Assembly: GCA_026002855.1 (NCBI GenBank) | Contig: BPGD01000001.1 | Location: 186,001-250,000, forward strand | Length of the DNA stretch: 64,000 bases | Origin: Bryobacteraceae bacterium | GTDB lineage: Bacteria; Acidobacteriota; Terriglobia; Bryobacterales; Bryobacteraceae | Reading direction: 5' to 3' | In this document: positions 1-64,000 of the stretch, one piece after another | How positions within the stretch are numbered: position 1 is the first letter of the stretch | Layout of the letters: every line of letters begins with the position of its first letter | The notes under the pieces: model-generated | The model's input: the letters and a program-made list of their open reading frames with translations, nothing else | Databases searched by the model: none | What the model was told of the DNA's origin: nothing | Translations under genes and position numbers: made by a program

Positions 1-2
1 TG

Positions 3-560
3 CGCAGCCGGGACTGGGCACTGTCGGAGGAAGATCTGCGCCAGTGGTCGGAGGCGGTGGAGAGGCTGGGCCCGCTGAAGCAGGTGTTCTGGAAGGTGAT
101 GTTGCTGACCGGCGCGAGCCGCGGCTCGGTAGAGGCGCTGCGGTGGCAGGACGTTGACCTCGATGCTGGCCGCATTTGCTTCTCGACGGCGAAGGCTGGG
201 CGGACTTATTCGATCCCCATCTGCCAGCTTCTTATTGAGCTACTGCGCGACTGGCGTGAGCAGTGCCCGCCGACGGAGGCCGGCTGGGTGTTTCCGTCGA
301 AGTACAAGCCAGCGGAGCACATTGTCGCGGCGCGTGACGACAAGCGTGGTGTCGCGAGCGCGCATCACCTGCGGCATACCTATCGGACGGTGCTGGCGCA
401 GTTGGGCTGCCCGCCGGATTCGGCGCGGCTGCTGCTTGGGCACTCTCTGAGCGGCGACGTCAGCCGCGGCTACATCACGGCGCACTTGGTGGTGGACTCG
501 CTGCGCCCCTGGGCCGAGGCTGTGGCGCGGCGCTATGCGGAGATTCTCGGCTGGCAGTAG
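3..560 (+). CDS. tyrosine recombinase/integrase, C-terminal catalytic domain (5' end outside window)
   Basis: The frame is open from the window edge, so the N-terminal SAM-like DNA-binding domain lies upstream and only the catalytic domain is seen. It carries the H-x-L-R box (HHLRH), the GHS motif and the C-terminal tyrosine in SRGYITA, in the usual order. The beta-hairpin lysine is probably the one in TAKAG. The box that normally reads TG-x-R-x-x-E instead reads TGASRGSVE, so the catalytic arginine position holds Ser with an Arg one residue later. The enzyme may therefore be impaired or shifted in register. It would catalyse integration and excision of the element that occupies the left part of the window. 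It is followed by HTH and excisionase-like genes, the usual company of an integrase. Confidence 0.85.
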   Translation, partial: RSRDWALSEEDLRQWSEAVERLGPLKQVFWKVMLLTGASRGSVEALRWQDVDLDAGRICFSTAKAGRTYSIPICQLLIELLRDWREQCPPTEAGWVFPSKYKPAEHIVAARDDKRGVASAHHLRHTYRTVLAQLGCPPDSARLLLGHSLSGDVSRGYITAHLVVDSLRPWAEAVARRYAEILGWQ

Positions 561-743
561 AGCAAGCAATTGGATCAAGGGCTCAGACCGTTGGGGTTTG
601 AAGAGGATATCCCTGCTTGGGGCAGGTTGGCGGCGGTAGAGGGAAGGTCTCGCTCCATCAGCCGGAACCAGCCGTCTTTTCCGGGCCATTGAATCCGCTC
701 TGTTCCTCGCTAATAATCAGAACGAGCCCTGAAGATTTGTTGC

Positions 744-1709
744 ATGCGCAAGCGCCACGACAACCGCCCCAAAAAGACGAGCCCAGCAGACACGGCAGCC
801 GCGGTCGACGCGGCAGAGCTTGAAATCCTCATCGATGCCGAGGAGAAGCTGACGAAAATCCGCGACGCAATGAGGCCGCTGGTGGAGCATCTGGATCACG
901 TCCGGCTTCGCTACGGCGTTTTCCAACGGCTGCAGCAGCCGGGGCCGGTGCAAGAGGCGGCGGCGGTTAGCGCAGGCGCTGAGATCGGCAAACAGGACTC
1001 GCCGACACTGCCGGCGCGAGGCGCTTCACAAGCCGGGAAACGGCGTTCGCGACGGGCTTTGAGAGACGCTTCGACGGCAATGACCACGTCGGAGCTGCCG
1101 CAGGCCCCAGAGTGCAAGCAAATCCTCGAACTCATGAAGCCCGTTCAGTTGCCGGAGCTGCGGGTGTTTGGCGAGGTGAAGCGGCCTGAAGTCACATTAT
1201 CTGCGCTCAGCCGAGAGGAGCTGCCCGAGCCCGAGGTCCTGGTGGCTGGGTTGGAATCCTATTACAACGCGTTCAACGCCCTGTGGAAGGCAGCGCTTTC
1301 CGTGGAATTAGGTCCGGAGATCCGGATCCGGCTCGATGATGGGGAAGCGATCAAGGACGCCGAGGAAGGGCTGACGAGTGAGGCACGTGCTGTGCGGGAG
1401 CTCCGGCGGGCAATGACACGCAACAGCATCCAGGGGCGGTACGAGCGTCTGAATCGCGTGCTGGATGCGGTGCGTAGCCGGCGCGAGCTCCTTCAGTTGT
1501 GGACGACGCCGGATGGGAGGCGCCAGCTGCTTCGGGATTACTTGGACCGGCATCAGCTGACGGTGGAGAGGTTTGCTGAGATCCTCGACTGTCAGCCGAT
1601 GACGATTCACAACTGGCGCACCTGCAAGGGCAAGGGGCTGGGCCCGAAGCAGCGCCGGATTGAGGATGTCCTCCGCAAGGACATACCACCCAACGAAATC
1701 GAAGCCTGA
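744..1709 (+). CDS. hypothetical protein with C-terminal helix-turn-helix
   Basis: This 321-aa protein belongs to no family I recognise. The N-terminal third is charged and helical, with a basic Arg/Lys patch around residues 95-110. The middle is helical. The last 60 residues (RHQLTVERFAEILDCQPMTI and following) look like a repressor-type helix-turn-helix that ends in a basic segment. It lies between the recombinase and the excisionase-like gene on the same strand, so a regulatory or accessory DNA-binding role in the mobile element is plausible. The start at 744 is the first ATG of the frame and no strong ribosome binding site was seen. Function is inferred only from the HTH-like end. Confidence 0.6.
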   Translation: MRKRHDNRPKKTSPADTAAAVDAAELEILIDAEEKLTKIRDAMRPLVEHLDHVRLRYGVFQRLQQPGPVQEAAAVSAGAEIGKQDSPTLPARGASQAGKRRSRRALRDASTAMTTSELPQAPECKQILELMKPVQLPELRVFGEVKRPEVTLSALSREELPEPEVLVAGLESYYNAFNALWKAALSVELGPEIRIRLDDGEAIKDAEEGLTSEARAVRELRRAMTRNSIQGRYERLNRVLDAVRSRRELLQLWTTPDGRRQLLRDYLDRHQLTVERFAEILDCQPMTIHNWRTCKGKGLGPKQRRIEDVLRKDIPPNEIEA

Positions 1710-2255
1710 TAGGAACTCAATGGACCTCCCGGCCCACTGCGGCGTGGCCGACGAGAGAAAGGAAGGGACCATCCACAGTCGAACCGCCATGCTGCCGCCG
1801 TTGCCCGTGGGAAGGACAGGCATCGCGATGGCTTGAAAGTGGCAGCTGGGCTTTGCCCGGGCGGCTTGCCCGCGACTGTGGCGCGCAACTCTGGTCATAG
1901 CGAGGTCTGAACGCGGCTGCAGGGATGTCGCGCAGAGAACCAGGGCGGCCACAAAGGTCGGGGGCGCATGTCAAGCTGGAGGCGGCAACCGCGACACAAA
2001 GCGGAAGAAAGCGGAGGATATCCTCGCTGGCAGGCCGGGATTAGAGCTGCCAGAAAAGCCTGCGGCCGGGATCGTCTCTGAGGGGTTGTCGGCTTTTTAG
2101 TTGAGACGCCCGATTTTTGACCTCGATTTTAGAGGGCTGGCAGGCCTGCGACTCAGATATGTGCCGCGTTATTAGTGGCATACAGCGAAAAAAATCCAGA
2201 AAATAAATGCGATTTAGAGTGGTTTTTTACAATAGATGCCGGTTATATCAGAAGC
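1710..2255. other. intergenic region, no convincing gene
   Basis: No reading frame here has protein-like composition; the minus-strand frames are shadows of high-GC DNA. From about 2100 the sequence becomes AT-rich, with GATTTAGAGTGG followed by TACAAT at 2227-2232. This could be the -10 box of a promoter for the excisionase-like gene at 2256, although no clear -35 box is present. Confidence 0.4.
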
Positions 2256-2615
2256 ATGACGAAGGAAAAGGTTGGACCCACGGCGATCCGCTGGATAACG
2301 GCGGCCGAGCTTGCCCGGCTGCTGGGCCTGCACCCGCAGACGTTGGCCAACTGGCGCCTCCAAGACAGGCGCGCCGGCCGCAATCACGCGGGTCCCGGCA
2401 AGCCCGTTTACAAACGTATCGGCGCGGCGATTCGCTATGCCGTTTCGGGTGACGGGTCTCCTGTCCTGATGCCAGCCGGTGAAAATCTAAGCTCCACCCA
2501 AACGGTTGACGACAGCACAGCAAATCCTGCCGGCGTGACAGACAGGGCAGCCGGATTAAAAGAAGAAATCTCGGCCTCGCTGTCCCAGAGAGAACGCGCG
2601 GCTCGGCTTGAGTAA
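2256..2615 (+). CDS. excisionase/AlpA-like HTH DNA-binding protein
   Basis: The protein has 119 residues if translation starts at the ATG of MTKEKVGPTAIRW. An upstream in-frame ATG at 2175 would add 27 AT-rich-encoded residues that look like leader DNA. Residues 13-70 contain ITAAELARLLGLHPQTLANW, a winged-helix recognition pattern of the MerR/excisionase type, followed by a basic wing with a Pro/Tyr/Lys/Arg turn (KPVYKRIGAAIRY). Such small proteins direct recombination or regulate excision and replication in integrative elements. It is followed immediately by a small ORF and the P-loop ATPase gene. The C-terminal 50 residues are unrecognised and probably flexible. Confidence 0.65.
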   Translation: MTKEKVGPTAIRWITAAELARLLGLHPQTLANWRLQDRRAGRNHAGPGKPVYKRIGAAIRYAVSGDGSPVLMPAGENLSSTQTVDDSTANPAGVTDRAAGLKEEISASLSQRERAARLE

Positions 2616-2763
2616 AGAGCTGCTTGGCGACAGAAGCGTTGCGGGACGCAAATCGAAAATCGGTGTGTCCCAAGGCGGCTGGCGCACGCCGGAACCTTGG
2701 GACAACACTGAAGCGCATCAGTTGGCGGCCTTTGCGGCCGAAACAAAAAAGGCGCCAAGATAA
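2608..2763 (+). CDS. possible 51-aa small protein
   Basis: A TTG-initiated frame overlaps the end of the excisionase-like gene by 8 nt and runs to a TAA 20 nt before the P-loop ATPase gene. It encodes a polar peptide with SQGGWRTPEPWDNTEAHQ in the middle. The tight packing between two real genes on the same strand supports it. The non-ATG start and the absence of a recognised family weaken it. Translational coupling to the upstream gene is possible. Confidence 0.35.
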   Translation: MSKELLGDRSVAGRKSKIGVSQGGWRTPEPWDNTEAHQLAAFAAETKKAPR

Positions 2764-2783
2764 ACGGCGCCGAAAGGAGGTCT

Positions 2784-4328
2784 ATGTCCACCAAATATAC
2801 CACCCGACCCCGGGCGAAAGCAACGGAAGAATCTACCTGGTTGCTCGGTCTCGAGCACCGATGGACCGTTGTCAAATCCAGGCTCGGCGACCAGTACGTC
2901 GTTTCCGGCAATGAGGCGATCGATCTACGCGGCCACCGCGCCCGAAACTTGCTGGCCGCGGACTTCCTACAGAGGTATGGACGCCGCCCGTCGAAGCAGC
3001 TGATTGATGCGGCTCTGGGTCTTCTCGCTGTGAGGGCCTCCGAGGCTCCGCCGCAGGATGTGCCCCTACGGGTCGGCGCGGTCCGGAGCGGCCCCGGTTT
3101 GGACCTCAGCCGTGGAGATCTCATTGTCGTCGATCTACTGCGCCCCGAGGGCGTCGCCGTCATCGACGCATCAGGGGTGCGCATCACACCAGAGTCGCCC
3201 TTACCCTTCCGGCGAGCGGAGGGCATGCTCGCACTGCCGCTACCAGAGCTGGACGTCGATGCCAGTCTGCGGGAGCTGTTGGAGCCGATCTGGCCTTCGG
3301 GAATGAGCGAGGAGCACAAAGTGCTTGTCGTCGCTTTCTTGTTGTCCACTCTTTTTCCGGGCATCCCGAAGCCGCACTTGCTTTTAGTAGGACCGCAAGG
3401 CAGCGGGAAGTCGTCACTGGCGCGATCTCTCCGCTGCTTGATTGACCCCCATGTCAACCCGCTGCTTCGGCCGCCGCGAGACACTCGCGAGCTCTTCGTA
3501 TGCGTTTACAACCATGCGGTTCCCTGTTTCGACAACCTTTCGGGCTTGAAGGGCGACCTCGCTGACGATCTCTGCGGACTGGCCTCAGGCGCTGGATTTT
3601 CTACGCGTCAACTTTACACCGACCGTGAAGTCGTGCAGTTTTGCGGCAGCTGCGGCATAATCATGAGCGCTCTATATGCTCCCAGTCTGCGCTCGGACCT
3701 TCTCGATCGGACTTTCATGATCGAGCTGAGTCGCTTGAAGGGCCGGCAGTCGGATGTCGAGTTGCACTTGCTGTTCGAGCTGTTCAGCCCGCTGGCGCTT
3801 GGGGCACTGCTGCAAACCTTATCCACTGCGGTCCGACTGTGGATGACAGATAGGTGCACTCCGGCAAGTCCGATTCGAATGATCGACGCCCACAGGCTGC
3901 TGTTGGCCGCGACGTGGTCACCGCATTTTGGATGGAGCTTTGCCGAGGTCGAGTCAGCGCTGCGGAGCAGCGGGAACCAGCTGGCGGAGCTCCAGCAAGA
4001 GGCATCCCCGGTTCTGTCGCTGCTCCTGCAGATCGCCGCCCAGGGCTTCGAAGGCACAGCCGGGGAGCTGCTGCATCGCCTCGGAGTTTTAGCTCCGAAG
4101 CTGCAGGCGCGTCGCGGCGAGATTCCCCGCTCTCCGGAGGAGATGGGCCGGGCCCTGAAGGAACATGAGGCGGCACTGGTGGAGGCGGGCGTCATCGTCG
4201 AACGCGCGCGCGGCGGAGGAAAATCCAACCCGCGCATCATTCGGCTGCGGTTTGCCGAGGCGGCCCGTGGCGCTGGACGGCCCAAACGCATATCGCTGAA
4301 TCCAGCCACGTTCGAAAACGACGCCTGA
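2784..4328 (+). CDS. P-loop ATPase, probable mobile-element replication protein
   Basis: This 514-aa protein is preceded by a strong ribosome binding site (AAAGGAGG at 2772-2780). Its middle carries a Walker A motif, LVGPQGSGKSSLA, at about residues 203-215. This is followed by a region like the helicase modules of phage and plasmid replication proteins, including CFDNLSG as a possible Walker B and a later arginine in SDLLDRTF as a possible arginine finger. The N-terminal 180 residues are unassigned. The C-terminal region (about 400-500) may be a winged helix. The gene sits directly upstream of an inverted-repeat region that looks like an origin, which fits a replication initiator or helicase of the integrated element. 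The exact family is not established. Confidence 0.6.
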   Translation: MSTKYTTRPRAKATEESTWLLGLEHRWTVVKSRLGDQYVVSGNEAIDLRGHRARNLLAADFLQRYGRRPSKQLIDAALGLLAVRASEAPPQDVPLRVGAVRSGPGLDLSRGDLIVVDLLRPEGVAVIDASGVRITPESPLPFRRAEGMLALPLPELDVDASLRELLEPIWPSGMSEEHKVLVVAFLLSTLFPGIPKPHLLLVGPQGSGKSSLARSLRCLIDPHVNPLLRPPRDTRELFVCVYNHAVPCFDNLSGLKGDLADDLCGLASGAGFSTRQLYTDREVVQFCGSCGIIMSALYAPSLRSDLLDRTFMIELSRLKGRQSDVELHLLFELFSPLALGALLQTLSTAVRLWMTDRCTPASPIRMIDAHRLLLAATWSPHFGWSFAEVESALRSSGNQLAELQQEASPVLSLLLQIAAQGFEGTAGELLHRLGVLAPKLQARRGEIPRSPEEMGRALKEHEAALVEAGVIVERARGGGKSNPRIIRLRFAEAARGAGRPKRISLNPATFENDA

Positions 4329-4374
4329 TGCCGGCGTGGCTTGGACAGAACTATAACAGACGGTGTGAGGCGTC

Positions 4375-4683
4375 TGTCCGAAAGATGCGATCTGCAAGTC
4401 TCGGCCAGATAATGGGTTGCGTTCGAAGAGCGGAGTTGAGGACAGTTCGGACGGTTACAGAGCCGACCTTTCTCTTTCCTCTCTTTTATTTCTCTACCCT
4501 TTCCCCTTTCTCAAAACATCGCGGGAAAAGCGAGAAGAATAAAGATAGAAAGAAAAAAGAGAAATACTCGAAGAGGCTCGTCCGAACTGTCCGAAGACCG
4601 GCATCGAGATGAATATTTCGTCTTCCTGCAATCACTTACGCTTCAGACAGCGATCGAGTTGCTCGTTGTCCGAGGCTGTCCGA
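4375..4683. repeat. origin-like cluster: TGTCCGA repeats around a large inverted repeat
   Basis: Direct copies of TGTCCGA or GTCCGAA lie at 4375, 4580, 4589, 4667 and 4677. A perfect 14-bp inverted repeat, GGACAGTTCGGACG, is at 4440-4453 with its complement at 4579-4592. Between the arms an almost pure pyrimidine tract (about 4468-4512) faces an almost pure purine tract (about 4530-4566), and the two can pair imperfectly. This AT-rich, strand-asymmetric block in GC-rich DNA, just downstream of the P-loop ATPase gene, resembles an iteron-type replication origin or another element-specific protein-binding region. Function is inferred. Confidence 0.5.
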
Positions 4684-5748
4684 GGCGGTTGTGGCCCTGG
4701 CTTATGCCAACAAATCAAGCCCCAAAGCGAGGAGTGACAATACCGCATCCCGCCAACAGCGGGAAAAGTCGGAATTCAGCGGCAGGTCGCGAATCACGCT
4801 GCCTCAGAAGTGCGGCCTGGCGGATGAGCGGCAAGTGTGATCCGCAGTTACTTCCAAGACCGACCTTCAGCATCTGGCCTCGAATTGCAGGATAGAGCAT
4901 CGTTTTTGTAAACAGCACGCTGACTCCGGAGGTAAGTCCTGACATGAGACACCGGAAGCCGCCGCGATGGAACAACAGATAGCGGGCCTACCCGAAGTGT
5001 ACCTGCGAAGATAGCGCCACAAACTGACATCAGGCATCTGGGCCCGAGGCGGACAACCGGGCGCCGTGATCGAAAACAGAAACCGAAGTCCGGCATCGAG
5101 TCCTGAGGCAAGCAATTGCGAACCATTTCTAAAACGCCGCCAACCACACAGGCCGTTGTTTCCTGGTCCTGCCGTGTGTAGAGCGACGAACGATTCTCGC
5201 TGAGACCGCCTTCTCGGCCCTCGTTTTCTGTCAGCTGTGCCCAGCGGCTGGCATCGACTCCTGGGCTCTCAGGCACTCTCCTCACTGCCGATACCCAGCT
5301 GCCGGCTTGCTTGAACTGCAGCAAGCCGCTGCAGACGACTGGCGAATGCCGCCTGGCTGGCACGCGCACGCCCCCCCCGGCGCGTGGTTCCCGAGATCGG
5401 CAATTATGCACGCTGTTGCCGAATGCCGCCTTGCTGCAGGCTCACTGAGCATGCGCTTCGGAAATGCTCTTTGCTGTGCGGCACCGGGCTGCGGAGCGCC
5501 TGACGCGCTTCCGCACCGAGGCTCGATTCGCCACCGCAGGCGACGGCTGCGAGTGGTCAGCCCCGCCTCCCGGCTTGCTTCCGGGTCTGATGACAACGCA
5601 GCCGGGCATCGCGTATCGGAATCCGGCACTCAGCACGCGACACACCGATTGGCGCCAGACGATACCCGTCACGAAGAACTCGCCCCCTCGGCCCGAATCC
5701 GCCGGGAGGATCCACCCGCTGACCCGCTGCGCCTGCAGGCCGGCATCG
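4684..5748. other. about 1 kb without a convincing gene
   Basis: All long frames here are out-of-frame GC-rich translations without domain features. The long plus-strand frame from 5307 is the antisense of the coiled-coil gene that follows. No tRNA, array or strong terminator was seen. It may be the remainder of an origin or transfer region, but nothing shows this directly. Confidence 0.4.
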
Positions 5749-7086
5749 TCAGTCGTCGAACTCGTCGTCGTCATCCACGTCTTCCACGATCTCCTCCACC
5801 GCCTCGAGAATCAGCGCCTCCACCCGCTCCTGCGTGCCGGCCTCGGCAGGTTCGGCCCCCTGCCGTAGCAGCTCGAACACCGGCTGCTCGAGCCGCGTCT
5901 GAATCGCTCGACACGTCTCGCGGAAGTCCCAGTCGCCTTCAAATTCGATCTCCCCCTCGCCTTCCAGCTGCCGCAGCACCCGTGGCACGAGATCCCCCAG
6001 CAGGATCCGCGCCAGACTGCGCAGGTCGGATTCCCGCCGCCGGGCCGCGGCCTCCTCCGCCTCTCGCTGCCTCGCCGCTTCCTCGGCCTGCTGCCGCTCG
6101 CGCACCCGGGCCAGACATTCGGCCTCGATGCCCGCCGCCAGCTCGCGCAGCGCTGGCTCGTTGCTTGCCGCCGCGCTCCGCACGCGCCACGCCTCCAGCG
6201 CCTGCTCCCGCTCGTCGCCCGTTGCGCCCGCGCGCCGCAGCGCGTCCTCCAGACGCTTGCCCAGCTCCTCGGCCAGCTTCTGCAACTGGTAGCGCTCCAG
6301 CACCGGCGCGAGCGCCCGCCGCGCCGCCGCCTCGCGCACCGGCACCGGCGCTTCCAGCTCCAGCTGCCGCAACGCCTCGTGCATCGCCGTCAACGCCTGA
6401 TCGCGCAGAGCCGAATAGCGAGAATCCCGCGCCAGCTCCCCGTGCTCGCCCAGCAGCCGCTCCAGGAGCCGCCGGTCCTGCTCGGCCACGCGCAGCGGCC
6501 ACCGCGCTGCCTGCTCGACCGCCTCCAGCAGCCGATTGAGAAACTCGTCGCCGGGAAGCGGATTCAGGGCGCTGAGACGGCGCTCGAAGACTTCCATCGC
6601 CGCCAGCCGCGGCTCCGGGGGCAGATCAGCAAACCGCCGGGCCGCGCGATCCAGCCACTGCTGCCGCTGCCACTGGTCGCGACGAGCCGCCTCCTGCAGC
6701 TGCTCGAGCTCCTGCTGCCGCCGCCGCGCTTCCTCCTGCTCGCGCCGCTGTCGCGCATCTTCGGCGCGCAGCCGCGCTTCGGCTTCCTCGCGCTGCATCC
6801 GCATGCGCTCGAGCCGCAGGCGGAGCTTTTCGACCTCCAGCTGCTCGGCCAGGCGCGCGGCTTCCGATCCCGGCCGGAGTCTCATCGTGGCTGGCGCGGC
6901 GCGGGGCAGGAGCTTGCCTTCGGCACGGACACGGCGGATCTCGGCGGCAGCAATTCGCATCTGGCCGCCGGGCGTGGTTTCGGCCTCGATGCGGCCCTCG
7001 GCCACCCAGCGGCGGATGGTGTCGTCGCTGACGCCGAGCAGCCGGCCGGCCTGAGAAGTCGTGTAATAATCCCTGGATTTCGGCAT
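5749..7086 (-). CDS. HTH DNA-binding protein with long coiled coil
   Basis: This 445-aa protein begins with an excisionase/MerR-like helix-turn-helix (YYTTSQAGRLLGVSDDTIRR, wing ending PGGQMRI) in residues 8-55. A long Arg/Glu/Gln-rich coiled coil follows (about 75-140), then a largely helical body with a second coiled segment near 335-365, and a strongly acidic tail (VEDVDDDDEFDD). The combination suggests an oligomeric DNA-binding protein, for example a partition, replication or nucleoid-type regulator of the element. The DNA just upstream of its start carries a phased array of TGCGGC repeats that could be its binding sites. The family is not recognised further. Confidence 0.65.
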   Translation of the reverse strand: MPKSRDYYTTSQAGRLLGVSDDTIRRWVAEGRIEAETTPGGQMRIAAAEIRRVRAEGKLLPRAAPATMRLRPGSEAARLAEQLEVEKLRLRLERMRMQREEAEARLRAEDARQRREQEEARRRQQELEQLQEAARRDQWQRQQWLDRAARRFADLPPEPRLAAMEVFERRLSALNPLPGDEFLNRLLEAVEQAARWPLRVAEQDRRLLERLLGEHGELARDSRYSALRDQALTAMHEALRQLELEAPVPVREAAARRALAPVLERYQLQKLAEELGKRLEDALRRAGATGDEREQALEAWRVRSAAASNEPALRELAAGIEAECLARVRERQQAEEAARQREAEEAAARRRESDLRSLARILLGDLVPRVLRQLEGEGEIEFEGDWDFRETCRAIQTRLEQPVFELLRQGAEPAEAGTQERVEALILEAVEEIVEDVDDDDEFDD

Positions 7087-7145
7087 ATTTCACCTCACCG
7101 ATGAAGGAAATAGATCGCACAACGGCCTGCATTCTGCCACCATTG

Positions 7146-7236
7146 TGCGGCGGATGCGGCGATTTTGCCAAGGGTTTTGCCGGCGTTTGCGGCGTTTTTG
7201 CGTGCGGATGCGGCGTTTTGCGCCGGCTGATGCGGC
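7146..7236. promoter_or_regulatory. helically phased TGCGGC repeat array upstream of the HTH gene
   Basis: TGCGGC occurs at 7146, 7155, 7188, 7209 and 7231. Three copies share the longer pattern TGCGGCG(A/T)TTTTGC. Four of the copies are 33, 21 and 22 bp apart, close to multiples of the helical repeat, so they face the same side of the DNA. The array lies 60-150 bp upstream of the minus-strand HTH coiled-coil gene. It fits an autoregulatory operator or a partition or replication site. Confidence 0.45.
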
Positions 7237-8404
7237 AGCATTCGTGGAGGAAATGTCTGATGTGGCCGATTGCGCCGGCGGGTCGATGAACCCGTTCGCA
7301 GAATCGAACTGCAGCCCTGATGGCGGCCTTGTGAGGGAAAAAGCGAGCCTGAAAACGATAAGCCGCGCGAAATCAATGCTCCCAAATGCAGCGTTTGTCT
7401 AAACTCTGTCTTTCGGCAATCGGCGCGTCCTTTTTGCCGGCCTCCACTGCAGAACGGGTGGGGTCTTGCCATCCCAGCGGTACCAGGCAGCACGGTGTGG
7501 AGCCCTCCAGGCGGTATCGCTGCGCCGCTGGCGCGAGTGCAGTTTGCTTTCGCCCGTTGCTGCGTGCAAATCGCCTCCAGACGGGCCGCAGTCCGGGCTT
7601 CTCCCCCAATCGACAACGCCCTGGAGGCCCGTTTCCGTGGCCGGAATGGGCTTTCCTGCGGCGAGTTGCGACTTCCGATTCCAGGTCTCGTTTCGCGGCG
7701 CCCCGGCCGACGAAGGCCGAAACCCGGCTGCAGAGCTGCGGACTGGGGCAAGCCAGATGAACCTGTCCTTGTCGCCTGCCCCTCGGCCATTCGTGCCGAG
7801 CGGCGTGTTCGTGACGCGATCGGCAGCGATTGGCGAACAGCACGGCGCTGGGCGTGCAATCCGAGACCAGCCCTTGTGCTGGCCCCAGCGGCCGACACTC
7901 CGCATTCTGTCAGCCTGCACTATAGTCAGCCCCATGCCCCTTCAAGCCGAGATCGGTTTAATCCGGCAACACAAAGCCTTTGCCGCTGACCGGCGCCTCT
8001 GGGGCGAAGCGGAACCGCGGGCGCGAATCGGTTGCCAGAGCGAGGGCATGGATTCAAAGCCGCGCTCCAGCCTCAGACCGGAGCCCGCAATGGCCGCTCG
8101 ACCCGAGGCAGTCGCGGCTCCGGCGCCGCATGAGCTGACGCGGCGGAATGACAAGGCGCGGCCGATCCTGGGCGGCGGGCGCTGGATCCCGTGACAAAGC
8201 CACATGTTGGTTCGGCCCGGAGCATGGTGGCTCGAGCAGAAGCCATGCACGCCGGCAGGCGCCGGGAACGGAGCCTCAGGTCCGCGGTCGCTGACACCGT
8301 GCGTCGATCCGGCCTCGCATGTCCCCCGCCAAGCATCTTTCCCGTGCCAGAAAGACCTCTTTCTGGCAGGCCGGATGCGCATGACAAAACCCGCCCGTTT
8401 TGTT
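7237..8404. other. about 1.2 kb without a convincing gene
   Basis: Several overlapping frames exist on both strands, but none has domain-like composition or a good ribosome binding site. The longest minus-strand frame is rich in Arg, Ser and Ala, as expected from unconstrained GC-rich DNA. The only clear structure is the hairpin at 8345-8368, annotated separately. Confidence 0.4.
8345..8368 (-). terminator. perfect 11-bp hairpin downstream of the serine recombinase
   Basis: TGCCAGAAAGA and its exact complement are separated by two bases, about 40 nt past the stop codon of the minus-strand recombinase gene. No T-run follows on either strand, so it could be a Rho-independent-like stabilising hairpin or a protein-binding palindrome instead of a classical terminator. 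Confidence 0.4.
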
Positions 8405-9055
8405 TCAGCTCCCGCTTTCGACGGCCGGCAGGTTTTCGGCACGCCGCGCCTGCCACTCCGCCCACACCCGCCGCGCCGTGCCCGTGCTGATGCCCAGCCG
8501 GCGGGCCACCTCGCGCCAGCTCGCTCCGCGCCGGCGCAACTCGATCACCGCAAACCGGTCGAAAACCCGCCGCGGCCGGCCCAGCCGCTTGCCCTCGCGC
8601 CGGGCCCGCTCCAGCCCCGCCCGCACCCGCTCCTGGACGCGTAGCCGCTCCTGCCGCGCCAGCGACGCCAGCAGCGCAATCAGCGCCTCGCCAAACGGCC
8701 CGGCCGAGTCCAGATACGGCTCCGTGTAGCTGCGCCAGGCAATGCCGTAACGGGTGAGCTGATCCAGCAGCTCGAGCGTCTTGAGTGCCCCCTGCCGCGA
8801 CAGCCGATCAAGCGACCAGAACAGCAGCAGATCAAACCGGCGTTGCGAGGCCGCCTCGAGCATGGCGCGCAGCGCCGGCCGGTCCGAGCGCGCGCCGCTG
8901 GACTCGTCGACGAACTCGTCGACAACCTGCCAGCCCTGCCGCGCCGCAAACTCCCGCAGCGGAAGCAGCTGGTTGTCGGCCGTCTGGCCCTGGTCCGAGG
9001 TCGACACCCGGGCGTAGAGCGCAACGCGCGTTGTTGCGGAAGGTTTCATGGCCAT
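8405..9055 (-). CDS. serine recombinase (resolvase/invertase family)
   Basis: The 216-aa protein has the resolvase catalytic domain at its N-terminus. RVALYARVSTSDQ places the nucleophilic serine at residue 18, and LLLFWSLDRLSRQG and the conserved arginine region follow. The C-terminal 45 residues are a Hin-like helix-turn-helix (GASWREVARRLGISTGTARR). Start MAMKPSATT is chosen because the upstream extension of the frame is low-quality sequence. It would carry out site-specific recombination, either resolving dimers or inverting or excising DNA of the element. It sits next to an IS remnant and the broken SIR2-like gene. Confidence 0.85.
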   Translation of the reverse strand: MAMKPSATTRVALYARVSTSDQGQTADNQLLPLREFAARQGWQVVDEFVDESSGARSDRPALRAMLEAASQRRFDLLLFWSLDRLSRQGALKTLELLDQLTRYGIAWRSYTEPYLDSAGPFGEALIALLASLARQERLRVQERVRAGLERARREGKRLGRPRRVFDRFAVIELRRRGASWREVARRLGISTGTARRVWAEWQARRAENLPAVESGS

Positions 9056-9254
9056 GTCATCCCGGTCAGACGATGATAGGCCCCTTTCGGCTTCAGCCGA
9101 CCTGCGTGGCGCTCGAGCAGCCGCAACATCCAAAACCGGCCGCGATCGACAGCGGGCCCTGATCCGCACGCACAGCTGATCGGACTGGGGGCCCAATCGC
9201 GGCAACGCCATGTCCCAGATCGCCCGAATCGGCCCTCCTCCCAGCGCGTGCAAC

Positions 9255-9371
9255 AATCGCCATTTCGGCTTCGTCCACCATCGACTGTGTCAGCCGCAGC
9301 GGGTGGTCGGCCGGCGCTAGATCCTCCAGGCTCGCTAACAGAAACATCTCGTGCTGCTGACGGTCTTCTCC
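9255..9371 (-). pseudogene. N-terminal fragment of an IS5/IS1182-like transposase
   Basis: The minus strand encodes RQQHEMFLLASLEDLAPADH followed by PLRLTQSMVDEA. This closely resembles the opening of IS5/IS1182-type transposases, where a Q/H-x-x-MF stretch is followed by VPADHPLR and VDEAL. Nothing recognisable of the transposase follows, so it is a remnant. It lies immediately beyond the point where the SIR2-like gene loses its reading frame, and the IS probably caused that truncation. Confidence 0.55.
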
Positions 9372-9434
9372 TCTCACCGCGTCCTTACAGGAGTGAAGAC
9401 GCATGAAACAATTCCGAGGTGTCTTGTTCCAGAC

Positions 9435-9773
9435 TTAATTTTCCCAGCCACCTCCCAGCCTCGCGCGCTTCCTTTCGAGTTCTGCCGTCCTCCATTCCCG
9501 GCTTTCTTTTGTAGCCTTGACCATTCGAATGGTCTGCTCGATGGTTGTGAACATCGTCTCGAGCGTCAGCTTGAAGTTCACACCGAACAACTCGTGCGCG
9601 TCGGCAAGCACCTCGTCGATCAGCTTCTTGTGCTTCAGGTTGCAGACGCGCTGCAACTGGGTGAAGAAATCCGTATCGAGCGGTGAGAGACACGGATTGT
9701 TCAACGGGTCAACGAAGCTCGCACCCCTGGTAGCGCCCGCACCCAGTACTACGACGGTTGAACCAGGCCTCAT
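9435..9773 (-). pseudogene. truncated SIR2-like gene, last gene of the defence operon
   Basis: The 112-aa product begins MRPGSTVVVLGAGATRGASF, the nucleotide-binding opening of SIR2-like NADase domains found in many anti-phage proteins. The frame ends after about 110 residues, while such domains need well over 200, and an IS5-like remnant follows. Its ATG overlaps the helicase stop codon by 4 nt (ATGA), so it was the translationally coupled fifth gene of the operon. Loss of the effector part would leave the operon without NAD depletion activity, unless the remaining genes work alone. Confidence 0.55.
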
Positions 9774-12700
9774 ACCACCACTTCCGCCTCATACCCCGGC
9801 CAGTCTGCCGCAGGAAACGGCACGGGGGCGCCGGGGCGCTCCAGGAGCACCATGAGCGCATCCAGCGTGTCGGCGCGGCAGAAGCCGGCGGCGGTGTTCA
9901 CCACGAATGCGGCCGGCTTGCCGCTTTGGTCGCGCAACAGCCAGCAGACGCCCGGTTGCGGCTCCTTCGACAGCATTCCTGCGGCCGCGCGCTGCACCTC
10001 TTCAAACAGTCGCCCGCCAGGCGAGAACAACTGATGGCTGTCGCCCGATTCTTCAAACACCTCGGCCGCAGTCGTCACGCGCACCGGTTCCGGCATGCCC
10101 GGCAGGCGCGCGGCATACGTCCGCACGTCCAGAGGCCGCCATTCCAGATTGACCGGGCGGCTCGCATCGCGGCCCATCAGGTGGTCGAGCTTCGCCAAAT
10201 CGTACGGCGGCTCAGGCAGCGGCGGCACTTCCAGCCCGCTGCGGGCGGCCTCATCCAGGTCCAGCGGCGCCTCGGCTGCCGACGTCACTTCCTGCTCGAT
10301 CTCTGCCAGGAACCGCTGCCGCGCCGCGTCGCGCGCTTCGCGGCTCGCCAGAGTCACCTCCTCAAAACGCCGAGGCAGCTTCGACAGGATCGGCTGAAGC
10401 CTGCCCACGATACCCTGGAAGAGCTGGATGCGCTCGCCAACGGCGAAGTAGACGTCCGCCTCCACCGTGTCCTTGTAGGCAAAGTTCAGAATCTTTACCC
10501 GCGGCCGAGTTTGCCCCAGCCGGTCGATACGACCGATGCGCTGCTCCACTTTCATCGGGTTCCAGGGCAGGTCGTAATTGGCCAGCACACCCGCCGCTTG
10601 CAGATTGAGGCCCTCTCCGGCCGCGTCCGAACACACCAGCAGCCGCACCCGCCCCGTTTTCAACCGCCGCTTGATCTCTTCCTTGCTGCAGGCAATCCAG
10701 CGGCCCGAGCCGTCCCGCCAGGCGCCGCCTGAGCCCGAGTAGCTCGCCACCGGCACGTCGGGCATCTCCCGCGCCAGGAACTCGCGCAGGTATTCCATCG
10801 TGTCGGTGTACTGCGTGAAGACGATCGCCGACTCGGAGTCCTGCGCAAAAACACTCACCAGCTCGGCCTGCAGCCGGCGCGCTTTCGTGTCCGTGTTCAG
10901 CTTCGCAATAGCCCGCAGCAACTCCAGAATCCGGTCGCGCTCCTCCAACTCCGCGGCAGATGCCGCCAGCTCGGCCGCTTCCTCGGGGGCCATCACCTCA
11001 TCGGCCGCCTCGTCGAGCGAAACGTCCTCCTCGCTCAAACCCAACTTTTCCAGGCGCGCGTTCAGAGTGCGCTTCAGCGCCTCGAAGCTTGAGGCCAGAC
11101 GCCGCCGGTAGACCGTCATCACGAATCCGATGGCCGTGCGCTTCTCCGATGCCGCCTTGGAATAGGTCTCCGAGATATAGTCTTCCACCTGCTCATACAG
11201 CGCGCTTTCGGCCGGCGTCATCTCGACGGCAATGTCTCTCACCTCGCGCTCGGCAATCGGCAGGTCCAGCTTGCCCGCCCGGCGATAGGATCGGAGCAGT
11301 TCGCGCGTGTGCCGCACCATGCGCCACCGCAGCGGCGAACAGGCCTTCAGCACGCCGAGCAGCGCCCGCCGCGACTCCGGATCCAGCATCCGGCGCGGCG
11401 CCTGCGCCGGCTCCCGCAACGCCCGCACCACCTTGGTCCGCTTGATCGGGGAAAGCCCGGGCGTCAGCTCAGCAATCTCTTCATCCCTCAACGCCCCATA
11501 GTAGGACTCACAGTCACGGAACCATTCGGCAAGCCAGTCCAGCGTCTCCGCCGATGGGTTGCCATGAATCGCCTCGTAGTACTTCAGAAACGCATGCGGA
11601 TCAAGCGCCCACTTCGGCGGCAGCCCAAGCAGGTCCATCAGATCCCACAGCTCGACCGGGTGCACCTGCATCGGCGTGGCGGTCAGCAGCAGCAGGCTCT
11701 GGCAGCGTGGCGCCAACTCCCGCATCAGGCTGAGCAACGCATTCGGGCCCTTCTCCTGTTCTGTTCCGGCGCCGCGCCGCCGGGCATGGTGCGCTTCATC
11801 CAGTAGCACCAGGTCCCACGGCTCCGCCTCCAGCAGTTCCCGCACGCGATCCTTGCGCCGCATCAGGAAGCTCGAGGCCAGCACCACGGGCTGCTGTTGC
11901 CATTCATCCCGTCCGACATCCCGCTCCAGCGGCCCCGTCCAGCCATAGGCCGCCCGCCAGCGCAGCGTCGCACCGTCGTAGATGGGCACATTCAGATTGA
12001 ACTTTTCATAGAGCTCGTTCTGCCATTGAATCTGCACGCTCTTCGGCGTCAGGATCAGCACCCGCCGGGCCAGGCCCGCCAACAGCGCCTGCCGCACGAT
12101 CAGACCCGCAGTGATCGTCTTGCCCAGCCCGACTTCATCGGCGATCAATAAACGGCAGGGCCACTGCTCAAGGAAGCGCACATAGGTGCGGACCTGGTGC
12201 GGCCACGGCACGACGGCGCTGGTGACCTCACCCGTGCGGACCCCGTGGGGCAACTGCGGCGCTGCTTTCACAAAGGTCCATACGCAGCGCCGGAACTCAT
12301 CATCGGTCAGGCGATAGGCCGGCGGCGCTGGCTCTTCGCGGCGCAGAAGCGGCGGCGTCACCGGGCGGTCGTCTTTCGGCAGATACTCAAGCAGCTTCTT
12401 CCGGGCCGCCTCGGGAAAGTCGAACACCCGCACGCCCGGCGAACGGTTATCCCACAGTTTGGCAAACGCCTCAATCTCCTCGTCGGCGTGCGCCTTCTCG
12501 GTCTCGCTCAGCCAGGCGCAGTGGACGTGAAAGCTCTCGCAGTTGTTCTTCCAGCCGCCGGCGGTTTCGTTGATGCTGCCGGAAAAGGTCAGCGTATTGC
12601 CTTCTGCATCGACGATGATGCCGAACTTGGCGTGATAGATGCCCGGTACCCGCGCAGGCCGGCCTTCGGCGTCCACGGGCACGGCCACCTTCACATCCAG

Positions 12701-13063
12701 GTGTCCGTGCGCCACCATCCAGGCCAGTAGCTCCAGCCCCTGGCGGGCATGCTCGTCGGGTGGCGTCAGATCGGCTGCGGCAAGCTGCCGCTCCATCTGT
12801 TGGCGCAGGTCATAGCCCGTCTCGATCGCCTCACGCTCGTCCGGGTCGAGCGTGCAGCCCACCACCAGCCGCATCCGCCCTTCATTGGCGAAAAGACCGT
12901 GCAAGCCCCGCGCCGCCAGAGCCAGCGCATCGGCCGAGAAGTAGCCCGTCGTCCGGCAGTACTCCACCGCACAGGCCAGCGCCGGGTTGTAGAACAGCTC
13001 CACCAGGTCGCCGTCTTCATGCGAGTAGCGGAATTTCCACTTCGTCTCAGTCAACAGCGGCAT
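9770..13063 (-). CDS. PLD-domain SNF2-family helicase, defence operon
   Basis: The 1097-aa protein starts at MPLLTETKWKF, whose ATG overlaps the end of the methyltransferase gene by 17 nt. Residues 1-200 form a phospholipase D-like domain with H144-x-K146 (HAKFGII) and SGSINETAGG downstream. A SNF2-type helicase follows: Walker A LLIADEVGLGKT with K315, DEAH box at 422-425, and the C-terminal helicase motif GEGLNLQAAG with QRIGRIDRLGQ. PLD-helicase fusions of this kind occur with DUF1156 methylases and DUF499 ATPases in predicted restriction-like defence clusters related to DISARM. It probably translocates on or remodels invading DNA. A single PLD motif could act as a dimer or be a binding domain. 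Confidence 0.85.
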   Translation of the reverse strand: MPLLTETKWKFRYSHEDGDLVELFYNPALACAVEYCRTTGYFSADALALAARGLHGLFANEGRMRLVVGCTLDPDEREAIETGYDLRQQMERQLAAADLTPPDEHARQGLELLAWMVAHGHLDVKVAVPVDAEGRPARVPGIYHAKFGIIVDAEGNTLTFSGSINETAGGWKNNCESFHVHCAWLSETEKAHADEEIEAFAKLWDNRSPGVRVFDFPEAARKKLLEYLPKDDRPVTPPLLRREEPAPPAYRLTDDEFRRCVWTFVKAAPQLPHGVRTGEVTSAVVPWPHQVRTYVRFLEQWPCRLLIADEVGLGKTITAGLIVRQALLAGLARRVLILTPKSVQIQWQNELYEKFNLNVPIYDGATLRWRAAYGWTGPLERDVGRDEWQQQPVVLASSFLMRRKDRVRELLEAEPWDLVLLDEAHHARRRGAGTEQEKGPNALLSLMRELAPRCQSLLLLTATPMQVHPVELWDLMDLLGLPPKWALDPHAFLKYYEAIHGNPSAETLDWLAEWFRDCESYYGALRDEEIAELTPGLSPIKRTKVVRALREPAQAPRRMLDPESRRALLGVLKACSPLRWRMVRHTRELLRSYRRAGKLDLPIAEREVRDIAVEMTPAESALYEQVEDYISETYSKAASEKRTAIGFVMTVYRRRLASSFEALKRTLNARLEKLGLSEEDVSLDEAADEVMAPEEAAELAASAAELEERDRILELLRAIAKLNTDTKARRLQAELVSVFAQDSESAIVFTQYTDTMEYLREFLAREMPDVPVASYSGSGGAWRDGSGRWIACSKEEIKRRLKTGRVRLLVCSDAAGEGLNLQAAGVLANYDLPWNPMKVEQRIGRIDRLGQTRPRVKILNFAYKDTVEADVYFAVGERIQLFQGIVGRLQPILSKLPRRFEEVTLASREARDAARQRFLAEIEQEVTSAAEAPLDLDEAARSGLEVPPLPEPPYDLAKLDHLMGRDASRPVNLEWRPLDVRTYAARLPGMPEPVRVTTAAEVFEESGDSHQLFSPGGRLFEEVQRAAAGMLSKEPQPGVCWLLRDQSGKPAAFVVNTAAGFCRADTLDALMVLLERPGAPVPFPAADWPGYEAEVVV

Positions 13064-15938
13064 CGGCCTCGTCGAGTTCCAGTTCGATCTGCTCCGGCCG
13101 CCGCGGCTCGGGCACTTTCTCGGCAAACGCCAGCCGCCGCAGCTTTTCGAGCGCCTCAAAATCGCTGGCCGCGCCTTCCAGCGTCGGATCGGGCTTCCTC
13201 TTGCCGCGCGGGGCGACAGGTGGCAGCACGTTGAGCAGCGCTTCGAGCGCGGTCATCAAGGTCGGGTCATCGAGCAGCCGCAGCGACTCCAGCCGATTTC
13301 GCGCCGCCTCGGTATTCTGGCAGCGCACCGTGTAGGCCGCTTCGTGCAACCGGTCCAGCATGGGCGCATCCGGCCCCGTGGTGAGCTTGTTCTGGCATAC
13401 CCGCGCCTTGCTGTCCCACAGCGTCACGTCCTCGCCTGAGACGGCGCAGGCCACGTTCTTCACCTCCCGGTCGAAGTCCAGCCCCACCACGCGCGCCAGC
13501 TTCAGCGCTTCGTCGGCCGGGAACCTGGGCGCGCGGAAGGCGTCCCAGGCCAACACGTACCATTCGGTCAGCGCGTCCAGATGATGCTGGCGCTGGACCG
13601 TGGCCAACTGCTCCAGGCGCCACTGTTTCACCTCGCGCCGCGCGGCTTCGAGCGCGTCCTCCGGCGTCACGCGGTACGGGTCCCACGGCCCGAACAGGTC
13701 GGCCGCGTAGCCTTTGGGCTCTGGCCGCGCCGTGCCACGCATCAGCGGCCAGTGGCGCGAGAAGACCTCGAGCGCTGGCCCGAAACAGGCCAGATAGAGA
13801 TCGATGCCCGCCAGCCCGGCCTCCTGAAACTCGCGCACCTTCTTCCGCACCACGTTGCGCACCTTCGGCTCGACCTCCTCCCAGAAGACTTCCTCGCCAC
13901 GCGCCGGCGCATCCTCGCGCAGGCGGCAGACCAGGAAGATGGTGGACTTCGCCGCCGACTTCTCGCGGATGTGCAGGCTCCCTTCGGCCTCGGTGTGCAC
14001 CGGCCAGCTTGCGGTGATCACAAAGCCCGCCTCGATCAACCCGGTGGCGAGCGCGTCCCAGGCGTCCTTGGCCTTGTGCGTGAACATCACCGTCATGATC
14101 CCGCCCGGCTTCAGCACCCGCCGCATCTCGCCGAAGATCCGCGCCATGCGCCGCTGGTAATCGACATGGGCCAGGCGCTTGGCCCCCTTCTGGCCCTGAA
14201 ACTTGGCCGGATTGGCGACCGCTTCCCGGTCCTTGTCCGTCAGATAGGAAGTGAACAGCTCCGGATACAGCAGCCCGGCGGTGCGCTTCAGCCAGACGTA
14301 GAAGAAGTCCGCCAGCTCGGCATACATCACGTTGTCGTAGTAGGGCGGGTCCATGACGATGCAGTCGACCGAGGCATCAGGAAGCGACAGCGCGTCGGCG
14401 GACTCGCACAGGATCTTGACTTCCGGCTGGCGGCGCGGCGGGCGGGCGAAGAGGTGGCCGTTCGAGGAAGTTTCGGGCGTGTGGCCGAGGAGTTCGATCA
14501 ACTCGCCCAGGGCTTTGCCAACTTGGCGGAGCGCCCAGTCATAACCTATCCCGGTAACCGTCGGGGCCATCTCACCGTAGGACCACTTCTGCGCAAAGTC
14601 GTGGCGCTGAAATGTATGCCCAACGACGGTCCGCTCTGGGTGCCAAGTGCAGCCAAGACTGTTCCAATCCAGGCACTTGTCAATCGCCAGCGCGATGTAG
14701 ACCATGGCGGCGCGGTCGAGTTCGGAGAGTTGACCGCCGTTTTTTGCTTTGAGCTCCTCGACCATGTCCTGGAAGACTTCGACCGAGGTGCAGTGGCCGT
14801 AAAGCTGGCGGGGGTTGAAGACGTCGACCCACTTCTGCGCACCGAATCGCATCGGCTCCATCGTCTTCAGGCCCTCGGGGATCTCCTCATCCGGCACGAT
14901 GTTGCGCGCCTGCCACAGCGGCATCTTCTCGGCGAGCCGCTGCTCGACCAGCGCCTCGACATCGTCCTCCGGCCGCGGGGCGCGGAAGCCCCGCACGAGC
15001 TTGGTCTTCGGCTTGCCGCTTTTGAGTTTTCCAACGACGACTTCCTTCTTGTAGACCACGCAGTAGAGCTGGTGGCCCATGCGCCCGGCCTGCGCCTGGC
15101 GCTTGATGTCGTCTCCGTCGATCTCGCGCCCGCAATCGGGAAACGGACACTTGCCCACGCCGTCCTTGACCGTGCCGGGAGAGTGCTCGCTCGCCTTGTG
15201 CACGATCTCGAAGCGGATGCGCCGGCCTTCGGCAATGAGCCGCACGCCCGTCCCCTCGCCATCCAGCCGCCAGTTCGGCGACAGCGGGACCAGCCCGCCA
15301 CAGTAGGGACAGGTGACCGTGCGAGCCCAAAGGTATGTTGCGTCTATGCCATCCGGGCTATTAGGGAACAGTTGGGCTAGAGGGTCTTGGATTCGCAATC
15401 GAAAGTTGGCTGCCAATTGTGAGAACCTGCGCTCCAGGGCGGGCCCGAAGCGGAGCGGGTGTTGGATTGTAGCCTGCAGCAGCAGAGATGCAACGGGGTT
15501 CAAGTCGTTGGCGATCGTGGTCCTGCCAAGACGCGCAGCTTCAAACGGAACACTCCCACCGCCGGCTGTGGGGTCTAGAACGCTTGTCGCCGGGAGCGAC
15601 GACAGGTCATCCTCCGTCGGCGTGTAGCCAAAAGCACGGTCGTATCCATACGGGTTGTCAACCCGCACTCCGGTAGCTGCTGCACGGGCGAGCGCTTTCT
15701 TTGCTTCAGAAGGATCCCCATGTATCCCCAGCGTCCAGAGGAACTTCTTGCGGTCCGCATCAGCCGGCAGCAGGCTGCCCAAAATCGCCGCCCGGCTGGC
15801 CACCAGCGGACGCCGCGCAAACCAGACGTGGAGCCGGTTCGGCGCCGGGAACGGGGTCATTGGCGTCCGCTCGCGCAGACTCTCGATGCCGATCTCCGCA
15901 ATCGGCAGCCACTCCTCAATCAACCGGCGGTCGGCCAT
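13047..15938 (-). CDS. DUF1156 Zn-ribbon adenine-specific DNA methyltransferase
   Basis: This 963-aa protein begins with the DUF1156 signature region (RLIEEWLPIAEIGIESLRER, then NRLHVWFARRPLVASRAAIL). The SAM-binding motif LDPTAGGGSVPFEA is at about 121-134. A zinc-ribbon insert has C210-x2-C213 and a second Cys pair near 264-269. The catalytic motif DPPYYDN is at 530-536 and points to N6-adenine methylation. It is the presumed self-marking component of the cluster, protecting host DNA from the helicase/ATPase arm. It follows the small conserved gene by 10 nt and overlaps the helicase gene, so the operon is tightly coupled. Confidence 0.88.
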   Translation of the reverse strand: MADRRLIEEWLPIAEIGIESLRERTPMTPFPAPNRLHVWFARRPLVASRAAILGSLLPADADRKKFLWTLGIHGDPSEAKKALARAAATGVRVDNPYGYDRAFGYTPTEDDLSSLPATSVLDPTAGGGSVPFEAARLGRTTIANDLNPVASLLLQATIQHPLRFGPALERRFSQLAANFRLRIQDPLAQLFPNSPDGIDATYLWARTVTCPYCGGLVPLSPNWRLDGEGTGVRLIAEGRRIRFEIVHKASEHSPGTVKDGVGKCPFPDCGREIDGDDIKRQAQAGRMGHQLYCVVYKKEVVVGKLKSGKPKTKLVRGFRAPRPEDDVEALVEQRLAEKMPLWQARNIVPDEEIPEGLKTMEPMRFGAQKWVDVFNPRQLYGHCTSVEVFQDMVEELKAKNGGQLSELDRAAMVYIALAIDKCLDWNSLGCTWHPERTVVGHTFQRHDFAQKWSYGEMAPTVTGIGYDWALRQVGKALGELIELLGHTPETSSNGHLFARPPRRQPEVKILCESADALSLPDASVDCIVMDPPYYDNVMYAELADFFYVWLKRTAGLLYPELFTSYLTDKDREAVANPAKFQGQKGAKRLAHVDYQRRMARIFGEMRRVLKPGGIMTVMFTHKAKDAWDALATGLIEAGFVITASWPVHTEAEGSLHIREKSAAKSTIFLVCRLREDAPARGEEVFWEEVEPKVRNVVRKKVREFQEAGLAGIDLYLACFGPALEVFSRHWPLMRGTARPEPKGYAADLFGPWDPYRVTPEDALEAARREVKQWRLEQLATVQRQHHLDALTEWYVLAWDAFRAPRFPADEALKLARVVGLDFDREVKNVACAVSGEDVTLWDSKARVCQNKLTTGPDAPMLDRLHEAAYTVRCQNTEAARNRLESLRLLDDPTLMTALEALLNVLPPVAPRGKRKPDPTLEGAASDFEALEKLRRLAFAEKVPEPRRPEQIELELDEADAAVD

Positions 15939-15948
15939 TCCTTCTCCT

Positions 15949-16392
15949 TCAATGCGACGTCAGCAGCATGCGCAGCGCCGCCAGCACCCGGCGCGGATTC
16001 GGCCGGTGCATGGCCATGCTCATCCAGTAGCTGGCTTCTTCCTTGCCCATCGCCTCGACGCCTTCGGCCACCTCGCGGATGCGGTCCGTGTTCTTCATCG
16101 GAGCCAGCACGCGGAACAGCAGGCCCAGGTGCAGAGCCGTCTCCTCATCGAGCGGCCACTTGCGCACCTTGCCCGGCTTCAGCGCGCCCAACTGGATCTT
16201 TTCCCGGAGCAGCCGCTTCAGCACGCGCATCTCGACCAGCCGGAGCGCGGCGCCATGAAGCGTGCCGACGTGCTCGGGCTGCTTGAGGCGCGGCGTTGCC
16301 GGCGAAGGCAACTGGTAGATGGACAGGCTCCAGTTCATCGAGCTCTGCACCTTCAGGCGCAGCTCATAGACAGGTTTGGGCGAGTAGGCCAT
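15949..16392 (-). CDS. small conserved protein of the DUF499/DUF1156 cassette
   Basis: A 147-aa protein lies between the DUF499 ATPase and DUF1156 methylase genes. The start at MAYSPKPVYELRLKV is chosen because a beta-strand-like opening (YELRLKVQSSMNWSLSIYQL) follows at once; an upstream in-frame start would add nine residues. The C-terminal half is helical and conserved-looking (LDEETALHLGLLFRVLAPMK, EEASYWMSMAM). Similar small proteins are regular partners in these cassettes, but I cannot assign a family with certainty. No catalytic motif is visible, so a structural or adaptor role is likely. Confidence 0.7.
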   Translation of the reverse strand: MAYSPKPVYELRLKVQSSMNWSLSIYQLPSPATPRLKQPEHVGTLHGAALRLVEMRVLKRLLREKIQLGALKPGKVRKWPLDEETALHLGLLFRVLAPMKNTDRIREVAEGVEAMGKEEASYWMSMAMHRPNPRRVLAALRMLLTSH

Positions 16393-16424
16393 GGCGGCGG
16401 ATCCTCTCATTCGGTGCAACTCCC

Positions 16425-19400
16425 TCAGGCGGCGGGTCCGGCCTGCGCCTCGACGAACGCTTCGCCGCCACCGTAGCGCGTAATCTCTTTCGCAAAGCGC
16501 TCGGGAGCGTCGCCATCCAACGGCAAGGGCGGCTCAAAGACGACCGCGTAGCTGGCGGTGAAGTCGCTCTCGTTGGCTGCGCGAAGCTGCGTGTCGAGAA
16601 AACCCTTCGTTGCGTTGGCCTTGTCCACCGTGCCCGCATACTCCACGCGGAGTTGCTCGATGCCGTCGGCCGCCAGCGCGGCCTCCAGCCTGACTGTGAC
16701 CTTGCCGCCGGCAACCGTCGCCATGGCCTGATGCACCTTCCACACGGCGCTGGCGTCAAACATCCGGATCACCAGCCGCTGAATGGTGGCGCACTTGGCC
16801 TTGCGCGCCTTCTCCCACAGGTCGCTGAGCGCAGTGGCCAGCGGCCCTTCGGCGGTATACTCCAAAGGCCGCGGCGAGGGCGGCGGCGGGGGCGTCAGAT
16901 CCACCGGGGTGATCACTCCGCCCTCGCGCACGGCGACCATCGCGGTGGCCTGTTGGCGCGCGCCACGACTATCGGTGACTTCAATCTGATAGGTAGTGGT
17001 CGCCTCAGGGCTCACTTTCGCCGAACGCTGGGTTTCGCTGGTGGCTGTGGCGTTCAGGCGCGGGTCGCTCGAAGTGTAGGTGTAGGGCGGCACGCCGCCC
17101 GAGACCATCACGGTAATTTCGGCCGATTGTCCCTTGCCGATGGTGGTGGGGTTGGCCAGGAAGCTGAGACGCAGCGGCTCGGCGCGCGGCCAGAGCTGCT
17201 TGGCCTTGGCGTCCTCCATGGTGTGGAGGAAGGTGTTGTCGGAGATCTGGATGACAGGGCTGGGGTCGCCCGGCCCCCAGACCTGATTGCCTTCGCGGTA
17301 AAGGAAGCGGCCCTGCTGAATGCCCGCGCGGACGCATTCGAGCAACGGCGTGTCGTGCAGCAGGATGGAGAGCTTGGGCGCTTTGCGGTATTCCAGGCGC
17401 AGTTGCTGAAGCGTCATCTCGCCGCGGCCGGCCAAGCCGGTTTCCTTGGCCACGAAAGCGGGCGAATCCGGTGCGTCGCGAGCCGTGAGCAGCTTCTTCT
17501 GTTCGTAGAGCACGCGCTCGACGTGCATCTGGCCGTTGCCGGGATTGTCCGGGTTCGTCAGTTCGAGAATCGTGTGCCCGAGCGGGAGCGTGGTCCCTGT
17601 CATCGGCGTGGCCGAAGGATAAAAAATGTGCCGGTAGCACTGGAGAATGGCCTGGGAGATCTTCAGGTCGAGTGCGTGGTATTCAGCGTTGACCTTCTCG
17701 ATTTGGTAGTCGGCCAGCTCCTGCTGGTTCGGGGGTTTGCGAAGTTCGCCCAGCGCCAGCTTGCGGCGGGCGAGCGTTTGCATGTTGGCGATGCCGTTTT
17801 CGGCCGCCGCCACGAAGACCAGGTTGTTTTTGAGTTCGCGGTGGTTGCGTTCGGCGCCCTTGAACTGAAAAATATCCTCGATTTCGGGCGGCGGTTGGCG
17901 CAGGTCTGCCGGGATCGCGGTGGTCTCGTAGTTCAGAACCACGAGCAACGGGCGCGGGTCGGCCAGGTCGTCAGGCACCTCCCAGGGGCCTGCGGGAAAC
18001 AAAACGGCGTTGAATTCGCCGCGCGGCAGGCTGAATAGCTTCTCGATGCGGTCGCGCAGGTAGGCGCGGACCTCGCCCGAGTCGACATCCCGCATGTAGC
18101 GGCCGATCACCTGGTTCAGGTTGGCCTCGGCCATGAAACGCAGCGGCGCGCCTGGCCGGTCATCCAGATAAAGCGCTTCCGCCTGGAAGGCCGTCCGGGC
18201 TCGCTCGACGAAGGCCGGTTCGAGCGCCGGCGAGCAGACCGCCAGGCGGAGCTGTTCCGGGGAAACTCCGCGGGCGGCGTCGCCAAAGGCCAGCGTGTGC
18301 CAGAAGATGGTGCGCGCAACGTAGGAGGTGACGGGCGGAAGTCCCGGGAATTTCTGTGCATCCAGGCGCTGGGCCAGGGCAGGTTCGTCGCCGGGCACCG
18401 CCGCCACGTCGGCCTTGATCGCTGCCGCATACTGGCGCATGCCGATCTTTTCGTGGATTTCGGTGCGGATGGGCTCAAAGCCTGGATCCATGTGATGGAT
18501 GTGGATCGCGTAGGCGTCCGGCGGCTGGTTGCGCCAGAGCAGATGGACCGTGCGAGCCAACAGCCGGAGCATCCCGCGGGTGCGCTGGAAGGTGGAAAGC
18601 GATGCCGTCTTCTCCGTGAGCATTTCGAGCAGCTTGGGATGCAGCGGGTAGGTGCGGGCGAACTGCTCTTTCAGTCCCGGCGACGCTGCTTCGGCTGGGA
18701 GGGAATCCTTGTTATTCGCCCAGAGGTGCGCGTAGGCGTCGATGACTTCGCCGGCCTTCGTCCGGTCCACGGTTTCGAATAGCCGCACCCGCAGGACATC
18801 CGCGGTTTCATCTTCGGCGGTGGGGTTCAGCGCGGTGGAGGAGCGGACGGCGACGCTTTCGGCTTCAGCCAGCGCGGCAGCGGCGCGTTCGTTCTCTTCC
18901 TTGTAGGCATCCTGCGCCTTGTCGTCTTTGCCGATGGCGAGCGTATAGACCAGCGCCACCTGCGGCGTGGAAGCGACAGCTTTGAACAGCGCGTGGACGA
19001 ACGCCGTGAACTGGCGGCTGGCATCGGGAAATGCGCGCTCGACCTTGCGCAGGTAGACCGAGATCTCATCGAGCATGATCAGCGTAGGCTGATGGCCGAA
19101 CAGTTCACGCAGGATTTCCGCGCCAGGGGCGATGTGTTTCTCGTCGGATGCGCGCACTCGCTCATAGGCGGCGGCTCCGCCAAGTTGATAGGCCAGCTCG
19201 CCCCAGAGGCTGTAGGCCTTCAGGCCAGGCTCCAGCTGGCGGCCGTTGGCAGGATCGGTGTTTTCCCCGTCCAGCGCGGCGATGCGTACGTCGCCGGTGG
19301 GAAGCAGCGCCGGGTCGACGAAATCGCTCACGTTGGCGACGCCTCTCATGCCGCGCGCCGCGTGCGTGATGGCAATCAGGCCATGCGTCTTACCGCCGCC

Positions 19401-19655
19401 GTACTGCGTTCCCAGGCGGATGATCGGCGACACTTCACCGCCTTTGCCGGAGAGGCGCAGACAGACGGCTTTCATCAGCTCCCGCAAGCCGCGCGTCGGA
19501 TAGGTGTTGCGGAAAAAGAGGGCGGGGTCGAGATAGTCCGGCAGGGCCGTGCCGTTGACCACCTGCGACAGGTCCGCCATGAACTGCTCGTCGCGCGTGG
19601 CTCCGCTCAATACGTCCGGCCTCGGCTGGCAGAGGTCAAAAATTGTCGGCGCCAT
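16425..19655 (-). CDS. DUF499 AAA-type ATPase, first gene of the defence operon
   Basis: The 1076-aa protein starts at MAPTIFDLCQPRPDVLSG, the usual opening of the family; an in-frame ATG 27 nt upstream is also possible. Walker A is LGTQYGGGKTHGL with K89, and Walker B is TLIMLDEISVY with D196-E197. Near residues 845-930 there is an immunoglobulin/PKD-like insert (PTTIGKGQSAEITVMVSGG, then VPPYTYT and TTTYQIEVTDSRG), followed by a proline-rich linker and a C-terminal domain. DUF499 proteins (COG1483) accompany DUF1156 methylases in predicted restriction-like anti-phage clusters. The gene leads the minus-strand operon and is transcribed divergently from the gene at 19907. Confidence 0.85.
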   Translation of the reverse strand: MAPTIFDLCQPRPDVLSGATRDEQFMADLSQVVNGTALPDYLDPALFFRNTYPTRGLRELMKAVCLRLSGKGGEVSPIIRLGTQYGGGKTHGLIAITHAARGMRGVANVSDFVDPALLPTGDVRIAALDGENTDPANGRQLEPGLKAYSLWGELAYQLGGAAAYERVRASDEKHIAPGAEILRELFGHQPTLIMLDEISVYLRKVERAFPDASRQFTAFVHALFKAVASTPQVALVYTLAIGKDDKAQDAYKEENERAAAALAEAESVAVRSSTALNPTAEDETADVLRVRLFETVDRTKAGEVIDAYAHLWANNKDSLPAEAASPGLKEQFARTYPLHPKLLEMLTEKTASLSTFQRTRGMLRLLARTVHLLWRNQPPDAYAIHIHHMDPGFEPIRTEIHEKIGMRQYAAAIKADVAAVPGDEPALAQRLDAQKFPGLPPVTSYVARTIFWHTLAFGDAARGVSPEQLRLAVCSPALEPAFVERARTAFQAEALYLDDRPGAPLRFMAEANLNQVIGRYMRDVDSGEVRAYLRDRIEKLFSLPRGEFNAVLFPAGPWEVPDDLADPRPLLVVLNYETTAIPADLRQPPPEIEDIFQFKGAERNHRELKNNLVFVAAAENGIANMQTLARRKLALGELRKPPNQQELADYQIEKVNAEYHALDLKISQAILQCYRHIFYPSATPMTGTTLPLGHTILELTNPDNPGNGQMHVERVLYEQKKLLTARDAPDSPAFVAKETGLAGRGEMTLQQLRLEYRKAPKLSILLHDTPLLECVRAGIQQGRFLYREGNQVWGPGDPSPVIQISDNTFLHTMEDAKAKQLWPRAEPLRLSFLANPTTIGKGQSAEITVMVSGGVPPYTYTSSDPRLNATATSETQRSAKVSPEATTTYQIEVTDSRGARQQATAMVAVREGGVITPVDLTPPPPPSPRPLEYTAEGPLATALSDLWEKARKAKCATIQRLVIRMFDASAVWKVHQAMATVAGGKVTVRLEAALAADGIEQLRVEYAGTVDKANATKGFLDTQLRAANESDFTASYAVVFEPPLPLDGDAPERFAKEITRYGGGEAFVEAQAGPAA

Positions 19656-19906
19656 GAGTGTTTTCACCGTCCGAACGGGCATCTTACTACGACCCCAGGC
19701 TCACCTGCTGAGCCAGCAACCCCAGTACACTGGCCCCAGCATGAGATGCCTCCGTTCGGCGCACCCCAAAATCCGGCTCGCATCAGTCCACAGAGGGAAC
19801 GGCCCCGGGCGTCTCCTGCACTCCAGGCTCCGGGTCTCACCACTAACCCGGTGGCCGTCGCAATGTCGCGAAGAACCTGTACCAGCCTAACTTGAGGAGA
19901 ATCGTC

Positions 19907-20569
19907 ATGTCCGATCCTGTCACCGACTGGACCAGCTTTGCCGCCTGGGCGGATCTCCGCCGCAACGACCAACGGGACTTCTGCCCCTTCTGGAATGAGC
20001 CGCTTACGCCGGAAACGCGCTTCCTCTACTACTCGACCACCGCTCCGTTGCCCTGCGCCGCCTTCGCCGGCCTGTACTCGGCCTGCCCCAACTGGCGTAT
20101 TCTGGCCTCGCAACTCCGCCATGACATCCTGCCCGAATGCTACGGCATCTACCTGTGCCGGCGCGAATGGGCCCGGAGCGATGATCCGATGACAGCGGAA
20201 GAGATCTTTCGCGGCGCCCTGGAGGCGGAGGTGTGCTGGTGCGACGAGTTGCCCCTCATGCAGGCCGTCCTGATTGAGGTCGACAAGGCGCTGGCCGCAG
20301 CCGACGAAGCCGCCGGCTGGCCGCATCTGGTGGAGGCCTGCCGGATCTTCAATCACGACTGGCGCACCTCCGGCTGGCTCTTCGAGCTGAAGATCTTTGC
20401 CGCGCTCCAGGACCTGATGGCAGACCTCGGCTACTTCAAAAACGGAGCCTACCTCGTCGACGACCCGGACGACCCCGATGATGCCGGACTTCTGGCGCAA
20501 CACTGCTTCCAGGATCCGGAAGCCAACCGCAAACTGCGGCGGTATCTGGCGGAATTCGTCCGCCTGTGA
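19907..20569 (+). CDS. hypothetical protein divergent from the defence operon
   Basis: The 220-aa product starts MSDPVTDWTSFAAWADLRR, with GAGGAG 8-13 nt upstream deciding the start. It is acidic and Trp-rich and has no transmembrane segment or recognised motif. Cysteines are scattered (DFCPFWNE, VCWCDEL), without a clear metal-binding spacing. It shares a roughly 250-bp intergenic region with the DUF499 operon, which runs the other way, so the two could be co-regulated. No function can be assigned. Confidence 0.65.
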   Translation: MSDPVTDWTSFAAWADLRRNDQRDFCPFWNEPLTPETRFLYYSTTAPLPCAAFAGLYSACPNWRILASQLRHDILPECYGIYLCRREWARSDDPMTAEEIFRGALEAEVCWCDELPLMQAVLIEVDKALAAADEAAGWPHLVEACRIFNHDWRTSGWLFELKIFAALQDLMADLGYFKNGAYLVDDPDDPDDAGLLAQHCFQDPEANRKLRRYLAEFVRL

Positions 20570-21098
20570 TGGCCTGCCGTGCCGACACGGCGATCTGCGC
20601 CTGGGTGCCACCAAACCAGCGATGAATTCTCATTTCGAGATTTCGACACGCCGATCTGCGCCCGCGAGCTGCTAACCGGGCAAGAATCGCTGCCGGTGCT
20701 CTGGAGGCGGCCGTTGACACCAAGCTTCCCTGCTGACTGAGGGCCAACTGCAAAATCCGGATGGCCTCGCACGGCCGCAAGCAGCCACGCCCACCGGGAA
20801 GCGCGTGCTGGAGACTGTGTTCGGCATTGAGCGTCGGCGGCCGCCGCCATCGGATCGGGCCGCCTCCTTGAGTCACTTGAGGCAGGACACGCCGGCATGA
20901 GCCTGCGCGCCCTTGGCAGCCAGCACAGGCGCCACCCGCCGCACCTGGGAAATCGGCAGTGCGCGCCTGTCGGGCAGCTCAGCCGGGCGGGCGCCGCCTT
21001 GGGCAAATACCCAGGCGTCGGGCTCGCTGTTCCGAAAACGGAACAAAGCGGCTGACACGCTGTGCCTCTGGAGGGGAATCCCCTTTTGCCAAATGGGG

Positions 21099-21258
21099 CG
21101 AGTGCAGCGTCGATGCTGCACTCGAAATTCCAAGGCAAGTAACTGATAGCCAGTGACTTATCGACAGTTTCTGCCGAGTGCCGTGTGCAGCCTAATAGAT
21201 GTAGAAATCCGGGCGCGCTCGCTTGAATTCCACACTACTATTCATGCTGCACACGGCA
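21099..21258. repeat. two nested inverted-repeat structures
   Basis: CGAGTGCAGC (21099-21108) pairs perfectly with 21115-21124 across a 6-nt loop. TGCCGTGTGCAGC (21179-21191) pairs perfectly with GCTGCACACGGCA (21246-21258) across 54 nt. The shared GTGCAGC/GCTGCAC core appears again near 21318-21336 (GATGCTGCACTCGG). They could be ends of a lost mobile element, protein-binding sites or a structured transcript. Confidence 0.45.
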
Positions 21259-21672
21259 GACGGCGAATTTCTGGGTTAAGTCATCGTCCATCAATGGGAT
21301 AAGACCCCTTCCCCCGATGCTGCACTCGGGCTGCACTCGTCCTCCGGCCCGGCCAGCGTCAAGCTGCCGCTCTCGAACTCTTCTGCTGACCTGCACGACT
21401 GCAGACACTTAACGAGTCCAGTCAGACTCATGAAATCTACGGACGACTCCGCTCCCCGAGCCGCTGGAGGCAGACTCGGCCCGGGAGCCTCGATGCATGG
21501 ATGCAGGCGGACGAGTTTCCCTGTGCGGGGGAAAATGCTGGTCTCCCGCGAGGCCCTCCATATCCCCGCCCTCGGCCCCCCCTCGCATGGCGCTAACGAT
21601 ACCTCAGCAATCCGATCCGGCAATTCGGAGGCGATACAGGGCCGTTTCCCACCAAACAGGTCGTTGCTATAG

Positions 21673-21781
21673 GAGCGTATAAGAGCGCATAAGAGCGAGA
21701 CCCGTCAAACAAAACCTGCCAGGCTTCAGGGGCTTCTGTTTGACGGAAGCGGGCGTAGTATACCGTATACTGTATACAGTA
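21673..21781. promoter_or_regulatory. AT-rich operator-like cluster with overlapping palindromes
   Basis: A 10-bp direct repeat (GAGCGTATAA, GAGCGCATAA) begins at 21673. CCGTCAAACA at 21702-21711 has its exact complement at 21737-21746. Two overlapping palindromes follow: AGTATAC-C-GTATACT at 21757-21771 and TACTGTATACAGTA at 21768-21781. Repeated GTATAC half-sites of this sort are typical of dimeric repressor operators. No intact gene now starts next to them, so this may be the regulatory region of a lost gene. Confidence 0.45.
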
Positions 21782-22589
21782 CTTAGGCCCACCTATCTGC
21801 CCTTCAAGCAGCCGCCATTCCGGATGCTGCCCCCCTGAGGCTTGAGCCGCCGTGGTGAGCCGATCTGTGCATTGAGGAGGCCGCAACGTGCGGCGCCGAG
21901 TTGGCACGGTGGGCGCACAAGGGCTGCGACAGGGAGCGGATCACGGCACGGGCCACAACGCCAGTGGCGCAGGCATGGCCTGCCGGTCGTCGTGACAGAG
22001 GCACCCGCGCCGGGCCGTTCGAGCGCAGACCGCTCCTGTGGGAATCGGCCGGGGACACGGCTTTGACTGCGAGCGGTACCAAAGCCCGTCGTGGCGGTTT
22101 GGGGGCCTTCAGCCACGGTGTTGGGCTTGTGCCGAGATTCTGGCCAGAAGACTCTTGAGGAGGGCCTTGGCAACCATGTTGGGGTCGCAAGGCCAGCGGC
22201 CGACCGCGATGAACCGCTCGGGACCGAGGCGGGCTGGTCGGTGGGCGACGGGGAGCCAGACGGTGACGAGAAGCTCGTTTCCTACGGAAAGAATGGCCCG
22301 AGAGCGCACGCAGGCGATGGGGTGGGCGAGGTGCCCGGACGGGCTGCCGGACCTCCTACGAGCCCGCCAAGGCCTTTGGCGGTAGTCTGGGGGCGCGCGA
22401 ATGAACAAGGCGCCGACCGCTTGGATAAGACGCGGTCTCGGTGCATGGCAAGGATTCCGAGAACGACGCGAACCACGACGGGCGTTTCAGACTGTCAAGC
22501 GCTCAGGGGGGATGAAGCCTTGGTCGCCAGGGTGCGCCGACGGGTCTTGCCCGTCACATTGGCCGTGGCTTCGTCGCGGCCTGAATCAG

Positions 22590-23105
22590 TGGACATCCCG
22601 AAGGAAGGCCGACATCGGACTCATGGCGCAGCGAGCCGCACGCCGAGCAATGGCTGCTGGCTTCCGTGGCCGCGCCCGAGCGGCGGAGCCGACATGAGTC
22701 CTGGCTGTCGAACCTGCCGGCGGAGACACCGCTCAACAAGCGGGTCGAACTGGCCAACCACCGCTGGATCCTCGAGCGAGACGATCCGGAGTTGACGCAG
22801 GAGCTCGCGGCTTTCGAGGGCCGCTCGTGGCGGGGCTTTCACCACCACGCGACAATCGGCGTGGCGGCTGATGAGTTTCTCGTGACCGAGCGGAGCCGAA
22901 TTTCGGCCTCGGCGCGTGCCAACCAGCTCGATCTCACCCTGCCGCCGCAGCCGGAAGGAAACCGGCCGCGGGGGAGCGAGAAAACCGGGACAGTGCGTTG
23001 AGCCATTCTCGATCGCGAGCCTGCGCCAGCGGCTGGCCAAGGCCATCGCCAGGCAGCTTCCCTGCTGCCCTTCTTGCGGGGCAAGACGTTTATGACCCAG
23101 TAGCA
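22590..23105 (+). pseudogene. IS701-family transposase remnant, copy A
   Basis: The plus strand encodes ESWLSNLPAETPLNKRVELA and, further on, FEGRSWRGFHHHAT. These are the characteristic C-terminal segments of IS701-family DDE transposases, including the conserved E in RWILERDDPELTQELAAF. The frame is shifted upstream (the SEPHAEQW part lies in another frame) and the 5' part is unrecognisable, so it is inactive. A closely related copy is at 38745-39222. Both end in the same sequence, GACGTTTATGACCCAGTAG, which probably marks the element's end. Confidence 0.7.
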
Positions 23106-23146
23106 TTAAGAATCGAGCAGAAACTGTCCAAACTTTGGGGGCCACC

Positions 23147-23401
23147 TCACAGCTCCACTTTCAGCTTTCCAATCTCCTGGTACAGCGCGTCCTTCTCCGG
23201 ATCGGAATCCGGCCGCGCCGCCCCGGCGCCGGCGAAGATCGACGGCAACTGCTCCAGAGCCTGCTTCTTCCACACGGCCACCAGATTCGGGGGCACTTCA
23301 TAGACCTTGGCGATCTCCGCGGCCGTCCGCACGCCCCGGATCGCCTCCACGGCCACCTTCGCCTTCAGACTCGGCGGGTACGACTTTCGCGTTCTCGGCA
23401 T
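23147..23401 (-). pseudogene. truncated IS3-family OrfA
   Basis: The 84-aa product (MPRTRKSYPPSLKAKVAVEA, then WKKQALEQLPSIFAG) is the HTH OrfA of an IS3-type element. It stops at KLKVEL, where the family normally continues, and no OrfB is present. Possible terminal repeats are TGTCCAAACTTTGGGGGCC near 23127 and TGTCCAAAAAACGGGGTCC near 23446. The fragment abuts IS701 remnant A, so this is a small graveyard of insertion sequences. Confidence 0.65.
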
Positions 23402-23515
23402 GGCTTCTCTCCATTCTCCATGCCGCCAACCCACTGATCCCGACTGTCCAAAAAACGGGGTCCACTTCTCTTGGACACCTCCGCTGGAAGCCCCTGCTGG
23501 GTGCTGCCGGGGCTG

Positions 23516-24127
23516 TCACGACGCCATGCGGGCGAGTGCAGGCGAGAACCGCCGGTAGAATTCGTCCCGATAGAGCGCGAGACGGTAGACCGTCCAGTGC
23601 CGCCCGTTGAGGAAGCGGTGCCTACAGAATTTGCCCTCGATGCGAAGCCCGGCTCCCAGCAATGCATCAAGACTGGGCCGGTTGTACTCGAACACGTCGC
23701 AATACAGCTTGTGGAACGGATAATAAGTGAACAAATGGTGAACAAACAGTAGCGCGGCGCGCGCCGCGATTCCTTTGCTGCGGCTGCCCGGCTCCACGAA
23801 TGCGGTGACAAAGGCGTAGCCATCCAGCAGATTGGCCTCGTACGAGTAGATGAAGCCCACCCGCCGGCCGGAGTGGAGAATCATAAAAAACAGGTGAAAG
23901 TAGCTGCGCAGGCGCGCTGTAAGAGCCTGAACAAACTCCTCTTGCGAGAGGATGTCTTTACGCATCGTCCACAGGTGTAATGAGGAAGGATCGGCCTCCC
24001 ACTGATGCAGGAGTTCCAAATCGGTGCGGCACAGCGGGGCCAGGGACAAGCCCCGGCAAGCGAGCCCGACTGGCGACACTGTCGGGTATGTCTGCGAGAC
24101 GCAATCAGAAGGCATTATCGGCGGCAT
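23516..24127 (-). CDS. GNAT-family N-acetyltransferase
   Basis: The 203-aa protein matches the RimJ/RimL-like GNAT fold. It has a helical opening with LCRTDLELLHQWEADPSS, a central GRRVGFIYSYEAN strand, the acetyl-CoA-binding turn PGSRSKGIAARAALLFVHHL (a variant of the Q/R-x-x-G-x-G/A loop), and late strands KLYCDVFEYNRPSLDALLGAG and KFCRHRFLNGRHWTVYRLAL. AAGGAGAAG lies just before the ATG. It follows a 66-aa gene on the same strand with an 85-nt gap and is divergent from the large system operon. The substrate is unknown; acetylation of a protein or small molecule is possible. Confidence 0.75.
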   Translation of the reverse strand: MPPIMPSDCVSQTYPTVSPVGLACRGLSLAPLCRTDLELLHQWEADPSSLHLWTMRKDILSQEEFVQALTARLRSYFHLFFMILHSGRRVGFIYSYEANLLDGYAFVTAFVEPGSRSKGIAARAALLFVHHLFTYYPFHKLYCDVFEYNRPSLDALLGAGLRIEGKFCRHRFLNGRHWTVYRLALYRDEFYRRFSPALARMAS

Positions 24128-24212
24128 TTCGCTCTTCTCCTTAAGTTGGCGCTCAAACCCAAGACCCGATCCCGGGCCCGCCCCAGAGAGCGGACCCGAG
24201 ATCGGGGGCCCG

Positions 24213-24413
24213 CTACTTCGATGAGGTGCGGTAAAGATCCTCTATTCCGCTTCTGTAAGGACCGGGGCAACCGCGGTGTAGAAGCTCCCAAATCGGATCG
24301 ATGCCGACGCCACTCTTGTTCTCGACCACTTCCACCCAAGCAAAGGGTAGCAGCCCCTCCCCACGGTTGACCCATTGCTGAAGAACATCAAATTCGAAAT
24401 CCTTCCTGTACAT
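24213..24413 (-). CDS. 66-aa hypothetical protein
   Basis: This small gene is supported by an excellent ribosome binding site, AAGGAGG, 5 nt before the ATG. The product MYRKDFEFDVLQQWVNRGEG and onward is acidic and aromatic, with VEVVENKSGVGIDPIW in the middle and a single cysteine. No family is recognised. It is the first gene of a short minus-strand unit with the GNAT gene. It starts about 150 bp from the divergent 77-aa gene, across a region with two inverted repeats. Confidence 0.55.
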   Translation of the reverse strand: MYRKDFEFDVLQQWVNRGEGLLPFAWVEVVENKSGVGIDPIWELLHRGCPGPYRSGIEDLYRTSSK

Positions 24414-24427
24414 GTAGCCTCCTTAAT

Positions 24428-24509
24428 GGAGTCCAAAGGACTCATCAGTGAATACGGCTCGGCCCCAACGGACCTTACAGCGCCTTATGCCGCGCGTACC
24501 CGCTGTAAG
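24428..24509. promoter_or_regulatory. divergent control region with two inverted repeats
   Basis: GAGTCC-AAA-GGACTC forms a perfect palindrome at about 24428-24442. CTTACAGCG at 24474-24482 has its exact complement at 24501-24509. Both lie between the minus-strand 66-aa/GNAT unit and the plus-strand operon that starts at 24564. They could be operators for a shared regulator or, for the second repeat, a leader hairpin. Confidence 0.45.
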
Positions 24510-24563
24510 AGATCGGCCGCCCACACCGTTTAATCCGATGAGTTGCTGTTTTCGGAGGTAACG

Positions 24564-24797
24564 ATGGCTGCATGGGAATGGCGGCAAGAACGAAGCGAAT
24601 CCGAACCCGGCTCGGTCATTGAGGTTCCAGGCTTGCCCGAACTCTTTGAGCAACTTTGCGTGGCCTATCCGATGCTTTCGCGGGACTCGGTGCGCCGCCT
24701 ACTCCGCCTGCCCCCGCAGATTCTGGCGCAAACCCGTGACGCTGCCAAGCAAGCGGAACCATGCCCCAAGGTGGGCATGCCTGACGGGAGAACATAG
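24564..24797 (+). CDS. 77-aa hypothetical protein, first gene of the NACHT operon
   Basis: GGAGG 6-10 nt before the ATG decides this start over the in-frame ATG at 24543. The product MAAWEWRQERSESEPGSVIE and onward is soluble, with a leucine-rich helical middle (ELFEQLCVAYPMLSRDSVRR) and two cysteines. No family is recognised. It ends 6 nt before the HerA-like ATPase gene, so the two are almost certainly co-translated, and a small partner or adaptor of the ATPase is a reasonable guess. Confidence 0.6.
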   Translation: MAAWEWRQERSESEPGSVIEVPGLPELFEQLCVAYPMLSRDSVRRLLRLPPQILAQTRDAAKQAEPCPKVGMPDGRT

Positions 24798-24803
24798 CCC
24801 GCA

Positions 24804-27257
24804 ATGTTGCAGATCCCATACGTACATATTGAGCCATCCTGTAACCAATGGCGCGCCGCGGTCGGTTTCCGGCTAACTGAACTGCTCTCCCAGCGCCTCG
24901 AGGGAGACAATGTCGCCGCGCGCATGCGCCTGTTGGCGGACGTTCACCAGCGCAGCGCGCGTCTGGCGGAGCTAATCGCAGCCCTGGAAGGGCCGGTGTC
25001 GGTTGAGATCCACCTGGCAAGTTGGCCGTCCCTGGAAGCCGAGCGCTCCGGCAAAATCGCGATCGCCCTCAGGCTCACTGTCGAAGCGGCGGCGCAGGAT
25101 GCAGCGGTAAGCACTTGCCTCTCGCACTACATCGGCCTGCAAGCTGCGCTCGCAACGCACTGGCAGGAAGCTTGGTTCACCCCACTTGCCGACGGCGCCG
25201 AGTTCCGGACGATGTTCCGCCCTTTCGCGCCCTATGCGGCAGTCAGCCTGGAGCGCAGGAGGGCGCGGCTAACGCTGGGTGAACCCTTCCGTTGTGACTC
25301 GGAACCAATTGGTTTCCATCCCCAGTCTCGACCCGGCTCGGCGCCGCTGGTCGTGGAACATTTGTTCCCATGGACGCCCAGTGGCGATGACTGGAATTCG
25401 CTGCTGGCAATGCTGCTCGGTTGGCCCACTCCCCAGTGGCTTGTTGTGCGGATGGTAACCCCGGTCAAGGCCGAGCCCCACCTGGAGCAGTTGCGGACGA
25501 CCCTGAAAAGCTGCGAACAGTTCTTGGCCGGGGCTGCAAGCGACCAGGTAATCTTTGCCGCCCAAGCCGACCAACTCCGCCGCCTCAGCTTGGTGCGCCT
25601 CGCTGAACTGAACCATCGGGTGGTCGGCATGGCAGTGCTGCTATTGGCGCCAGGGGAAGTGGATCCGATGCTGGCCTCGAGCGTTGGGCAATGTATTTCG
25701 CCCGGTCCTGCCCGCGGTCCCGACAGCGAACTGCTTGCAGGCGGTTTCTCCGTCTCTCCTTGCTGTGTGCGGCGCGCTCGCGAACCGTTCTTTTTGCCGC
25801 ATACCGAACCTTTCGCGCTAACCGAGGCCGCTTGCGCCTTCCGTCTGCCCTTGATCGCCGGCCGTGAGGACTTCGGACTGCCCGTGCGCAGAAGCCGGAC
25901 GTTGCCGTCGGACTTGCCAAGGCCAGCAAGCACGGCGCCGGGCTTCCTGCTGGCAATTAACCGGCACCGGGGCGTTGACCGCCCCATTCGGGTTTCCTTG
26001 CACCACCGATTCAAGCACGAAATCATCCTGGGAATGACGGGAACCGGGAAGTCTACCCATCTCCACGAGCTAATTCAGCGTGACCTCGATGCGGGGCACG
26101 GGGTTTGCCTGATTGATCCTCACGGCGAGCTGGCCGACGCGCTGCTCGATCGTTTTCCGAGGCAAAGGGAGGAAGACCTGATCCTTATAGATTTGGCCGA
26201 CCACGACTCGTGCCTGCCACTGAACTTCTTACGCTGGCGAACGATCCAAGAGAGAGACCTCGTCGTGGACGACCTCTATAACGCCTTTGACCGCATCTAT
26301 GATCTTCAGAAAATGGGGGGCCCCATCTTCGAGCGCTATTTTCGGGGCGCACTGCGGCTGTTGATGGGCGATGACCCCGATGCCAAGCCCGTCTTCACGC
26401 TGTTGGAGCTGCCGCTGTTTTTCCAGAACAGGGATTTCCGCCAGTACCTGGTACGGCGGATCCGCGACCCGCAACTGGCCGATTTTGTCGAAGAGGCCGA
26501 GGCCGTAAGCCACTCTGACCAATGGAGTCTCCCCAATCTCGCGCCCTACATCACCGGCAAGTTTACGCGCTTCCTGCAAGACGACCTGCTCCGCCGCATT
26601 GTGGGTCACGGGGAGATGAAACTGGATTTCTGTCAAATACTGGACCAACAGAAAGTGCTGATCTTGAAGCTCGGCCGCGGGCGATTCGGAGCGCAAGCCA
26701 CGGACATGCTCATGGGGATGCTGTTGAGCCGGTTTCGCTGCGTGGTGATGGCGCGGGCCGCGATCCCGCACGGCGGCCGCAGACCGTTTTTTCTGTATGT
26801 CGACGAAATCGGCTCACTGGCGAGCGATCCCAACTTCGCGCATCTGCTCTCGGAGGCCCGCAAGTATGAGTTGGGATTGGTGCTGGCCACGCAATACGCC
26901 AAACAGCTCGCGGGCGGCGGCTCGACCAACTTGCTGTCAGCCGTGCTGGGCAATGTGGGGACCGTAGCCTGCTTCCGGGTGGGGGTCGAGGATGCGGAGT
27001 TGCTGGCGCCGGTGTTTGCGCCCTATCTGACACCCCAGGACCTGATGGATCTGCCCAATTTTGAAGGCTACCTGCGACTTCATCTCAACCACAGCCCGAC
27101 GCGCCCCTCGAGTATTGTGACGCAAAAGCTCGAGAGGCCCGTTCCGCCGGGCCGCGCCCGTGAGCTCAGCGAGCGGAACCGGGCCCGTTGGATGGTGACG
27201 GCGAAGGAATGCGAGGAACGGATAGCCGAGCGCCGACACTTTATACGACGGCTCTGA
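24804..27257 (+). CDS. HerA/TraG-like DNA-pumping ATPase
   Basis: The 817-aa protein has an N-terminal half of about 380 residues with no recognised motif. A HerA/VirB4/TraG-type ATPase core follows: Walker A GMTGTGKSTHLHEL with K416, the paired segment VCLIDPHGELADALLDRFP, Walker B FFLYVDEIGSLASD with D667-E668, and the sensor-like LGLVLATQYAKQL. Such hexameric ATPases pump DNA in conjugation, in DNA-end processing with NurA, and in several anti-phage systems (for example with SIR2 or DUF4297 partners). Here no nuclease follows. It is 6 nt downstream of a small gene and 77 nt upstream of the sigma-factor gene, so it appears to lead the operon functionally. A mobilisation function for the island is the main alternative. 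Confidence 0.8.
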   Translation: MLQIPYVHIEPSCNQWRAAVGFRLTELLSQRLEGDNVAARMRLLADVHQRSARLAELIAALEGPVSVEIHLASWPSLEAERSGKIAIALRLTVEAAAQDAAVSTCLSHYIGLQAALATHWQEAWFTPLADGAEFRTMFRPFAPYAAVSLERRRARLTLGEPFRCDSEPIGFHPQSRPGSAPLVVEHLFPWTPSGDDWNSLLAMLLGWPTPQWLVVRMVTPVKAEPHLEQLRTTLKSCEQFLAGAASDQVIFAAQADQLRRLSLVRLAELNHRVVGMAVLLLAPGEVDPMLASSVGQCISPGPARGPDSELLAGGFSVSPCCVRRAREPFFLPHTEPFALTEAACAFRLPLIAGREDFGLPVRRSRTLPSDLPRPASTAPGFLLAINRHRGVDRPIRVSLHHRFKHEIILGMTGTGKSTHLHELIQRDLDAGHGVCLIDPHGELADALLDRFPRQREEDLILIDLADHDSCLPLNFLRWRTIQERDLVVDDLYNAFDRIYDLQKMGGPIFERYFRGALRLLMGDDPDAKPVFTLLELPLFFQNRDFRQYLVRRIRDPQLADFVEEAEAVSHSDQWSLPNLAPYITGKFTRFLQDDLLRRIVGHGEMKLDFCQILDQQKVLILKLGRGRFGAQATDMLMGMLLSRFRCVVMARAAIPHGGRRPFFLYVDEIGSLASDPNFAHLLSEARKYELGLVLATQYAKQLAGGGSTNLLSAVLGNVGTVACFRVGVEDAELLAPVFAPYLTPQDLMDLPNFEGYLRLHLNHSPTRPSSIVTQKLERPVPPGRARELSERNRARWMVTAKECEERIAERRHFIRRL

Positions 27258-27334
27258 CCCCGCGAGCCTCAAATGGCCGGCTGTTGAGCTGCTTGTTGAA
27301 GCGTCGTAAACTTGCCTTGAAAGGCTCGCATTCC

Positions 27335-28096
27335 ATGGCGGTGAACACCCAACCATCCGATGAGGATCTGGTCCAGCGGTATTACGCGTGCGACGATGCA
27401 GCGTTAGATGAGTTGCAGGCGCGATACCGGCGTCAACTTTATGCATTTTTTACAAGTAGTTGCGGCGACGCGACAGAAGCAGAAGATCTCGCGCAGGAAA
27501 CCTTAATAAAAATTATTTATACGAAAGGCAGAAACCAGGCTAGGTTCCAGCCGGGGAGCGGCTCTTTCCGCAACTGGCTTTTCAGCGTTGCGACTAACGT
27601 ATTGTATGACGCCATCCGCAGGAAGCAGCCTACGAAGCCGCTAGCCGGGGATGAAAGGGAAGAGAGCGGTAAAGGACTACGTTCGTCCGGCAGGGGGTCG
27701 GTGGAGGATTCTGGCCCCGGCCCGGAGAAGCTTGCCATAGCCAACGAACTTCTGGACGTTCTGCTGGGTTGCCTTGTCCAACTCACGGATGACCGCCGCG
27801 ACGCCGTGATCTTGGTATACCAACTGCGGTTCACTGCTGTGGAAGCCGGGGTCATCATGAATAGAGAGCCCAATGCGGTGTATCAGTTGCTGCACAATGC
27901 CATCAAAGATCTAAGGCCATGTTTGTGCAGCCACGGATACACATCCCGACAAGAAATAGATCCTGAGGCTTTGGAAACTGCCAACGCAGATAGGCTGGAC
28001 GAGTTCATTTCAATGTTAAGCTCTGGAACGAAAATCCGTTTAAACACATGGCAACAGACACAACGACGTCAAAAGAAAGGGACCGAGTATGAGTAA
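27335..28096 (+). CDS. ECF-like RNA polymerase sigma factor
   Basis: The 253-aa protein starts at MAVNTQPSDEDLVQRYYACD, with AAAGG upstream; the longer frame is an artefact. Region 2 is LDELQARYRRQLYAFFTSSC, the acidic TEAEDLAQETLIKI segment and the -10 recognition part FRNWLFSVATNVLYDAIRRK. Region 4 is LTDDRRDAVILVYQLRFTAVEAG, with an HTH ending in NAVYQLLHNAIKDLR. There is a C-terminal extension of about 55 residues. It overlaps the next gene by 8 nt. That gene encodes a Cys/His-rich protein of anti-sigma type, so the pair probably forms a sigma/anti-sigma switch controlling this operon. Confidence 0.85.
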   Translation: MAVNTQPSDEDLVQRYYACDDAALDELQARYRRQLYAFFTSSCGDATEAEDLAQETLIKIIYTKGRNQARFQPGSGSFRNWLFSVATNVLYDAIRRKQPTKPLAGDEREESGKGLRSSGRGSVEDSGPGPEKLAIANELLDVLLGCLVQLTDDRRDAVILVYQLRFTAVEAGVIMNREPNAVYQLLHNAIKDLRPCLCSHGYTSRQEIDPEALETANADRLDEFISMLSSGTKIRLNTWQQTQRRQKKGTEYE

Positions 28097-28826
28097 AGAT
28101 GAGATCACGCTGGCGGAAGCCTTGAGCCTACTCTGGGAGCGCGAGGTGCAAAACGCCCCGGATCGGCATCCCGCGCAGACCGACGCGTGCCTGCCTCTGC
28201 CGCGTTTTGCCCCGTGGGCCATCGAAGGGTGGACCGATGCGGAGCGGGCACACGTAGCAGGCTGCACCAGCTATTGCCAGCGCATGCTGGGATTGTTCTG
28301 GCGCGAGGACCATCCGCCCATCGAAGATCTGGTGGATTACGCCACGGGACGGTACCCTTACCGCGCGGCGATGGAGTTTCACTTGGAGCACGATGGCTGT
28401 CTGCGGTGTGGACTGCTGGTTCGCGTTCTCGCTAGCCTGGGGCAACTGTTGGGTGAGGTCCGGGGTCTGGCTGTGGCTTATTCTCAAGGTGTGGCGGCGC
28501 CGGTGGTGACCGAGGCAGCCACATTTGCCAAGCTCCGCAAGCCATTTTACTTGCGCCAGGCTTCCGAGGACGGCCAGCTGATCGTCACGCTGGTGGAAAC
28601 GGATCCCCCGGAGCATGAGTTGAAGGTCCACGTCGAAGCGCCGCGCGTTACCGAACCGGGATGCAGGGCCCGGGTTACTCTGGCCGGCGAGACGGCCACG
28701 CTCGAGCAAGAGTTGGCGCTACAAAAGACCGAGTACGGTTGGGAGGCCTCAAGCTCGTTCGGCAAGTTCGAGGAGGCGGCTGCCCGGCTGGGCGCGGACT
28801 GGGTGCTGGTCGCGGCATTGATTTAG
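28089..28826 (+). CDS. putative zinc-binding anti-sigma-like protein
   Basis: This 245-aa protein is encoded by a gene that overlaps the sigma gene (ATGAGTAA), the usual layout of a sigma factor and its antagonist. Two Cys/His clusters occur: HVAGCTSYC near residue 56 and HLEHDGCLRC near residue 97. The second follows DLVDYATGR, which resembles the start of the zinc-finger anti-sigma domain. The spacing is not the canonical H-x3-C-x2-C in either case. The last 100 residues look beta-rich and could be a sensor or carboxy-terminal domain. No transmembrane segment is present, so it would act in the cytoplasm. It ends 5 nt before the NACHT gene. Confidence 0.6.
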   Translation: MSKDEITLAEALSLLWEREVQNAPDRHPAQTDACLPLPRFAPWAIEGWTDAERAHVAGCTSYCQRMLGLFWREDHPPIEDLVDYATGRYPYRAAMEFHLEHDGCLRCGLLVRVLASLGQLLGEVRGLAVAYSQGVAAPVVTEAATFAKLRKPFYLRQASEDGQLIVTLVETDPPEHELKVHVEAPRVTEPGCRARVTLAGETATLEQELALQKTEYGWEASSSFGKFEEAAARLGADWVLVAALI

Positions 28827-28831
28827 CACCC

Positions 28832-31800
28832 ATGGCAGAGGGAGAGATGCTCATCGGGGAGTTGCAGCAGACGCTCTCGAAGCTAGATCAAGGGGAGTAT
28901 CTCCTCTGGCAGATCCTAGCCGGGGGTTATGCCTTGCTGCCGCGGGCCTTGCGGGAGGCCATAAAAGCCGCTGAGCCCGATGCCGGGCTCATCTCCAAGC
29001 TGGAAACCTGCTACGAGCAACTCCAAAGCTCCGGTGCCAGCCAAGCGATCCAGAGATACTGGGCGGAGCTGAAGCAAAACGACATTGACGCAGACCGGCT
29101 GCACCGCAACGCCTGCGCGCTGGTGGCCACGACGCTGGCCTCGGCCTATGCCCGGCAGAGTCCGCTGACAAGAGAAAGCGTAGCGGGCGCCGAGAAGTGG
29201 GCGCAGAGAGCGGCCAAGCTATTGGGCGGTGGAGCTGAAGACAGTCTGCCAAGCTCGCTCGCCGAAGGCCTGAGCTGGACGAACCCGCCCTCGGCGAGGG
29301 ATTTGCTCGAGCAGATCTATGCGCGCCTGGCAGAGGCAGGGTGGAAAGTCACCGCGGCGCGGCGGTGGAGCCTGTACTGGCTGGGCTGTGACCACGGAGA
29401 GCGCCGATTGCAAGTACCGGTGGCCTGCGTGGTCAACGGGCAGGGCCACTTGGGCGACTTGCATCTGGAGTGGCTGGCGGATCAGCCCAGGGTGCTGGTC
29501 GAGCACCCGGAGATGGCTCTGTGGCCCATCGAGCCGAGCTTTCTGGAAACCCTGGAGCAGGCGCATCTTGCAGCGGGAGGCGCCGTCGTCTGGCGCTTTG
29601 CCTTTCGCCAGCCTGAGCAATTAGGCCGGATCCCCTTGCGGGGGAACTCGGCCGGAGGGGCAGCGGCCGTGGGATTTCGGTTGCTCGCCCAAGGCGATCC
29701 CTATGATGCCGGGTGCGTGATTGTATCGGGGCTGACGCTTACGGATTGCCTGCAGGCCGTGGGCGACGAGCAAGCCAAGCTGCAAGCAGCCGCGCGGGCC
29801 GGCCTGAAGCGAGCGGTAGTGGCGCCGGGCACGACCCTCGATCAAGCGGCGCAGGAATCGCTCGTTAGCTCGGGTCTTCAGATCCAGTCGAAGCCCAACG
29901 TCGCAGAGGCCTGTCGCTTTGCGTCCGATCTGCCGCGATGGCTGATCGCCTACTTTGAGCAGGTAGCCGGGCAAGCCGATGCCGCCGCGCCGCCGTATCT
30001 GGCGGGGCGCAAGCCGAGCGAGCTTTATGTGGAGCCGGACGTGCTGGTGGGGGTGCGCCGGGCGAAGGTGCGCCGGCCGGGGGCGGAGACGGCTCCCGCT
30101 GCAGAGGAGTCTTCAGGGCCTCGTTATCTGCCGGACACGGTGCTGGAGGTGGGCGAGCAATACCCGTACGGGTTCGAGGTGGAGCAGAGCGAAGAGCGGC
30201 GGTCGTGGGAGCAAGCGCGGCGGAGGCTGGCGGACACGGATCGTGCGGCGGTGGTGCTGGGGCCGCCCGGACAGGGCAAGACGCAACTGGTGCGCATGAC
30301 GGCGCGGGCTCTGGCGCTGGAGGCGAAGGCGGCCCTGATAGAACAGCGGGAAAGCTTCGACCGGGTGGAGCTGCCGGTGGTAGTGCGCTGCCAGGAGCTG
30401 GCTGGGTTATCCAGCGAGCAGGAACTGGAGCGGGGGCTGGAGCAGCTACTAGCGGATAAAGGGGTTGATCGGCAAACCGCCAGCTACGTGGCCGGACAGT
30501 GGAAGCAGAGTCGTTGCTGGCTGTTTCTGGACGGATTGGACGAGGTTGCCGACCCGGCGCAACTGCAAGAGCTGTGGCAAGTGCTCGCTCGTGGAGAATG
30601 CCGGGTGGTGCTGACCTCGCGGCCGTATGCCTATCGAGGCGGGTTGCCGTTTCGCCGGGTCGAATACCGGCTGGCGCCGCTGACCGGCAAGCAATGGCGG
30701 GAGCTGATCGGACGCTGGTATCGGGACGATGCGAACAGAGCTGCCAGCTTGCTCCAGCAGATCGGGACGTCGGCTGCGCTGGAGCAGATGGCGCAGAACC
30801 CGCTGCTGGTGACGTTTGTGTGCTGGGTGGCGGAGCGTCATTCTGTCACCGCCGAGATGAGCCGCAGCCAGCTTTACGACCGCATCGTGCGCGATCTGTT
30901 AGCAGTGGACCGGCAGGGGACGCAGGACTTATCTCGGGCCGAAGCACTGCTGCCGCTGGTGCGCGAGATTGCCTGGCAGTGGTTCGAGCAGAGCCAGGGC
31001 AGGCGAGCGCTCACACACGAGCGGCTACGCGGTTGGATTACGAAGAGCGACCACAGGCCTTTGCCCAAAGGGTTGATGGTGAAGGAGGTGGCAACTCTTG
31101 CCCCGGCGCAGCAGGCTGATGCGATCATCGAGGAGCTGTCGCGGGAGAAGCGCCTGCTGGCCGCCTTCGAGCACGGTGGGTACCTAGCTTATATCTTTCC
31201 GCACCGCTCGATTTTGGAGTACCTGGCGGCGGCTGAGCTGGTCAAAAAGCTCGAGGGCATGGACCAAGAGCGTTGGTGGAAGTTCGTAGACCGCGTGGCC
31301 TGGGACCCGGGCTGGGAAAATGTGCAGGTGTTTACTGCAGGGCAGTTGGGCCGGGAGGCGAACCGCCTAGTCACGCAGTTGCTCAAGGGCCGCGACGACA
31401 TTTTGCGCCACCGGCTGGCGCTGGCGGCCGTGTGCCTGTCTGAGGTACCGGCGGGAATTCGGGACAAGGTTATGGCCAATCAAATCACTCGGCAGGTGTG
31501 GGATCTGTGTGTCAGTGCAAGCTGGGAAGTTCGTCAATTATTACATGTTCAGCGGGCGTGGATGGTGGCGAACCAGCTAAACGGGGAGGTTGAAGGGCTG
31601 TCGTCCCTACAGAAGCTGCTCGCGGTTCTGAAGGATGAGGACGAGATCGCGCGCTCATGGGCCGCCCACACTCTGAGCACACTCCCAGAGGCAGCGGCCC
31701 GGGACCCTCGAGTGATTGCAGGACTGCTCGAAGCTTTGAAGGACGAGGATCAGGATGTGTGCGTGCAAGCTGCCCTCGCTCTTGGCCTGCTCGGGGAGGC

Positions 31801-33160
31801 AGCGGCCCAGGATTGCCGAGTGATTCCGGCGCTGCTTGAAGCCCTGAAAGACGATCGTGGGTTTGTGCGCTACGTGGCTGCCGCGACTATGAGGTTGCTC
31901 ATGCAAGCAGGGGCGCAGGTGATTCCCGCGCTGCTCGAAGCCAGGAATGACACGGATTGGCGTGTGCGCCGGGCGGCTGCCGAGGCTCTGGGCGAGCTCG
32001 GGGAAGCCGCAGCCCAGGATCCTCGAGTGATTCCCGCACTGCTCGAGATGCTCAACGACGATAGTGAGGATGTGTGCAGGGCGGCTGCCGAGGCTCTGGG
32101 CGAGCTCAGGGAAGCCGCAGCCCAGGATCCTCGAGTGATTCCCGCACTGCTAGAGATGCCAAAGGACGAGCGCGAGAATGTGCTCTGTGCGGTTTCTCAT
32201 GCTCTGGGGAAGTTCGCGACAGCCGCAGCCCAGGGGCCTCGATTGATTCCCGCACTGCTCGAGATGCTGAAGGACGATGGCGAGGATGTGTGCGGGGCGG
32301 CTGCCGGGGCTCTGGGCGGGCTCGGGGAAGCGGCGGCACAGGATCGTCGCGTGATTTCGGCGCTGCTTGAAGCCCGGAAGAACGGGCACGAGATAGTGCG
32401 CATGGCGGCCGCTTGGGCTCTGGGCGGGCTCGGGGAAGCGGCGGCACAGGATCGTCGCGTGATTCCGGCGCTGCTTGAAGCCCTTAAGGATACTGATTGG
32501 CATGTGCGCGGGCATGCTGCCTTCGCTCTGGGCAGGCTCGGGAAAGTCGCAACCCACGATCCTCGAGTGATTCCCGCACTGGTCGTGATGCTACAGGACG
32601 AGCGAGCGTATGTGCGCATGGCGGCCGCCTGGGCTCTCGGCGAGCTCAAGCAAGCAGCGGCCCAGCATCTCCAGGTGATTCCAGCGCTCCTCGCCACATT
32701 GAAAGGTAAGGACGAGGAGGACGAGTATGTTCGCGACGAAGCTGCCGAGGCTTTGGGCAAGCTAGGGGAAGTAGCGGCCCAGGATCGCCAAGTAATTTCG
32801 GCGCTGCTCGAAGCCCTCGAGAACACGCATTGGAGTGTGCGCGGGGCGGCTGCCGAGGCTTTGGGCAGACTGGAGGAAGCAGCTACCCAGGATCACCGAG
32901 TGATTCCTGCCTTACTCAAGGCCTTAAAGGACGAGACGGAGATTGAGCGCGACAAAGCTGCCAAGGCTTTGGGCAAGCTAGGGGAAGGAGCGGCGCGAAA
33001 TCCAGGCGTCCTTGCTGACGTAAGGAAACAGCCACTGCGGCGACCCCACGTTCTCGCCATCGTCGACTGGGACCGCCGCGGGCTCCGCATTTTCCAGGAT
33101 TCTGGCGGTAATGGGCTCACGGTTCGCACAGTAGAAGAACTGGTCCACCCCGGCGCGTAA
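28832..33160 (+). CDS. Lon-like peptidase - NACHT NTPase - HEAT repeat protein
   Basis: The 1442-aa protein starts at MAEGEMLIGELQQ; the ATG five codons later has a stronger Shine-Dalgarno and is an alternative. Residues 1-165 are helical and unassigned. Residues about 170-345 resemble the Lon (S16) proteolytic domain: GNSAGGAAAVG gives the candidate nucleophile S273, and VGDEQAKLQAAARAGLKRAV gives K316. These lie 43 residues apart, as S679 and K722 do in E. coli Lon. The NACHT domain has Walker A VLGPPGQGKT (K483), Walker B LFLDGLDEV (D567) and VVLTSRPYAYRG as sensor 1. From residue 936 thirteen HEAT-like repeats of about 36 residues follow, then a 40-residue tail. NACHT proteins of this layout act as anti-phage sensors; here proteolysis is the likely output. 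It is one gene of a plus-strand operon and is followed by hairpins and small genes. Confidence 0.85.
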   Translation: MAEGEMLIGELQQTLSKLDQGEYLLWQILAGGYALLPRALREAIKAAEPDAGLISKLETCYEQLQSSGASQAIQRYWAELKQNDIDADRLHRNACALVATTLASAYARQSPLTRESVAGAEKWAQRAAKLLGGGAEDSLPSSLAEGLSWTNPPSARDLLEQIYARLAEAGWKVTAARRWSLYWLGCDHGERRLQVPVACVVNGQGHLGDLHLEWLADQPRVLVEHPEMALWPIEPSFLETLEQAHLAAGGAVVWRFAFRQPEQLGRIPLRGNSAGGAAAVGFRLLAQGDPYDAGCVIVSGLTLTDCLQAVGDEQAKLQAAARAGLKRAVVAPGTTLDQAAQESLVSSGLQIQSKPNVAEACRFASDLPRWLIAYFEQVAGQADAAAPPYLAGRKPSELYVEPDVLVGVRRAKVRRPGAETAPAAEESSGPRYLPDTVLEVGEQYPYGFEVEQSEERRSWEQARRRLADTDRAAVVLGPPGQGKTQLVRMTARALALEAKAALIEQRESFDRVELPVVVRCQELAGLSSEQELERGLEQLLADKGVDRQTASYVAGQWKQSRCWLFLDGLDEVADPAQLQELWQVLARGECRVVLTSRPYAYRGGLPFRRVEYRLAPLTGKQWRELIGRWYRDDANRAASLLQQIGTSAALEQMAQNPLLVTFVCWVAERHSVTAEMSRSQLYDRIVRDLLAVDRQGTQDLSRAEALLPLVREIAWQWFEQSQGRRALTHERLRGWITKSDHRPLPKGLMVKEVATLAPAQQADAIIEELSREKRLLAAFEHGGYLAYIFPHRSILEYLAAAELVKKLEGMDQERWWKFVDRVAWDPGWENVQVFTAGQLGREANRLVTQLLKGRDDILRHRLALAAVCLSEVPAGIRDKVMANQITRQVWDLCVSASWEVRQLLHVQRAWMVANQLNGEVEGLSSLQKLLAVLKDEDEIARSWAAHTLSTLPEAAARDPRVIAGLLEALKDEDQDVCVQAALALGLLGEAAAQDCRVIPALLEALKDDRGFVRYVAAATMRLLMQAGAQVIPALLEARNDTDWRVRRAAAEALGELGEAAAQDPRVIPALLEMLNDDSEDVCRAAAEALGELREAAAQDPRVIPALLEMPKDERENVLCAVSHALGKFATAAAQGPRLIPALLEMLKDDGEDVCGAAAGALGGLGEAAAQDRRVISALLEARKNGHEIVRMAAAWALGGLGEAAAQDRRVIPALLEALKDTDWHVRGHAAFALGRLGKVATHDPRVIPALVVMLQDERAYVRMAAAWALGELKQAAAQHLQVIPALLATLKGKDEEDEYVRDEAAEALGKLGEVAAQDRQVISALLEALENTHWSVRGAAAEALGRLEEAATQDHRVIPALLKALKDETEIERDKAAKALGKLGEGAARNPGVLADVRKQPLRRPHVLAIVDWDRRGLRIFQDSGGNGLTVRTVEELVHPGA
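31637..33030 (+). repeat. array of 108-bp repeats coding for 13 HEAT-like units
   Basis: The unit runs V-R-x-A-A-A-x-A-L-G-x-L-G-E-A-A-A-Q-D-x-R-V-I-P-A-L-L-E-A-L-K-D, about 36 codons. Some neighbouring units are almost identical in DNA: 32307-32376 and 32415-32484 differ at one base, and 31973 onward matches 32081 onward at the same 108-bp offset. Other units are divergent. Recent duplication or gene conversion inside the array is therefore likely, as expected for a fast-evolving recognition surface. Unit 3 is three to four residues shorter and unit 10 carries a small insertion. Confidence 0.8.
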
Positions 33161-33189
33161 GATTTTCCTTCCTGCCTGCGTTTCATCCT

Positions 33190-33225
33190 GTGGGGTAAAA
33201 CCCCACGATCTCCTCCACAAAGGAG
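33190..33225 (+). promoter_or_regulatory. tandem hairpins, the second covering a ribosome binding site
   Basis: GTGGGG-TAAAA-CCCCAC (33190-33206) is a perfect 6-bp hairpin. It is followed by CTCCT (33210-33214), which can pair with AGGAG (33221-33225), the ribosome binding site of the 59-aa gene starting at 33236. The pair lies between the NACHT stop codon and the small gene. It could uncouple or tune translation of the distal 59-aa/E1/66-aa genes, or be a target for an RNA- or DNA-binding protein. Confidence 0.45.
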
Positions 33226-33235
33226 CCACCGGGTG

Positions 33236-33415
33236 ATGCCAGAGGTCGTCTTGTCTGACCAACTGGGTTGTGCAGAGACCCTCGAGGAAGTTTTCAGCGC
33301 CGAGCTCGAGGCCGGAGAGAAAAAGCTCGCGCGATCGGAAGAATCCGAGCAGTCCAGGCAGGCCGCGCCAGCGAGCAAGCCGGCGGCAAGGATTCGGGTC
33401 TATGGCTTCGATTGA
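33236..33415 (+). CDS. 59-aa hypothetical protein, coupled to the E1-like gene
   Basis: AAAGGAG at 33219-33225 precedes the ATG. The product MPEVVLSDQLGCAETLEEVF and onward has one cysteine, an acidic helical middle (SAELEAGEKKLARSEESEQS) and ends RIRVYGFD. The stop codon lies 14 nt inside the E1-like gene, so translation is probably coupled. It has no di-glycine tail and I cannot call it a ubiquitin-like protein. The lone Cys and tight coupling to an E1-like enzyme make it a candidate substrate, carrier or partner. Confidence 0.55.
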   Translation: MPEVVLSDQLGCAETLEEVFSAELEAGEKKLARSEESEQSRQAAPASKPAARIRVYGFD

Positions 33416-34817
33416 AGCTCACGCGACCGCTCCATCTCATCCGGTACTCGGAGGCCGCCGGCTGGTGTTCGCGCGGGCAGCGTGGACGGCCCTGCTGAAG
33501 CGGCTGGAGCGCGATCCATCGGCCCCGCAGTTTTGCCCAGCCGGGCGGAGCCAGCCCGGCCACACCGCCGAATTGTTGGTGACGCAAGAGGGCCATTCCG
33601 CACAGTCTGTTCCACCACGAAGAGTGGTAGTCATTGCCGCGACGCGGCCGGGCGAGCTCGCAGCCCGTTTGCGCTCTCTGGGCCTGGAGCAACTGGGCGC
33701 GGACGTCGCTGCGGCGCTGGCTGTGGGCGTGGGCGCGGCCGCGGGACGGGTGGCGGGCCTGGCGCTTGGACCCCACGGAGCTAGCCCGCTAAGCAGCGTG
33801 CGGATTCTGATGAAAGGTCTGCCCGAGATCCCGCTGGCAGCTTCGCCCGGGATCGTGCCTTGGTCGCTGCCGGCGACGGAAGCCGAGCGCGCAGTGTGGT
33901 CGCGCAGCCTGGGGGCGCTGGGCGAGAGGGCATGGCGGCGCCTCGCCAGCTTGCATGTCGTCCAGATCGGCTGCGGGCGGACCGGCTCCCTCATGGCTGC
34001 ATCGCTAGCGCGCATTGGGATTCGCAACCTGACGCTGGTAGATCCGGATCGGCTGGAGGCGCATAACCTGGGCGAGATGGATCTGATGCGACCCCAACAG
34101 ATTGGCGATTTCAAGGTGTATGCCGCGGCCGAAGAGCTCGAACGCATGGCATACCGGTTGGGATGCGATGCGGGATCCCGGCTGAGCGTGGCGCCTCTCG
34201 CGGAGCCGGTGAGTTCGCTTAAAGCGCTGGAGGCCGCCAAGCGGGCTGATGTGCTGATCTCGTGCGTGGACAACGAAACGGCGCGGGCGGCCGTAGCGGT
34301 CCTTGCCCGGCTATACCTGAAACCGTTGCTGGACGTAGGTACGGCGGTCTTGGAAGAATCGGGGCGGCGTCATATGGGGGCAGACATCCGGCTGGTGATG
34401 CCCGATGAGTGCCTGCTCTGCGTGGGTGGCCTGAACGAGCCGGGGGTTGCCATGTCCCGCTTAATAGCGGCCCCAGAGGAGACCTCTGGCTTGGATTGGC
34501 GGCGGCACCGAGCCGGCAGCCTGCGCTCACTGAACACGGTGGCAGTCGGCTTGGGGTTGCGCTTGCTGGAGGAGCTGGCGGCCGGGCGGCGGGGCACGAG
34601 TGCGTGGGTCAGGGTGGAGTTTGAGGCGAACGGGCTGCCGTATTTGGAGGTGAGGGATAGCAGACGCCGGGAGCAATGCCCGCTGTGCCGTTACGGCGGC
34701 TGGGGAGACGACGGGATCAGCCGGTGCGTTCCGGAACTGGTCGGCGCCACTGCCTGGGAGCAGACAGACGGGCGAGCCAAGGATGAATTTGATGACACCG
34801 GAGGCACCCCGATATAA
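33402..34817 (+). CDS. ThiF/E1-like adenylyltransferase with degenerate JAB-like N-terminus
   Basis: The 471-aa protein starts at MASIEAHATAPSHP, with AAGGATT upstream. Residues about 15-130 (LVFARAAWTALLKRLERDPS, then AELLVTQEG) resemble the opening of JAB/MPN isopeptidase domains found next to bacterial E1 enzymes, but the metal-binding H-x-H and D are not visible, so it is probably inactive. The E1 fold begins with VVQIGCGRTGS (G190-x-G192-x-x-G195) and LTLVDPDRLEAHNLGE (D214, D216), the nucleotide-binding and adenylation segments. Cysteine pairs C337-x2-C340 and C426-x2-C429 match the ThiF/MoeB zinc site. It would adenylate the C-terminus of a partner protein. No E2 is nearby. A truncated, frameshifted copy lies at 39226. 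Confidence 0.8.
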   Translation: MASIEAHATAPSHPVLGGRRLVFARAAWTALLKRLERDPSAPQFCPAGRSQPGHTAELLVTQEGHSAQSVPPRRVVVIAATRPGELAARLRSLGLEQLGADVAAALAVGVGAAAGRVAGLALGPHGASPLSSVRILMKGLPEIPLAASPGIVPWSLPATEAERAVWSRSLGALGERAWRRLASLHVVQIGCGRTGSLMAASLARIGIRNLTLVDPDRLEAHNLGEMDLMRPQQIGDFKVYAAAEELERMAYRLGCDAGSRLSVAPLAEPVSSLKALEAAKRADVLISCVDNETARAAVAVLARLYLKPLLDVGTAVLEESGRRHMGADIRLVMPDECLLCVGGLNEPGVAMSRLIAAPEETSGLDWRRHRAGSLRSLNTVAVGLGLRLLEELAAGRRGTSAWVRVEFEANGLPYLEVRDSRRREQCPLCRYGGWGDDGISRCVPELVGATAWEQTDGRAKDEFDDTGGTPI

Positions 34818-34888
34818 GATTCCGGAGGCGGCCTTCGTTTACTCAAGTGAGCGCAACGCTCAAGAAACCAACGAAAGGAAAAAAGGCG

Positions 34889-35089
34889 ATGCCTGACCAC
34901 GACTATAAAAAGTTGGGCGACTTCATCAAGGGCATCGAAGACGGCAAGCGCGGCGAATACAACACCGGCCGCGACTACGTCCTCGAGCTGATCTCCCTCG
35001 GCTTCCTAGGCGGCCCGACGGTCGACGAGGAAGCTTATGACGAGGGCTACGTCCGGGGTAGAAAGCTTGCATCGTTTAGCAGCAAATAG
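34889..35089 (+). CDS. 66-aa hypothetical protein, last gene of the operon (copy 1)
   Basis: AAAGGAAAAAAGG precedes the ATG by a few bases. The product MPDHDYKKLGDFIKGIEDGK and onward is acidic and compact, with LELISLGFLGGPTVDEEAYD and a final YVRGRKLASFSSK. No family is recognised. A second copy at 40191 differs in few residues while several codons carry silent changes (for example the VDEEAYDEGY stretch), which points to selection on the protein. A small TGAGCG-CAA-CGCTCA hairpin (34848-34862) lies just upstream in both copies. A 15-bp hairpin follows the stop codon. Confidence 0.65.
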   Translation: MPDHDYKKLGDFIKGIEDGKRGEYNTGRDYVLELISLGFLGGPTVDEEAYDEGYVRGRKLASFSSK

Positions 35090-35095
35090 CGCGCC

Positions 35096-35131
35096 GTTGC
35101 CTGGCCCGCCTCCTCCGGCGGGCCAGGCAAC
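35096..35131 (+). terminator. 15-bp perfect hairpin after the 66-aa gene (copy 1)
   Basis: GTTGCCTGGCCCGCC and its exact complement flank the loop TCCTCC, 6 nt after the stop codon. No T-run follows, so it may be a strong structural end or a protein-binding palindrome as much as a Rho-independent terminator. The matching hairpin of copy 2 has the same arms with the loop inverted. Confidence 0.6.
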
Positions 35132-35832
35132 GGGCGAAGCTGCTTGCCGAGCCGTGTGGCTCGGCGGACATCCAGGATGGCGGAAGAAGGGCTTGGTATT
35201 TGCGGCAAATTTATGGGTCGAGTTGCCACAAGAAAGGGCGAATCTGGCTGAACAGTGTGCGCCGGGTGGTTCGATGAGACATGTTTGGGCGGCTTGAGGG
35301 AAGGAGTTTCGGGGCGGCTGACCGAAACAATGGGTTTGGTTGCAGAAGCTTGTGAACAGGCCAGCCCCGACATCAGCCGCATCCGATCGCCCCGAATCGC
35401 CATCGCATGGGGACTTCTCTGCACGCGTTCATCGAACGGGCGATTAAGGCGGGCTGTGAGGCGCGCACCGAGAGCCGGGAGGACTGCGCGTAGCTGCGGT
35501 GCAGCGGCTATGGCAACAAGCTAACCGTCCTGAGACAGTACCCCTCAACCCCGGCTGAATCCATGGCGGAGGTCCATCAGGCGTCCATAGAATAAGCGAA
35601 TCTAATCACAGGATAAGAGCATTTAATGTGACAAAGGCCATAATCTGTGGTAAAATCCTCTGCATTGACGGCAACCGTAAACAGGAAGGGCGCTACTCGG
35701 CGGGTCAATCCACGGCACCCCACCTGGGCCGTCCGGTTCCCATTCGGTTGGTTAATGTGCTGGAGTCCTTATCACCTCTGGAGTTGGCGGTAGAAAAGAG
35801 GGTGCGTCGCTGCAAAAAGAAGGAGCGGAGAG
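35132..35832. other. intergenic region; first 330 bp duplicated at 40435-40763
   Basis: To 35460 the sequence is nearly identical to the tail of copy 2, including a CCGAGCC-GTGT-GGCTCGG hairpin near 35147. Frames inside it are open in places but start poorly and carry no motif, so a non-coding RNA or attachment-type role is at least as likely as a peptide. The remainder contains the promoter of the TPR gene. Confidence 0.4.
35628..35656 (+). promoter_or_regulatory. sigma70-like promoter of the secreted TPR gene
   Basis: GTGACA and TAAAAT are separated by exactly 17 bp, each one base from consensus. The promoter reads toward the gene starting at 35833 and leaves a leader of about 170 nt. An overlapping GTG-initiated frame through it is rejected as a gene. 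Confidence 0.5.
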
Positions 35833-37251
35833 ATGCGCAATCGACATGAAGGCCATTGGTCAATGCCGTGGTGGCTTTGGTGTCTCGGATTTTTTACATG
35901 GGCGGCTTCGCCGCATACTGCTTGTCTCGCCCAGGGGGCGTTGCCTAAGTATTACGGGCTTCACTTCGAGGTTGATGGAAAGATCGTCCCAGATTCCGTC
36001 CAGTGGAAGGAGTTGGACGTGCTCATTTTTCCAAAGCTAACCGTCACTAATCTCAACGCTCTGCCGCTCAATGGGATGACCCTTTCCGTACTTCTCTTTG
36101 ACCCAGAAGTAGCTAGCTTAATGAGGGGATTAGAGATCTATCGTCTGCCATACGCTAGGAACTTAATTCAGCAACCGGATGAGCTGAACCAATTGTTCGG
36201 ATCACTTCCTGGTGGCCGTCAGCCCCAGCCGCAGCTAAGATCTCTTGGAAAGTTGGTGCTTGGCAGAGCCGAAGAGTTTAAAGTGAGCGTTCGGGCTACG
36301 CCCGTCAGCGGACAGCCCCAAATGGTCCGGATGGTACTGCCGGAGAGCCTACAGCCAGGTGTGTATGGCGTCTTTTTGTCTGCTACGAAGGCAGGCCAGC
36401 AGGGGGTAAGTGCTTTTGCCTTCGAATGGAATATCAGCACATATGGAGAAAACGCTCCCTGTATTGATCTCGTGATGACTGGAGGATACGGGGGCTTGAT
36501 TGAGAGGCATGACGCCGGAATTCTTGGCCCCTTAGTGCTCCCGAAGAAGCGTTACACGTCGTGCAGTCCGGCAGGCGGAAAGGCCACATCAACGCGCCCT
36601 GACCGCCTGGATCAGTCGGCCAGCCGCGCAATGGGCGCTTCTCCGTCCTCTGGTGCGGAGGCTGCTCTGATTGCGGACTGCTCAGACTACGACGCGTGCT
36701 TGACGAAGGCAAAATCAGCTTTCTCATCAGGTCAGCCTGTTCTAGGAGCTACCGCCTTGAAAAAAGCAACAGAGTTGCAGCCTTCAAAGCCCGAGGCCTG
36801 GGAGCGCCTAGGAATGGCGTATGTGCGGGTCGGCGAATTCGAAAAAGCGGAAGCTGCGTTCGACAAGGCTTTGGAGTTGGGAGGACGCCTGTCCTGCCAA
36901 ATGTTTGTTGAGGGATGGCGGCCGAGGTTCGCAACGATAAGCGTTGGCAAAGACGAAGTTTCCCTCAGAGATAACAAAGGGGCCACGCTCTTCGCTGCTT
37001 CGACTGCCAGCGTGGCAATTAAAGCCGCTGGAAGCGGTGTACCATTTCTGGCGGAGAAACCACGTGGGTATCTACGTTTGCGGGTCGCTAGCAAGGAGTG
37101 GACGTTGAATTTTGTCCCACAAGACGAGGCCTGTGAGGCGGTTGGCGGATATTTGGCGTGCCCGCAGACGGGTTTTGTGCAGCAGACGTGGATGGCGAAT
37201 TATTTAGCAAAGGTGATTCGCCGCCTTGGATCAGGTTCGGCCCAGAGGTGA
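35833..37251 (+). CDS. secreted TPR-containing hypothetical protein
   Basis: The 472-aa product has an N-terminal signal peptide (basic start, MPWWLWCLGFFTWAASPHTA, then CLAQG), so it is exported. Residues 35-235 look beta-rich. At about 290-350 lies a TPR unit (LGATALKKATELQPSKPEAW followed by VRVGEFEKAEAAFDKAL). The rest resembles a small beta domain, as seen in acidobacterial hypothetical proteins. GAAGGAGCGGAGAG precedes the ATG. It follows the duplicated cassette and is immediately upstream of the IS3 element, without clear linkage to the defence genes. Confidence 0.65.
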   Translation: MRNRHEGHWSMPWWLWCLGFFTWAASPHTACLAQGALPKYYGLHFEVDGKIVPDSVQWKELDVLIFPKLTVTNLNALPLNGMTLSVLLFDPEVASLMRGLEIYRLPYARNLIQQPDELNQLFGSLPGGRQPQPQLRSLGKLVLGRAEEFKVSVRATPVSGQPQMVRMVLPESLQPGVYGVFLSATKAGQQGVSAFAFEWNISTYGENAPCIDLVMTGGYGGLIERHDAGILGPLVLPKKRYTSCSPAGGKATSTRPDRLDQSASRAMGASPSSGAEAALIADCSDYDACLTKAKSAFSSGQPVLGATALKKATELQPSKPEAWERLGMAYVRVGEFEKAEAAFDKALELGGRLSCQMFVEGWRPRFATISVGKDEVSLRDNKGATLFAASTASVAIKAAGSGVPFLAEKPRGYLRLRVASKEWTLNFVPQDEACEAVGGYLACPQTGFVQQTWMANYLAKVIRRLGSGSAQR

Positions 37252-37517
37252 ATAGAGAATTGGTCCCGAGGCTTTGGGAATTATCAAGCACTATAGGCAA
37301 CTGTTTGGCGCATATCACAAAGATCAGCTCCGGCTCTATTTTACGAACCAGTCCCCCGCCCCACGATTTCCTTGGACACTGAATGGCGCTCAGGAGAATC
37401 CAGATGTCGAACACGAAACAACCGGATTCCGGGCCCGCTTGAAGGACCGGAGGGCGACTGAAGCGGGGCCGGAATCCGGCCGCGGCGGCAAGGGCCGCTC
37501 GCTCGGCCAAGCGCAAG

Positions 37518-37793
37518 ATGAGCGTGGTGCTGGAGCTGCTCCGCGGCGCGGATCTGGAGTCCACGAGCCGCAAGTACGGCGTCACGGCGGCAACCCTGTC
37601 GGAGTGGCGCGAGGCCTTCCTGGCAGCCGGCGAGGAGGGGCTCAAGATCCGGCAGGAGGATCTGGTCGACGAGCAGGGCCGACGGATGAAGTCGGTGATC
37701 GCCGAGCTGGCGATGGAGAACGAGCTGCTGCGGGAGCGCATCCGGCGGATGGAGGACAAGGAGCCTTTTCTGCGGTGGAGGTCGAAGCGATGA
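37518..37793 (+). CDS. IS3-family transposase OrfA
   Basis: The HTH part runs MSVVLELLRGADLESTSRKY followed by GVTAATLSEWREAFLAAG, then a leucine-zipper-like end (IAELAMENELLRERIRRMED). A more usual start at 37404 (MSNTKQPDSGPA) with a good ribosome binding site runs in the same frame but hits a TGA at 37440. Either initiation is internal or the N-terminus was lost by a nonsense mutation. It overlaps orfB by 4 nt, where programmed frameshifting or coupled re-initiation is usual. Confidence 0.75.
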   Translation: MSVVLELLRGADLESTSRKYGVTAATLSEWREAFLAAGEEGLKIRQEDLVDEQGRRMKSVIAELAMENELLRERIRRMEDKEPFLRWRSKR

Positions 37794-38683
37794 GCCATGC
37801 CCGGTCGGCCTCCACGGGACGCTGCTACGGGCGGGCTCGGGTGCTGAAGGCGTGGGGCCTGCCGCGGTCGACGTTCTATCAGCGGCGCCGCCTGCATGCC
37901 TCGCCTCGCCTGCCCGCCAGGCGCGGCCCGAAGACGCGCTACACGGATGAGCAACTCGTCGGCGAGACCCGGCGCGCGATCCGGGAATCGCCCTTCCACG
38001 GGGAAGGGCGCCGCAAGGTGTGGGCGCGGCTGCGCCATTGTGACGTGCGCACCTCCTTGCGGCGCGTGCTGCGCCTATTGCGACAACACTTACTGCTGGC
38101 GCCGCAGCGGCAGCCACAGCCCGTCGAGCCGAAGCGGCACGACGGCACCATCCTCGCCCGACGGCCCAACCAGATGTGGGGCATCGACGCCACGGCCGGC
38201 TTCACTCTCCGGGACGGGCAGGTGGCCATCTTCGCCATGATCGACCACGGCTCGGCCTGCTGCCTCGGCATCCACGTGGCCAAACGCGGCACGCGGTTTG
38301 AGGCGCTGGAGCCGGTGCGCCAGGCTGTGCGCGAACAATTCGGCGGCTTCTCCGAGGGCATCGCCCTGGGCGTTGGACTGCGTCATGACCATGGCTCACA
38401 ATTCATGAGCGACGACTTCCAGCGCGAGATCCGCTTTCTCGGCCTGGAGTCCTCTCCGGCCTTTGTCCGTGAGCCCGAAGGCAACGGCTGTATCGAACGC
38501 TTCTTCCGTACCCTCAAGGACGAGCTTGGCTGGGTGCGGCACTTCGAGACCCTGGAGGAACTGGCCGAAGCGCTCGAAGAATTCCGCCAGCGCTACAGCG
38601 AACACCGGCTCGTCGAGCTCCTTTACTTTCAATTCCCGCGGCAGGCTCACCAGGCCCTGCTTGCCGTCGAGCCTGCTGCATGA
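37790..38683 (+). CDS. IS3-family transposase OrfB (DDE integrase core)
   Basis: The 297-aa product carries an HTH_21-like region (RRAIRESPFHGEGRRKVWAR) and an rve integrase core with the DDE triad: D in MWGIDATAGF, D in LRHDHGSQF and E in GNGCIERFFRTLKDE. The C-terminal segment (FRQRYSEHRLVELLYFQFPR) is typical of the family. All catalytic residues are present, so the transposase could be active if OrfA is made. Confidence 0.88.
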   Translation: MSHARSASTGRCYGRARVLKAWGLPRSTFYQRRRLHASPRLPARRGPKTRYTDEQLVGETRRAIRESPFHGEGRRKVWARLRHCDVRTSLRRVLRLLRQHLLLAPQRQPQPVEPKRHDGTILARRPNQMWGIDATAGFTLRDGQVAIFAMIDHGSACCLGIHVAKRGTRFEALEPVRQAVREQFGGFSEGIALGVGLRHDHGSQFMSDDFQREIRFLGLESSPAFVREPEGNGCIERFFRTLKDELGWVRHFETLEELAEALEEFRQRYSEHRLVELLYFQFPRQAHQALLAVEPAA

Positions 38684-38744
38684 CAATAATTCGAAAAACT
38701 GTCCAGGAAATCGGGGGCGCTACAGGCCGACGAACCGTGACGAT

Positions 38745-39222
38745 TGGCGCAGCGAACCGCACGCCGAGCCTTGGCTGCTGACCGAGTCGCCGCGCGGGGG
38801 TGGCGGAGCCGACATGAGTCCTGGTTGTCGAACCTGCCAACCGACCCATCGCTCAAGCAGCGGGTCGAGTTGGCCAGGCAGCGCTGGATCATCGAGCGGG
38901 ACGATCGGGAGTTGACGCAGGGGCTCGCGGCTTTCGGGGTTGCTCGTGGCGGGACTTTCACCACCACGCGACACTCTTCATCGCAGCGTGTGGGCTCCTG
39001 GTGACCGAGAGGAGCCGTTTTTCCCCTCAGCACGCGCCGGCAGGCTCGCTCTGGCCGAGCCGCCACAGCCGGACCAATGCCGGCCGCGGGGGAGCGAGAA
39101 AACTGGGACAGCGCGTTGAGCCATTCTCGATCGCGAGCCTGCGCCAGCGGCTGGCCAAGGCCATCGCCAGGCAGCTTCCCTGCTGCCCTTCTTGCGGGGC
39201 AAGACGTTTATGACCCAGTAGT
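38745..39222 (+). pseudogene. IS701-family transposase remnant, copy B
   Basis: It is homologous to copy A at 22590-23105, with NRDDWRSEPHAEPWLLTE in one frame and ESWLSNLPTDPSLKQRVELA in another. It is truncated on the left by the IS3 end and has further frameshifts. Its right end (ATGACCCAGTAG) abuts the truncated E1 copy exactly, so IS701 arrival or deletion removed the 5' part of that gene. Confidence 0.7.
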
Positions 39223-39225
39223 ACT

Positions 39226-40118
39226 AGGAGCGTTGGGCGAAAGGGGGTGGCGGCGCCTGGCGAGCCTCCACGTGGTGTTGATCGGTTGCGGGCGGACCGG
39301 CTCCCTCATGGCTGCGTCGCTAGCGCGCATTGGGATTCGCAACCTGACGCTGGTGGATCCGGATCGGCTGGAGGCGCACAACCTGGGCGAGATGGATCTG
39401 GTGCGACCCCAACAGATTGGCGATTTCAAGGTGTATGCCGCGGCCGAAGAGCTCGAACGCATGGCATACCGGTTGGGATGCGATGCGGGATCCCGGCTGA
39501 GCGTGGCACCTTTCGCGGAGCCGGTCAGTTCGCTTAAAGCGCTGGAGGCCGCCAAGCGAGCTGACGTGCTGATCTCGTGCGTGGACAACGAAACGGCGCG
39601 GGCGACCGTAGCGATCCTTGCCCGGCTATACCTGAAACCGTTGCTGGACGTAGGTACGGCGGTCTGGGAAGAATCGGGGCGGCGTCATATGGGGGCAGAC
39701 ATCCGGCTGGTGATGCCCGATGAGTGCCTGCTCTGCGTGGGTGGCCTGAACGAGCCGGGGTTGCCATGTCCCGCTTAATAGCGGCCCCAGGGGAGACCTC
39801 TGGCTTGGATTGGCGGCGGCACCGAGCCGGCAGCCTGCGCTCACTGAACACGGTGGCAGTCGGCTTGGGGTTGCGCTTGCTGGAGGAGCTGGCGGCCGGG
39901 CGGCGGGGCACGAGTGCGTGGGTCAGGGTGGAGTTTGAGGCGAACGGGCTGCCGCATTTGGAGGTGAGGGATAGCAGACGCCGGGAGCAATGCCCGCTGT
40001 GCCGTTACGGCGGCTGGGGAGACGACGGGATCAGCCGGTGCGTTCCGGAACTGGTCAGCGCCACTGCCTGGGAGCAGACAGACGGGCGAGCCAAGGATGA
40101 ATTTGATGACCCGAGTAT
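39226..40118 (+). pseudogene. E1/ThiF-like gene, copy 2, truncated and frameshifted
   Basis: The sequence starts inside the gene at the residues before the GCGRTG loop, so the JAB-like N-terminus is absent. A run of five G at 34439-34443 in copy 1 is four G here (about 39759), which shifts the frame after GGLNEPG. The rest of the gene continues in another frame and has a small deletion before the stop. Apart from these changes it is nearly identical to copy 1, so decay is recent. Confidence 0.8.
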
Positions 40119-40190
40119 AAGATTCCGGAGGCGGCCTTCGTTTAGTAAAGTGAGCGCAACGCTCAAGAACCAACGAAAGGAAAAAAGGCG

Positions 40191-40388
40191 ATGTCTGATT
40201 ACGACTACAAAAAGTTGGGCGACTTCATGAAGGGCGTCGAAGACGGCAAGCGCGGAGAATACAACACCGGCCGCGACTACGTCCTCGAGCTGATCTCCCT
40301 CGGCTTCCTAGGCGGCCCGACGGTCGATGAAGAAGCATATGACGAGGGATACGTCCGGGGTAGAAAGATTGCCTCGTCTGGCAAGTAA
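40191..40388 (+). CDS. 65-aa hypothetical protein, copy 2
   Basis: This paralogue of the 34889 gene has the same AAAGGAAAAAAGG leader. It starts MSDYDYKKLGDFMKGVEDGK and ends YVRGRKIASSGK. It is intact although the adjacent E1 copy is broken, with conservative replacements and silent changes relative to copy 1. It could still serve the intact E1-like protein of copy 1 or act independently. Function unknown. Confidence 0.6.
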   Translation: MSDYDYKKLGDFMKGVEDGKRGEYNTGRDYVLELISLGFLGGPTVDEEAYDEGYVRGRKIASSGK

Positions 40389-40398
40389 GTAGCGCGCC

Positions 40399-40434
40399 GT
40401 TGCCTGGCCCGCCGGAGGAGGCGGGCCAGGCAAC
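40399..40434 (+). terminator. 15-bp perfect hairpin, copy 2, loop inverted
   Basis: The same GTTGCCTGGCCCGCC arms as at 35096 are present, but the loop is GGAGGA, the reverse complement of the TCCTCC loop of copy 1. It lies 10 nt after the stop codon of the 65-aa gene. Confidence 0.6.
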
Positions 40435-40763
40435 GGGCAAAGCTGCTTGCCGAGCCGTGTGGCTCGGCGGACATCCAGGATGGCGGAAGAAGGGCCTGGT
40501 ATTTGCGGAAAATTTATGGGTCGAGTTGCCACAAGAAAGGGCGAATCTGGCTGAACGGTGTGCGCCGGGTGGTTCGATGAGACATGGATGGGCGGCTTGA
40601 GGGAAGGAGTTTCGGGGCGGCTGACCGAAACAATGGGTTTGGTTGCAGAAGCTTGTGAACAGGCCAGCCCCGACATCAGCCGCATCCGATCGCCCCGAAT
40701 CGCCATCGCGTGGAGGCTTCTCTGCACGCGTTCATCGAACGGGCGATTAAGGCGGGCTGTGAG

Positions 40764-41363
40764 TGTACCGCCCCCGATTTCCTGAACAATTTTTTGAATT
40801 ATTGTCATGCGGCGGGCTCGAGGGCAAGCAGGGCCTGGTGAGCCTGTCGTGGGGATTGGAAGTGAAGGCGTTCGGCCAGCCACTGCTCGTTGTAGCGGTG
40901 GCGGAGTTCTCCCAGAGCTGCGGACAACAGCTGCTCCTTGCGGGCGGCGCCTGCGGCTGATGTTGTTGAATCAGCCGTAACAGACGCTGCGCGGAAGTGC
41001 CTACGCCACCGACACGCTGCCCGAGTCCACACCCCGCGTTAGCCCTCGGCGTGAAGACGCGACGCCTGGATCGTGCGCTGGATGTCGCCAGTGAGTTTGG
41101 TCGTCCGTGTAGCGGGTCTTCGGCCCGCGTTTGGCGGACGGCTGAGGCGGATCCTGCCGGCGGTACTGCTCGTCGAAGGTCGACCGCACCAGTTCCCAGG
41201 CCACCGATCCAAGGGCGATACTGCGCGGGCCATTCCGGCACCCAGCATCTGCCCCTTGATTTGCGCAACGGCCAGTCGTGCCGCGCCGATCACGCGCACT
41301 GCGCCATCGCTGCATTACGCCGACAGCCTGGCCGACCCTGCCGCTGGAGACTCTCACCCCCAA
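40764..41363 (-). pseudogene. IS3-family OrfB remnant in inverted orientation
   Basis: On the minus strand the end of an OrfB is visible (RHRYNEQWLAERLHFQSPRQ and AHQALLALEPAA), with an N-terminal piece (SAKRGPKTRYTDDQ) in another frame; the catalytic core is missing. The outer end reads as an IS end (GTTCAGGAAATCGGGGGCGG on the minus strand) like that at 38701. It faces the intact IS3 element. Confidence 0.7.
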
Positions 41364-41665
41364 TCCCGGATTTCCGTCCTGATCCCGCCCTCCTCGGTCT
41401 GGTCCCGTTCACGCCGCTCGAATTCGCATTCCGGGCCTCGGATCTCCTCCGGGACCCCGATTTGGAAAGGGCGAGCCGTTCCGTAGCAGCCTGCGGCAGC
41501 AGGGCTGCCCCGCCACTGTGCCCGCCGGCGACGGCCGTTTGTACTCCGCTGCCCGGGCGTTTTCAAGAACCCGGTGCCGGACAGCGGAGCGAGCGCGCTG
41601 CGTCTCTCCGCCCGTGCCCCGCATCCCCCGCTCTCGATACCGCCGCAGACAACGGACCCCTTCGC

Positions 41666-42139
41666 CGAGCGCAACGGCTCGACCGGATCCAGGGTCGGCG
41701 CGAACGGCGGCCTGCCGTGTGGCAGGAAGCCAAGGTGCGGATGCAGCTCACGGGCCTCGGCCGGGGCCAACGGCTCCGCCGTGGGCAGCGTGGAGCCCAA
41801 GCTCAGCAGGGCGTTGATCGGATCCGGCGGCGGGTTGCGGCGCCGGGCGGTGGAGGGCAGGCCATGGCGGTCGATTCGCGCCGTGGCGCGGAAATCAGCC
41901 GCGGCGGCCGCTGCCGCGAAGCAATGCAGGCGGTGCCGAGGCGCCGCATGGCGTGCATGGTCGAGCTGGGACGGCGGCTCCCGGCGACACCGGGCGAGCT
42001 GCGGGGGATGGTTCCTGCGTTCGGCATCCCGCCGGGGCGCGGATTGCGCGAGTTTGGCCTCGTCCAGCGGGCGTGCCACTCGCAGGCAAGTGTCCGGATG
42101 ATCGCCAGGCGATACTTCGCGCCTTGCAACGCTCGACAT
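41666..42139 (-). pseudogene. decayed cas1-like gene
   Basis: The minus strand encodes PPPDPINALLSLGSTLPTAE followed by ELHPHLGFLPHGRPPFAPTLDP. This strongly recalls the Cas1 core (PDPxNALLSxGYTLLT, then GLDPYLGFLH and the RPSLALDL segment). Upstream in the same frame CLRVARPLDEAKLAQSAPRR recalls the Cas1 helix before it (LARALVxAKLxNQR). Key residues and spacing are eroded, the C-terminal part is shifted, and no start or ribosome binding site is seen. No CRISPR array or other cas gene was found in the window, so it is an isolated relic. Confidence 0.5.
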
Positions 42140-42820
42140 CGCCCGTCATGGCCGGCGCGGGCCGCCCCCGCAGAGGCCCGTGTCGGCAAAGGGAAGTGAT
42201 GGGCACGCCACACCGCCATTACAGGCAGGAGGCTGGCATTATGAGATGCATCTGGCCGATCAGGGCCGCGGCGGCCAGTTCACGCGGCGGGGCGGGTGTA
42301 AGGAGCTAATCCGGCTTCTCGACAGCGAAGCGCCAACGACGTTCGGCAGTGTCGCTGCCCTGCTCGCACAGGGGAAACGTCGCCCGATGCATGTGACACC
42401 CCATGAAACCGAGTAAAGCATCGAAGGAAAGATCGGCAACCTTTGGCAGTAGGGCACGGCTGGAGCGCCCGCGGCCCATTGAGTGTGCAGGGGCAGGAGC
42501 TGACGCAGCCAGAAAGCCAGATTGCCCGGCCGCATCGGAAAGAGTCGGTCCGGACCTGTCAGCCATTCCAAAGCGCGTTGCTCAGGGAGCAGTGCGGTGG
42601 GGCGTGCGGCTGGTGACGGAACTGGGCATCTCAATGCCGCGCTCAGAGCCGTGCGCCGGACTGCGTTGCTTTGTGGATGTGGGGGATAGAGCTGATCGTT
42701 GGGCGCCAGAGGATGCCGAGGCTATCAGAAGCTGAGATGTCCGGGGAGTGGCGGTGCAACTGTTTCCCTTTGCGTATCCCCCGATGTTTTTGGCAGTGGC
42801 TATAAATTATTGATTTTAAA
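42140..42820. other. about 680 bp without a recognisable gene
   Basis: The frames are GC-rich shadows. The region lies between the cas1 relic and the 3' end of the tRNA-Arg gene, which is where the island's attachment site would be expected. I see no clear repeat of the tRNA end inside the window. Confidence 0.4.
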
Positions 42821-42897
42821 TGGCAGGACCGGCAGGACTCGAACCTGCGACCCTCTGCTTAGAAGGCAGATGCTCTATCCAGCTGAGCTACGGTCCC
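42821..42897 (-). tRNA. tRNA-Arg (UCU anticodon)
   Basis: The minus strand folds as a full tRNA. The acceptor stem is GGGACCG with CGGTCCT, the D arm contains AGCTCAGCTGGATAGAGC, the anticodon loop CTTCTAA gives UCU, the T arm contains GGTTCGAGTCC, and an encoded CCA ends at 42821. Its 3' end points into the accessory region on the left. Confidence 0.95.
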
Positions 42898-42982
42898 GCA
42901 AGCGGCGCAGGGCAGGCACCCTGATCTCATCATAACAATCGGCGGATGCGGCCGACGAAGCCAGAGGGAGGCCAGTCCCACT

Positions 42983-44164
42983 TCAGTCGTTGCCTCTGAT
43001 TGCCTCGCTGTTGCCAGCGCAACGCGCCGGCATGCCGGGAAGGCTGGCCGAACTGCCGGCAGCCACTTCGAAGGCGCCGGGCCGATGGGCCGACGCGCGC
43101 CGCGCGCCGCAGGCCGGATGGCGATATTCAAAGCGCGGGGTCAGTTCCTCGGGCAGTGGCGCCACTGCGGGCTTCAGGCCGCGCAGGAGCGGCTCGAAGC
43201 GTCCTGGATCCAGGGCCGGCGGCGCGGATGCGGTCTCGTTGCCGGGCGGCAAGGCCAGTGCGGGGTTGGTGACCGCGCCCGGTCCGAGAAAGACATTGTT
43301 GACGAGCTGCGGCGCGCGAGGCCCGCCGCGGCCAATGCGGAGAAACACCGCGTCGGCCGGGCCCAGATTCACAAACGTGTTGTGGATGACGCGGAGCGAC
43401 GTCTCTGCCCGCGGTGCGGCCGCTTCCTCGCCGGCCGCCAGCACGGCCGGGTTGTGCGTGGAGCCGCGCTGTACGATCAGGTTGCCGAGCAGCAGCCCGG
43501 CGCCGTTTTCCGGCAGGTTCACTTCATAGCTGCCGGTGCCGGCGCCGGTGTCGAAGTAGTTGTACAGCAGATTCGTGAGGGCGGCCCGGCTCTTGACCAG
43601 ATGCCCTTCGCGGACATCGTGCGACCAGCAGAATTGCATGGTGAATTCCGCGATTCTTCCAACGTAAATATTGTGGGAATATCCGTCGCCGTGGCCATTG
43701 GAATCGAATTCCGAATATTCCACGAGCAGGCTGGATGACGGATCGTTCCAGGTGAGAATTCCGTTTTCATTCCGGCGGAAAACGCAGTTGCGCACCGTCA
43801 GCCGGCGGCCCTCGAAGCGGATGCCGGCGCCGTTGCGGTCCGCCGAACGCGCGCCGGAAAACTCGATGTTTTCCACGGTGACCTCGCCGCCGCCGATCAC
43901 CCAGATCGCCTTGCCGGCGGCCACGCGTCCGCCCGCCTCCAGCCGCGGCCGGCCACGGACGCCCCGCAGCGTGAGCCGCGCCGGGGAAAACGCGCAGACG
44001 TCGCCCGTGTAGTCTCCTGCCGCGTCGATCTCGACGACATCGCCGTCGGCCGCGGCGCGGATGGCTTCGCAGGGCGTGCGGTAACGTTGTCCTGGCCCCA
44101 CCGGCCGCACTCCCGCCACGAGCAGGCCCGGCAGCAGAAGCAGCAGAGCAGTCCGGGAAAACAT
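42983..44164 (-). CDS. secreted right-handed beta-helix protein
   Basis: This 393-aa protein has a signal peptide (MFSRTALLLLLPGLLVAGVR). Its repeats of NGAGIRFEGRRLTVRNCVFR and NENGILTWNDPSSSLLVEYS type are typical of parallel beta-helix proteins of the pectate-lyase/NosD class. No clear catalytic residues of a lyase were identified. It probably binds or acts on polysaccharide outside the cytoplasm. It is followed by 3 nt and the Y-family polymerase-like gene on the same strand, upstream in transcription order. Confidence 0.75.
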   Translation of the reverse strand: MFSRTALLLLLPGLLVAGVRPVGPGQRYRTPCEAIRAAADGDVVEIDAAGDYTGDVCAFSPARLTLRGVRGRPRLEAGGRVAAGKAIWVIGGGEVTVENIEFSGARSADRNGAGIRFEGRRLTVRNCVFRRNENGILTWNDPSSSLLVEYSEFDSNGHGDGYSHNIYVGRIAEFTMQFCWSHDVREGHLVKSRAALTNLLYNYFDTGAGTGSYEVNLPENGAGLLLGNLIVQRGSTHNPAVLAAGEEAAAPRAETSLRVIHNTFVNLGPADAVFLRIGRGGPRAPQLVNNVFLGPGAVTNPALALPPGNETASAPPALDPGRFEPLLRGLKPAVAPLPEELTPRFEYRHPACGARRASAHRPGAFEVAAGSSASLPGMPARCAGNSEAIRGND

Positions 44165-44167
44165 ATC

Positions 44168-45382
44168 TCAATCCTCGCCGACGGCCAGCGCCCTGTCCAG
44201 CAGATCGGCGCCGCGCATCAGCGCCGCCGGGCCAAAGCGGCCGCGCAGCCCGTCGAGCACCGCCGCCACGCGCCGCTGCCGTTCGCGTTCTTCGGGGTTG
44301 GGGCTGAACAGCTCAAGCTGCGGGCCCGGCCGGTAGACGCGCCCGGCGCGCAGTGTCATCGCCCGCAGGCGCACCCGCCGCGTCCAGGCGCTGCGCAGCA
44401 GCTCGCCGAGCCGCGGCAGCGCGTCGTCCTCGGTGCAGCAGGGCTCGGGCAGATCCAGGCTGGAACGGGACTCGGCCCGGTCGGTATATCGTAGCTCCAG
44501 AGTCAGCCGCCGGATCTCCACGCCCGCCGCCCGCACCTGGGCCATCAGCCGCTCCAGCATTCCGCGCAGCACGCGCAACAGCAGGCGTTCTTCCCAGACG
44601 TCTTCCGGAAATTCCACCCGTTCCGTCCAGCCTTCCGCGGCGGCCTTGGGACGAGCGCCCACGGGTTCGTCGGCCACACCCTGCGCCTGCCGAATCAGCG
44701 GCAGGGCGCGCCGGCCCAGCAGGGCGCCGAGCGCGTCCACCGGCGCCGAAGCCAGTTCTCCCAGCGTGCGGATGCCTGCCAGATCCAGCGCCTCCAGCTC
44801 CTCGCGCCGCAGTCCGGAAAGCGCGGCCACCGGCAGCGGGGCGAGAAACGCTCGTTCGCGTCCTGCCGGCACCACCACCTTTCCGCCCGGCTTCCCTGCT
44901 CTGGCCGCCAGCCGCGACACGAGCCTGTTGGCGGCGATCCCCGTGGAAAGCGACACGCGCAGCCAGCGCCGCACGGTCGTCTGGATCCGCTCCATCACTG
45001 CGCGCGGATCCTGTGCATGGACCCGTTCCGTGCCGGTCAGATCCAGCCAGGCGGCGCCAACGGCGGCCGGCTCCACCGCCGGCGTCGCCTCCCGGCACAG
45101 CCACAGGATCTCGTCAAAGAAGCGCTCGTAAAGCTCGAAGTGGGCCGGCACAACCACGAGGTCCGGCACGGCGCGGCGTGCGCGCCCCACCGGCCATCCG
45201 GGGCGGATGCCAAGCCGCCGTGCTTCCTGGCTCGCCGACAGCACCACGCCCCGCCGTTCGGCGCCAACCACCACGGGCCGGCCGCGCAGGCGGCGGTCAG
45301 CCGCCTGCTCGATAGAGGCGAAGAAGCGGTCGCCGTCCCAGTGGGCGATGGTGCGGGAGGCCACGCCTATAGTGTAAATCAT
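44168..45382 (-). CDS. Y-family DNA polymerase-like protein lacking two catalytic acids
   Basis: The 404-aa protein aligns along its length with DinB/Pol IV. DGDRFFASIEQ keeps the first metal-binding acids (D16, D18), SASQEARRLGIRPGWP is the fingers segment, and STGIAANRLVSRLAARAGKP corresponds to the DinB palm. The conserved S-x-D-E-A-Y-L-D box, however, reads AAVGAAWLD, with G109 and A110 where the catalytic Asp and Glu belong. This resembles the inactivated ImuB subunits, which recruit other mutagenesis proteins. No imuA or dnaE2 lies next to it. The start at 45382 is uncertain; a GTG six codons later is possible. Confidence 0.8.
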   Translation of the reverse strand: MIYTIGVASRTIAHWDGDRFFASIEQAADRRLRGRPVVVGAERRGVVLSASQEARRLGIRPGWPVGRARRAVPDLVVVPAHFELYERFFDEILWLCREATPAVEPAAVGAAWLDLTGTERVHAQDPRAVMERIQTTVRRWLRVSLSTGIAANRLVSRLAARAGKPGGKVVVPAGRERAFLAPLPVAALSGLRREELEALDLAGIRTLGELASAPVDALGALLGRRALPLIRQAQGVADEPVGARPKAAAEGWTERVEFPEDVWEERLLLRVLRGMLERLMAQVRAAGVEIRRLTLELRYTDRAESRSSLDLPEPCCTEDDALPRLGELLRSAWTRRVRLRAMTLRAGRVYRPGPQLELFSPNPEERERQRRVAAVLDGLRGRFGPAALMRGADLLDRALAVGED

Positions 45383-45521
45383 TACACATTCGATGCCAAC
45401 CGTGACGCGGCGGCGTGGCCCGGACCGCCGTGCCCGGGAAAACAGCCGGAGTGGCTACGGCTGGGGGAGCAGACCTGCGGGAGACGCCCGTGACGGCGCC
45501 TCCCGCGGCGTTGAAGCAGGC

Positions 45522-48500
45522 TTAGAAATTGATGCGGCCGCCGATGACGATGATCCGGTTGCCGCCGGCCGAGGTGATGCGGCCGAAGTTCAGGTCGTTG
45601 ATGTCGAGGTTGGGGTTGCCCCACTGGGGCGAGTTGGTGGCGTTCTCAAAGATCGCGTTGAACTGGAGATTGACGCGTTCCGTCATCCGGACGGTCTTGA
45701 TGACGTTGGCATCGAAGCGGAAGGTCATCGGCCCGTAGATGGAGCGCTGGTTCATCGGGCCGAGCGCGCCTGGCGCGGGGTTGGACAGCAGCAGCGGGCC
45801 GTTGGCGTCGCCGATGCGGATGGCGCGCAGAGTGGCGCGGTTGCGCACGCCGGCCACCGGAATGGTGGCGGTGATGGGGTCGAGCGTCTGGACAAGATTG
45901 GGGAAAAAGATGACCCCCTGGCCGGTGCGCGTGGGTTTGCCGAGGTGCCGTTTGACATCGCCGTGGTTGACGGGCGTATTGTCGTTGAAGTTGTTGAAGG
46001 TGAGTGCGCCGAGCGCGCTGATCTGGAGGGGATCGCCCGAGAAGACGTTAAAGATGCTGCCGACCTGCCAGCCGCCGACGAGGTGTTTCCACCAGCGGTT
46101 GCTGTTGGCCCAGCGGCGCCCCGGGCCGAAGGGCAGGTCGTAGATGGCGTTGGAGCGCATCACATGGTGGACGCTGAGATTGAGCAGGCGCTTGTCGAGG
46201 CGGCGGTTGCGCTGAGTGCGGAAGCTGTCGATCTGTTCCTGGCCGTCGCCGTCCTCGTCGCCGATGCCCTTGGCGAATGTGTAGTTCCACTGAACGCTGA
46301 GATCGCGTGCGCGGTGGAGGTATTCAATCTGGAGGGAATGATAGGTGGAGTTGGAGAGGTTGCCGAAGATGCGCGCGCTGGCAAACTGCGGGTTGGCGAC
46401 GACAAAGTTTTCCGGCAGTCCGGCATTGCGCAGCAGGCCGCCGTTAACCCCGGTGAGGTAGTTCGTGCTGCTGAGATAGGAGGCGAGGGTGCCAACGCTG
46501 CCGGAGGCGAAGTAGCCCTGGGTGGTGGTGTTGATGTCGCGCAGGACCTGCGAGCCGGTGAGCGTGGTTCCGTTGACCACGCCGCGTCCCGGCACGTTGA
46601 GGCCCATCAGCATGCGGTCGAACAGCGGAGCGTTGCCGCCGTTGCGTGTGATCATGAAGGCCTCAAGGATGCCATTTTCCAGGATGTTGTGTTCATTGAC
46701 GTCGGCGCCGCGCAACAGGCGCGTGCCCTTGCTGGCGACATAGGCGACGCTGACCGAGCCGTTGCGGCCGACGGAGCGATAGATGCCGGCGTTGTAGTTG
46801 TGGACATGGGGGATGCGCAGGCCGGTGTCGTAGGTCCGCACGGTCTGGGTGCGGTCAGTGAAGGGGACGCGCGACAGCGGCTGCCCGCTCGGCTGGAGAG
46901 GCAGCGGCGCGTTGGCCAACTCGAGCTTGCTGGCGCTCAGATAGTTGATCACCTGGCGCAGGCCCGGCTGATCGCCACTGACGACATCCAGCAGACGGAG
47001 CGAGAGCCGCTCGTAAGAGATCGAGTAACCGGCCCGGAAAACGGTCCGATCCTTGCCAAACCAGGGGATGTTCCAGGCCAGGCCGACGGCGGGGCTAAAG
47101 TTGTTCCAGTCGTTGTTATAAATTCGCTGGCCGGGGTTGGAGGTTTTGGGGCCAACCAGAATGATGTCGGTCATCTGACCGCGGTTTAAACCGGGCTGGA
47201 AGAGGTCGCCAAAAGTCGTGCCGGAGATGCCGAAAATGGACTGCGAGCCTCCGGCCAGCGCGGCCGTTTTGCCATTGATGTCATAGGGGACTCCGTAGAA
47301 CTCATAGCGCAGGCCAAGGTTGAGGGTCAGCGAGCTGTTCACTTTCCAGTCGTCCTGGAAGAACACGGCAAACTCCCGCTCGCGCCAGGTGCGCTGTTTC
47401 ACCTCGCCAGGCAGGAAGACCGGGTTGCGACCGCCGGGAGAGTTCATGGCCTGCTGGAGCTGGGAAAGACTCCCGTTGAGATCGTTCAGCACGTTCTGGG
47501 CGAAGGTCTGGTTGGCGCCAATGCCGGGCACCGAACCCATGTTGGCGACAGGAACGCCGCCGGCGCCGATGATGGCCCGCGGCAGCACGGTGAACGAGTT
47601 GAAGCCATTTGTGGACACGGACCAGAACTGTCCGCCGAACTTGTAATTGTGCCGCCCGCGGATCATGGAGACCTTGTTGAAGAGCTGGTAATTGGGCGAG
47701 ATGCGGCCCTGCGGATCGTTGGAGATGTTGACCGGATCGGTGATGGTGCTGAAATCCACCGCGAAAGGCGTTGAGCCGGCCACGGGCAGGATGGAGCGGT
47801 CCAGCTCCCACGGAGCGTAGAAGCGGTACAGGGGCCGAAGGGCGCCGGCGCGGAATTCATTCACGGTGGAAGCTGACAGCGTCGAGGTCACGGTGAGCTG
47901 GTAGAGGTAGTCGCGCTGACGGACGCTGCCGCCGGTCACCGCCGGAAATGGCTGGGCCATGAAGCCGTTGACGTCATCGCTGCGTTCGCTGGAAAAGGAG
48001 AAGCTGAGGCGGTGACGGTCCGAGAGCAGGTGATCGATCTTGATGTTCAAGTTGTTCTCGTCGAAGCGGTATGGCCGCTGCCAGGTAAAGCCTGCGGTGT
48101 TGAGGCCGTCGCCGACACGGTAATTGTTCGGCAGAGGCATGGCGTCGATGTAGCGCTTCACCAGGCCGGTGGAATCAAAGCCCGGGCGCGCGGGGTCGAC
48201 GGTGAAGATGTTGAACGTGGTCAGTTCGGCGCCGGTCGGGCTTACCGGGTTGCCGTTTTCGTCCACGGTGGGCCGGCTGGCGTTGAGGTTGCCGTTCTGC
48301 ACGCCCGGGAAGAAACGGAACAGCCCCTGACGCATGGGCGCGGTCCAGACGGTCGATGTGACCGTTGCACGCTGGCGGATTTTCTGTCCTTCGTAGAGAA
48401 AGTGGAAGAACGTGCGGTTTTTCAGGATGGGACCGCCGATGCGGCCGCCGAACTGGTTGCGGATCAGGTTTTCGCGGGGGCTGATCGGATTTCCGGTTCT

Positions 48501-49286
48501 CGGGTCGCGGCCGTTGGCATTGTTGAACCAGGTGTTGGCATTGAGCACCGTGTTGCGGTGGAAGTTAAAAAGCGACCCGTGGAACTCATTCGTGCCGGAA
48601 CGCGTGATCATCTGGATATTGCCCGAGCCGCGGCCCAGTTCGGCGTCCACAGGCTGGGTGACAACACGGAACTCCGCCACGCGGTCAACGCTGGCGAAAA
48701 TGGTGGAGCTGATGCCGACGTTGATGCGCGCGTCCTGAACGTTGATGCCGTCCATCTGGATGTTCAGGTTGCCGCGGCGGGCGCCGTTGAAGTTGTTTCC
48801 CACCGTGCCTGCCATGGTTGTCGTCAGGTTCAGCACGTTTCGCGAGCTGACAGGCAGGTCGAGGACCTTGCGTTCGGTGATCACGCCGGAAATGCTCGAC
48901 GTGACGTAGTTGACCGGATTGTCTGCTTCAGCCGTCACCTCCACGATTTCGGTGGTCGTGCCAAGTTCCAGATTGAGGTTGATGTTGACTCTGGCCCCGA
49001 CCTCAAGACGGATGTCGGCCAGGGTGAGCCGGCGGAAGCCCTGTTTTTCGGCAGTAATGCGATATTCGCCGGCCGGCAGCGTAGGGAAGCTGTAAGCCCC
49101 CACCTCGTTGGATTGGGTCTTGAAAGAAACGCCGGTGCGGACGTTTGTGATGGTGATGGCAACACCCGGGACGCTGGCGCCTGTTGGATCAGCGACGATT
49201 CCCGAAATGGACGCATCCGTGGACTGTCCCGTGACGGCGAGCCGCAGGACAATGAACAATGCCGCAAACTTCGAAGCCTTCCTCAT
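45522..49286 (-). CDS. Oar-like TonB-dependent outer-membrane transporter
   Basis: The 1254-aa protein has a signal peptide, a carboxypeptidase-regulatory-like beta domain (DASISGIVADPTGASVPGVA to EYRITAEKQGF), a plug domain containing GNLNIQMDGINVQDARINVG, and a long beta-barrel ending in an aromatic-type C-terminal strand (NRIIVIGGRINF). Acidobacteria encode dozens of such proteins, thought to take up large oligosaccharides or peptides. No paired SusD gene is adjacent. The gene stands alone on its strand between the polymerase-like gene and metX. Confidence 0.9.
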   Translation of the reverse strand: MRKASKFAALFIVLRLAVTGQSTDASISGIVADPTGASVPGVAITITNVRTGVSFKTQSNEVGAYSFPTLPAGEYRITAEKQGFRRLTLADIRLEVGARVNINLNLELGTTTEIVEVTAEADNPVNYVTSSISGVITERKVLDLPVSSRNVLNLTTTMAGTVGNNFNGARRGNLNIQMDGINVQDARINVGISSTIFASVDRVAEFRVVTQPVDAELGRGSGNIQMITRSGTNEFHGSLFNFHRNTVLNANTWFNNANGRDPRTGNPISPRENLIRNQFGGRIGGPILKNRTFFHFLYEGQKIRQRATVTSTVWTAPMRQGLFRFFPGVQNGNLNASRPTVDENGNPVSPTGAELTTFNIFTVDPARPGFDSTGLVKRYIDAMPLPNNYRVGDGLNTAGFTWQRPYRFDENNLNIKIDHLLSDRHRLSFSFSSERSDDVNGFMAQPFPAVTGGSVRQRDYLYQLTVTSTLSASTVNEFRAGALRPLYRFYAPWELDRSILPVAGSTPFAVDFSTITDPVNISNDPQGRISPNYQLFNKVSMIRGRHNYKFGGQFWSVSTNGFNSFTVLPRAIIGAGGVPVANMGSVPGIGANQTFAQNVLNDLNGSLSQLQQAMNSPGGRNPVFLPGEVKQRTWREREFAVFFQDDWKVNSSLTLNLGLRYEFYGVPYDINGKTAALAGGSQSIFGISGTTFGDLFQPGLNRGQMTDIILVGPKTSNPGQRIYNNDWNNFSPAVGLAWNIPWFGKDRTVFRAGYSISYERLSLRLLDVVSGDQPGLRQVINYLSASKLELANAPLPLQPSGQPLSRVPFTDRTQTVRTYDTGLRIPHVHNYNAGIYRSVGRNGSVSVAYVASKGTRLLRGADVNEHNILENGILEAFMITRNGGNAPLFDRMLMGLNVPGRGVVNGTTLTGSQVLRDINTTTQGYFASGSVGTLASYLSSTNYLTGVNGGLLRNAGLPENFVVANPQFASARIFGNLSNSTYHSLQIEYLHRARDLSVQWNYTFAKGIGDEDGDGQEQIDSFRTQRNRRLDKRLLNLSVHHVMRSNAIYDLPFGPGRRWANSNRWWKHLVGGWQVGSIFNVFSGDPLQISALGALTFNNFNDNTPVNHGDVKRHLGKPTRTGQGVIFFPNLVQTLDPITATIPVAGVRNRATLRAIRIGDANGPLLLSNPAPGALGPMNQRSIYGPMTFRFDANVIKTVRMTERVNLQFNAIFENATNSPQWGNPNLDINDLNFGRITSAGGNRIIVIGGRINF

Positions 49287-49542
49287 GTCGTGAGCCCTCG
49301 AATTGGTTTTCTCCCCTGGACTTCGGGCGGCGAATGCTGGAAACCCCTGTACAGCTCACCCCCGGCTGTTCCAGAGATGGAGCAATTTTACTGTCCGAGC
49401 GCCGGTGGGCGCAAGAGGTGCCCATCGCCGCAGCGACCTCCTCACGCAGCAGAGGCAGCTCCTGCCGACACGTTCCATGCAGCGCCGGCCGCACGCCCGA
49501 CCGCATCCTGGCCGCGTCCTACAATGAAGGTTCAAGAGCGGC

Positions 49543-50658
49543 ATGATCACCGAAACCCGCCTTGCGCATTTTGACCAGCTTGAACTTGACTGCGGCGAGA
49601 CGCTCACGCAGCTCCAGGTGGCCTATGAGACCTACGGGCAGCTCAACGAGGCGAAGACGAACGCCGTCCTGATCCTGCACGCCTTCACCGGCGACGCGCA
49701 CGCGGCGGGCATCGACCACAACGGCAAGCCCGGCTGGTGGGACAACATGATCGGCCCGGGCAAGGCATTCGACACAAACAAATATTTCGTGATCTGTTCC
49801 AACGTCCTGGGCGGCTGCCGCGGCACCACCGGGCCGGCCTCCATCGATCCCCGCACCGGACGCAGGTACGGGCTGCGCTTCCCGGTGATCACGATTGGCG
49901 ACATGGTGCGCCTCCAGAAGAAGCTCATCGACCATCTCGGAATTCCGAAGCTGCTGGCCGTGGCCGGCGGCTCCATGGGAGGCATGCAGGCGCTTGAGTG
50001 GGCCGTCTCCTACCCCGAAGCGGTGGAGGCCTGCATCCCGATTGCGGCCACGGCGCGCCACAGCGCCCAGCAGATCGCCTTCAACGAGGCCGGGCGGCAG
50101 GCGATCATGATGGACCCGGATTTCAACCACGGCGACTACACCGACGACCGGCCGCCGGCGCGCGGCCTGGCAGTGGCGCGCATGATCGGCCACATCACCT
50201 ACATGTCGGACGAGTCGATGCGCGAGAAATTCGGACGCCGGCTGCGCAACCGCGACGCCTTCAGCTTCGCCTTCGAGGTGGACTTCGAGGTGGAAAGCTA
50301 CCTCCGCTACCGCGGGCAGCAGTTCGTCGGGCGCTTCGACGCGAACTCGTACCTCTACATCACCAAGGCGATGGATTATTTCGATCTCACGTTGGGATAC
50401 CCGTCGCTGGCGGCCTCGCTCGAACGCGCCCGAGCACGGTTTCTGGTGATCAGTTTCACCTCGGACTGGCTGTATCCGTCCTACCAGTCGCTGGAGATCG
50501 TGAACGCGCTCCGCAGCCGCAACCACGATGTCACCTATTGCGAGCTGACCTCGAACTACGGGCATGACGCGTTCCTGGTGGATGTGGCCGAGCAGACCGA
50601 GGTGATTCGCGGTTTCCTGACGCGATGCCACGAGGAGTTCCGGGAGGCGCGGCCGTGA
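49543..50658 (+). CDS. metX: homoserine O-acetyltransferase
   Basis: This 371-aa alpha/beta-hydrolase has the nucleophile elbow [10 protein letters not shown] with S144, the later aspartate in [10 protein letters not shown] and the histidine in YGHDAFLVD, in catalytic order. [14 protein letters not shown] and [10 protein letters not shown] are family signatures. It acetylates (or succinylates) homoserine in methionine synthesis. The next gene, metW, starts on its stop codon (GTGA), the classic metXW pair. Confidence 0.92.
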
Positions 50659-51254
50659 AGGTCCGCGAGGTGCTCGGGCGCGGCGATTACGCGCTGATCA
50701 GCGAACTGGTGCCGGAAGGCGCGCGCGTGCTCGATCTGGGTTGCGGCGACGGCGCGCTGCTCCAGTGGCTGAAAGAGAACAAGCGCGTCGAAGGGCGCGG
50801 CATCGAGCTGAAGCCGGAGCTGGCGCAGCGCGCCGCCGCGCGCGGCGTGCCGGTCTATCACGGAGACCTTGAATCCAGCCTGGGAGAATATCCGGACAGC
50901 GCCTTCGACCACGTCATCCTCAGCCAGACGCTTCAGGAGCTGCGGCGGCCGCTCGAGGTGATCGAACAGATGCTTCGGATCGGGCGGCATGCAATCGTCG
51001 CTTTCCCGAATTTCGGTCATTGGAAGGTGAGGCTGAGCCATCTGTGCAGCGGACGCGCGCCGAGAACGCGCCTGTTTCCGCACGCCTGGCACAGTTCGCC
51101 GAACATACACTTCCTCACCGTGCTCGATTTTGAAGAGACAGCCAGGCAACAGGGCTGGCGGATCGAGAGGCGTCTGTTTCTCTCGGGCAACTCGCGGGTC
51201 CGTTTTGCGCCAAACTGGCGCGCCGAGATCGCCGTCTACCTGCTGGCGCGCTGA
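50655..51254 (+). CDS. metW: methionine biosynthesis methyltransferase-like protein MetW
   Basis: The product has 199 residues from a GTG that overlaps the metX stop codon. The SAM-binding loop is [15 protein letters not shown], followed by [12 protein letters not shown] and the MetW-specific [10 protein letters not shown]. MetW partners MetX and stimulates homoserine acylation. The overlap supports co-translation. Confidence 0.92.
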
Positions 51255-51286
51255 GCCGCCGCCGCGGGCGGGTGTAGGATGGCGCC

Positions 51287-53293
51287 ATGGCGGCCTATCT
51301 CTGTGTGGACCGGGGCGTGGCGCTTCCGACCGGCGCCACGAAGGCGGGCAAAGGCGTCAACTTCGCCGTCTTCAGCCAGCACGCCACCCACGTCTGGCTG
51401 GCTCTGTTTCGAGCCGGAGACGAGGATCCCTGGGAAGAGATCGAGCTCTCCCCGGCCACGAACCGGACCGGCCACATCTGGCATGTCTGGATTGAAGGGC
51501 TGGCCGAAGACACCCTCTACGCCTGGCGGATGGACATGAGGCCGAACCCGAATCCGGCCATCCACCGTTTCAACCCGGCCGTGTACCTGCTCGATCCCTA
51601 TGCCCGGGTGCTGGTGGGCGGCGAGGACTGGGGCGTTGCGGCCCGGCGGCTGTGCGGGCTGCCACGAGACCGCTTCGACTGGCAGTGCGATCAGCCGTTG
51701 AACACCCCGCTCGAAGAGACGATCATCTACGAGCTGCACGTGCGCGGCTACACGCGGCACCCGTCCTCGGGCGTGAGCGCGCCGGGCACCTATCTCGGTC
51801 TGACGGAGAAAATTCCGTATCTGAAAGAGCTGGGCATCACGGCGGTGGAACTGATGCCGGTTTACGAGTTCGAGGAGGCCGACACGGACCGCGTGAATCC
51901 CTTCACCGGCGAGCGGCTGCTCAACTTCTGGGGCTATCACCCGATCGCCTTCTTCGCCCCCAATGCGTCCTACGCTTCTTCCCGCGAACCGGGAGCGGCG
52001 GTGGGGGAATTCAAGGAAATGGTGCGGAGATTTCACGAAGCCGGCATCGAAGTGATTCTCGATGTTGTCTTCAATCACACGGCCGAGGGCGACGAAAGAG
52101 GACCGACATTATCGTTCCGTGGACTGGATAATTCCGTCTACTATCTGCTCGATTCCAACGGCCGGTACCTGAATTTTTCCGGCTGCGGCAACACCCTGAA
52201 CTGCAATCACCCGGTGGTGCGTTCGCTGGTGACCGACTGCCTCCACTACTGGGTCATGGAGATGCACGTTGACGGGTTCCGCTTTGACCTGGCCAGCATC
52301 CTCTCCCGAGGCCGCAACGGCGAGCCGCTGCCCGACCCGCCGCTGCTCGAGCGGCTGGCCTACGACCCCGTGCTGGCCAATACGAAACTGATCGCCGAGG
52401 CGTGGGACGCGGCCGGCCTTTACCAGGTGGGCACGTTTCCTGCCTGGGGCCGCTGGGCGGAGTGGAACGGCCGATACCGCGACGAGGTGCGCCGCTTCGT
52501 CCGCAGCGAGGCCGGCCTGGTGCCGGCGCTGGCCGAACGGCTGAAGGGCAGTCCCGACCTATACGCCCGCAGCGGCCGCACCGCCCATCACAGCATCAAC
52601 CTCGTCACCTGCCACGACGGCTTCACCCTGGCCGATCTGGTCAGCTACAACCAGAAGCACAATGAAGCCAACGGCGAAGACAACCGCGACGGCGCCGGCG
52701 AAAATTTCAGCTGGAATTGCGGCGTGGAAGGTCCCACCGACGACCCGGAAATCCTGGCGCTACGCCGCCGTCAGATGCGGAATTTTCTGCTCATTCTTCT
52801 TTCGAGCGGAGGCGTGCCGATGCTGCTGGCGGGCGACGAATTTGCGCGAACCCAGCAGGGAAATAACAACGCCTATTGCCAGGACAATGAAATCAGCTGG
52901 GTGGACTGGCGGCTGGCCGAGACCCACCAGGACCTGCTTGAATTCGTGCGGGAGCTCATCCGCTTCCGCCGCGCCCGCGCGGTCTTCCGCCGCATCGGCT
53001 GGTCGCCCGAGCCGGGCTGCGAGCAGACGGCGGTGCGCTTTCACGGCGTCCGCCTGCATCAGCCGGACTGGAGCTGGCACTCCCGTTCGCTGGCGATGGA
53101 GGCCTGCTGGCGCAACGAGCGGATTTTCCTGATCCTGAATGCCTGGTGGGAGCCGCTCATCTTCGAACTGCCGGCGGACACCGCGTGGCAGGTGCGTTTT
53201 GACACGCAGGGCGCCGGCGGCCGCGTCGTTGCCGGCACCGTCGAGGCAGGGCCGCGGTCGGCACTGCTGCTTGAGCCGGTCTCCAGCGGCTGA
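51287..53293 (+). CDS. glgX: glycogen debranching enzyme (GlgX-type isoamylase)
   Basis: The 668-aa protein has an N-terminal CBM48-like domain (GVNFAVFSQHATHVWLALF) and a GH13 barrel with ETIIYELHVRGYT, DVVFNHTAEGDE, VDGFRFDLAS (D334), LIAEAWDAAG (E371) and LVTCHDGFTL (D444, acting with these). It cleaves alpha-1,6 branches of glycogen or maltodextrin. It stands between metW and a TPR gene on the opposite strand. The start at 51287 leads directly into the CBM48 domain. Confidence 0.9.
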   Translation: MAAYLCVDRGVALPTGATKAGKGVNFAVFSQHATHVWLALFRAGDEDPWEEIELSPATNRTGHIWHVWIEGLAEDTLYAWRMDMRPNPNPAIHRFNPAVYLLDPYARVLVGGEDWGVAARRLCGLPRDRFDWQCDQPLNTPLEETIIYELHVRGYTRHPSSGVSAPGTYLGLTEKIPYLKELGITAVELMPVYEFEEADTDRVNPFTGERLLNFWGYHPIAFFAPNASYASSREPGAAVGEFKEMVRRFHEAGIEVILDVVFNHTAEGDERGPTLSFRGLDNSVYYLLDSNGRYLNFSGCGNTLNCNHPVVRSLVTDCLHYWVMEMHVDGFRFDLASILSRGRNGEPLPDPPLLERLAYDPVLANTKLIAEAWDAAGLYQVGTFPAWGRWAEWNGRYRDEVRRFVRSEAGLVPALAERLKGSPDLYARSGRTAHHSINLVTCHDGFTLADLVSYNQKHNEANGEDNRDGAGENFSWNCGVEGPTDDPEILALRRRQMRNFLLILLSSGGVPMLLAGDEFARTQQGNNNAYCQDNEISWVDWRLAETHQDLLEFVRELIRFRRARAVFRRIGWSPEPGCEQTAVRFHGVRLHQPDWSWHSRSLAMEACWRNERIFLILNAWWEPLIFELPADTAWQVRFDTQGAGGRVVAGTVEAGPRSALLLEPVSSG

Positions 53294-53339
53294 TGCGGAT
53301 CAGCAACGCTCAGCGGGCTGTTCAGCCGGCCCGCCGGCC

Positions 53340-54260
53340 TTACGCGCCGGCGAGCTTTTTCCTTGCATACGGGCGCGCGAACGCGGCCGGGGGGTTGTGG
53401 GCGGTGGTCTGCGCGGCGCGCCGGTAAGCGGCCATGGCGTCTTCCTTCTGCCCAAGCTTCTCGTAAGCCATGCCCATCAGGCACTGGATGAAAGGATCGT
53501 TCTGGTTCGCCTTCTTCAGGTGTTCGAGCGCGCCCTGCGGATCGCCCGTGTAGAGGGCCACGTAGCCGGCCAGATACGGAAAAAACGGCTCCTGCTGTTT
53601 GGCCATCTCCGGGTTTTCATCCAGCAGCCGCCGTGCGGCGGCCACGTGTTTCAGGGCCAGATCCTTCTGGCCGCGCCGTGCGGCCAGCCGCGCCAGGGCG
53701 TGCTCAAGGCGAAACTGCCAGAGGGCGCGGCGCTCGGGACGGATGTTGGGCTCCTGGAGTCCCAGCTCCGTTCCCTGACGGTAGAGCTTTTCGGCCTCGT
53801 CGAAGGCGCCGGCCTCGATGCAGACGCGGGCCACTTCATTGGCCGCTTCGCCGGCGGCAAAATGATTGCCGCGCTTCAGCCAGTAGTCGACGAGCATGCG
53901 GCCGTAACGGGCGCTGTTGGCGCAGTCGTTGTCAAAGGCGTATGACATGGCCATCTGGCGCCAGGCGACGGCGCGCGTCTGTTCGTCTCGCGCCGCGTCG
54001 GCGGACTTCTGGAAATACTGGCGCGCTTCGGCGGTGCGTCCCAGCAGGTCGAGCACGACGCCGGCGGCGTTCAGCGCCGCCGTGTTGGAAGGATCCTTCG
54101 CGATCTCCCGCTGGTAGAGCGCCAGCGCCTCATCGAGATTTCCGGCGCGGACAAGCTTCTGCCCCTCGCGGATGAATTCGGGAGCGTTCTGCTGCGGCGG
54201 CTGCGCCCAGGCGCCGGCAAAAATCAAAAGGCAGAGAAAATGTTTCGTCATCGTTGGCAT
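53340..54260 (-). CDS. exported TPR protein
   Basis: The 306-aa protein has a signal peptide (MPTMTKHFLCLLIFAGAWAQ) and several TPR units (NLDEALALYQREIAKDPSNT, DLLGRTAEARQYFQKSADAA, further units to the end). It probably scaffolds periplasmic proteins. Convergent with glgX and divergent from the next TPR gene. Confidence 0.75.
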   Translation of the reverse strand: MPTMTKHFLCLLIFAGAWAQPPQQNAPEFIREGQKLVRAGNLDEALALYQREIAKDPSNTAALNAAGVVLDLLGRTAEARQYFQKSADAARDEQTRAVAWRQMAMSYAFDNDCANSARYGRMLVDYWLKRGNHFAAGEAANEVARVCIEAGAFDEAEKLYRQGTELGLQEPNIRPERRALWQFRLEHALARLAARRGQKDLALKHVAAARRLLDENPEMAKQQEPFFPYLAGYVALYTGDPQGALEHLKKANQNDPFIQCLMGMAYEKLGQKEDAMAAYRRAAQTTAHNPPAAFARPYARKKLAGA

Positions 54261-54391
54261 CGCAGGCCCCTTTCCGGTTCCAGTGTCTCATGAGGCGCCG
54301 CCGGCGCGGCCGGGGTTACGCCCGCCCGGGACTCAACGTCTCGCCCCGGACCGGGCCCGGGCCACGGCCGGGCGGGTAGAATGGTGATTTC

Positions 54392-55078
54392 ATGCGCCGC
54401 TGGCTGGCACTGCTCGTCTGCACGACAATCGCGGCCACACCGCTTCCTCCAGACCTGAAGAAGGCGCGCGACGCTCAGGATCGCGCCCTCCTCGACCGCC
54501 TCGCTGCCGAAGCCGTTGCGGCGGCCCAGGCGCGCCCGGCAGACGCGCCCGCGCAGTACCGCGCGGCGCTGGCCGAGCTGGTCCGGGCGGAAGTCGCCAT
54601 GGAACAGCGCGACCGCAACACCGCGCGCGCCGCCGCCGAGGAGGGCATCCGCGTGGCGGAGAAGGCCGTGGCGCTGAAGCCTTCCACGGCCGACTACCAC
54701 CGTGTGCTCGGCGCCCTGTGCGCCCAGGTGATCCCCGCCAATCCGCTGCTGGGCCTTCGCTACGGCAAGTGCGCGATGGAAGAGGTGAACCGGGCGGTCG
54801 AGCTCGATCCGAAATCGGCCGACGCCTGGCTGAGCCGCGGGGTGGGCAATTTCTATCTGCCGGAATCGTTCGGCGGCGGCGCGGAGCTGGCGCTGAAGGA
54901 CATCGACAGGGCGCTTGAACTCGATCCCTCCCATGCGGACGCCTGGCTGTGGCGGGGGATCGTGCTGCGGAAGCTGAACCGCAACGCCGAGGCGCGCGAG
55001 GCCATCCAGAAGAGCCTGAAGCTGAACCCGGCGCGCATCTGGGCCAGGCAGCAGCTCGAAAAGACGCCCGCGCAGTGA
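54392..55078 (+). CDS. TPR protein with signal peptide
   Basis: The 228-aa product starts MRRWLALLVCTTIAATPLPP, a likely signal peptide, followed by TPR-like helices (VAEKAVALKPSTADYHRVLG, RAVELDPKSADAWLSRG, RALELDPSHADAWLWRGIVL). Its stop codon overlaps the GTG of the membrane protein gene, so the two are co-translated and may work together at the membrane. Confidence 0.75.
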   Translation: MRRWLALLVCTTIAATPLPPDLKKARDAQDRALLDRLAAEAVAAAQARPADAPAQYRAALAELVRAEVAMEQRDRNTARAAAEEGIRVAEKAVALKPSTADYHRVLGALCAQVIPANPLLGLRYGKCAMEEVNRAVELDPKSADAWLSRGVGNFYLPESFGGGAELALKDIDRALELDPSHADAWLWRGIVLRKLNRNAEAREAIQKSLKLNPARIWARQQLEKTPAQ

Positions 55079-56748
55079 ACCGCACGCTCGCCGCCGCGCT
55101 TTTGGCCGCTTACGCGCTGCTCGGCTGGACCGTCTATCCCGGGCGGACGTGGTTACACTCGGACACGCAGATCTATGTTCCGATCCTCGAGCGGCAGTAT
55201 GACCCCTCGTTGTTTGCGCGTGACGAAATTGCGCTGCGGCCGCATGTGAAGTTCACGTTTTACGACGAGATCGCGGTCAGGCTGCGGCGGGTCACGGGGC
55301 GGGATTTTCATGACGTGCTGTTCGCGCAGCAGCTCGTCTACCGCGCCGCGGGTGTCAGCGGGGCCTGGCTGATCGGGCTCGCCTTCGGCCTGCCGCCGGC
55401 GGGAGCGCTGGCCGCGGGTGCATTGTTCGGGCTGGGAGCGGTGATCAACGGCCCTGCCGTGCTGACGCTCGAATACGAGCCCGTGCCGCGCGGCTTTGCG
55501 GTATTGCTGATCACACTGGCCCTCGGCCTGGCGATGCACCGGAAATGGATCTGGGCCGGCGTGGCCGCGGTGCTGGCGACGCTTTATCATCCGACGACAA
55601 CGGCGCCTTTCTGGGTCTGTCTGCTGCTGCACTGGCGTTATGCGCATGACCGGCGGGAGGGCATCGCTTTCGAGGTTTCCGTGGCCGTGGCCGCAGCCGG
55701 ACTGGCGCTGTTTGCCTTTCTCCAGCCCTTCGGGGCGGACCGCCAGGTAATGATCGGCCGCATTCCGCCCGAACTCGAGCGGATCCAGAAGTATCGCGCC
55801 GCCTACAACTGGATCTCTCTGTGGCCGCATGCCTGGCTGTGGCAGTATCCGCTGCTCGGCGCGCTGGCCGTGGCGGCGTGGCGGCGCGTGCGCGGGCAAC
55901 TCGCGCCGGAGGCGCGGTTCCTTTCTTTGGCGCTGGTGGCCTACGGGCTGGCGATGCTCCCGCTTCAGTATCTGCTGCTGGACGTCGGCAAGTGGATCCT
56001 GATGCCCCAGTTTCAGCCGGCGCGCGCGGTGCTCTGGGTGGCCGTGATGGCGGAGCTGCTCGCGCTGGCCGCAGGGTGGCACGCCATGAAGGCGGGCCGC
56101 CGTGGCGAGGCCGCGTCGTGGCTGCTGGCGGCGTTTCTTCTGCCGGCGGCGGGCGCGGTTCCGCTGGTGGAACTCTGGCGATATCCGGAGCGGCTGGCCG
56201 CGACGGCGTTGGTGGCAGCGCTGGCATGGACAGGAGCGTGGAGACCGGCGGCGGCGCCGGCGCTGGCTGCCGCGGCCTTCTTCGCGATCCCCGCTGTCGG
56301 GCGTCTGCAACTCTACCCGAACCTGCATTCGCCGGAGCTGGAAGAAGCCGCCGCCTGGGCGCGCGCGTCAACAGGCAAAGACGATGTTTTCCTCTTTGCC
56401 GACTCGGGCCGGCGGCTGGAGCCGGGCATCTTTCGCGCCCTCGCGCTGCGGGCCCTGTATGTGGACTGGAAATCCGGCGGGCAGGCGAATCTGCTGCGCG
56501 ATTACGGCTACGAGTGGTGGCGCCGGTGGCAGGCCGTCGGCGAGGCGAGGCCGCCGCTTCTGCCACTGGACAGATACGCGCGGCTTGGCATCGACTGGAT
56601 CGTGATCTCAAAGGCCCATGTGCCGGCGGGAGCGAGGCCCGCGTTTCAGAACCGCCGCTGGGCGGTGGTCCCTACGAAATCCGCTCCGCCAGGAACCGCT
56701 CGACTTCCTCACGCGTGGGAATCGAAGTCTGCGCCCCCAGGCGGGTGA
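55075..56748 (+). CDS. polytopic membrane protein
   Basis: The 557-aa product starts at a GTG overlapping the previous stop codon. It has about ten hydrophobic segments (AAGVSGAWLIGLAFGLPPAG, GFAVLLITLALGLAM, AALFAFLQPF type). The first loop has WLHSDTQIYVPILERQYDPS, recalling membrane glycosyltransferase-like proteins of the DUF6798 or O-GlcNAc type, but no family is certain. Its 3' end overlaps the opposite-strand ribokinase gene by 77 bp. Confidence 0.65.
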   Translation: MNRTLAAALLAAYALLGWTVYPGRTWLHSDTQIYVPILERQYDPSLFARDEIALRPHVKFTFYDEIAVRLRRVTGRDFHDVLFAQQLVYRAAGVSGAWLIGLAFGLPPAGALAAGALFGLGAVINGPAVLTLEYEPVPRGFAVLLITLALGLAMHRKWIWAGVAAVLATLYHPTTTAPFWVCLLLHWRYAHDRREGIAFEVSVAVAAAGLALFAFLQPFGADRQVMIGRIPPELERIQKYRAAYNWISLWPHAWLWQYPLLGALAVAAWRRVRGQLAPEARFLSLALVAYGLAMLPLQYLLLDVGKWILMPQFQPARAVLWVAVMAELLALAAGWHAMKAGRRGEAASWLLAAFLLPAAGAVPLVELWRYPERLAATALVAALAWTGAWRPAAAPALAAAAFFAIPAVGRLQLYPNLHSPELEEAAAWARASTGKDDVFLFADSGRRLEPGIFRALALRALYVDWKSGGQANLLRDYGYEWWRRWQAVGEARPPLLPLDRYARLGIDWIVISKAHVPAGARPAFQNRRWAVVPTKSAPPGTARLPHAWESKSAPPGG

Positions 56749-57613
56749 CCGAAAGCGCCGCGGCGGCGTTGGCGAACCGCAGCGCTTCGGCGAGCGGCAT
56801 TCCTTCGGAAAGCGCCACGGCGAGCGCAGCGTTGAACGTATCGCCGGCCGCGGTGGCATCGACGGCCTCAACGGAGAAGGCCGGCGCATGGAGCTCGCCT
56901 CCGGGCCCGGAGTAGAAGCAGCCCTGGTCGCCAAGCTTGAGCACGACGGCGCGGGCGCCGCGGGCGCGCAGCGCCGCGGCCAGCGCCGGCGCATCGGCGA
57001 TGCCGATCCGCTGCGGCGCAAGTCCGGCCAGCAGACAGGCCTCGGTCTCGTTGGGAGTCAGCAGCCCCGCACCGCCCAGGACGTCCGGCGGCAGCGGCCG
57101 CGCCGGCGCGGGGTCAAGGATGGACAGCGCGCCGGCATCGGCGGCGAGGCGGAGCCCAGCGGTCACGGTTTCCAGCGGCGTTTCGAGCTGGAACAGGGCG
57201 CATGCGGCCGAAACAAAAGCTGTCCGTTCTGTTTCGAGGTCCGCCCGCGACAGCTCGTCATTGGCGCCCGGCGCAATGACAATCGAGTTCTGCCCGGTGC
57301 GGTCCACCCAGATGAGCGCCACGCCGGTCGGCGCGGCGCGGCAGCCGTGAATGCCGGACGGATCCACGCCGGCGGCGGCGAGGCTGGCGCGGAGATGGTC
57401 GGCGAACGAGTCGAACCCGACGCGCCCGATCATGCGCACCGGCCTGTCCCGGGCCAGCCGCGCGGCGGCGCAGGCCTGGTTGGCGCCCTTGCCGCCCGGA
57501 ATCATGCGGAAGTTTTCGCCGCGGGCTGTCTCGCCCGGCGCAGGCAGCCGGTCTACCTGCACGACGAAATCCATGTTCAGGGAGCCGATGACGAGGATGG
57601 TGCGCTGGGGCAT
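56672..57613 (-). CDS. rbsK: ribokinase-family carbohydrate kinase
   Basis: The 313-aa product has the PfkB signature near the N-terminus (VIGSLNMDFVVQVDRLPAPG, FRMIPGGKGANQACAAARL) and the C-terminal signature DATAAGDTFNAALAVALSEG with the catalytic aspartate. It phosphorylates ribose or a related sugar. Tail-to-tail overlap with the membrane protein gene is on the opposite strand. Confidence 0.85.
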   Translation of the reverse strand: MPQRTILVIGSLNMDFVVQVDRLPAPGETARGENFRMIPGGKGANQACAAARLARDRPVRMIGRVGFDSFADHLRASLAAAGVDPSGIHGCRAAPTGVALIWVDRTGQNSIVIAPGANDELSRADLETERTAFVSAACALFQLETPLETVTAGLRLAADAGALSILDPAPARPLPPDVLGGAGLLTPNETEACLLAGLAPQRIGIADAPALAAALRARGARAVVLKLGDQGCFYSGPGGELHAPAFSVEAVDATAAGDTFNAALAVALSEGMPLAEALRFANAAAALSVTRLGAQTSIPTREEVERFLAERIS

Positions 57614-57646
57614 CGCCCGTATCTTAACCGGTGGCGGGGCGGGCCG

Positions 57647-58237
57647 TTACTGGCGGGCCAGATCGATGCCGTAGCTTTTGAGCGCTTCGGCGTAATAGCG
57701 GCCGTGGAGGATCTTCCACTCTTCGGTGCCGTCGATGACCTCGCGCTTGTGGCTGCGGATCTTTTCCCGGGCCTGGCGGTCGGCCTTCTCTTCGATCTGG
57801 AGGATCTCCGTGATCAGGCGGACCAGCTCGAGACGGACGTCGTTGGCGTCCTTCTTCAGGCGGCAGGCGCGCGAGCGGCGCAGCCCGGCGATCAGCTTGT
57901 GGGAAATCTCGGTGATCTTGTCGCGGCTCAGCTTCATGCCGTCGCCGGTTTCGCGCCCGCTGGCCCGCACGATGCGGCGCTGCTGGATGAGCTGGTTCTT
58001 GATCCGACGGAACATCTCCGAGTAGCTGATGCCATTGTTGGCCATGTACACGGAGTACTCTTCGAGCAGGTTGCGAACCTCCTCGTTGAGCCGGTCCTCG
58101 ACGGCCAGTTCATCGAGGATGATCTTTTCGATCAGCTCGGAGACGGCGCCCGGTTCGATGACTTCGAGATAATTCGAGCCGATGCCTGAAGTCACCTTGC
58201 GGCTGAGGTAAGAAACGAATTCTTTCGGAAGCAGCAT
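57647..58237 (-). CDS. DUF507 family protein
   Basis: The product has 196 residues from the ATG of MLLPKEFVSYLSRKV; a TTG-initiated extension of 17 residues is less likely. Both halves resemble each other: KEFVSYLSRKVTSGI in the first and MKLSRDKITEISHKLIAGLR in the second. The DUF507 motif is thus present twice. Function unknown; the family is widespread in Acidobacteria and Deltaproteobacteria. Confidence 0.8.
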   Translation of the reverse strand: MLLPKEFVSYLSRKVTSGIGSNYLEVIEPGAVSELIEKIILDELAVEDRLNEEVRNLLEEYSVYMANNGISYSEMFRRIKNQLIQQRRIVRASGRETGDGMKLSRDKITEISHKLIAGLRRSRACRLKKDANDVRLELVRLITEILQIEEKADRQAREKIRSHKREVIDGTEEWKILHGRYYAEALKSYGIDLARQ

Positions 58238-58342
58238 TCCGGGCGGGGCGCTCTCGCCCTCATATTTCAGTCTAAGGATCGCGCCCAAAGGCTGTCAAAT
58301 CCGCAACATCGGCCCTGCGGCGCGCGCTACAGTGGGAGAATC

Positions 58343-59026
58343 ATGAACGGGCTCATCGAATATCTGCTCCAGGTCGACACGCCGACGCTTTCCAACGCGA
58401 TCGAGCTGCTCAATATCCGGCCGCGAAATGCGGGTTTTGCGCCGCTTACCCTGCGGTGCCTGTTTCCGGAGCTCGGACCGATGGCCGGCTACGCGGTGAC
58501 CGCGCAGGTGGAAACCGTGACGCAGGCGGCGCCGGGCGGCCCGGAGGGGCATGTGGAGCTGTACCGGCTGGTGGAATCGAGCCCGAAGCCGGCGGTGGTC
58601 GTTCTCCAGGAGATCGGCGGCTTTCCTGATTTTGCCGCCCACTGCGGAGAAGTGATGGCAACATTCTTCCGGCGGCTGGGAGCGGTCGGGCTGGTTTCCG
58701 ACTGCGCCGTGAGAGATCTCGCCGAGGTGCGGGCGCTCGGATTCCACCTGTTCGCCCGCGGCGCATGTGCGTCGCACGCGTATTTCCGCATCGTGCGCAC
58801 GGGCGTTCCGGTGACCGTGTGCGGGCTGCCCGTGCGCCCCAGAGAGCTGCTGCACGGGGATGAGAACGGACTGATCACGGTGCCGGAGGCGGGCCTGGAC
58901 CGGCTGAAAGAGGCGGTCGAGGACGTGCGCCGCAACGAGCGCCGCATCATGGACTACGCTCGCAGCCCGGAGTTTACCGTGGACGGCTTTGCGGCAATGG
59001 CAGGGCGAAGCTACAGCCAGAGATAG
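58343..59026 (+). CDS. RraA-like / HMG aldolase family protein
   Basis: The 227-aa product matches the RraA fold: GYAVTAQVET, AVVVLQEIGG in the middle, LGAVGLVSDCAVRDLAEVRA with the substrate-binding Arg/Asp region, and PVTVCGLPVRPRELLHGDEN near the end. These proteins act as 4-hydroxy-4-methyl-2-oxoglutarate or oxaloacetate aldolases or as RNase E regulators. The conserved G-D-x-D-G is GDENG here, so activity is uncertain. It is upstream of an M24 peptidase gene. Confidence 0.8.
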   Translation: MNGLIEYLLQVDTPTLSNAIELLNIRPRNAGFAPLTLRCLFPELGPMAGYAVTAQVETVTQAAPGGPEGHVELYRLVESSPKPAVVVLQEIGGFPDFAAHCGEVMATFFRRLGAVGLVSDCAVRDLAEVRALGFHLFARGACASHAYFRIVRTGVPVTVCGLPVRPRELLHGDENGLITVPEAGLDRLKEAVEDVRRNERRIMDYARSPEFTVDGFAAMAGRSYSQR

Positions 59027-59054
59027 CAGTTTGCATTTGTTACAATTAGAGGGT

Positions 59055-60143
59055 TTGCCCCATCCAACCGATGCCCGAGCCGGCAGGCGCCGGAAGCTGC
59101 TCGAGGCCGTCGCGGAGCTGCGCTGCGATGCGGCGCTGGTGACGCACCTCGCCAACGTCCGATATTTGAGCGGGTTTACCGGCAGCAACGGAATCCTCCT
59201 TCTTACGGGCCGCTCGGCCATTCTGTTCACTGACCCGCGCTATGACATTCAGGCGCACGAGGAATGCGATTGCCGCGTCCGCATCGTGCGGGGCTCCACG
59301 TGGGAAGGCGTCTGGAAGCATCTGGCAGGGCGGCGTCTCCGCGTGGCGATGGAGGCCGACCGCGTGAGCCACGACGTCTGGTTGGAGACGGCGCGGCGGC
59401 TTGGCAGAGAGGCGCGACTGGTGGCGTCGCGCGGGTTGGTGGAGCGGCTGCGTCGGCTGAAGTCGCCTGAGGAAGTGGAAGCGATCCGCGCCTCGGCCCG
59501 CGTATGCGGGCAGGCATTCCTGGAAACAGCCCGGACGCTGCGGCCCGAAATGACAGAGCGGGACGCGGCGGCAGAACTCGACTGCCGGATGCGGCGGCTG
59601 GGCGCGGACGCACCCGCCTTCGAAACGATCGTCGCCGCCGGCGCGCGCGCGGCGCTTCCGCATGCGCGGCCGGGAGCGGCCCGGCTGGGCCGTGGCCCGG
59701 TGCTCATCGACATGGGCGCCAGCGTCGGCGGCTGGATGAGCGACATGACGCGCATGGTCTGCCTCGGGCAGCCCGCGCGGGAGTTCGTGCGCCTGTTCAA
59801 GGCGGTGCGGGAGGCGCAGACGGCCGCTCTTGAGTCCGTGCGGGCGGGCGTGCCCGCACGGCGCGTCGACGCCGCCGCCAGGAGGACGCTGAAGCAACGA
59901 GGCCTGGACCGCTTTTTCACCCACTCGACCGGGCACGGCGTGGGCCTTGAGATCCACGAGATGCCGCGGCTGGGCGCAAAGTCCGATGATGTGCTTGAGG
60001 CAGGCATGGTCGTGACGGTGGAGCCGGGCGTCTATCTGGCCGGGACGGCGGGCGTCCGGATCGAGGATACTGTGCTGGTGACGGAGTCAGGCGCGGAGAT
60101 TCTGACCCCCGTCGAGAAGGACTTATTGGTATTGTCATCATGA
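59055..60143 (+). CDS. M24 family Xaa-Pro aminopeptidase-like protein
   Basis: This start, a TTG preceded by AGAGG, gives 362 residues; an ATG at 58989 would overlap the RraA-like gene. The N-terminal creatinase-like domain ([20 protein letters not shown]) is followed by the pita-bread domain with metal ligands in [40 protein letters not shown] and [10 protein letters not shown]. It removes N-terminal residues before proline. Its stop overlaps accB by 4 nt (ATGA), a frequent arrangement in bacterial acc operons. Confidence 0.88.
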
Positions 60144-60655
60144 CGATTGAAGAGATTCGCGAGCTGATCCAAGTGGTGTGCTCGAGCGGCATCGCCGAGC
60201 TGGAAGTGCAGCGCGGGGAGAACCGCGTCTGGATCAAGCGCACCGCGGGCGCCGTAACAGCAGAGGCGCCTGCCGCCTTCGTGGCGGCGGCAGCGGCCCC
60301 CCAGACGCCTGCGATGGCTCCCGCGTCACCCGTCGCCCCGGCGCCCGACAGCGTGACCGTCGCCGCTCCGCAGGCGGCCCCGCCGGCCGGCACGCCGGAT
60401 CTGACGGATCCGACCTTGCAGCCGGTGAAAAGTCCCATCGTGGGCACCTTCTACGAAGCTCCGGCGCCTGGCGCCGAGCCGTTCGTCAAGGTAGGCGATG
60501 TGATCCGGCCCGGCCAGGTCCTGTGCATCATCGAGTCGATGAAACTGATGAACGAGATCGAGGCCGAGATTTCGGGTACGATTGTCAAACGGCTTGTGGA
60601 GAACGGCCAGCCGGTGGAATACGGCGAAGTGCTGTTCCTGGTGAAGCCAAGCTGA
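60140..60655 (+). CDS. accB: acetyl-CoA carboxylase biotin carboxyl carrier protein
   Basis: The 171-aa protein has a short N-terminal domain, a Pro/Ala-rich linker at about 40-90, and a biotinyl domain with the [13 protein letters not shown] motif (biotin lysine K135). The domain is complete to the C-terminal FLVKPS. It carries the carboxyl group in fatty acid synthesis. accC follows 5 nt after its stop codon. Confidence 0.95.
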
Positions 60656-60660
60656 GGCGC

Positions 60661-62028
60661 ATGTTCCAGAAGGTTCTCATTGCCAACCGCGGCGAGATCG
60701 CCGTGCGCGTCATCGCCGCCTGCAAGGATCTCGGCATCCGCACCGTGGCCGTGTACTCGGAAGCGGACCGCTATTCGCTGCACGTCCGCTATGCCGACGA
60801 AGCGCTCTGCATTGGTCCGGCCAAGAGCACGCTGAGCTACCTGAACATCCCGGCGGTGATCAGCGCCGCCGAGATCACCAATGCCGACGCCATCCATCCG
60901 GGTTACGGCTTTCTGAGCGAAAACGCCGATTTCGCCGAAGTCTGCCGCGCCTCGGCCATCAAATTCATCGGCCCGGCGCCGGAAGTGATCCGGATGATGG
61001 GGCTGAAACAGCTGGCGCGAGCGAAGATGAGGGAGCACGGAGTGCCGATTCTGCCCGGCTCGGAAGGAGTCCTCAAGACGGCCGAGGAGGCGCAGGAAAC
61101 GGCCGCGAGAATCGGCTATCCGGTCATGCTGAAGGCATCGGCCGGCGGCGGCGGACGCGGCATGCGGGTGGTCCGCACGCCGGAGGAGCTGCCCTCGCTG
61201 TTTTCGCAGGCGCAGCAGGAGGCGGCCAACGCCTTCTCCAACGGCGACCTCTACTGCGAGAAGTTCATCGAGCGGCCGAGGCACATCGAGTTCCAGGTTC
61301 TGGCCGACGAGCACGGCAATGTGGAGGTGCTCGGTGAGCGCGAGTGCTCCATCCAGCGCCGTCACCAGAAACTCATTGAGGAATCGCCCAGCCCGGCACT
61401 GACCCCTGAACGGCGCCAGCGGATGTGCCGCGCGCTGAAGGAAGCCTTTGCCGCCATCGGATATACCAATGCGGGCACGGTCGAGTTCCTGATGGACGAG
61501 ACCGGTGAACTGTATTTCATCGAAGTGAACGCGCGCATCCAGGTAGAGCACCCGGTGACGGAGATGGTCACCGGAGTGGACCTGGTGAAGGCACAGCTCC
61601 GTATTGCGATGGGAGAGCGGCTGGAGACGATTCTGGGCGGACCGGTCGAGATGCGCGGCCACGCCATCGAGTGCCGGATCAACGCCGAGCATCCGGCCAC
61701 CTTCGTTCCCTCCCCCGGCCGGATTCAGACGCTGTGCCTGCCCGGCTCGATTGGCATCCGCGTGGACACGGCCGCTTACGCCGGCGGCACGATTCCGCCG
61801 TACTACGATTCGCTGGTGGCCAAGCTGATCGCCCACGGCAGCGACCGCGAAGAGGCCATCCGCCGGATGCAGCGTGCGCTGGACATGTTCGTGGTGGATG
61901 GCATCCACACGTCGCTCCCGCTCCACCAGCAGATTCTGGCCGACCCGGAGTTTCGGGCGGGAGCCTTCGACACGCATTTCATTGAGCGCTTCCTCCGTGC
62001 GGCCAGGCAGAACACGGCGCACGGTTAG
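60661..62028 (+). CDS. accC: acetyl-CoA carboxylase biotin carboxylase subunit
   Basis: The 455-aa product shows the family signatures: [14 protein letters not shown], the [17 protein letters not shown] segment, the ATP loop [14 protein letters not shown], and [16 protein letters not shown] with catalytic residues. It carboxylates the biotin of AccB using ATP and bicarbonate. It forms an operon with accB and the M24 peptidase gene. Confidence 0.96.
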
Positions 62029-62180
62029 AGACTCCGCTGGCGGGGCGCGGAGCCGGCCGCAGCCTGGTACTCATAAATCTCCCTGTACGAAATCCCATGT
62101 TTCTCTTGACCTGAGCGCTTGGTTCCAGTAGTCTTAGAACGATGCATGTCACCCAGGCTGCATCTCGGAGGAGACAACAA

Positions 62181-62936
62181 ATGAAAGTGCTCAGGCTCTC
62201 TCTTCTGTCAGGAATCATGGCGGTGCTGGCCTCCGGCACACCGATTCCCGGCCTTGTAAGCACGGGAACGGGCGCGACCGGTGCGGCCGACCCTGCCTGG
62301 ACCGTGGCCTACTCGGCAACTCCGGGTCCAACATCCCTCAGCTTCGCCCCGGCCATCGTAACTGTGGACACCGGCTTCCCCTTCCCATACTGGGTCACGA
62401 ACTCATCCACATCAAAGTGGGTGTCGCCAAACGCCGAGTACGGCCCGGGGTCGGGCGTCTACGACGATGCCGTCGGTTACTACTTCTACCAGTTGAGTTT
62501 CAATCTGGGGCCTGGCTACGATCCGGCAACCGGGACCTTCACGTTCCGTTTCTCGGGCGACAACTGGCTGACCTCCATCTGGCTGAATTCCACCCAGATT
62601 GTCACCGGCTACGAAGGCCCCGGCGTTCTGAACCACAATTACTGGACCTCCCCGATTACGGTCACCGCCGGGCCGGGATCCGGACTCGTAAGCGGCGTCA
62701 ATAACCTGGTGGTGGTCGTTTACAATACGGGCATCCCCGGGGGAACCAACCCTCAGGACATGTCTACCTGGAACCCTGGAGGCCTCCGCTTCGAGGTTCT
62801 CGACTCGTCCATCGTATTCCTGCCTCCGGAGGGAGGCGGCGGAGAAGAGGGTCCGGTGATCCCCGAGCCGGCGGCCTTTGTCCTCTGCGGGCTCGGGCTT
62901 GCCTCTCTGGGCTTGATGAAGCTGCGCAGGGCCTGA
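62181..62936 (+). CDS. PEP-CTERM exported protein
   Basis: GGAGGAG before the ATG decides the start; the product has 251 residues. It has a signal peptide (MKVLRLSLLSGIMAVLASGT), a beta-rich body, and the C-terminal sorting signal IPEPAAFVLCGLGLASLGLM followed by basic residues KLRRA. Such proteins are exported and processed by exosortase in biofilm-type surfaces. Confidence 0.88.
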   Translation: MKVLRLSLLSGIMAVLASGTPIPGLVSTGTGATGAADPAWTVAYSATPGPTSLSFAPAIVTVDTGFPFPYWVTNSSTSKWVSPNAEYGPGSGVYDDAVGYYFYQLSFNLGPGYDPATGTFTFRFSGDNWLTSIWLNSTQIVTGYEGPGVLNHNYWTSPITVTAGPGSGLVSGVNNLVVVVYNTGIPGGTNPQDMSTWNPGGLRFEVLDSSIVFLPPEGGGGEEGPVIPEPAAFVLCGLGLASLGLMKLRRA

Positions 62937-62973
62937 GCTCCTGCAAGCCGCCGACGGATTCTTCCCCCTTCAG

Positions 62974-63013
62974 ATCCCTCCGGCGTCCCTCGGCACCGGA
63001 GGGATTTTTCTTT
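62974..63013 (+). terminator. Rho-independent terminator after the PEP-CTERM gene
   Basis: ATCCCTCCGG (62974-62983) pairs with CCGGAGGGAT (62996-63005) and is followed by TTTTTCTTT. The structure has the classical form of a strong terminator. Confidence 0.75.
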
Positions 63014-63073
63014 CCAGGTTCCCGTTTACAACGGGCGGCGAAGGTCATATTGTGGAGTGCGGAGGGAGCGGCC

Positions 63074-64000
63074 ATGCGGTTGGTGCGGCTTGCCTTGGCC
63101 ATCGGGCTGGCATCCTGCCAGGCGAACCCGCCAGGCGCGTCCGCGGCAATCAGCGTGGACTACCAGTCGGTCATCCATCCCGTCTCGGTGGAGATCCTCC
63201 GGCACGCCCTGGATCAGGCGAAGCGCGAACAGGCGCCTCTCGTGCTCGTGCGGCTGAACACGCCGGGCGGGCTGTTGGAGGCGACGCGGGAAATCATTGA
63301 AACGATCAGCGCCTCGCCGGTTCCGGTGGTCACCTTCGTCACTCCTTCCGGAGGCCGCGCAGCCTCGGCCGGCTTTTTCATCCTGTTGAGCGGCGACGTC
63401 GCCGCGATGGCCGAGGGAACGCGCACCGGCGCCGCCTCGCCGGTGACGCTGGGCGAACCCATGGATCCGGTCATGCGCAAGAAGGTGGAAAGCGATGCCG
63501 CCGCGGCCCTGCGCAGCCTGGCCGGCCGGCACGGACGCAACTGGCAGGCGGCCGAGGCGGCCGTCCTTCAGGCAAAGTCCTTCACCAGCGAGGAGGCGCT
63601 GAAGGAGAAGCTCATTGACCTCGTCGTCCGCGATGAGAAGGAGCTGTGGAGCCGGCTCGATGGGTGGCAGGTGAAGCGGCCTGACGGAACCACGGTCACG
63701 CTGCGCACTTCCGGCATCACAGTGAAGCCGTATGAGCTGACTTTGCGGGAGCGGGTCGTGCAGGCGCTGGCCGACCCCAATCTCGCCTTTCTGATCCTGG
63801 TCGCCGGCGGGTTGCTGCTGTACTGGGAGTTCACGCAGCCGGGCATGATCCTGCCGGGCGTCTCCGGCGCGATCCTGCTGCTGCTGGGACTGCTTGCCCT
63901 TTCGGTGCTGCCCATCAACCTGGCGGCGGTGGGCCTGCTGGTGCTGGCCGTCGTGCTGTTCGTGCTGGAGGCGAAGATCGTGTCGCATGGAATTCTGGCC
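63074..64000 (+). CDS. NfeD-type membrane serine protease, ClpP-class (3' end outside window)
   Basis: The first 309 residues are in the window. A lipobox-like signal (LALAIGLASC) is followed by a ClpP-class domain: VLVRLNTPGGLLEATREIIE, then TPSGGRAASAGFFIL with the catalytic Ser (S98), and a lysine in VMRKKVESDAA as partner. Then come hydrophobic segments (FLILVAGGLLLYWE, ILLLLGLLALSVLPI) and the start of the membrane-spanning NfeD part. It probably cleaves membrane proteins or works with stomatin partners. Confidence 0.85.
   Translation, partial: MRLVRLALAIGLASCQANPPGASAAISVDYQSVIHPVSVEILRHALDQAKREQAPLVLVRLNTPGGLLEATREIIETISASPVPVVTFVTPSGGRAASAGFFILLSGDVAAMAEGTRTGAASPVTLGEPMDPVMRKKVESDAAAALRSLAGRHGRNWQAAEAAVLQAKSFTSEEALKEKLIDLVVRDEKELWSRLDGWQVKRPDGTTVTLRTSGITVKPYELTLRERVVQALADPNLAFLILVAGGLLLYWEFTQPGMILPGVSGAILLLLGLLALSVLPINLAAVGLLVLAVVLFVLEAKIVSHGILA

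What the first reader, a model, noticed from the sequence alone, without database searches (positions are those of the whole stretch)
24564..35089. Undescribed-looking operon joining HerA ATPase, sigma/anti-sigma pair, Lon-NACHT-HEAT protein and E1-like enzyme
Eight plus-strand genes are packed with gaps under 80 nt or with overlaps: a 77-aa protein, a HerA/TraG-like ATPase, an ECF-like sigma factor, a Cys/His anti-sigma-like protein, a Lon-like/NACHT/HEAT protein, a 59-aa protein, a ThiF/E1-like protein and a 66-aa protein. NACHT, HerA and E1 proteins are each known in bacterial immunity, but I do not recognise this combination as a named system. It sits in a genomic island beside another defence operon. 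Co-operation of the parts is inference from gene order.
Basis: partly seen in the sequence, partly recalled or inferred. Interest (0 to 1): 0.88.

Follow-up and report, generated by a model that had tools for sequence, protein, structure and literature searches.

The report
NLR-gated Lon protease beside sigma switch
A soil-type bacterium (Acidobacteriota) carries a compact gene cluster in which an immune-receptor-like protein fused to a protein-cutting domain sits next to a sigma factor and its likely inhibitor, which suggests that it senses a threat, cuts the inhibitor and switches on a set of genes; nothing has been tested at the bench, and this wiring is not known for bacterial NLR-like receptors.

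Summary
The eight packed genes are real. They lie in an IS-rich accessory region of a Bryobacteraceae chromosome, between an Hma defence system and tRNA-Arg. One related genome (RSWS6 MAG) encodes all eight families plus a neighbouring GNAT gene, at 30-63% identity, so the set is inherited as a unit, although there it spans two contigs joined by graph inference.

It divides into a core and accessories. The core is ECF sigma, a His/Cys-motif anti-sigma-like protein (D), a Lon-type protease and a NACHT-HEAT protein. Sigma directly precedes D at all eight D loci found (seven genomes). A protease follows at all seven that continue: Lon at six, CHAT at one. Lon and NACHT-HEAT are separate genes in two genomes. 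The Lon Ser and Lys are invariant in six sequences as little as 19% identical.

Best model: NACHT-HEAT senses a trigger, activates the protease, D is cut and sigma released, as in CRISPR CalpL/T/S and Csx29/Csx30 but with an NLR-like sensor. This wiring is inference.

The "E1 enzyme" belongs to a JAB-E1 clade that has lost the JAB motif and a conserved E1 arginine, with no ubiquitin or E2 neighbour; active conjugation is unlikely.

The parts
23516..24127 (-). GNAT acetyltransferase, divergently oriented; accessory member
   Evidence: Pfam Acetyltransf_3; 63% identical homologue between H and sigma in the related genome, L076 2050-1379
24564..24797 (+). A: 77-aa protein of unknown function
   Evidence: No family; 41% identical homologue directly upstream of B in L076 (E 5e-8)
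24804..27257 (+). B: VirD4/TraG (HerA-superfamily) ATPase with a unique N-terminal domain
   Evidence: TrwB_AAD_bind and DUF87 above cut-off; full-length 57% homologue only in G465
27335..28096 (+). C: ECF sigma factor (regions 2 and 4)
   Evidence: Sigma70_r2 53.6 bits, r4_2 26.4 bits; 44% in G465
28089..28826 (+). D: anti-sigma-like protein; His/Cys motif 1 H55/C59/C63 invariant in 6 homologues, motif 2 H98/C104/C107 present in 5 of 6; C-terminal beta domain
   Evidence: Alignments A7 and A9; preceded by sigma in every locus found. No Pfam anti-sigma model hits the window copy
28832..33160 (+). E: helical N-terminus, Lon-type Ser-Lys protease domain (about aa 150-400), NACHT (about aa 470-630), HEAT repeats (about aa 960-1400)
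   Evidence: Lon and NACHT-HEAT are separate genes in L081 and L140
29648..29650 (+). Codon of predicted catalytic Ser273 of the Lon domain
   Evidence: Invariant GxS in six homologues 19-60% identical
29777..29779 (+). Codon of predicted catalytic Lys316 of the Lon domain (K191 of the alignment fragment)
   Evidence: Invariant in the same six; aligns with the conserved Lys of A. fulgidus LonB in the profile alignment
33236..33415 (+). F: 59-aa low-complexity protein ending RVYGFD, overlapping the start of G
   Evidence: 30% homologue ending RIYGLD at the same place in L077
33402..34817 (+). G: JAB-E1 (BubCD-like) homologue with degenerate JAB domain and altered E1 arginine
   Evidence: ThiF 83.7 bits; BubCD structures best in PDB; motif loss
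34889..35089 (+). H: 66-aa protein with two G-rich YxxGxxxGR-like motifs
   Evidence: 56% homologue in L076, 91% duplicate at 40191-40388
35091..35133 (+). Hairpin after H, likely end of the transcript
   Evidence: -47.1 kcal/mol, z -6.3; no T-run, so weak as an intrinsic terminator

Best explanation
The cluster is a sensor-protease-sigma switch with attached output genes. Core: the HEAT repeats and NACHT NTPase of E sense an unknown (perhaps phage-related) trigger and, as STAND proteins do, assemble on activation. This brings together or opens the fused Lon-type Ser-Lys protease domain, which cuts the zinc-finger-like anti-sigma D. ECF sigma C is then freed and transcribes target genes, probably including defence genes of the island. 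A, B (VirD4/TraG ATPase), F, G (pseudo-JAB-E1), H and GNAT are accessory or output genes that vary between loci; in one related locus a TerY-P-like vWA/PP2C/kinase triad takes their place. Shown here: gene order, conservation, co-inheritance, protease dyad, NACHT P-loop and Walker B residues in the sequence, motif loss in G. Inferred: D binds C; E cuts D; NACHT-HEAT is the sensor; the response is antiviral; which genes sigma activates.
For: Sigma lies directly before D at all eight D loci found with E below 1e-3 (window, G465 twice, G461, G432, G398, G045, G033). Where sequence continues, a protease follows within two genes: Lon-like at six loci, CHAT at one. Lon and NACHT-HEAT are separate neighbouring genes in G461 and G432, so E is a fusion of linked parts. 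Ser and Lys of the Lon dyad are invariant in six proteins as low as 19% identical; solved LonB structures match at E=0.001 and align Ser with Ser and Lys with Lys. D has an invariant H-x3-C..C motif and, in 5 of 6, a second H..C-x2-C motif. One D homologue matches NrsF, a negative regulator of sigma F (E 8e-4). Precedents: Lon-SAVED CalpL cuts anti-sigma CalpT to free ECF sigma CalpS (PMC11417357, PMC12751052), and CHAT protease Csx29 cuts sigma inhibitor Csx30 (PMC10028731) - the same two protease folds seen here. Defence neighbours: Hma and, in G461, DISARM-type DrmD/DrmMI.
Against: No curated anti-sigma model hits the window D. AlphaFold models of D and of the Lon region were low confidence (mean pLDDT 60 and 53) and the fold searches gave nothing usable. 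The window Lon domain is below Pfam's cut-off. No shared promoter motif was found upstream of the genes. Homology is only to Lon in general, not specifically to CalpL. No functional or expression data exist.
Confidence: 0.5

Rival explanations
1. Sigma and D only regulate expression of the operon (for example through zinc or redox sensing by D), while E is a stand-alone bacterial NLR whose Lon domain is a toxic effector cutting other cell proteins.
For: Zinc-finger anti-sigmas are often direct sensors (general knowledge); NACHT proteins with N-terminal effectors are a known phage-defence type (PMC12169576).
Against: Protease follows D in all seven loci that continue, even when the NACHT part is a separate gene (G461, G432) or the protease is CHAT (G045). 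The constant partner of sigma-D is the protease, as in the CRISPR systems where it cuts the inhibitor.
Confidence: 0.25
2. Ubiquitin-like conjugation system: G activates F or H as a modifier and attaches it to phage or host proteins.
For: G belongs to the JAB-E1 clade; relatives such as L083 carry Multi_ubiq and Prok-E2_E genes next door. F directly precedes G and ends in a similar tail in G465.
Against: G and its G461 and G432 orthologues, plus the N-terminal part from G465, lack the JAB HxHP..SxxD segment; the three full-length ones have the E1 NxxR arginine replaced (NLGEM, NCGEM, SLAEG), while 12 other family members keep it. No ubiquitin-fold or E2 gene is present. The similar F tails share nucleotides with the start codon of G, so they may reflect overlap only.
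Confidence: 0.07
3. Mobile-element regulation cluster: B is a coupling protein of an integrated element and sigma/D/E control element transfer or maintenance rather than immunity.
For: B ATPase core resembles VirD4/TraG; similar ATPases sit on plasmids and beside CHC2-type primase-like genes in L087 and L091. The region is IS-rich and ends at tRNA-Arg.
Against: No relaxase, mating-pair or integrase gene was identified beside the operon among the proteins scanned; plasmid records with B-like ATPases are mostly non-mobilizable (113 of 122). B is absent next to most core loci.
Confidence: 0.1
4. Chance packing of unrelated genes in an accessory region.
For: IS elements and partial duplications are abundant.
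Against: All eight families plus GNAT recur in a second genome and the core recurs in other genomes in the same order.
Confidence: 0.04

Closest known systems
CalpL/CalpT/CalpS (CRISPR type III Lon-SAVED protease with anti-sigma and ECF sigma)
   Same: ECF sigma, anti-sigma and Lon-type Ser-Lys protease encoded together; protease presumed to cut the anti-sigma
   Different: Sensor is NACHT-HEAT instead of the cA4-binding SAVED domain; I saw no CRISPR genes in the loci but did not search for them specifically; anti-sigma is a His/Cys-motif protein with a beta domain; accessory genes differ
Csx29/Csx30/CASP-sigma (type III-E, Craspase)
   Same: Protease relieves inhibition of an ECF sigma; the related locus G045 pairs sigma-D with a CHAT protease
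   Different: RNA-guided there; Lon and NACHT-HEAT here
Bacterial NLR-related NACHT defence proteins (bNACHT, e.g. bNACHT25)
   Same: NACHT STAND NTPase with repeat sensor domain, effector at the N-terminus
   Different: Effector is a Lon-type protease linked to a sigma/anti-sigma pair
BubCD / Bil-type JAB-E1 enzymes
   Same: N-terminal JAB-derived region plus ThiF/E1 domain with two CxxC pairs
   Different: JAB metal motif deleted, NxxR arginine replaced, no ubiquitin-like or E2 partner gene
EACC/caspase and ECF-sigma conflict systems (PMC8195603, PMC7159879)
   Same: Peptidase, regulated conflict-system logic and an ECF sigma proposed as final transcriptional output
   Different: The first paper's text names no Lon domain and the second no sigma factor; constant D protein and TerY-P or E1 accessories here

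Membership tests
Lon-type (S16) Ser-Lys protease domain | Catalytic Ser and Lys at S16 positions | tested here: met
   GxS and Lys invariant in six homologues and aligned with A. fulgidus LonB
Lon-type (S16) Ser-Lys protease domain | Match to the Lon_C profile above curated cut-off | tested here: not met
   16.4 bits against 21.1 in the window copy; 3 of 6 members hit; I therefore call it a divergent Lon-like domain
NACHT/STAND NLR-related protein | NACHT domain with P-loop and Walker B, followed by repeats | tested here: met
   NACHT 37.2 bits above 26.7, HEAT_2 292.8 bits; GPPGQGKT and LFLDGLDEV in sequence
ECF sigma factor | Sigma70 regions 2 and 4 | tested here: met
   Both above cut-off
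Zinc-binding (ZAS/zf-HC2) anti-sigma | H-x3-C-x2-C-type motif directly downstream of an ECF sigma | tested here: inconclusive
   H-x3-C followed by a second Cys, invariant in six (x2 spacing in four, x3 or x4 in two), and in 5 of 6 a second H..C-x2-C motif; no zf-HC2 profile hit
Calp system | SAVED sensor domain and type III CRISPR locus | tested here: not met
   E has NACHT-HEAT and no SAVED hit in Pfam; presence of CRISPR genes was not searched for specifically
Calp system | Protease cuts anti-sigma and frees sigma | not testable with these tools
   Needs biochemistry
Bub/Bil ubiquitin-like conjugation system | Ub-like and E2 genes with catalytic JAB and E1 | tested here: not met
   JAB motif lost, E1 arginine changed, no Ub or E2 gene
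Conjugative element (VirD4/TraG coupling protein) | Relaxase and mating-pair genes nearby | tested here: inconclusive
   None seen among the window proteins scanned, but not every gene of the accessory region was scanned

The most novel reading that the evidence does not exclude
A family of bacterial NLR-like receptors whose output is transcriptional: NACHT-HEAT sensing activates a Lon-type protease that destroys an anti-sigma factor and releases an ECF sigma. The module takes interchangeable outputs (pseudo-JAB-E1 plus VirD4-like ATPase and small proteins, or a TerY-P phosphorylation triad) and interchangeable proteases (Lon or CHAT), a non-CRISPR parallel to Calp and Craspase.
Probability: 0.4. 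Interest if true: 0.88.

Novelty: new variant of a known kind. Interest (0 to 1): 0.74.

Why it matters
Bacterial NLR-related proteins are usually thought to act through a toxic effector. [quoted passage not shown] It would also show that Lon- and CHAT-protease control of ECF sigma factors, so far shown in CRISPR systems, occurs with other sensors. The module is small, the catalytic residues are predicted, and the substrate (D) is named, so it can be tested directly.

Tried and rejected
A peptide-pattern scan of GTDB genomes with the full E protein found nothing; the N-terminal alignment found only the three loci already known. Viral contigs (Lon alignment) and plasmids (E N-terminus) gave no relatives. 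D and Lon profiles over 199 genomes across the phylum found only the window. ThiF hits in 95 of 101 genomes were mostly generic: the loci opened around them had no NACHT, sigma or Lon neighbour matching the query set. AlphaFold models of E N-terminus and D were too weak to use; Foldseek hits (MATH, CBM) ignored. Two-block promoter motif search gave no shared ECF-type motif. H had no match in the PDB. Rfam: only the tRNA. I considered F as a Pup- or MccA-like peptide substrate of G, but the shared tail overlaps the G start codon, so conservation cannot be assigned. A join of RSWS6 contigs C4 and C213 rests on exact 127-nt k-mer ends that both match contig C188, which leaves a collapsed 764-nt D/E segment; the opposite pairing cannot be fully excluded.
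Full report
OBSERVATION. The eight + strand genes at 24564-35089 are present as described, with gaps of 6, 77, -8, 5, 75, -14 and 71 nt. Domain assignments: A no family; B VirD4/TraG-type ATPase of the HerA superfamily (TrwB_AAD_bind 37.5 bits, DUF87 29.9 bits); C ECF sigma (regions 2 and 4); D no family; E NACHT plus HEAT with a divergent Lon-type domain before the NACHT; F none; G ThiF; H none. A strong hairpin follows H. A partial copy of the 3' part of G plus an intact H lies at 39224-40763 (95% identical; G copy frameshifted).

SETTING. The window is part of a 4.44-Mb single-contig genome. The named relatives that hold the nearest homologues are Bryobacteraceae/Bryobacterales MAGs, so the host is placed in Bryobacterales, Acidobacteriota. 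Backbone sequence conserved in same-genus genomes starts at the tRNA-Arg near 42.8 kb and runs to the right. To the left, only IS copies, short fragments and the Hma genes are found in the three same-genus genomes compared over window 1-19999, the Hma genes at about 82% in one of them. The operon therefore sits in an accessory region. The neighbouring defence operon at 9770-19682 is an Hma system.

A SECOND FULL SET. Genome G465 (RSWS6 MAG, JAPWUP01) has A, B (57%), H (61% over 54 aa), GNAT (63%), sigma (44%) and the first 86 residues of D on contig C4, and E (53%), F (30%) and the start of G on contig C213. The end of C4 and the start of C213 are each exact 127-nt stretches of a third contig, C188, as expected for an assembly graph that collapsed a shared 764-nt D/E segment; C4-C213 is then the remaining path. 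This join is graph inference, supported by the gene content of the window. The GNAT gene, at 23516-24127 on the minus strand in the window, belongs to the set.

THE CORE. Contig C188 of the same genome carries sigma-D-E followed by vWA, PP2C and Ser/Thr-kinase genes. Genome G461 (palsa_130 MAG, PMTT01) carries G, a 178-aa gene, sigma, D, a separate Lon-like protein, a 261-aa gene and a separate NACHT-HEAT protein. G432 carries sigma, D, a separate Lon-like protein, two NACHT proteins beside a G orthologue, and a third NACHT gene further off. G398 carries a sigma-like protein, a D-like protein and a 2086-aa protein with Lon-like and P-loop segments; the sigma-like protein has no Pfam hit and is assigned by position and weak similarity only. 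G045 carries a sigma with weak region-4 hits, D, an 833-aa ORF and a CHAT peptidase. G033 ends at a contig edge inside D, directly after a sigma-like gene. Thus a sigma or sigma-like gene precedes D at all eight loci, and a protease follows within two genes at all seven that continue. Pairwise identities of D, Lon and NACHT rank the genomes alike: G465 is closest, and G461 and G432 are much further. D and Lon profiles found no further hit in 199 genomes sampled across the phylum, so the module looks confined to Bryobacterales at this sampling and sensitivity; the search tool scores only the best candidates of a first look.

CATALYTIC RESIDUES. In six Lon-like sequences as low as 19% identical to the window copy, 17 alignment columns are invariant, and these include the GxS serine and the lysine. 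The profile aligns them with A. fulgidus LonB structures (E=0.001). The NACHT P-loop (GPPGQGKT) and Walker B (LFLDGLDEV) are present in the sequence. D keeps H55, C59 and C63 in all six homologues and the second motif (H98, C104, C107) in five of six.

G IS A DEGENERATE JAB-E1. Best solved relatives of the G profile are Citrobacter BubCD (E=1.4e-14). In an alignment with 12 family members from the phylum, the window and G461 proteins lack the JAB HxHP..SxxD segment and have the arginine of the E1 NxxR motif replaced (NLGEM and NCGEM), whereas the other 12 keep the arginine. The G432 orthologue is likewise without the JAB segment and reads SLAEG, and the N-terminal part from G465 also lacks the JAB segment. 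A relative with an intact motif (L083) has Multi_ubiq and Prok-E2_E genes next to it; the window has neither. I infer a scaffold or altered enzyme rather than a ubiquitin-type E1.

MECHANISM. The constant trio sigma, D, protease is the arrangement of CalpS/CalpT/CalpL, where the activated Lon protease cuts the anti-sigma (PMC11417357, PMC12751052), and of CASP-sigma/Csx30/Csx29, where a CHAT protease cuts a sigma inhibitor (PMC10028731). Both protease folds occur behind sigma-D here. Replacing the CRISPR sensor by NACHT-HEAT gives the proposed switch: trigger, NACHT-HEAT activation, protease activation, D cut, sigma freed, transcription. Only anatomy and conservation are shown; binding, cleavage, trigger and regulon are inferred. 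Defence is supported by position only: Hma in the window, DISARM-type DrmD/DrmMI in G461.

KNOWN OR NEW. I found no described system with this combination. ECF sigma outputs have been proposed for EACC/caspase conflict systems (PMC8195603), so the idea of a transcriptional output is not new; an NLR-like receptor fused to a Lon-type protease beside its own sigma/anti-sigma pair appears to be. I rate it a new variant of a known kind. The paper library holds only open-licence papers, so absence there is weak evidence.

LIMITS.

Noticed in passing
window 39224-40763: 95% identical partial duplicate of 33909-35460: the 3' part of G is frameshifted, H is intact (91% identical protein).
   Followed up: partly
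window 22624-23111 and 38745-39229: 84% direct repeat (488 bp) bracketing the operon region, near IS transposase sequences at 37274-38683.
   Followed up: no
window 9770-19682: Hma defence system (HmaA/B/C); shared at about 82% DNA identity with one same-genus genome at another location.
   Followed up: partly
window 42821-42897: tRNA-Arg (tct) close to the boundary between accessory region and conserved backbone.
   Followed up: partly
window 31963-32907: 108-bp tandem repeat (8.7 copies) coding for near-identical HEAT repeats, suggesting fast repeat turnover in the putative sensor.
   Followed up: no
L076 1-127, L077 1-127, L078 7835-8598: Two sigma-D-E systems of one genome share an identical D/E segment of about 764 nt, inferred from 127-nt k-mer contig ends; suggests recent gene conversion or duplication.
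   Followed up: partly
L078 1-3564: Sigma-D-E followed by vWA, PP2C and Ser/Thr kinase genes (TerY-P-like triad) in place of the E1 and HerA genes.
   Followed up: no
L139 7810-14870: Sigma, D-like protein, an unknown 833-aa ORF and a CHAT peptidase: same logic with another protease fold.
   Followed up: partly
L081 13464-13872: Second, truncated copy of the G N-terminus with a 58-aa F-like ORF ending HGFD just before it.
   Followed up: no
L091 7830-12837 and L086 6257-10637: Pairs of VirD4/HerA-like ATPases (about 400-500 and about 970-1030 aa); in L091 next to a CHC2-primase-like gene; function unknown.
   Followed up: no
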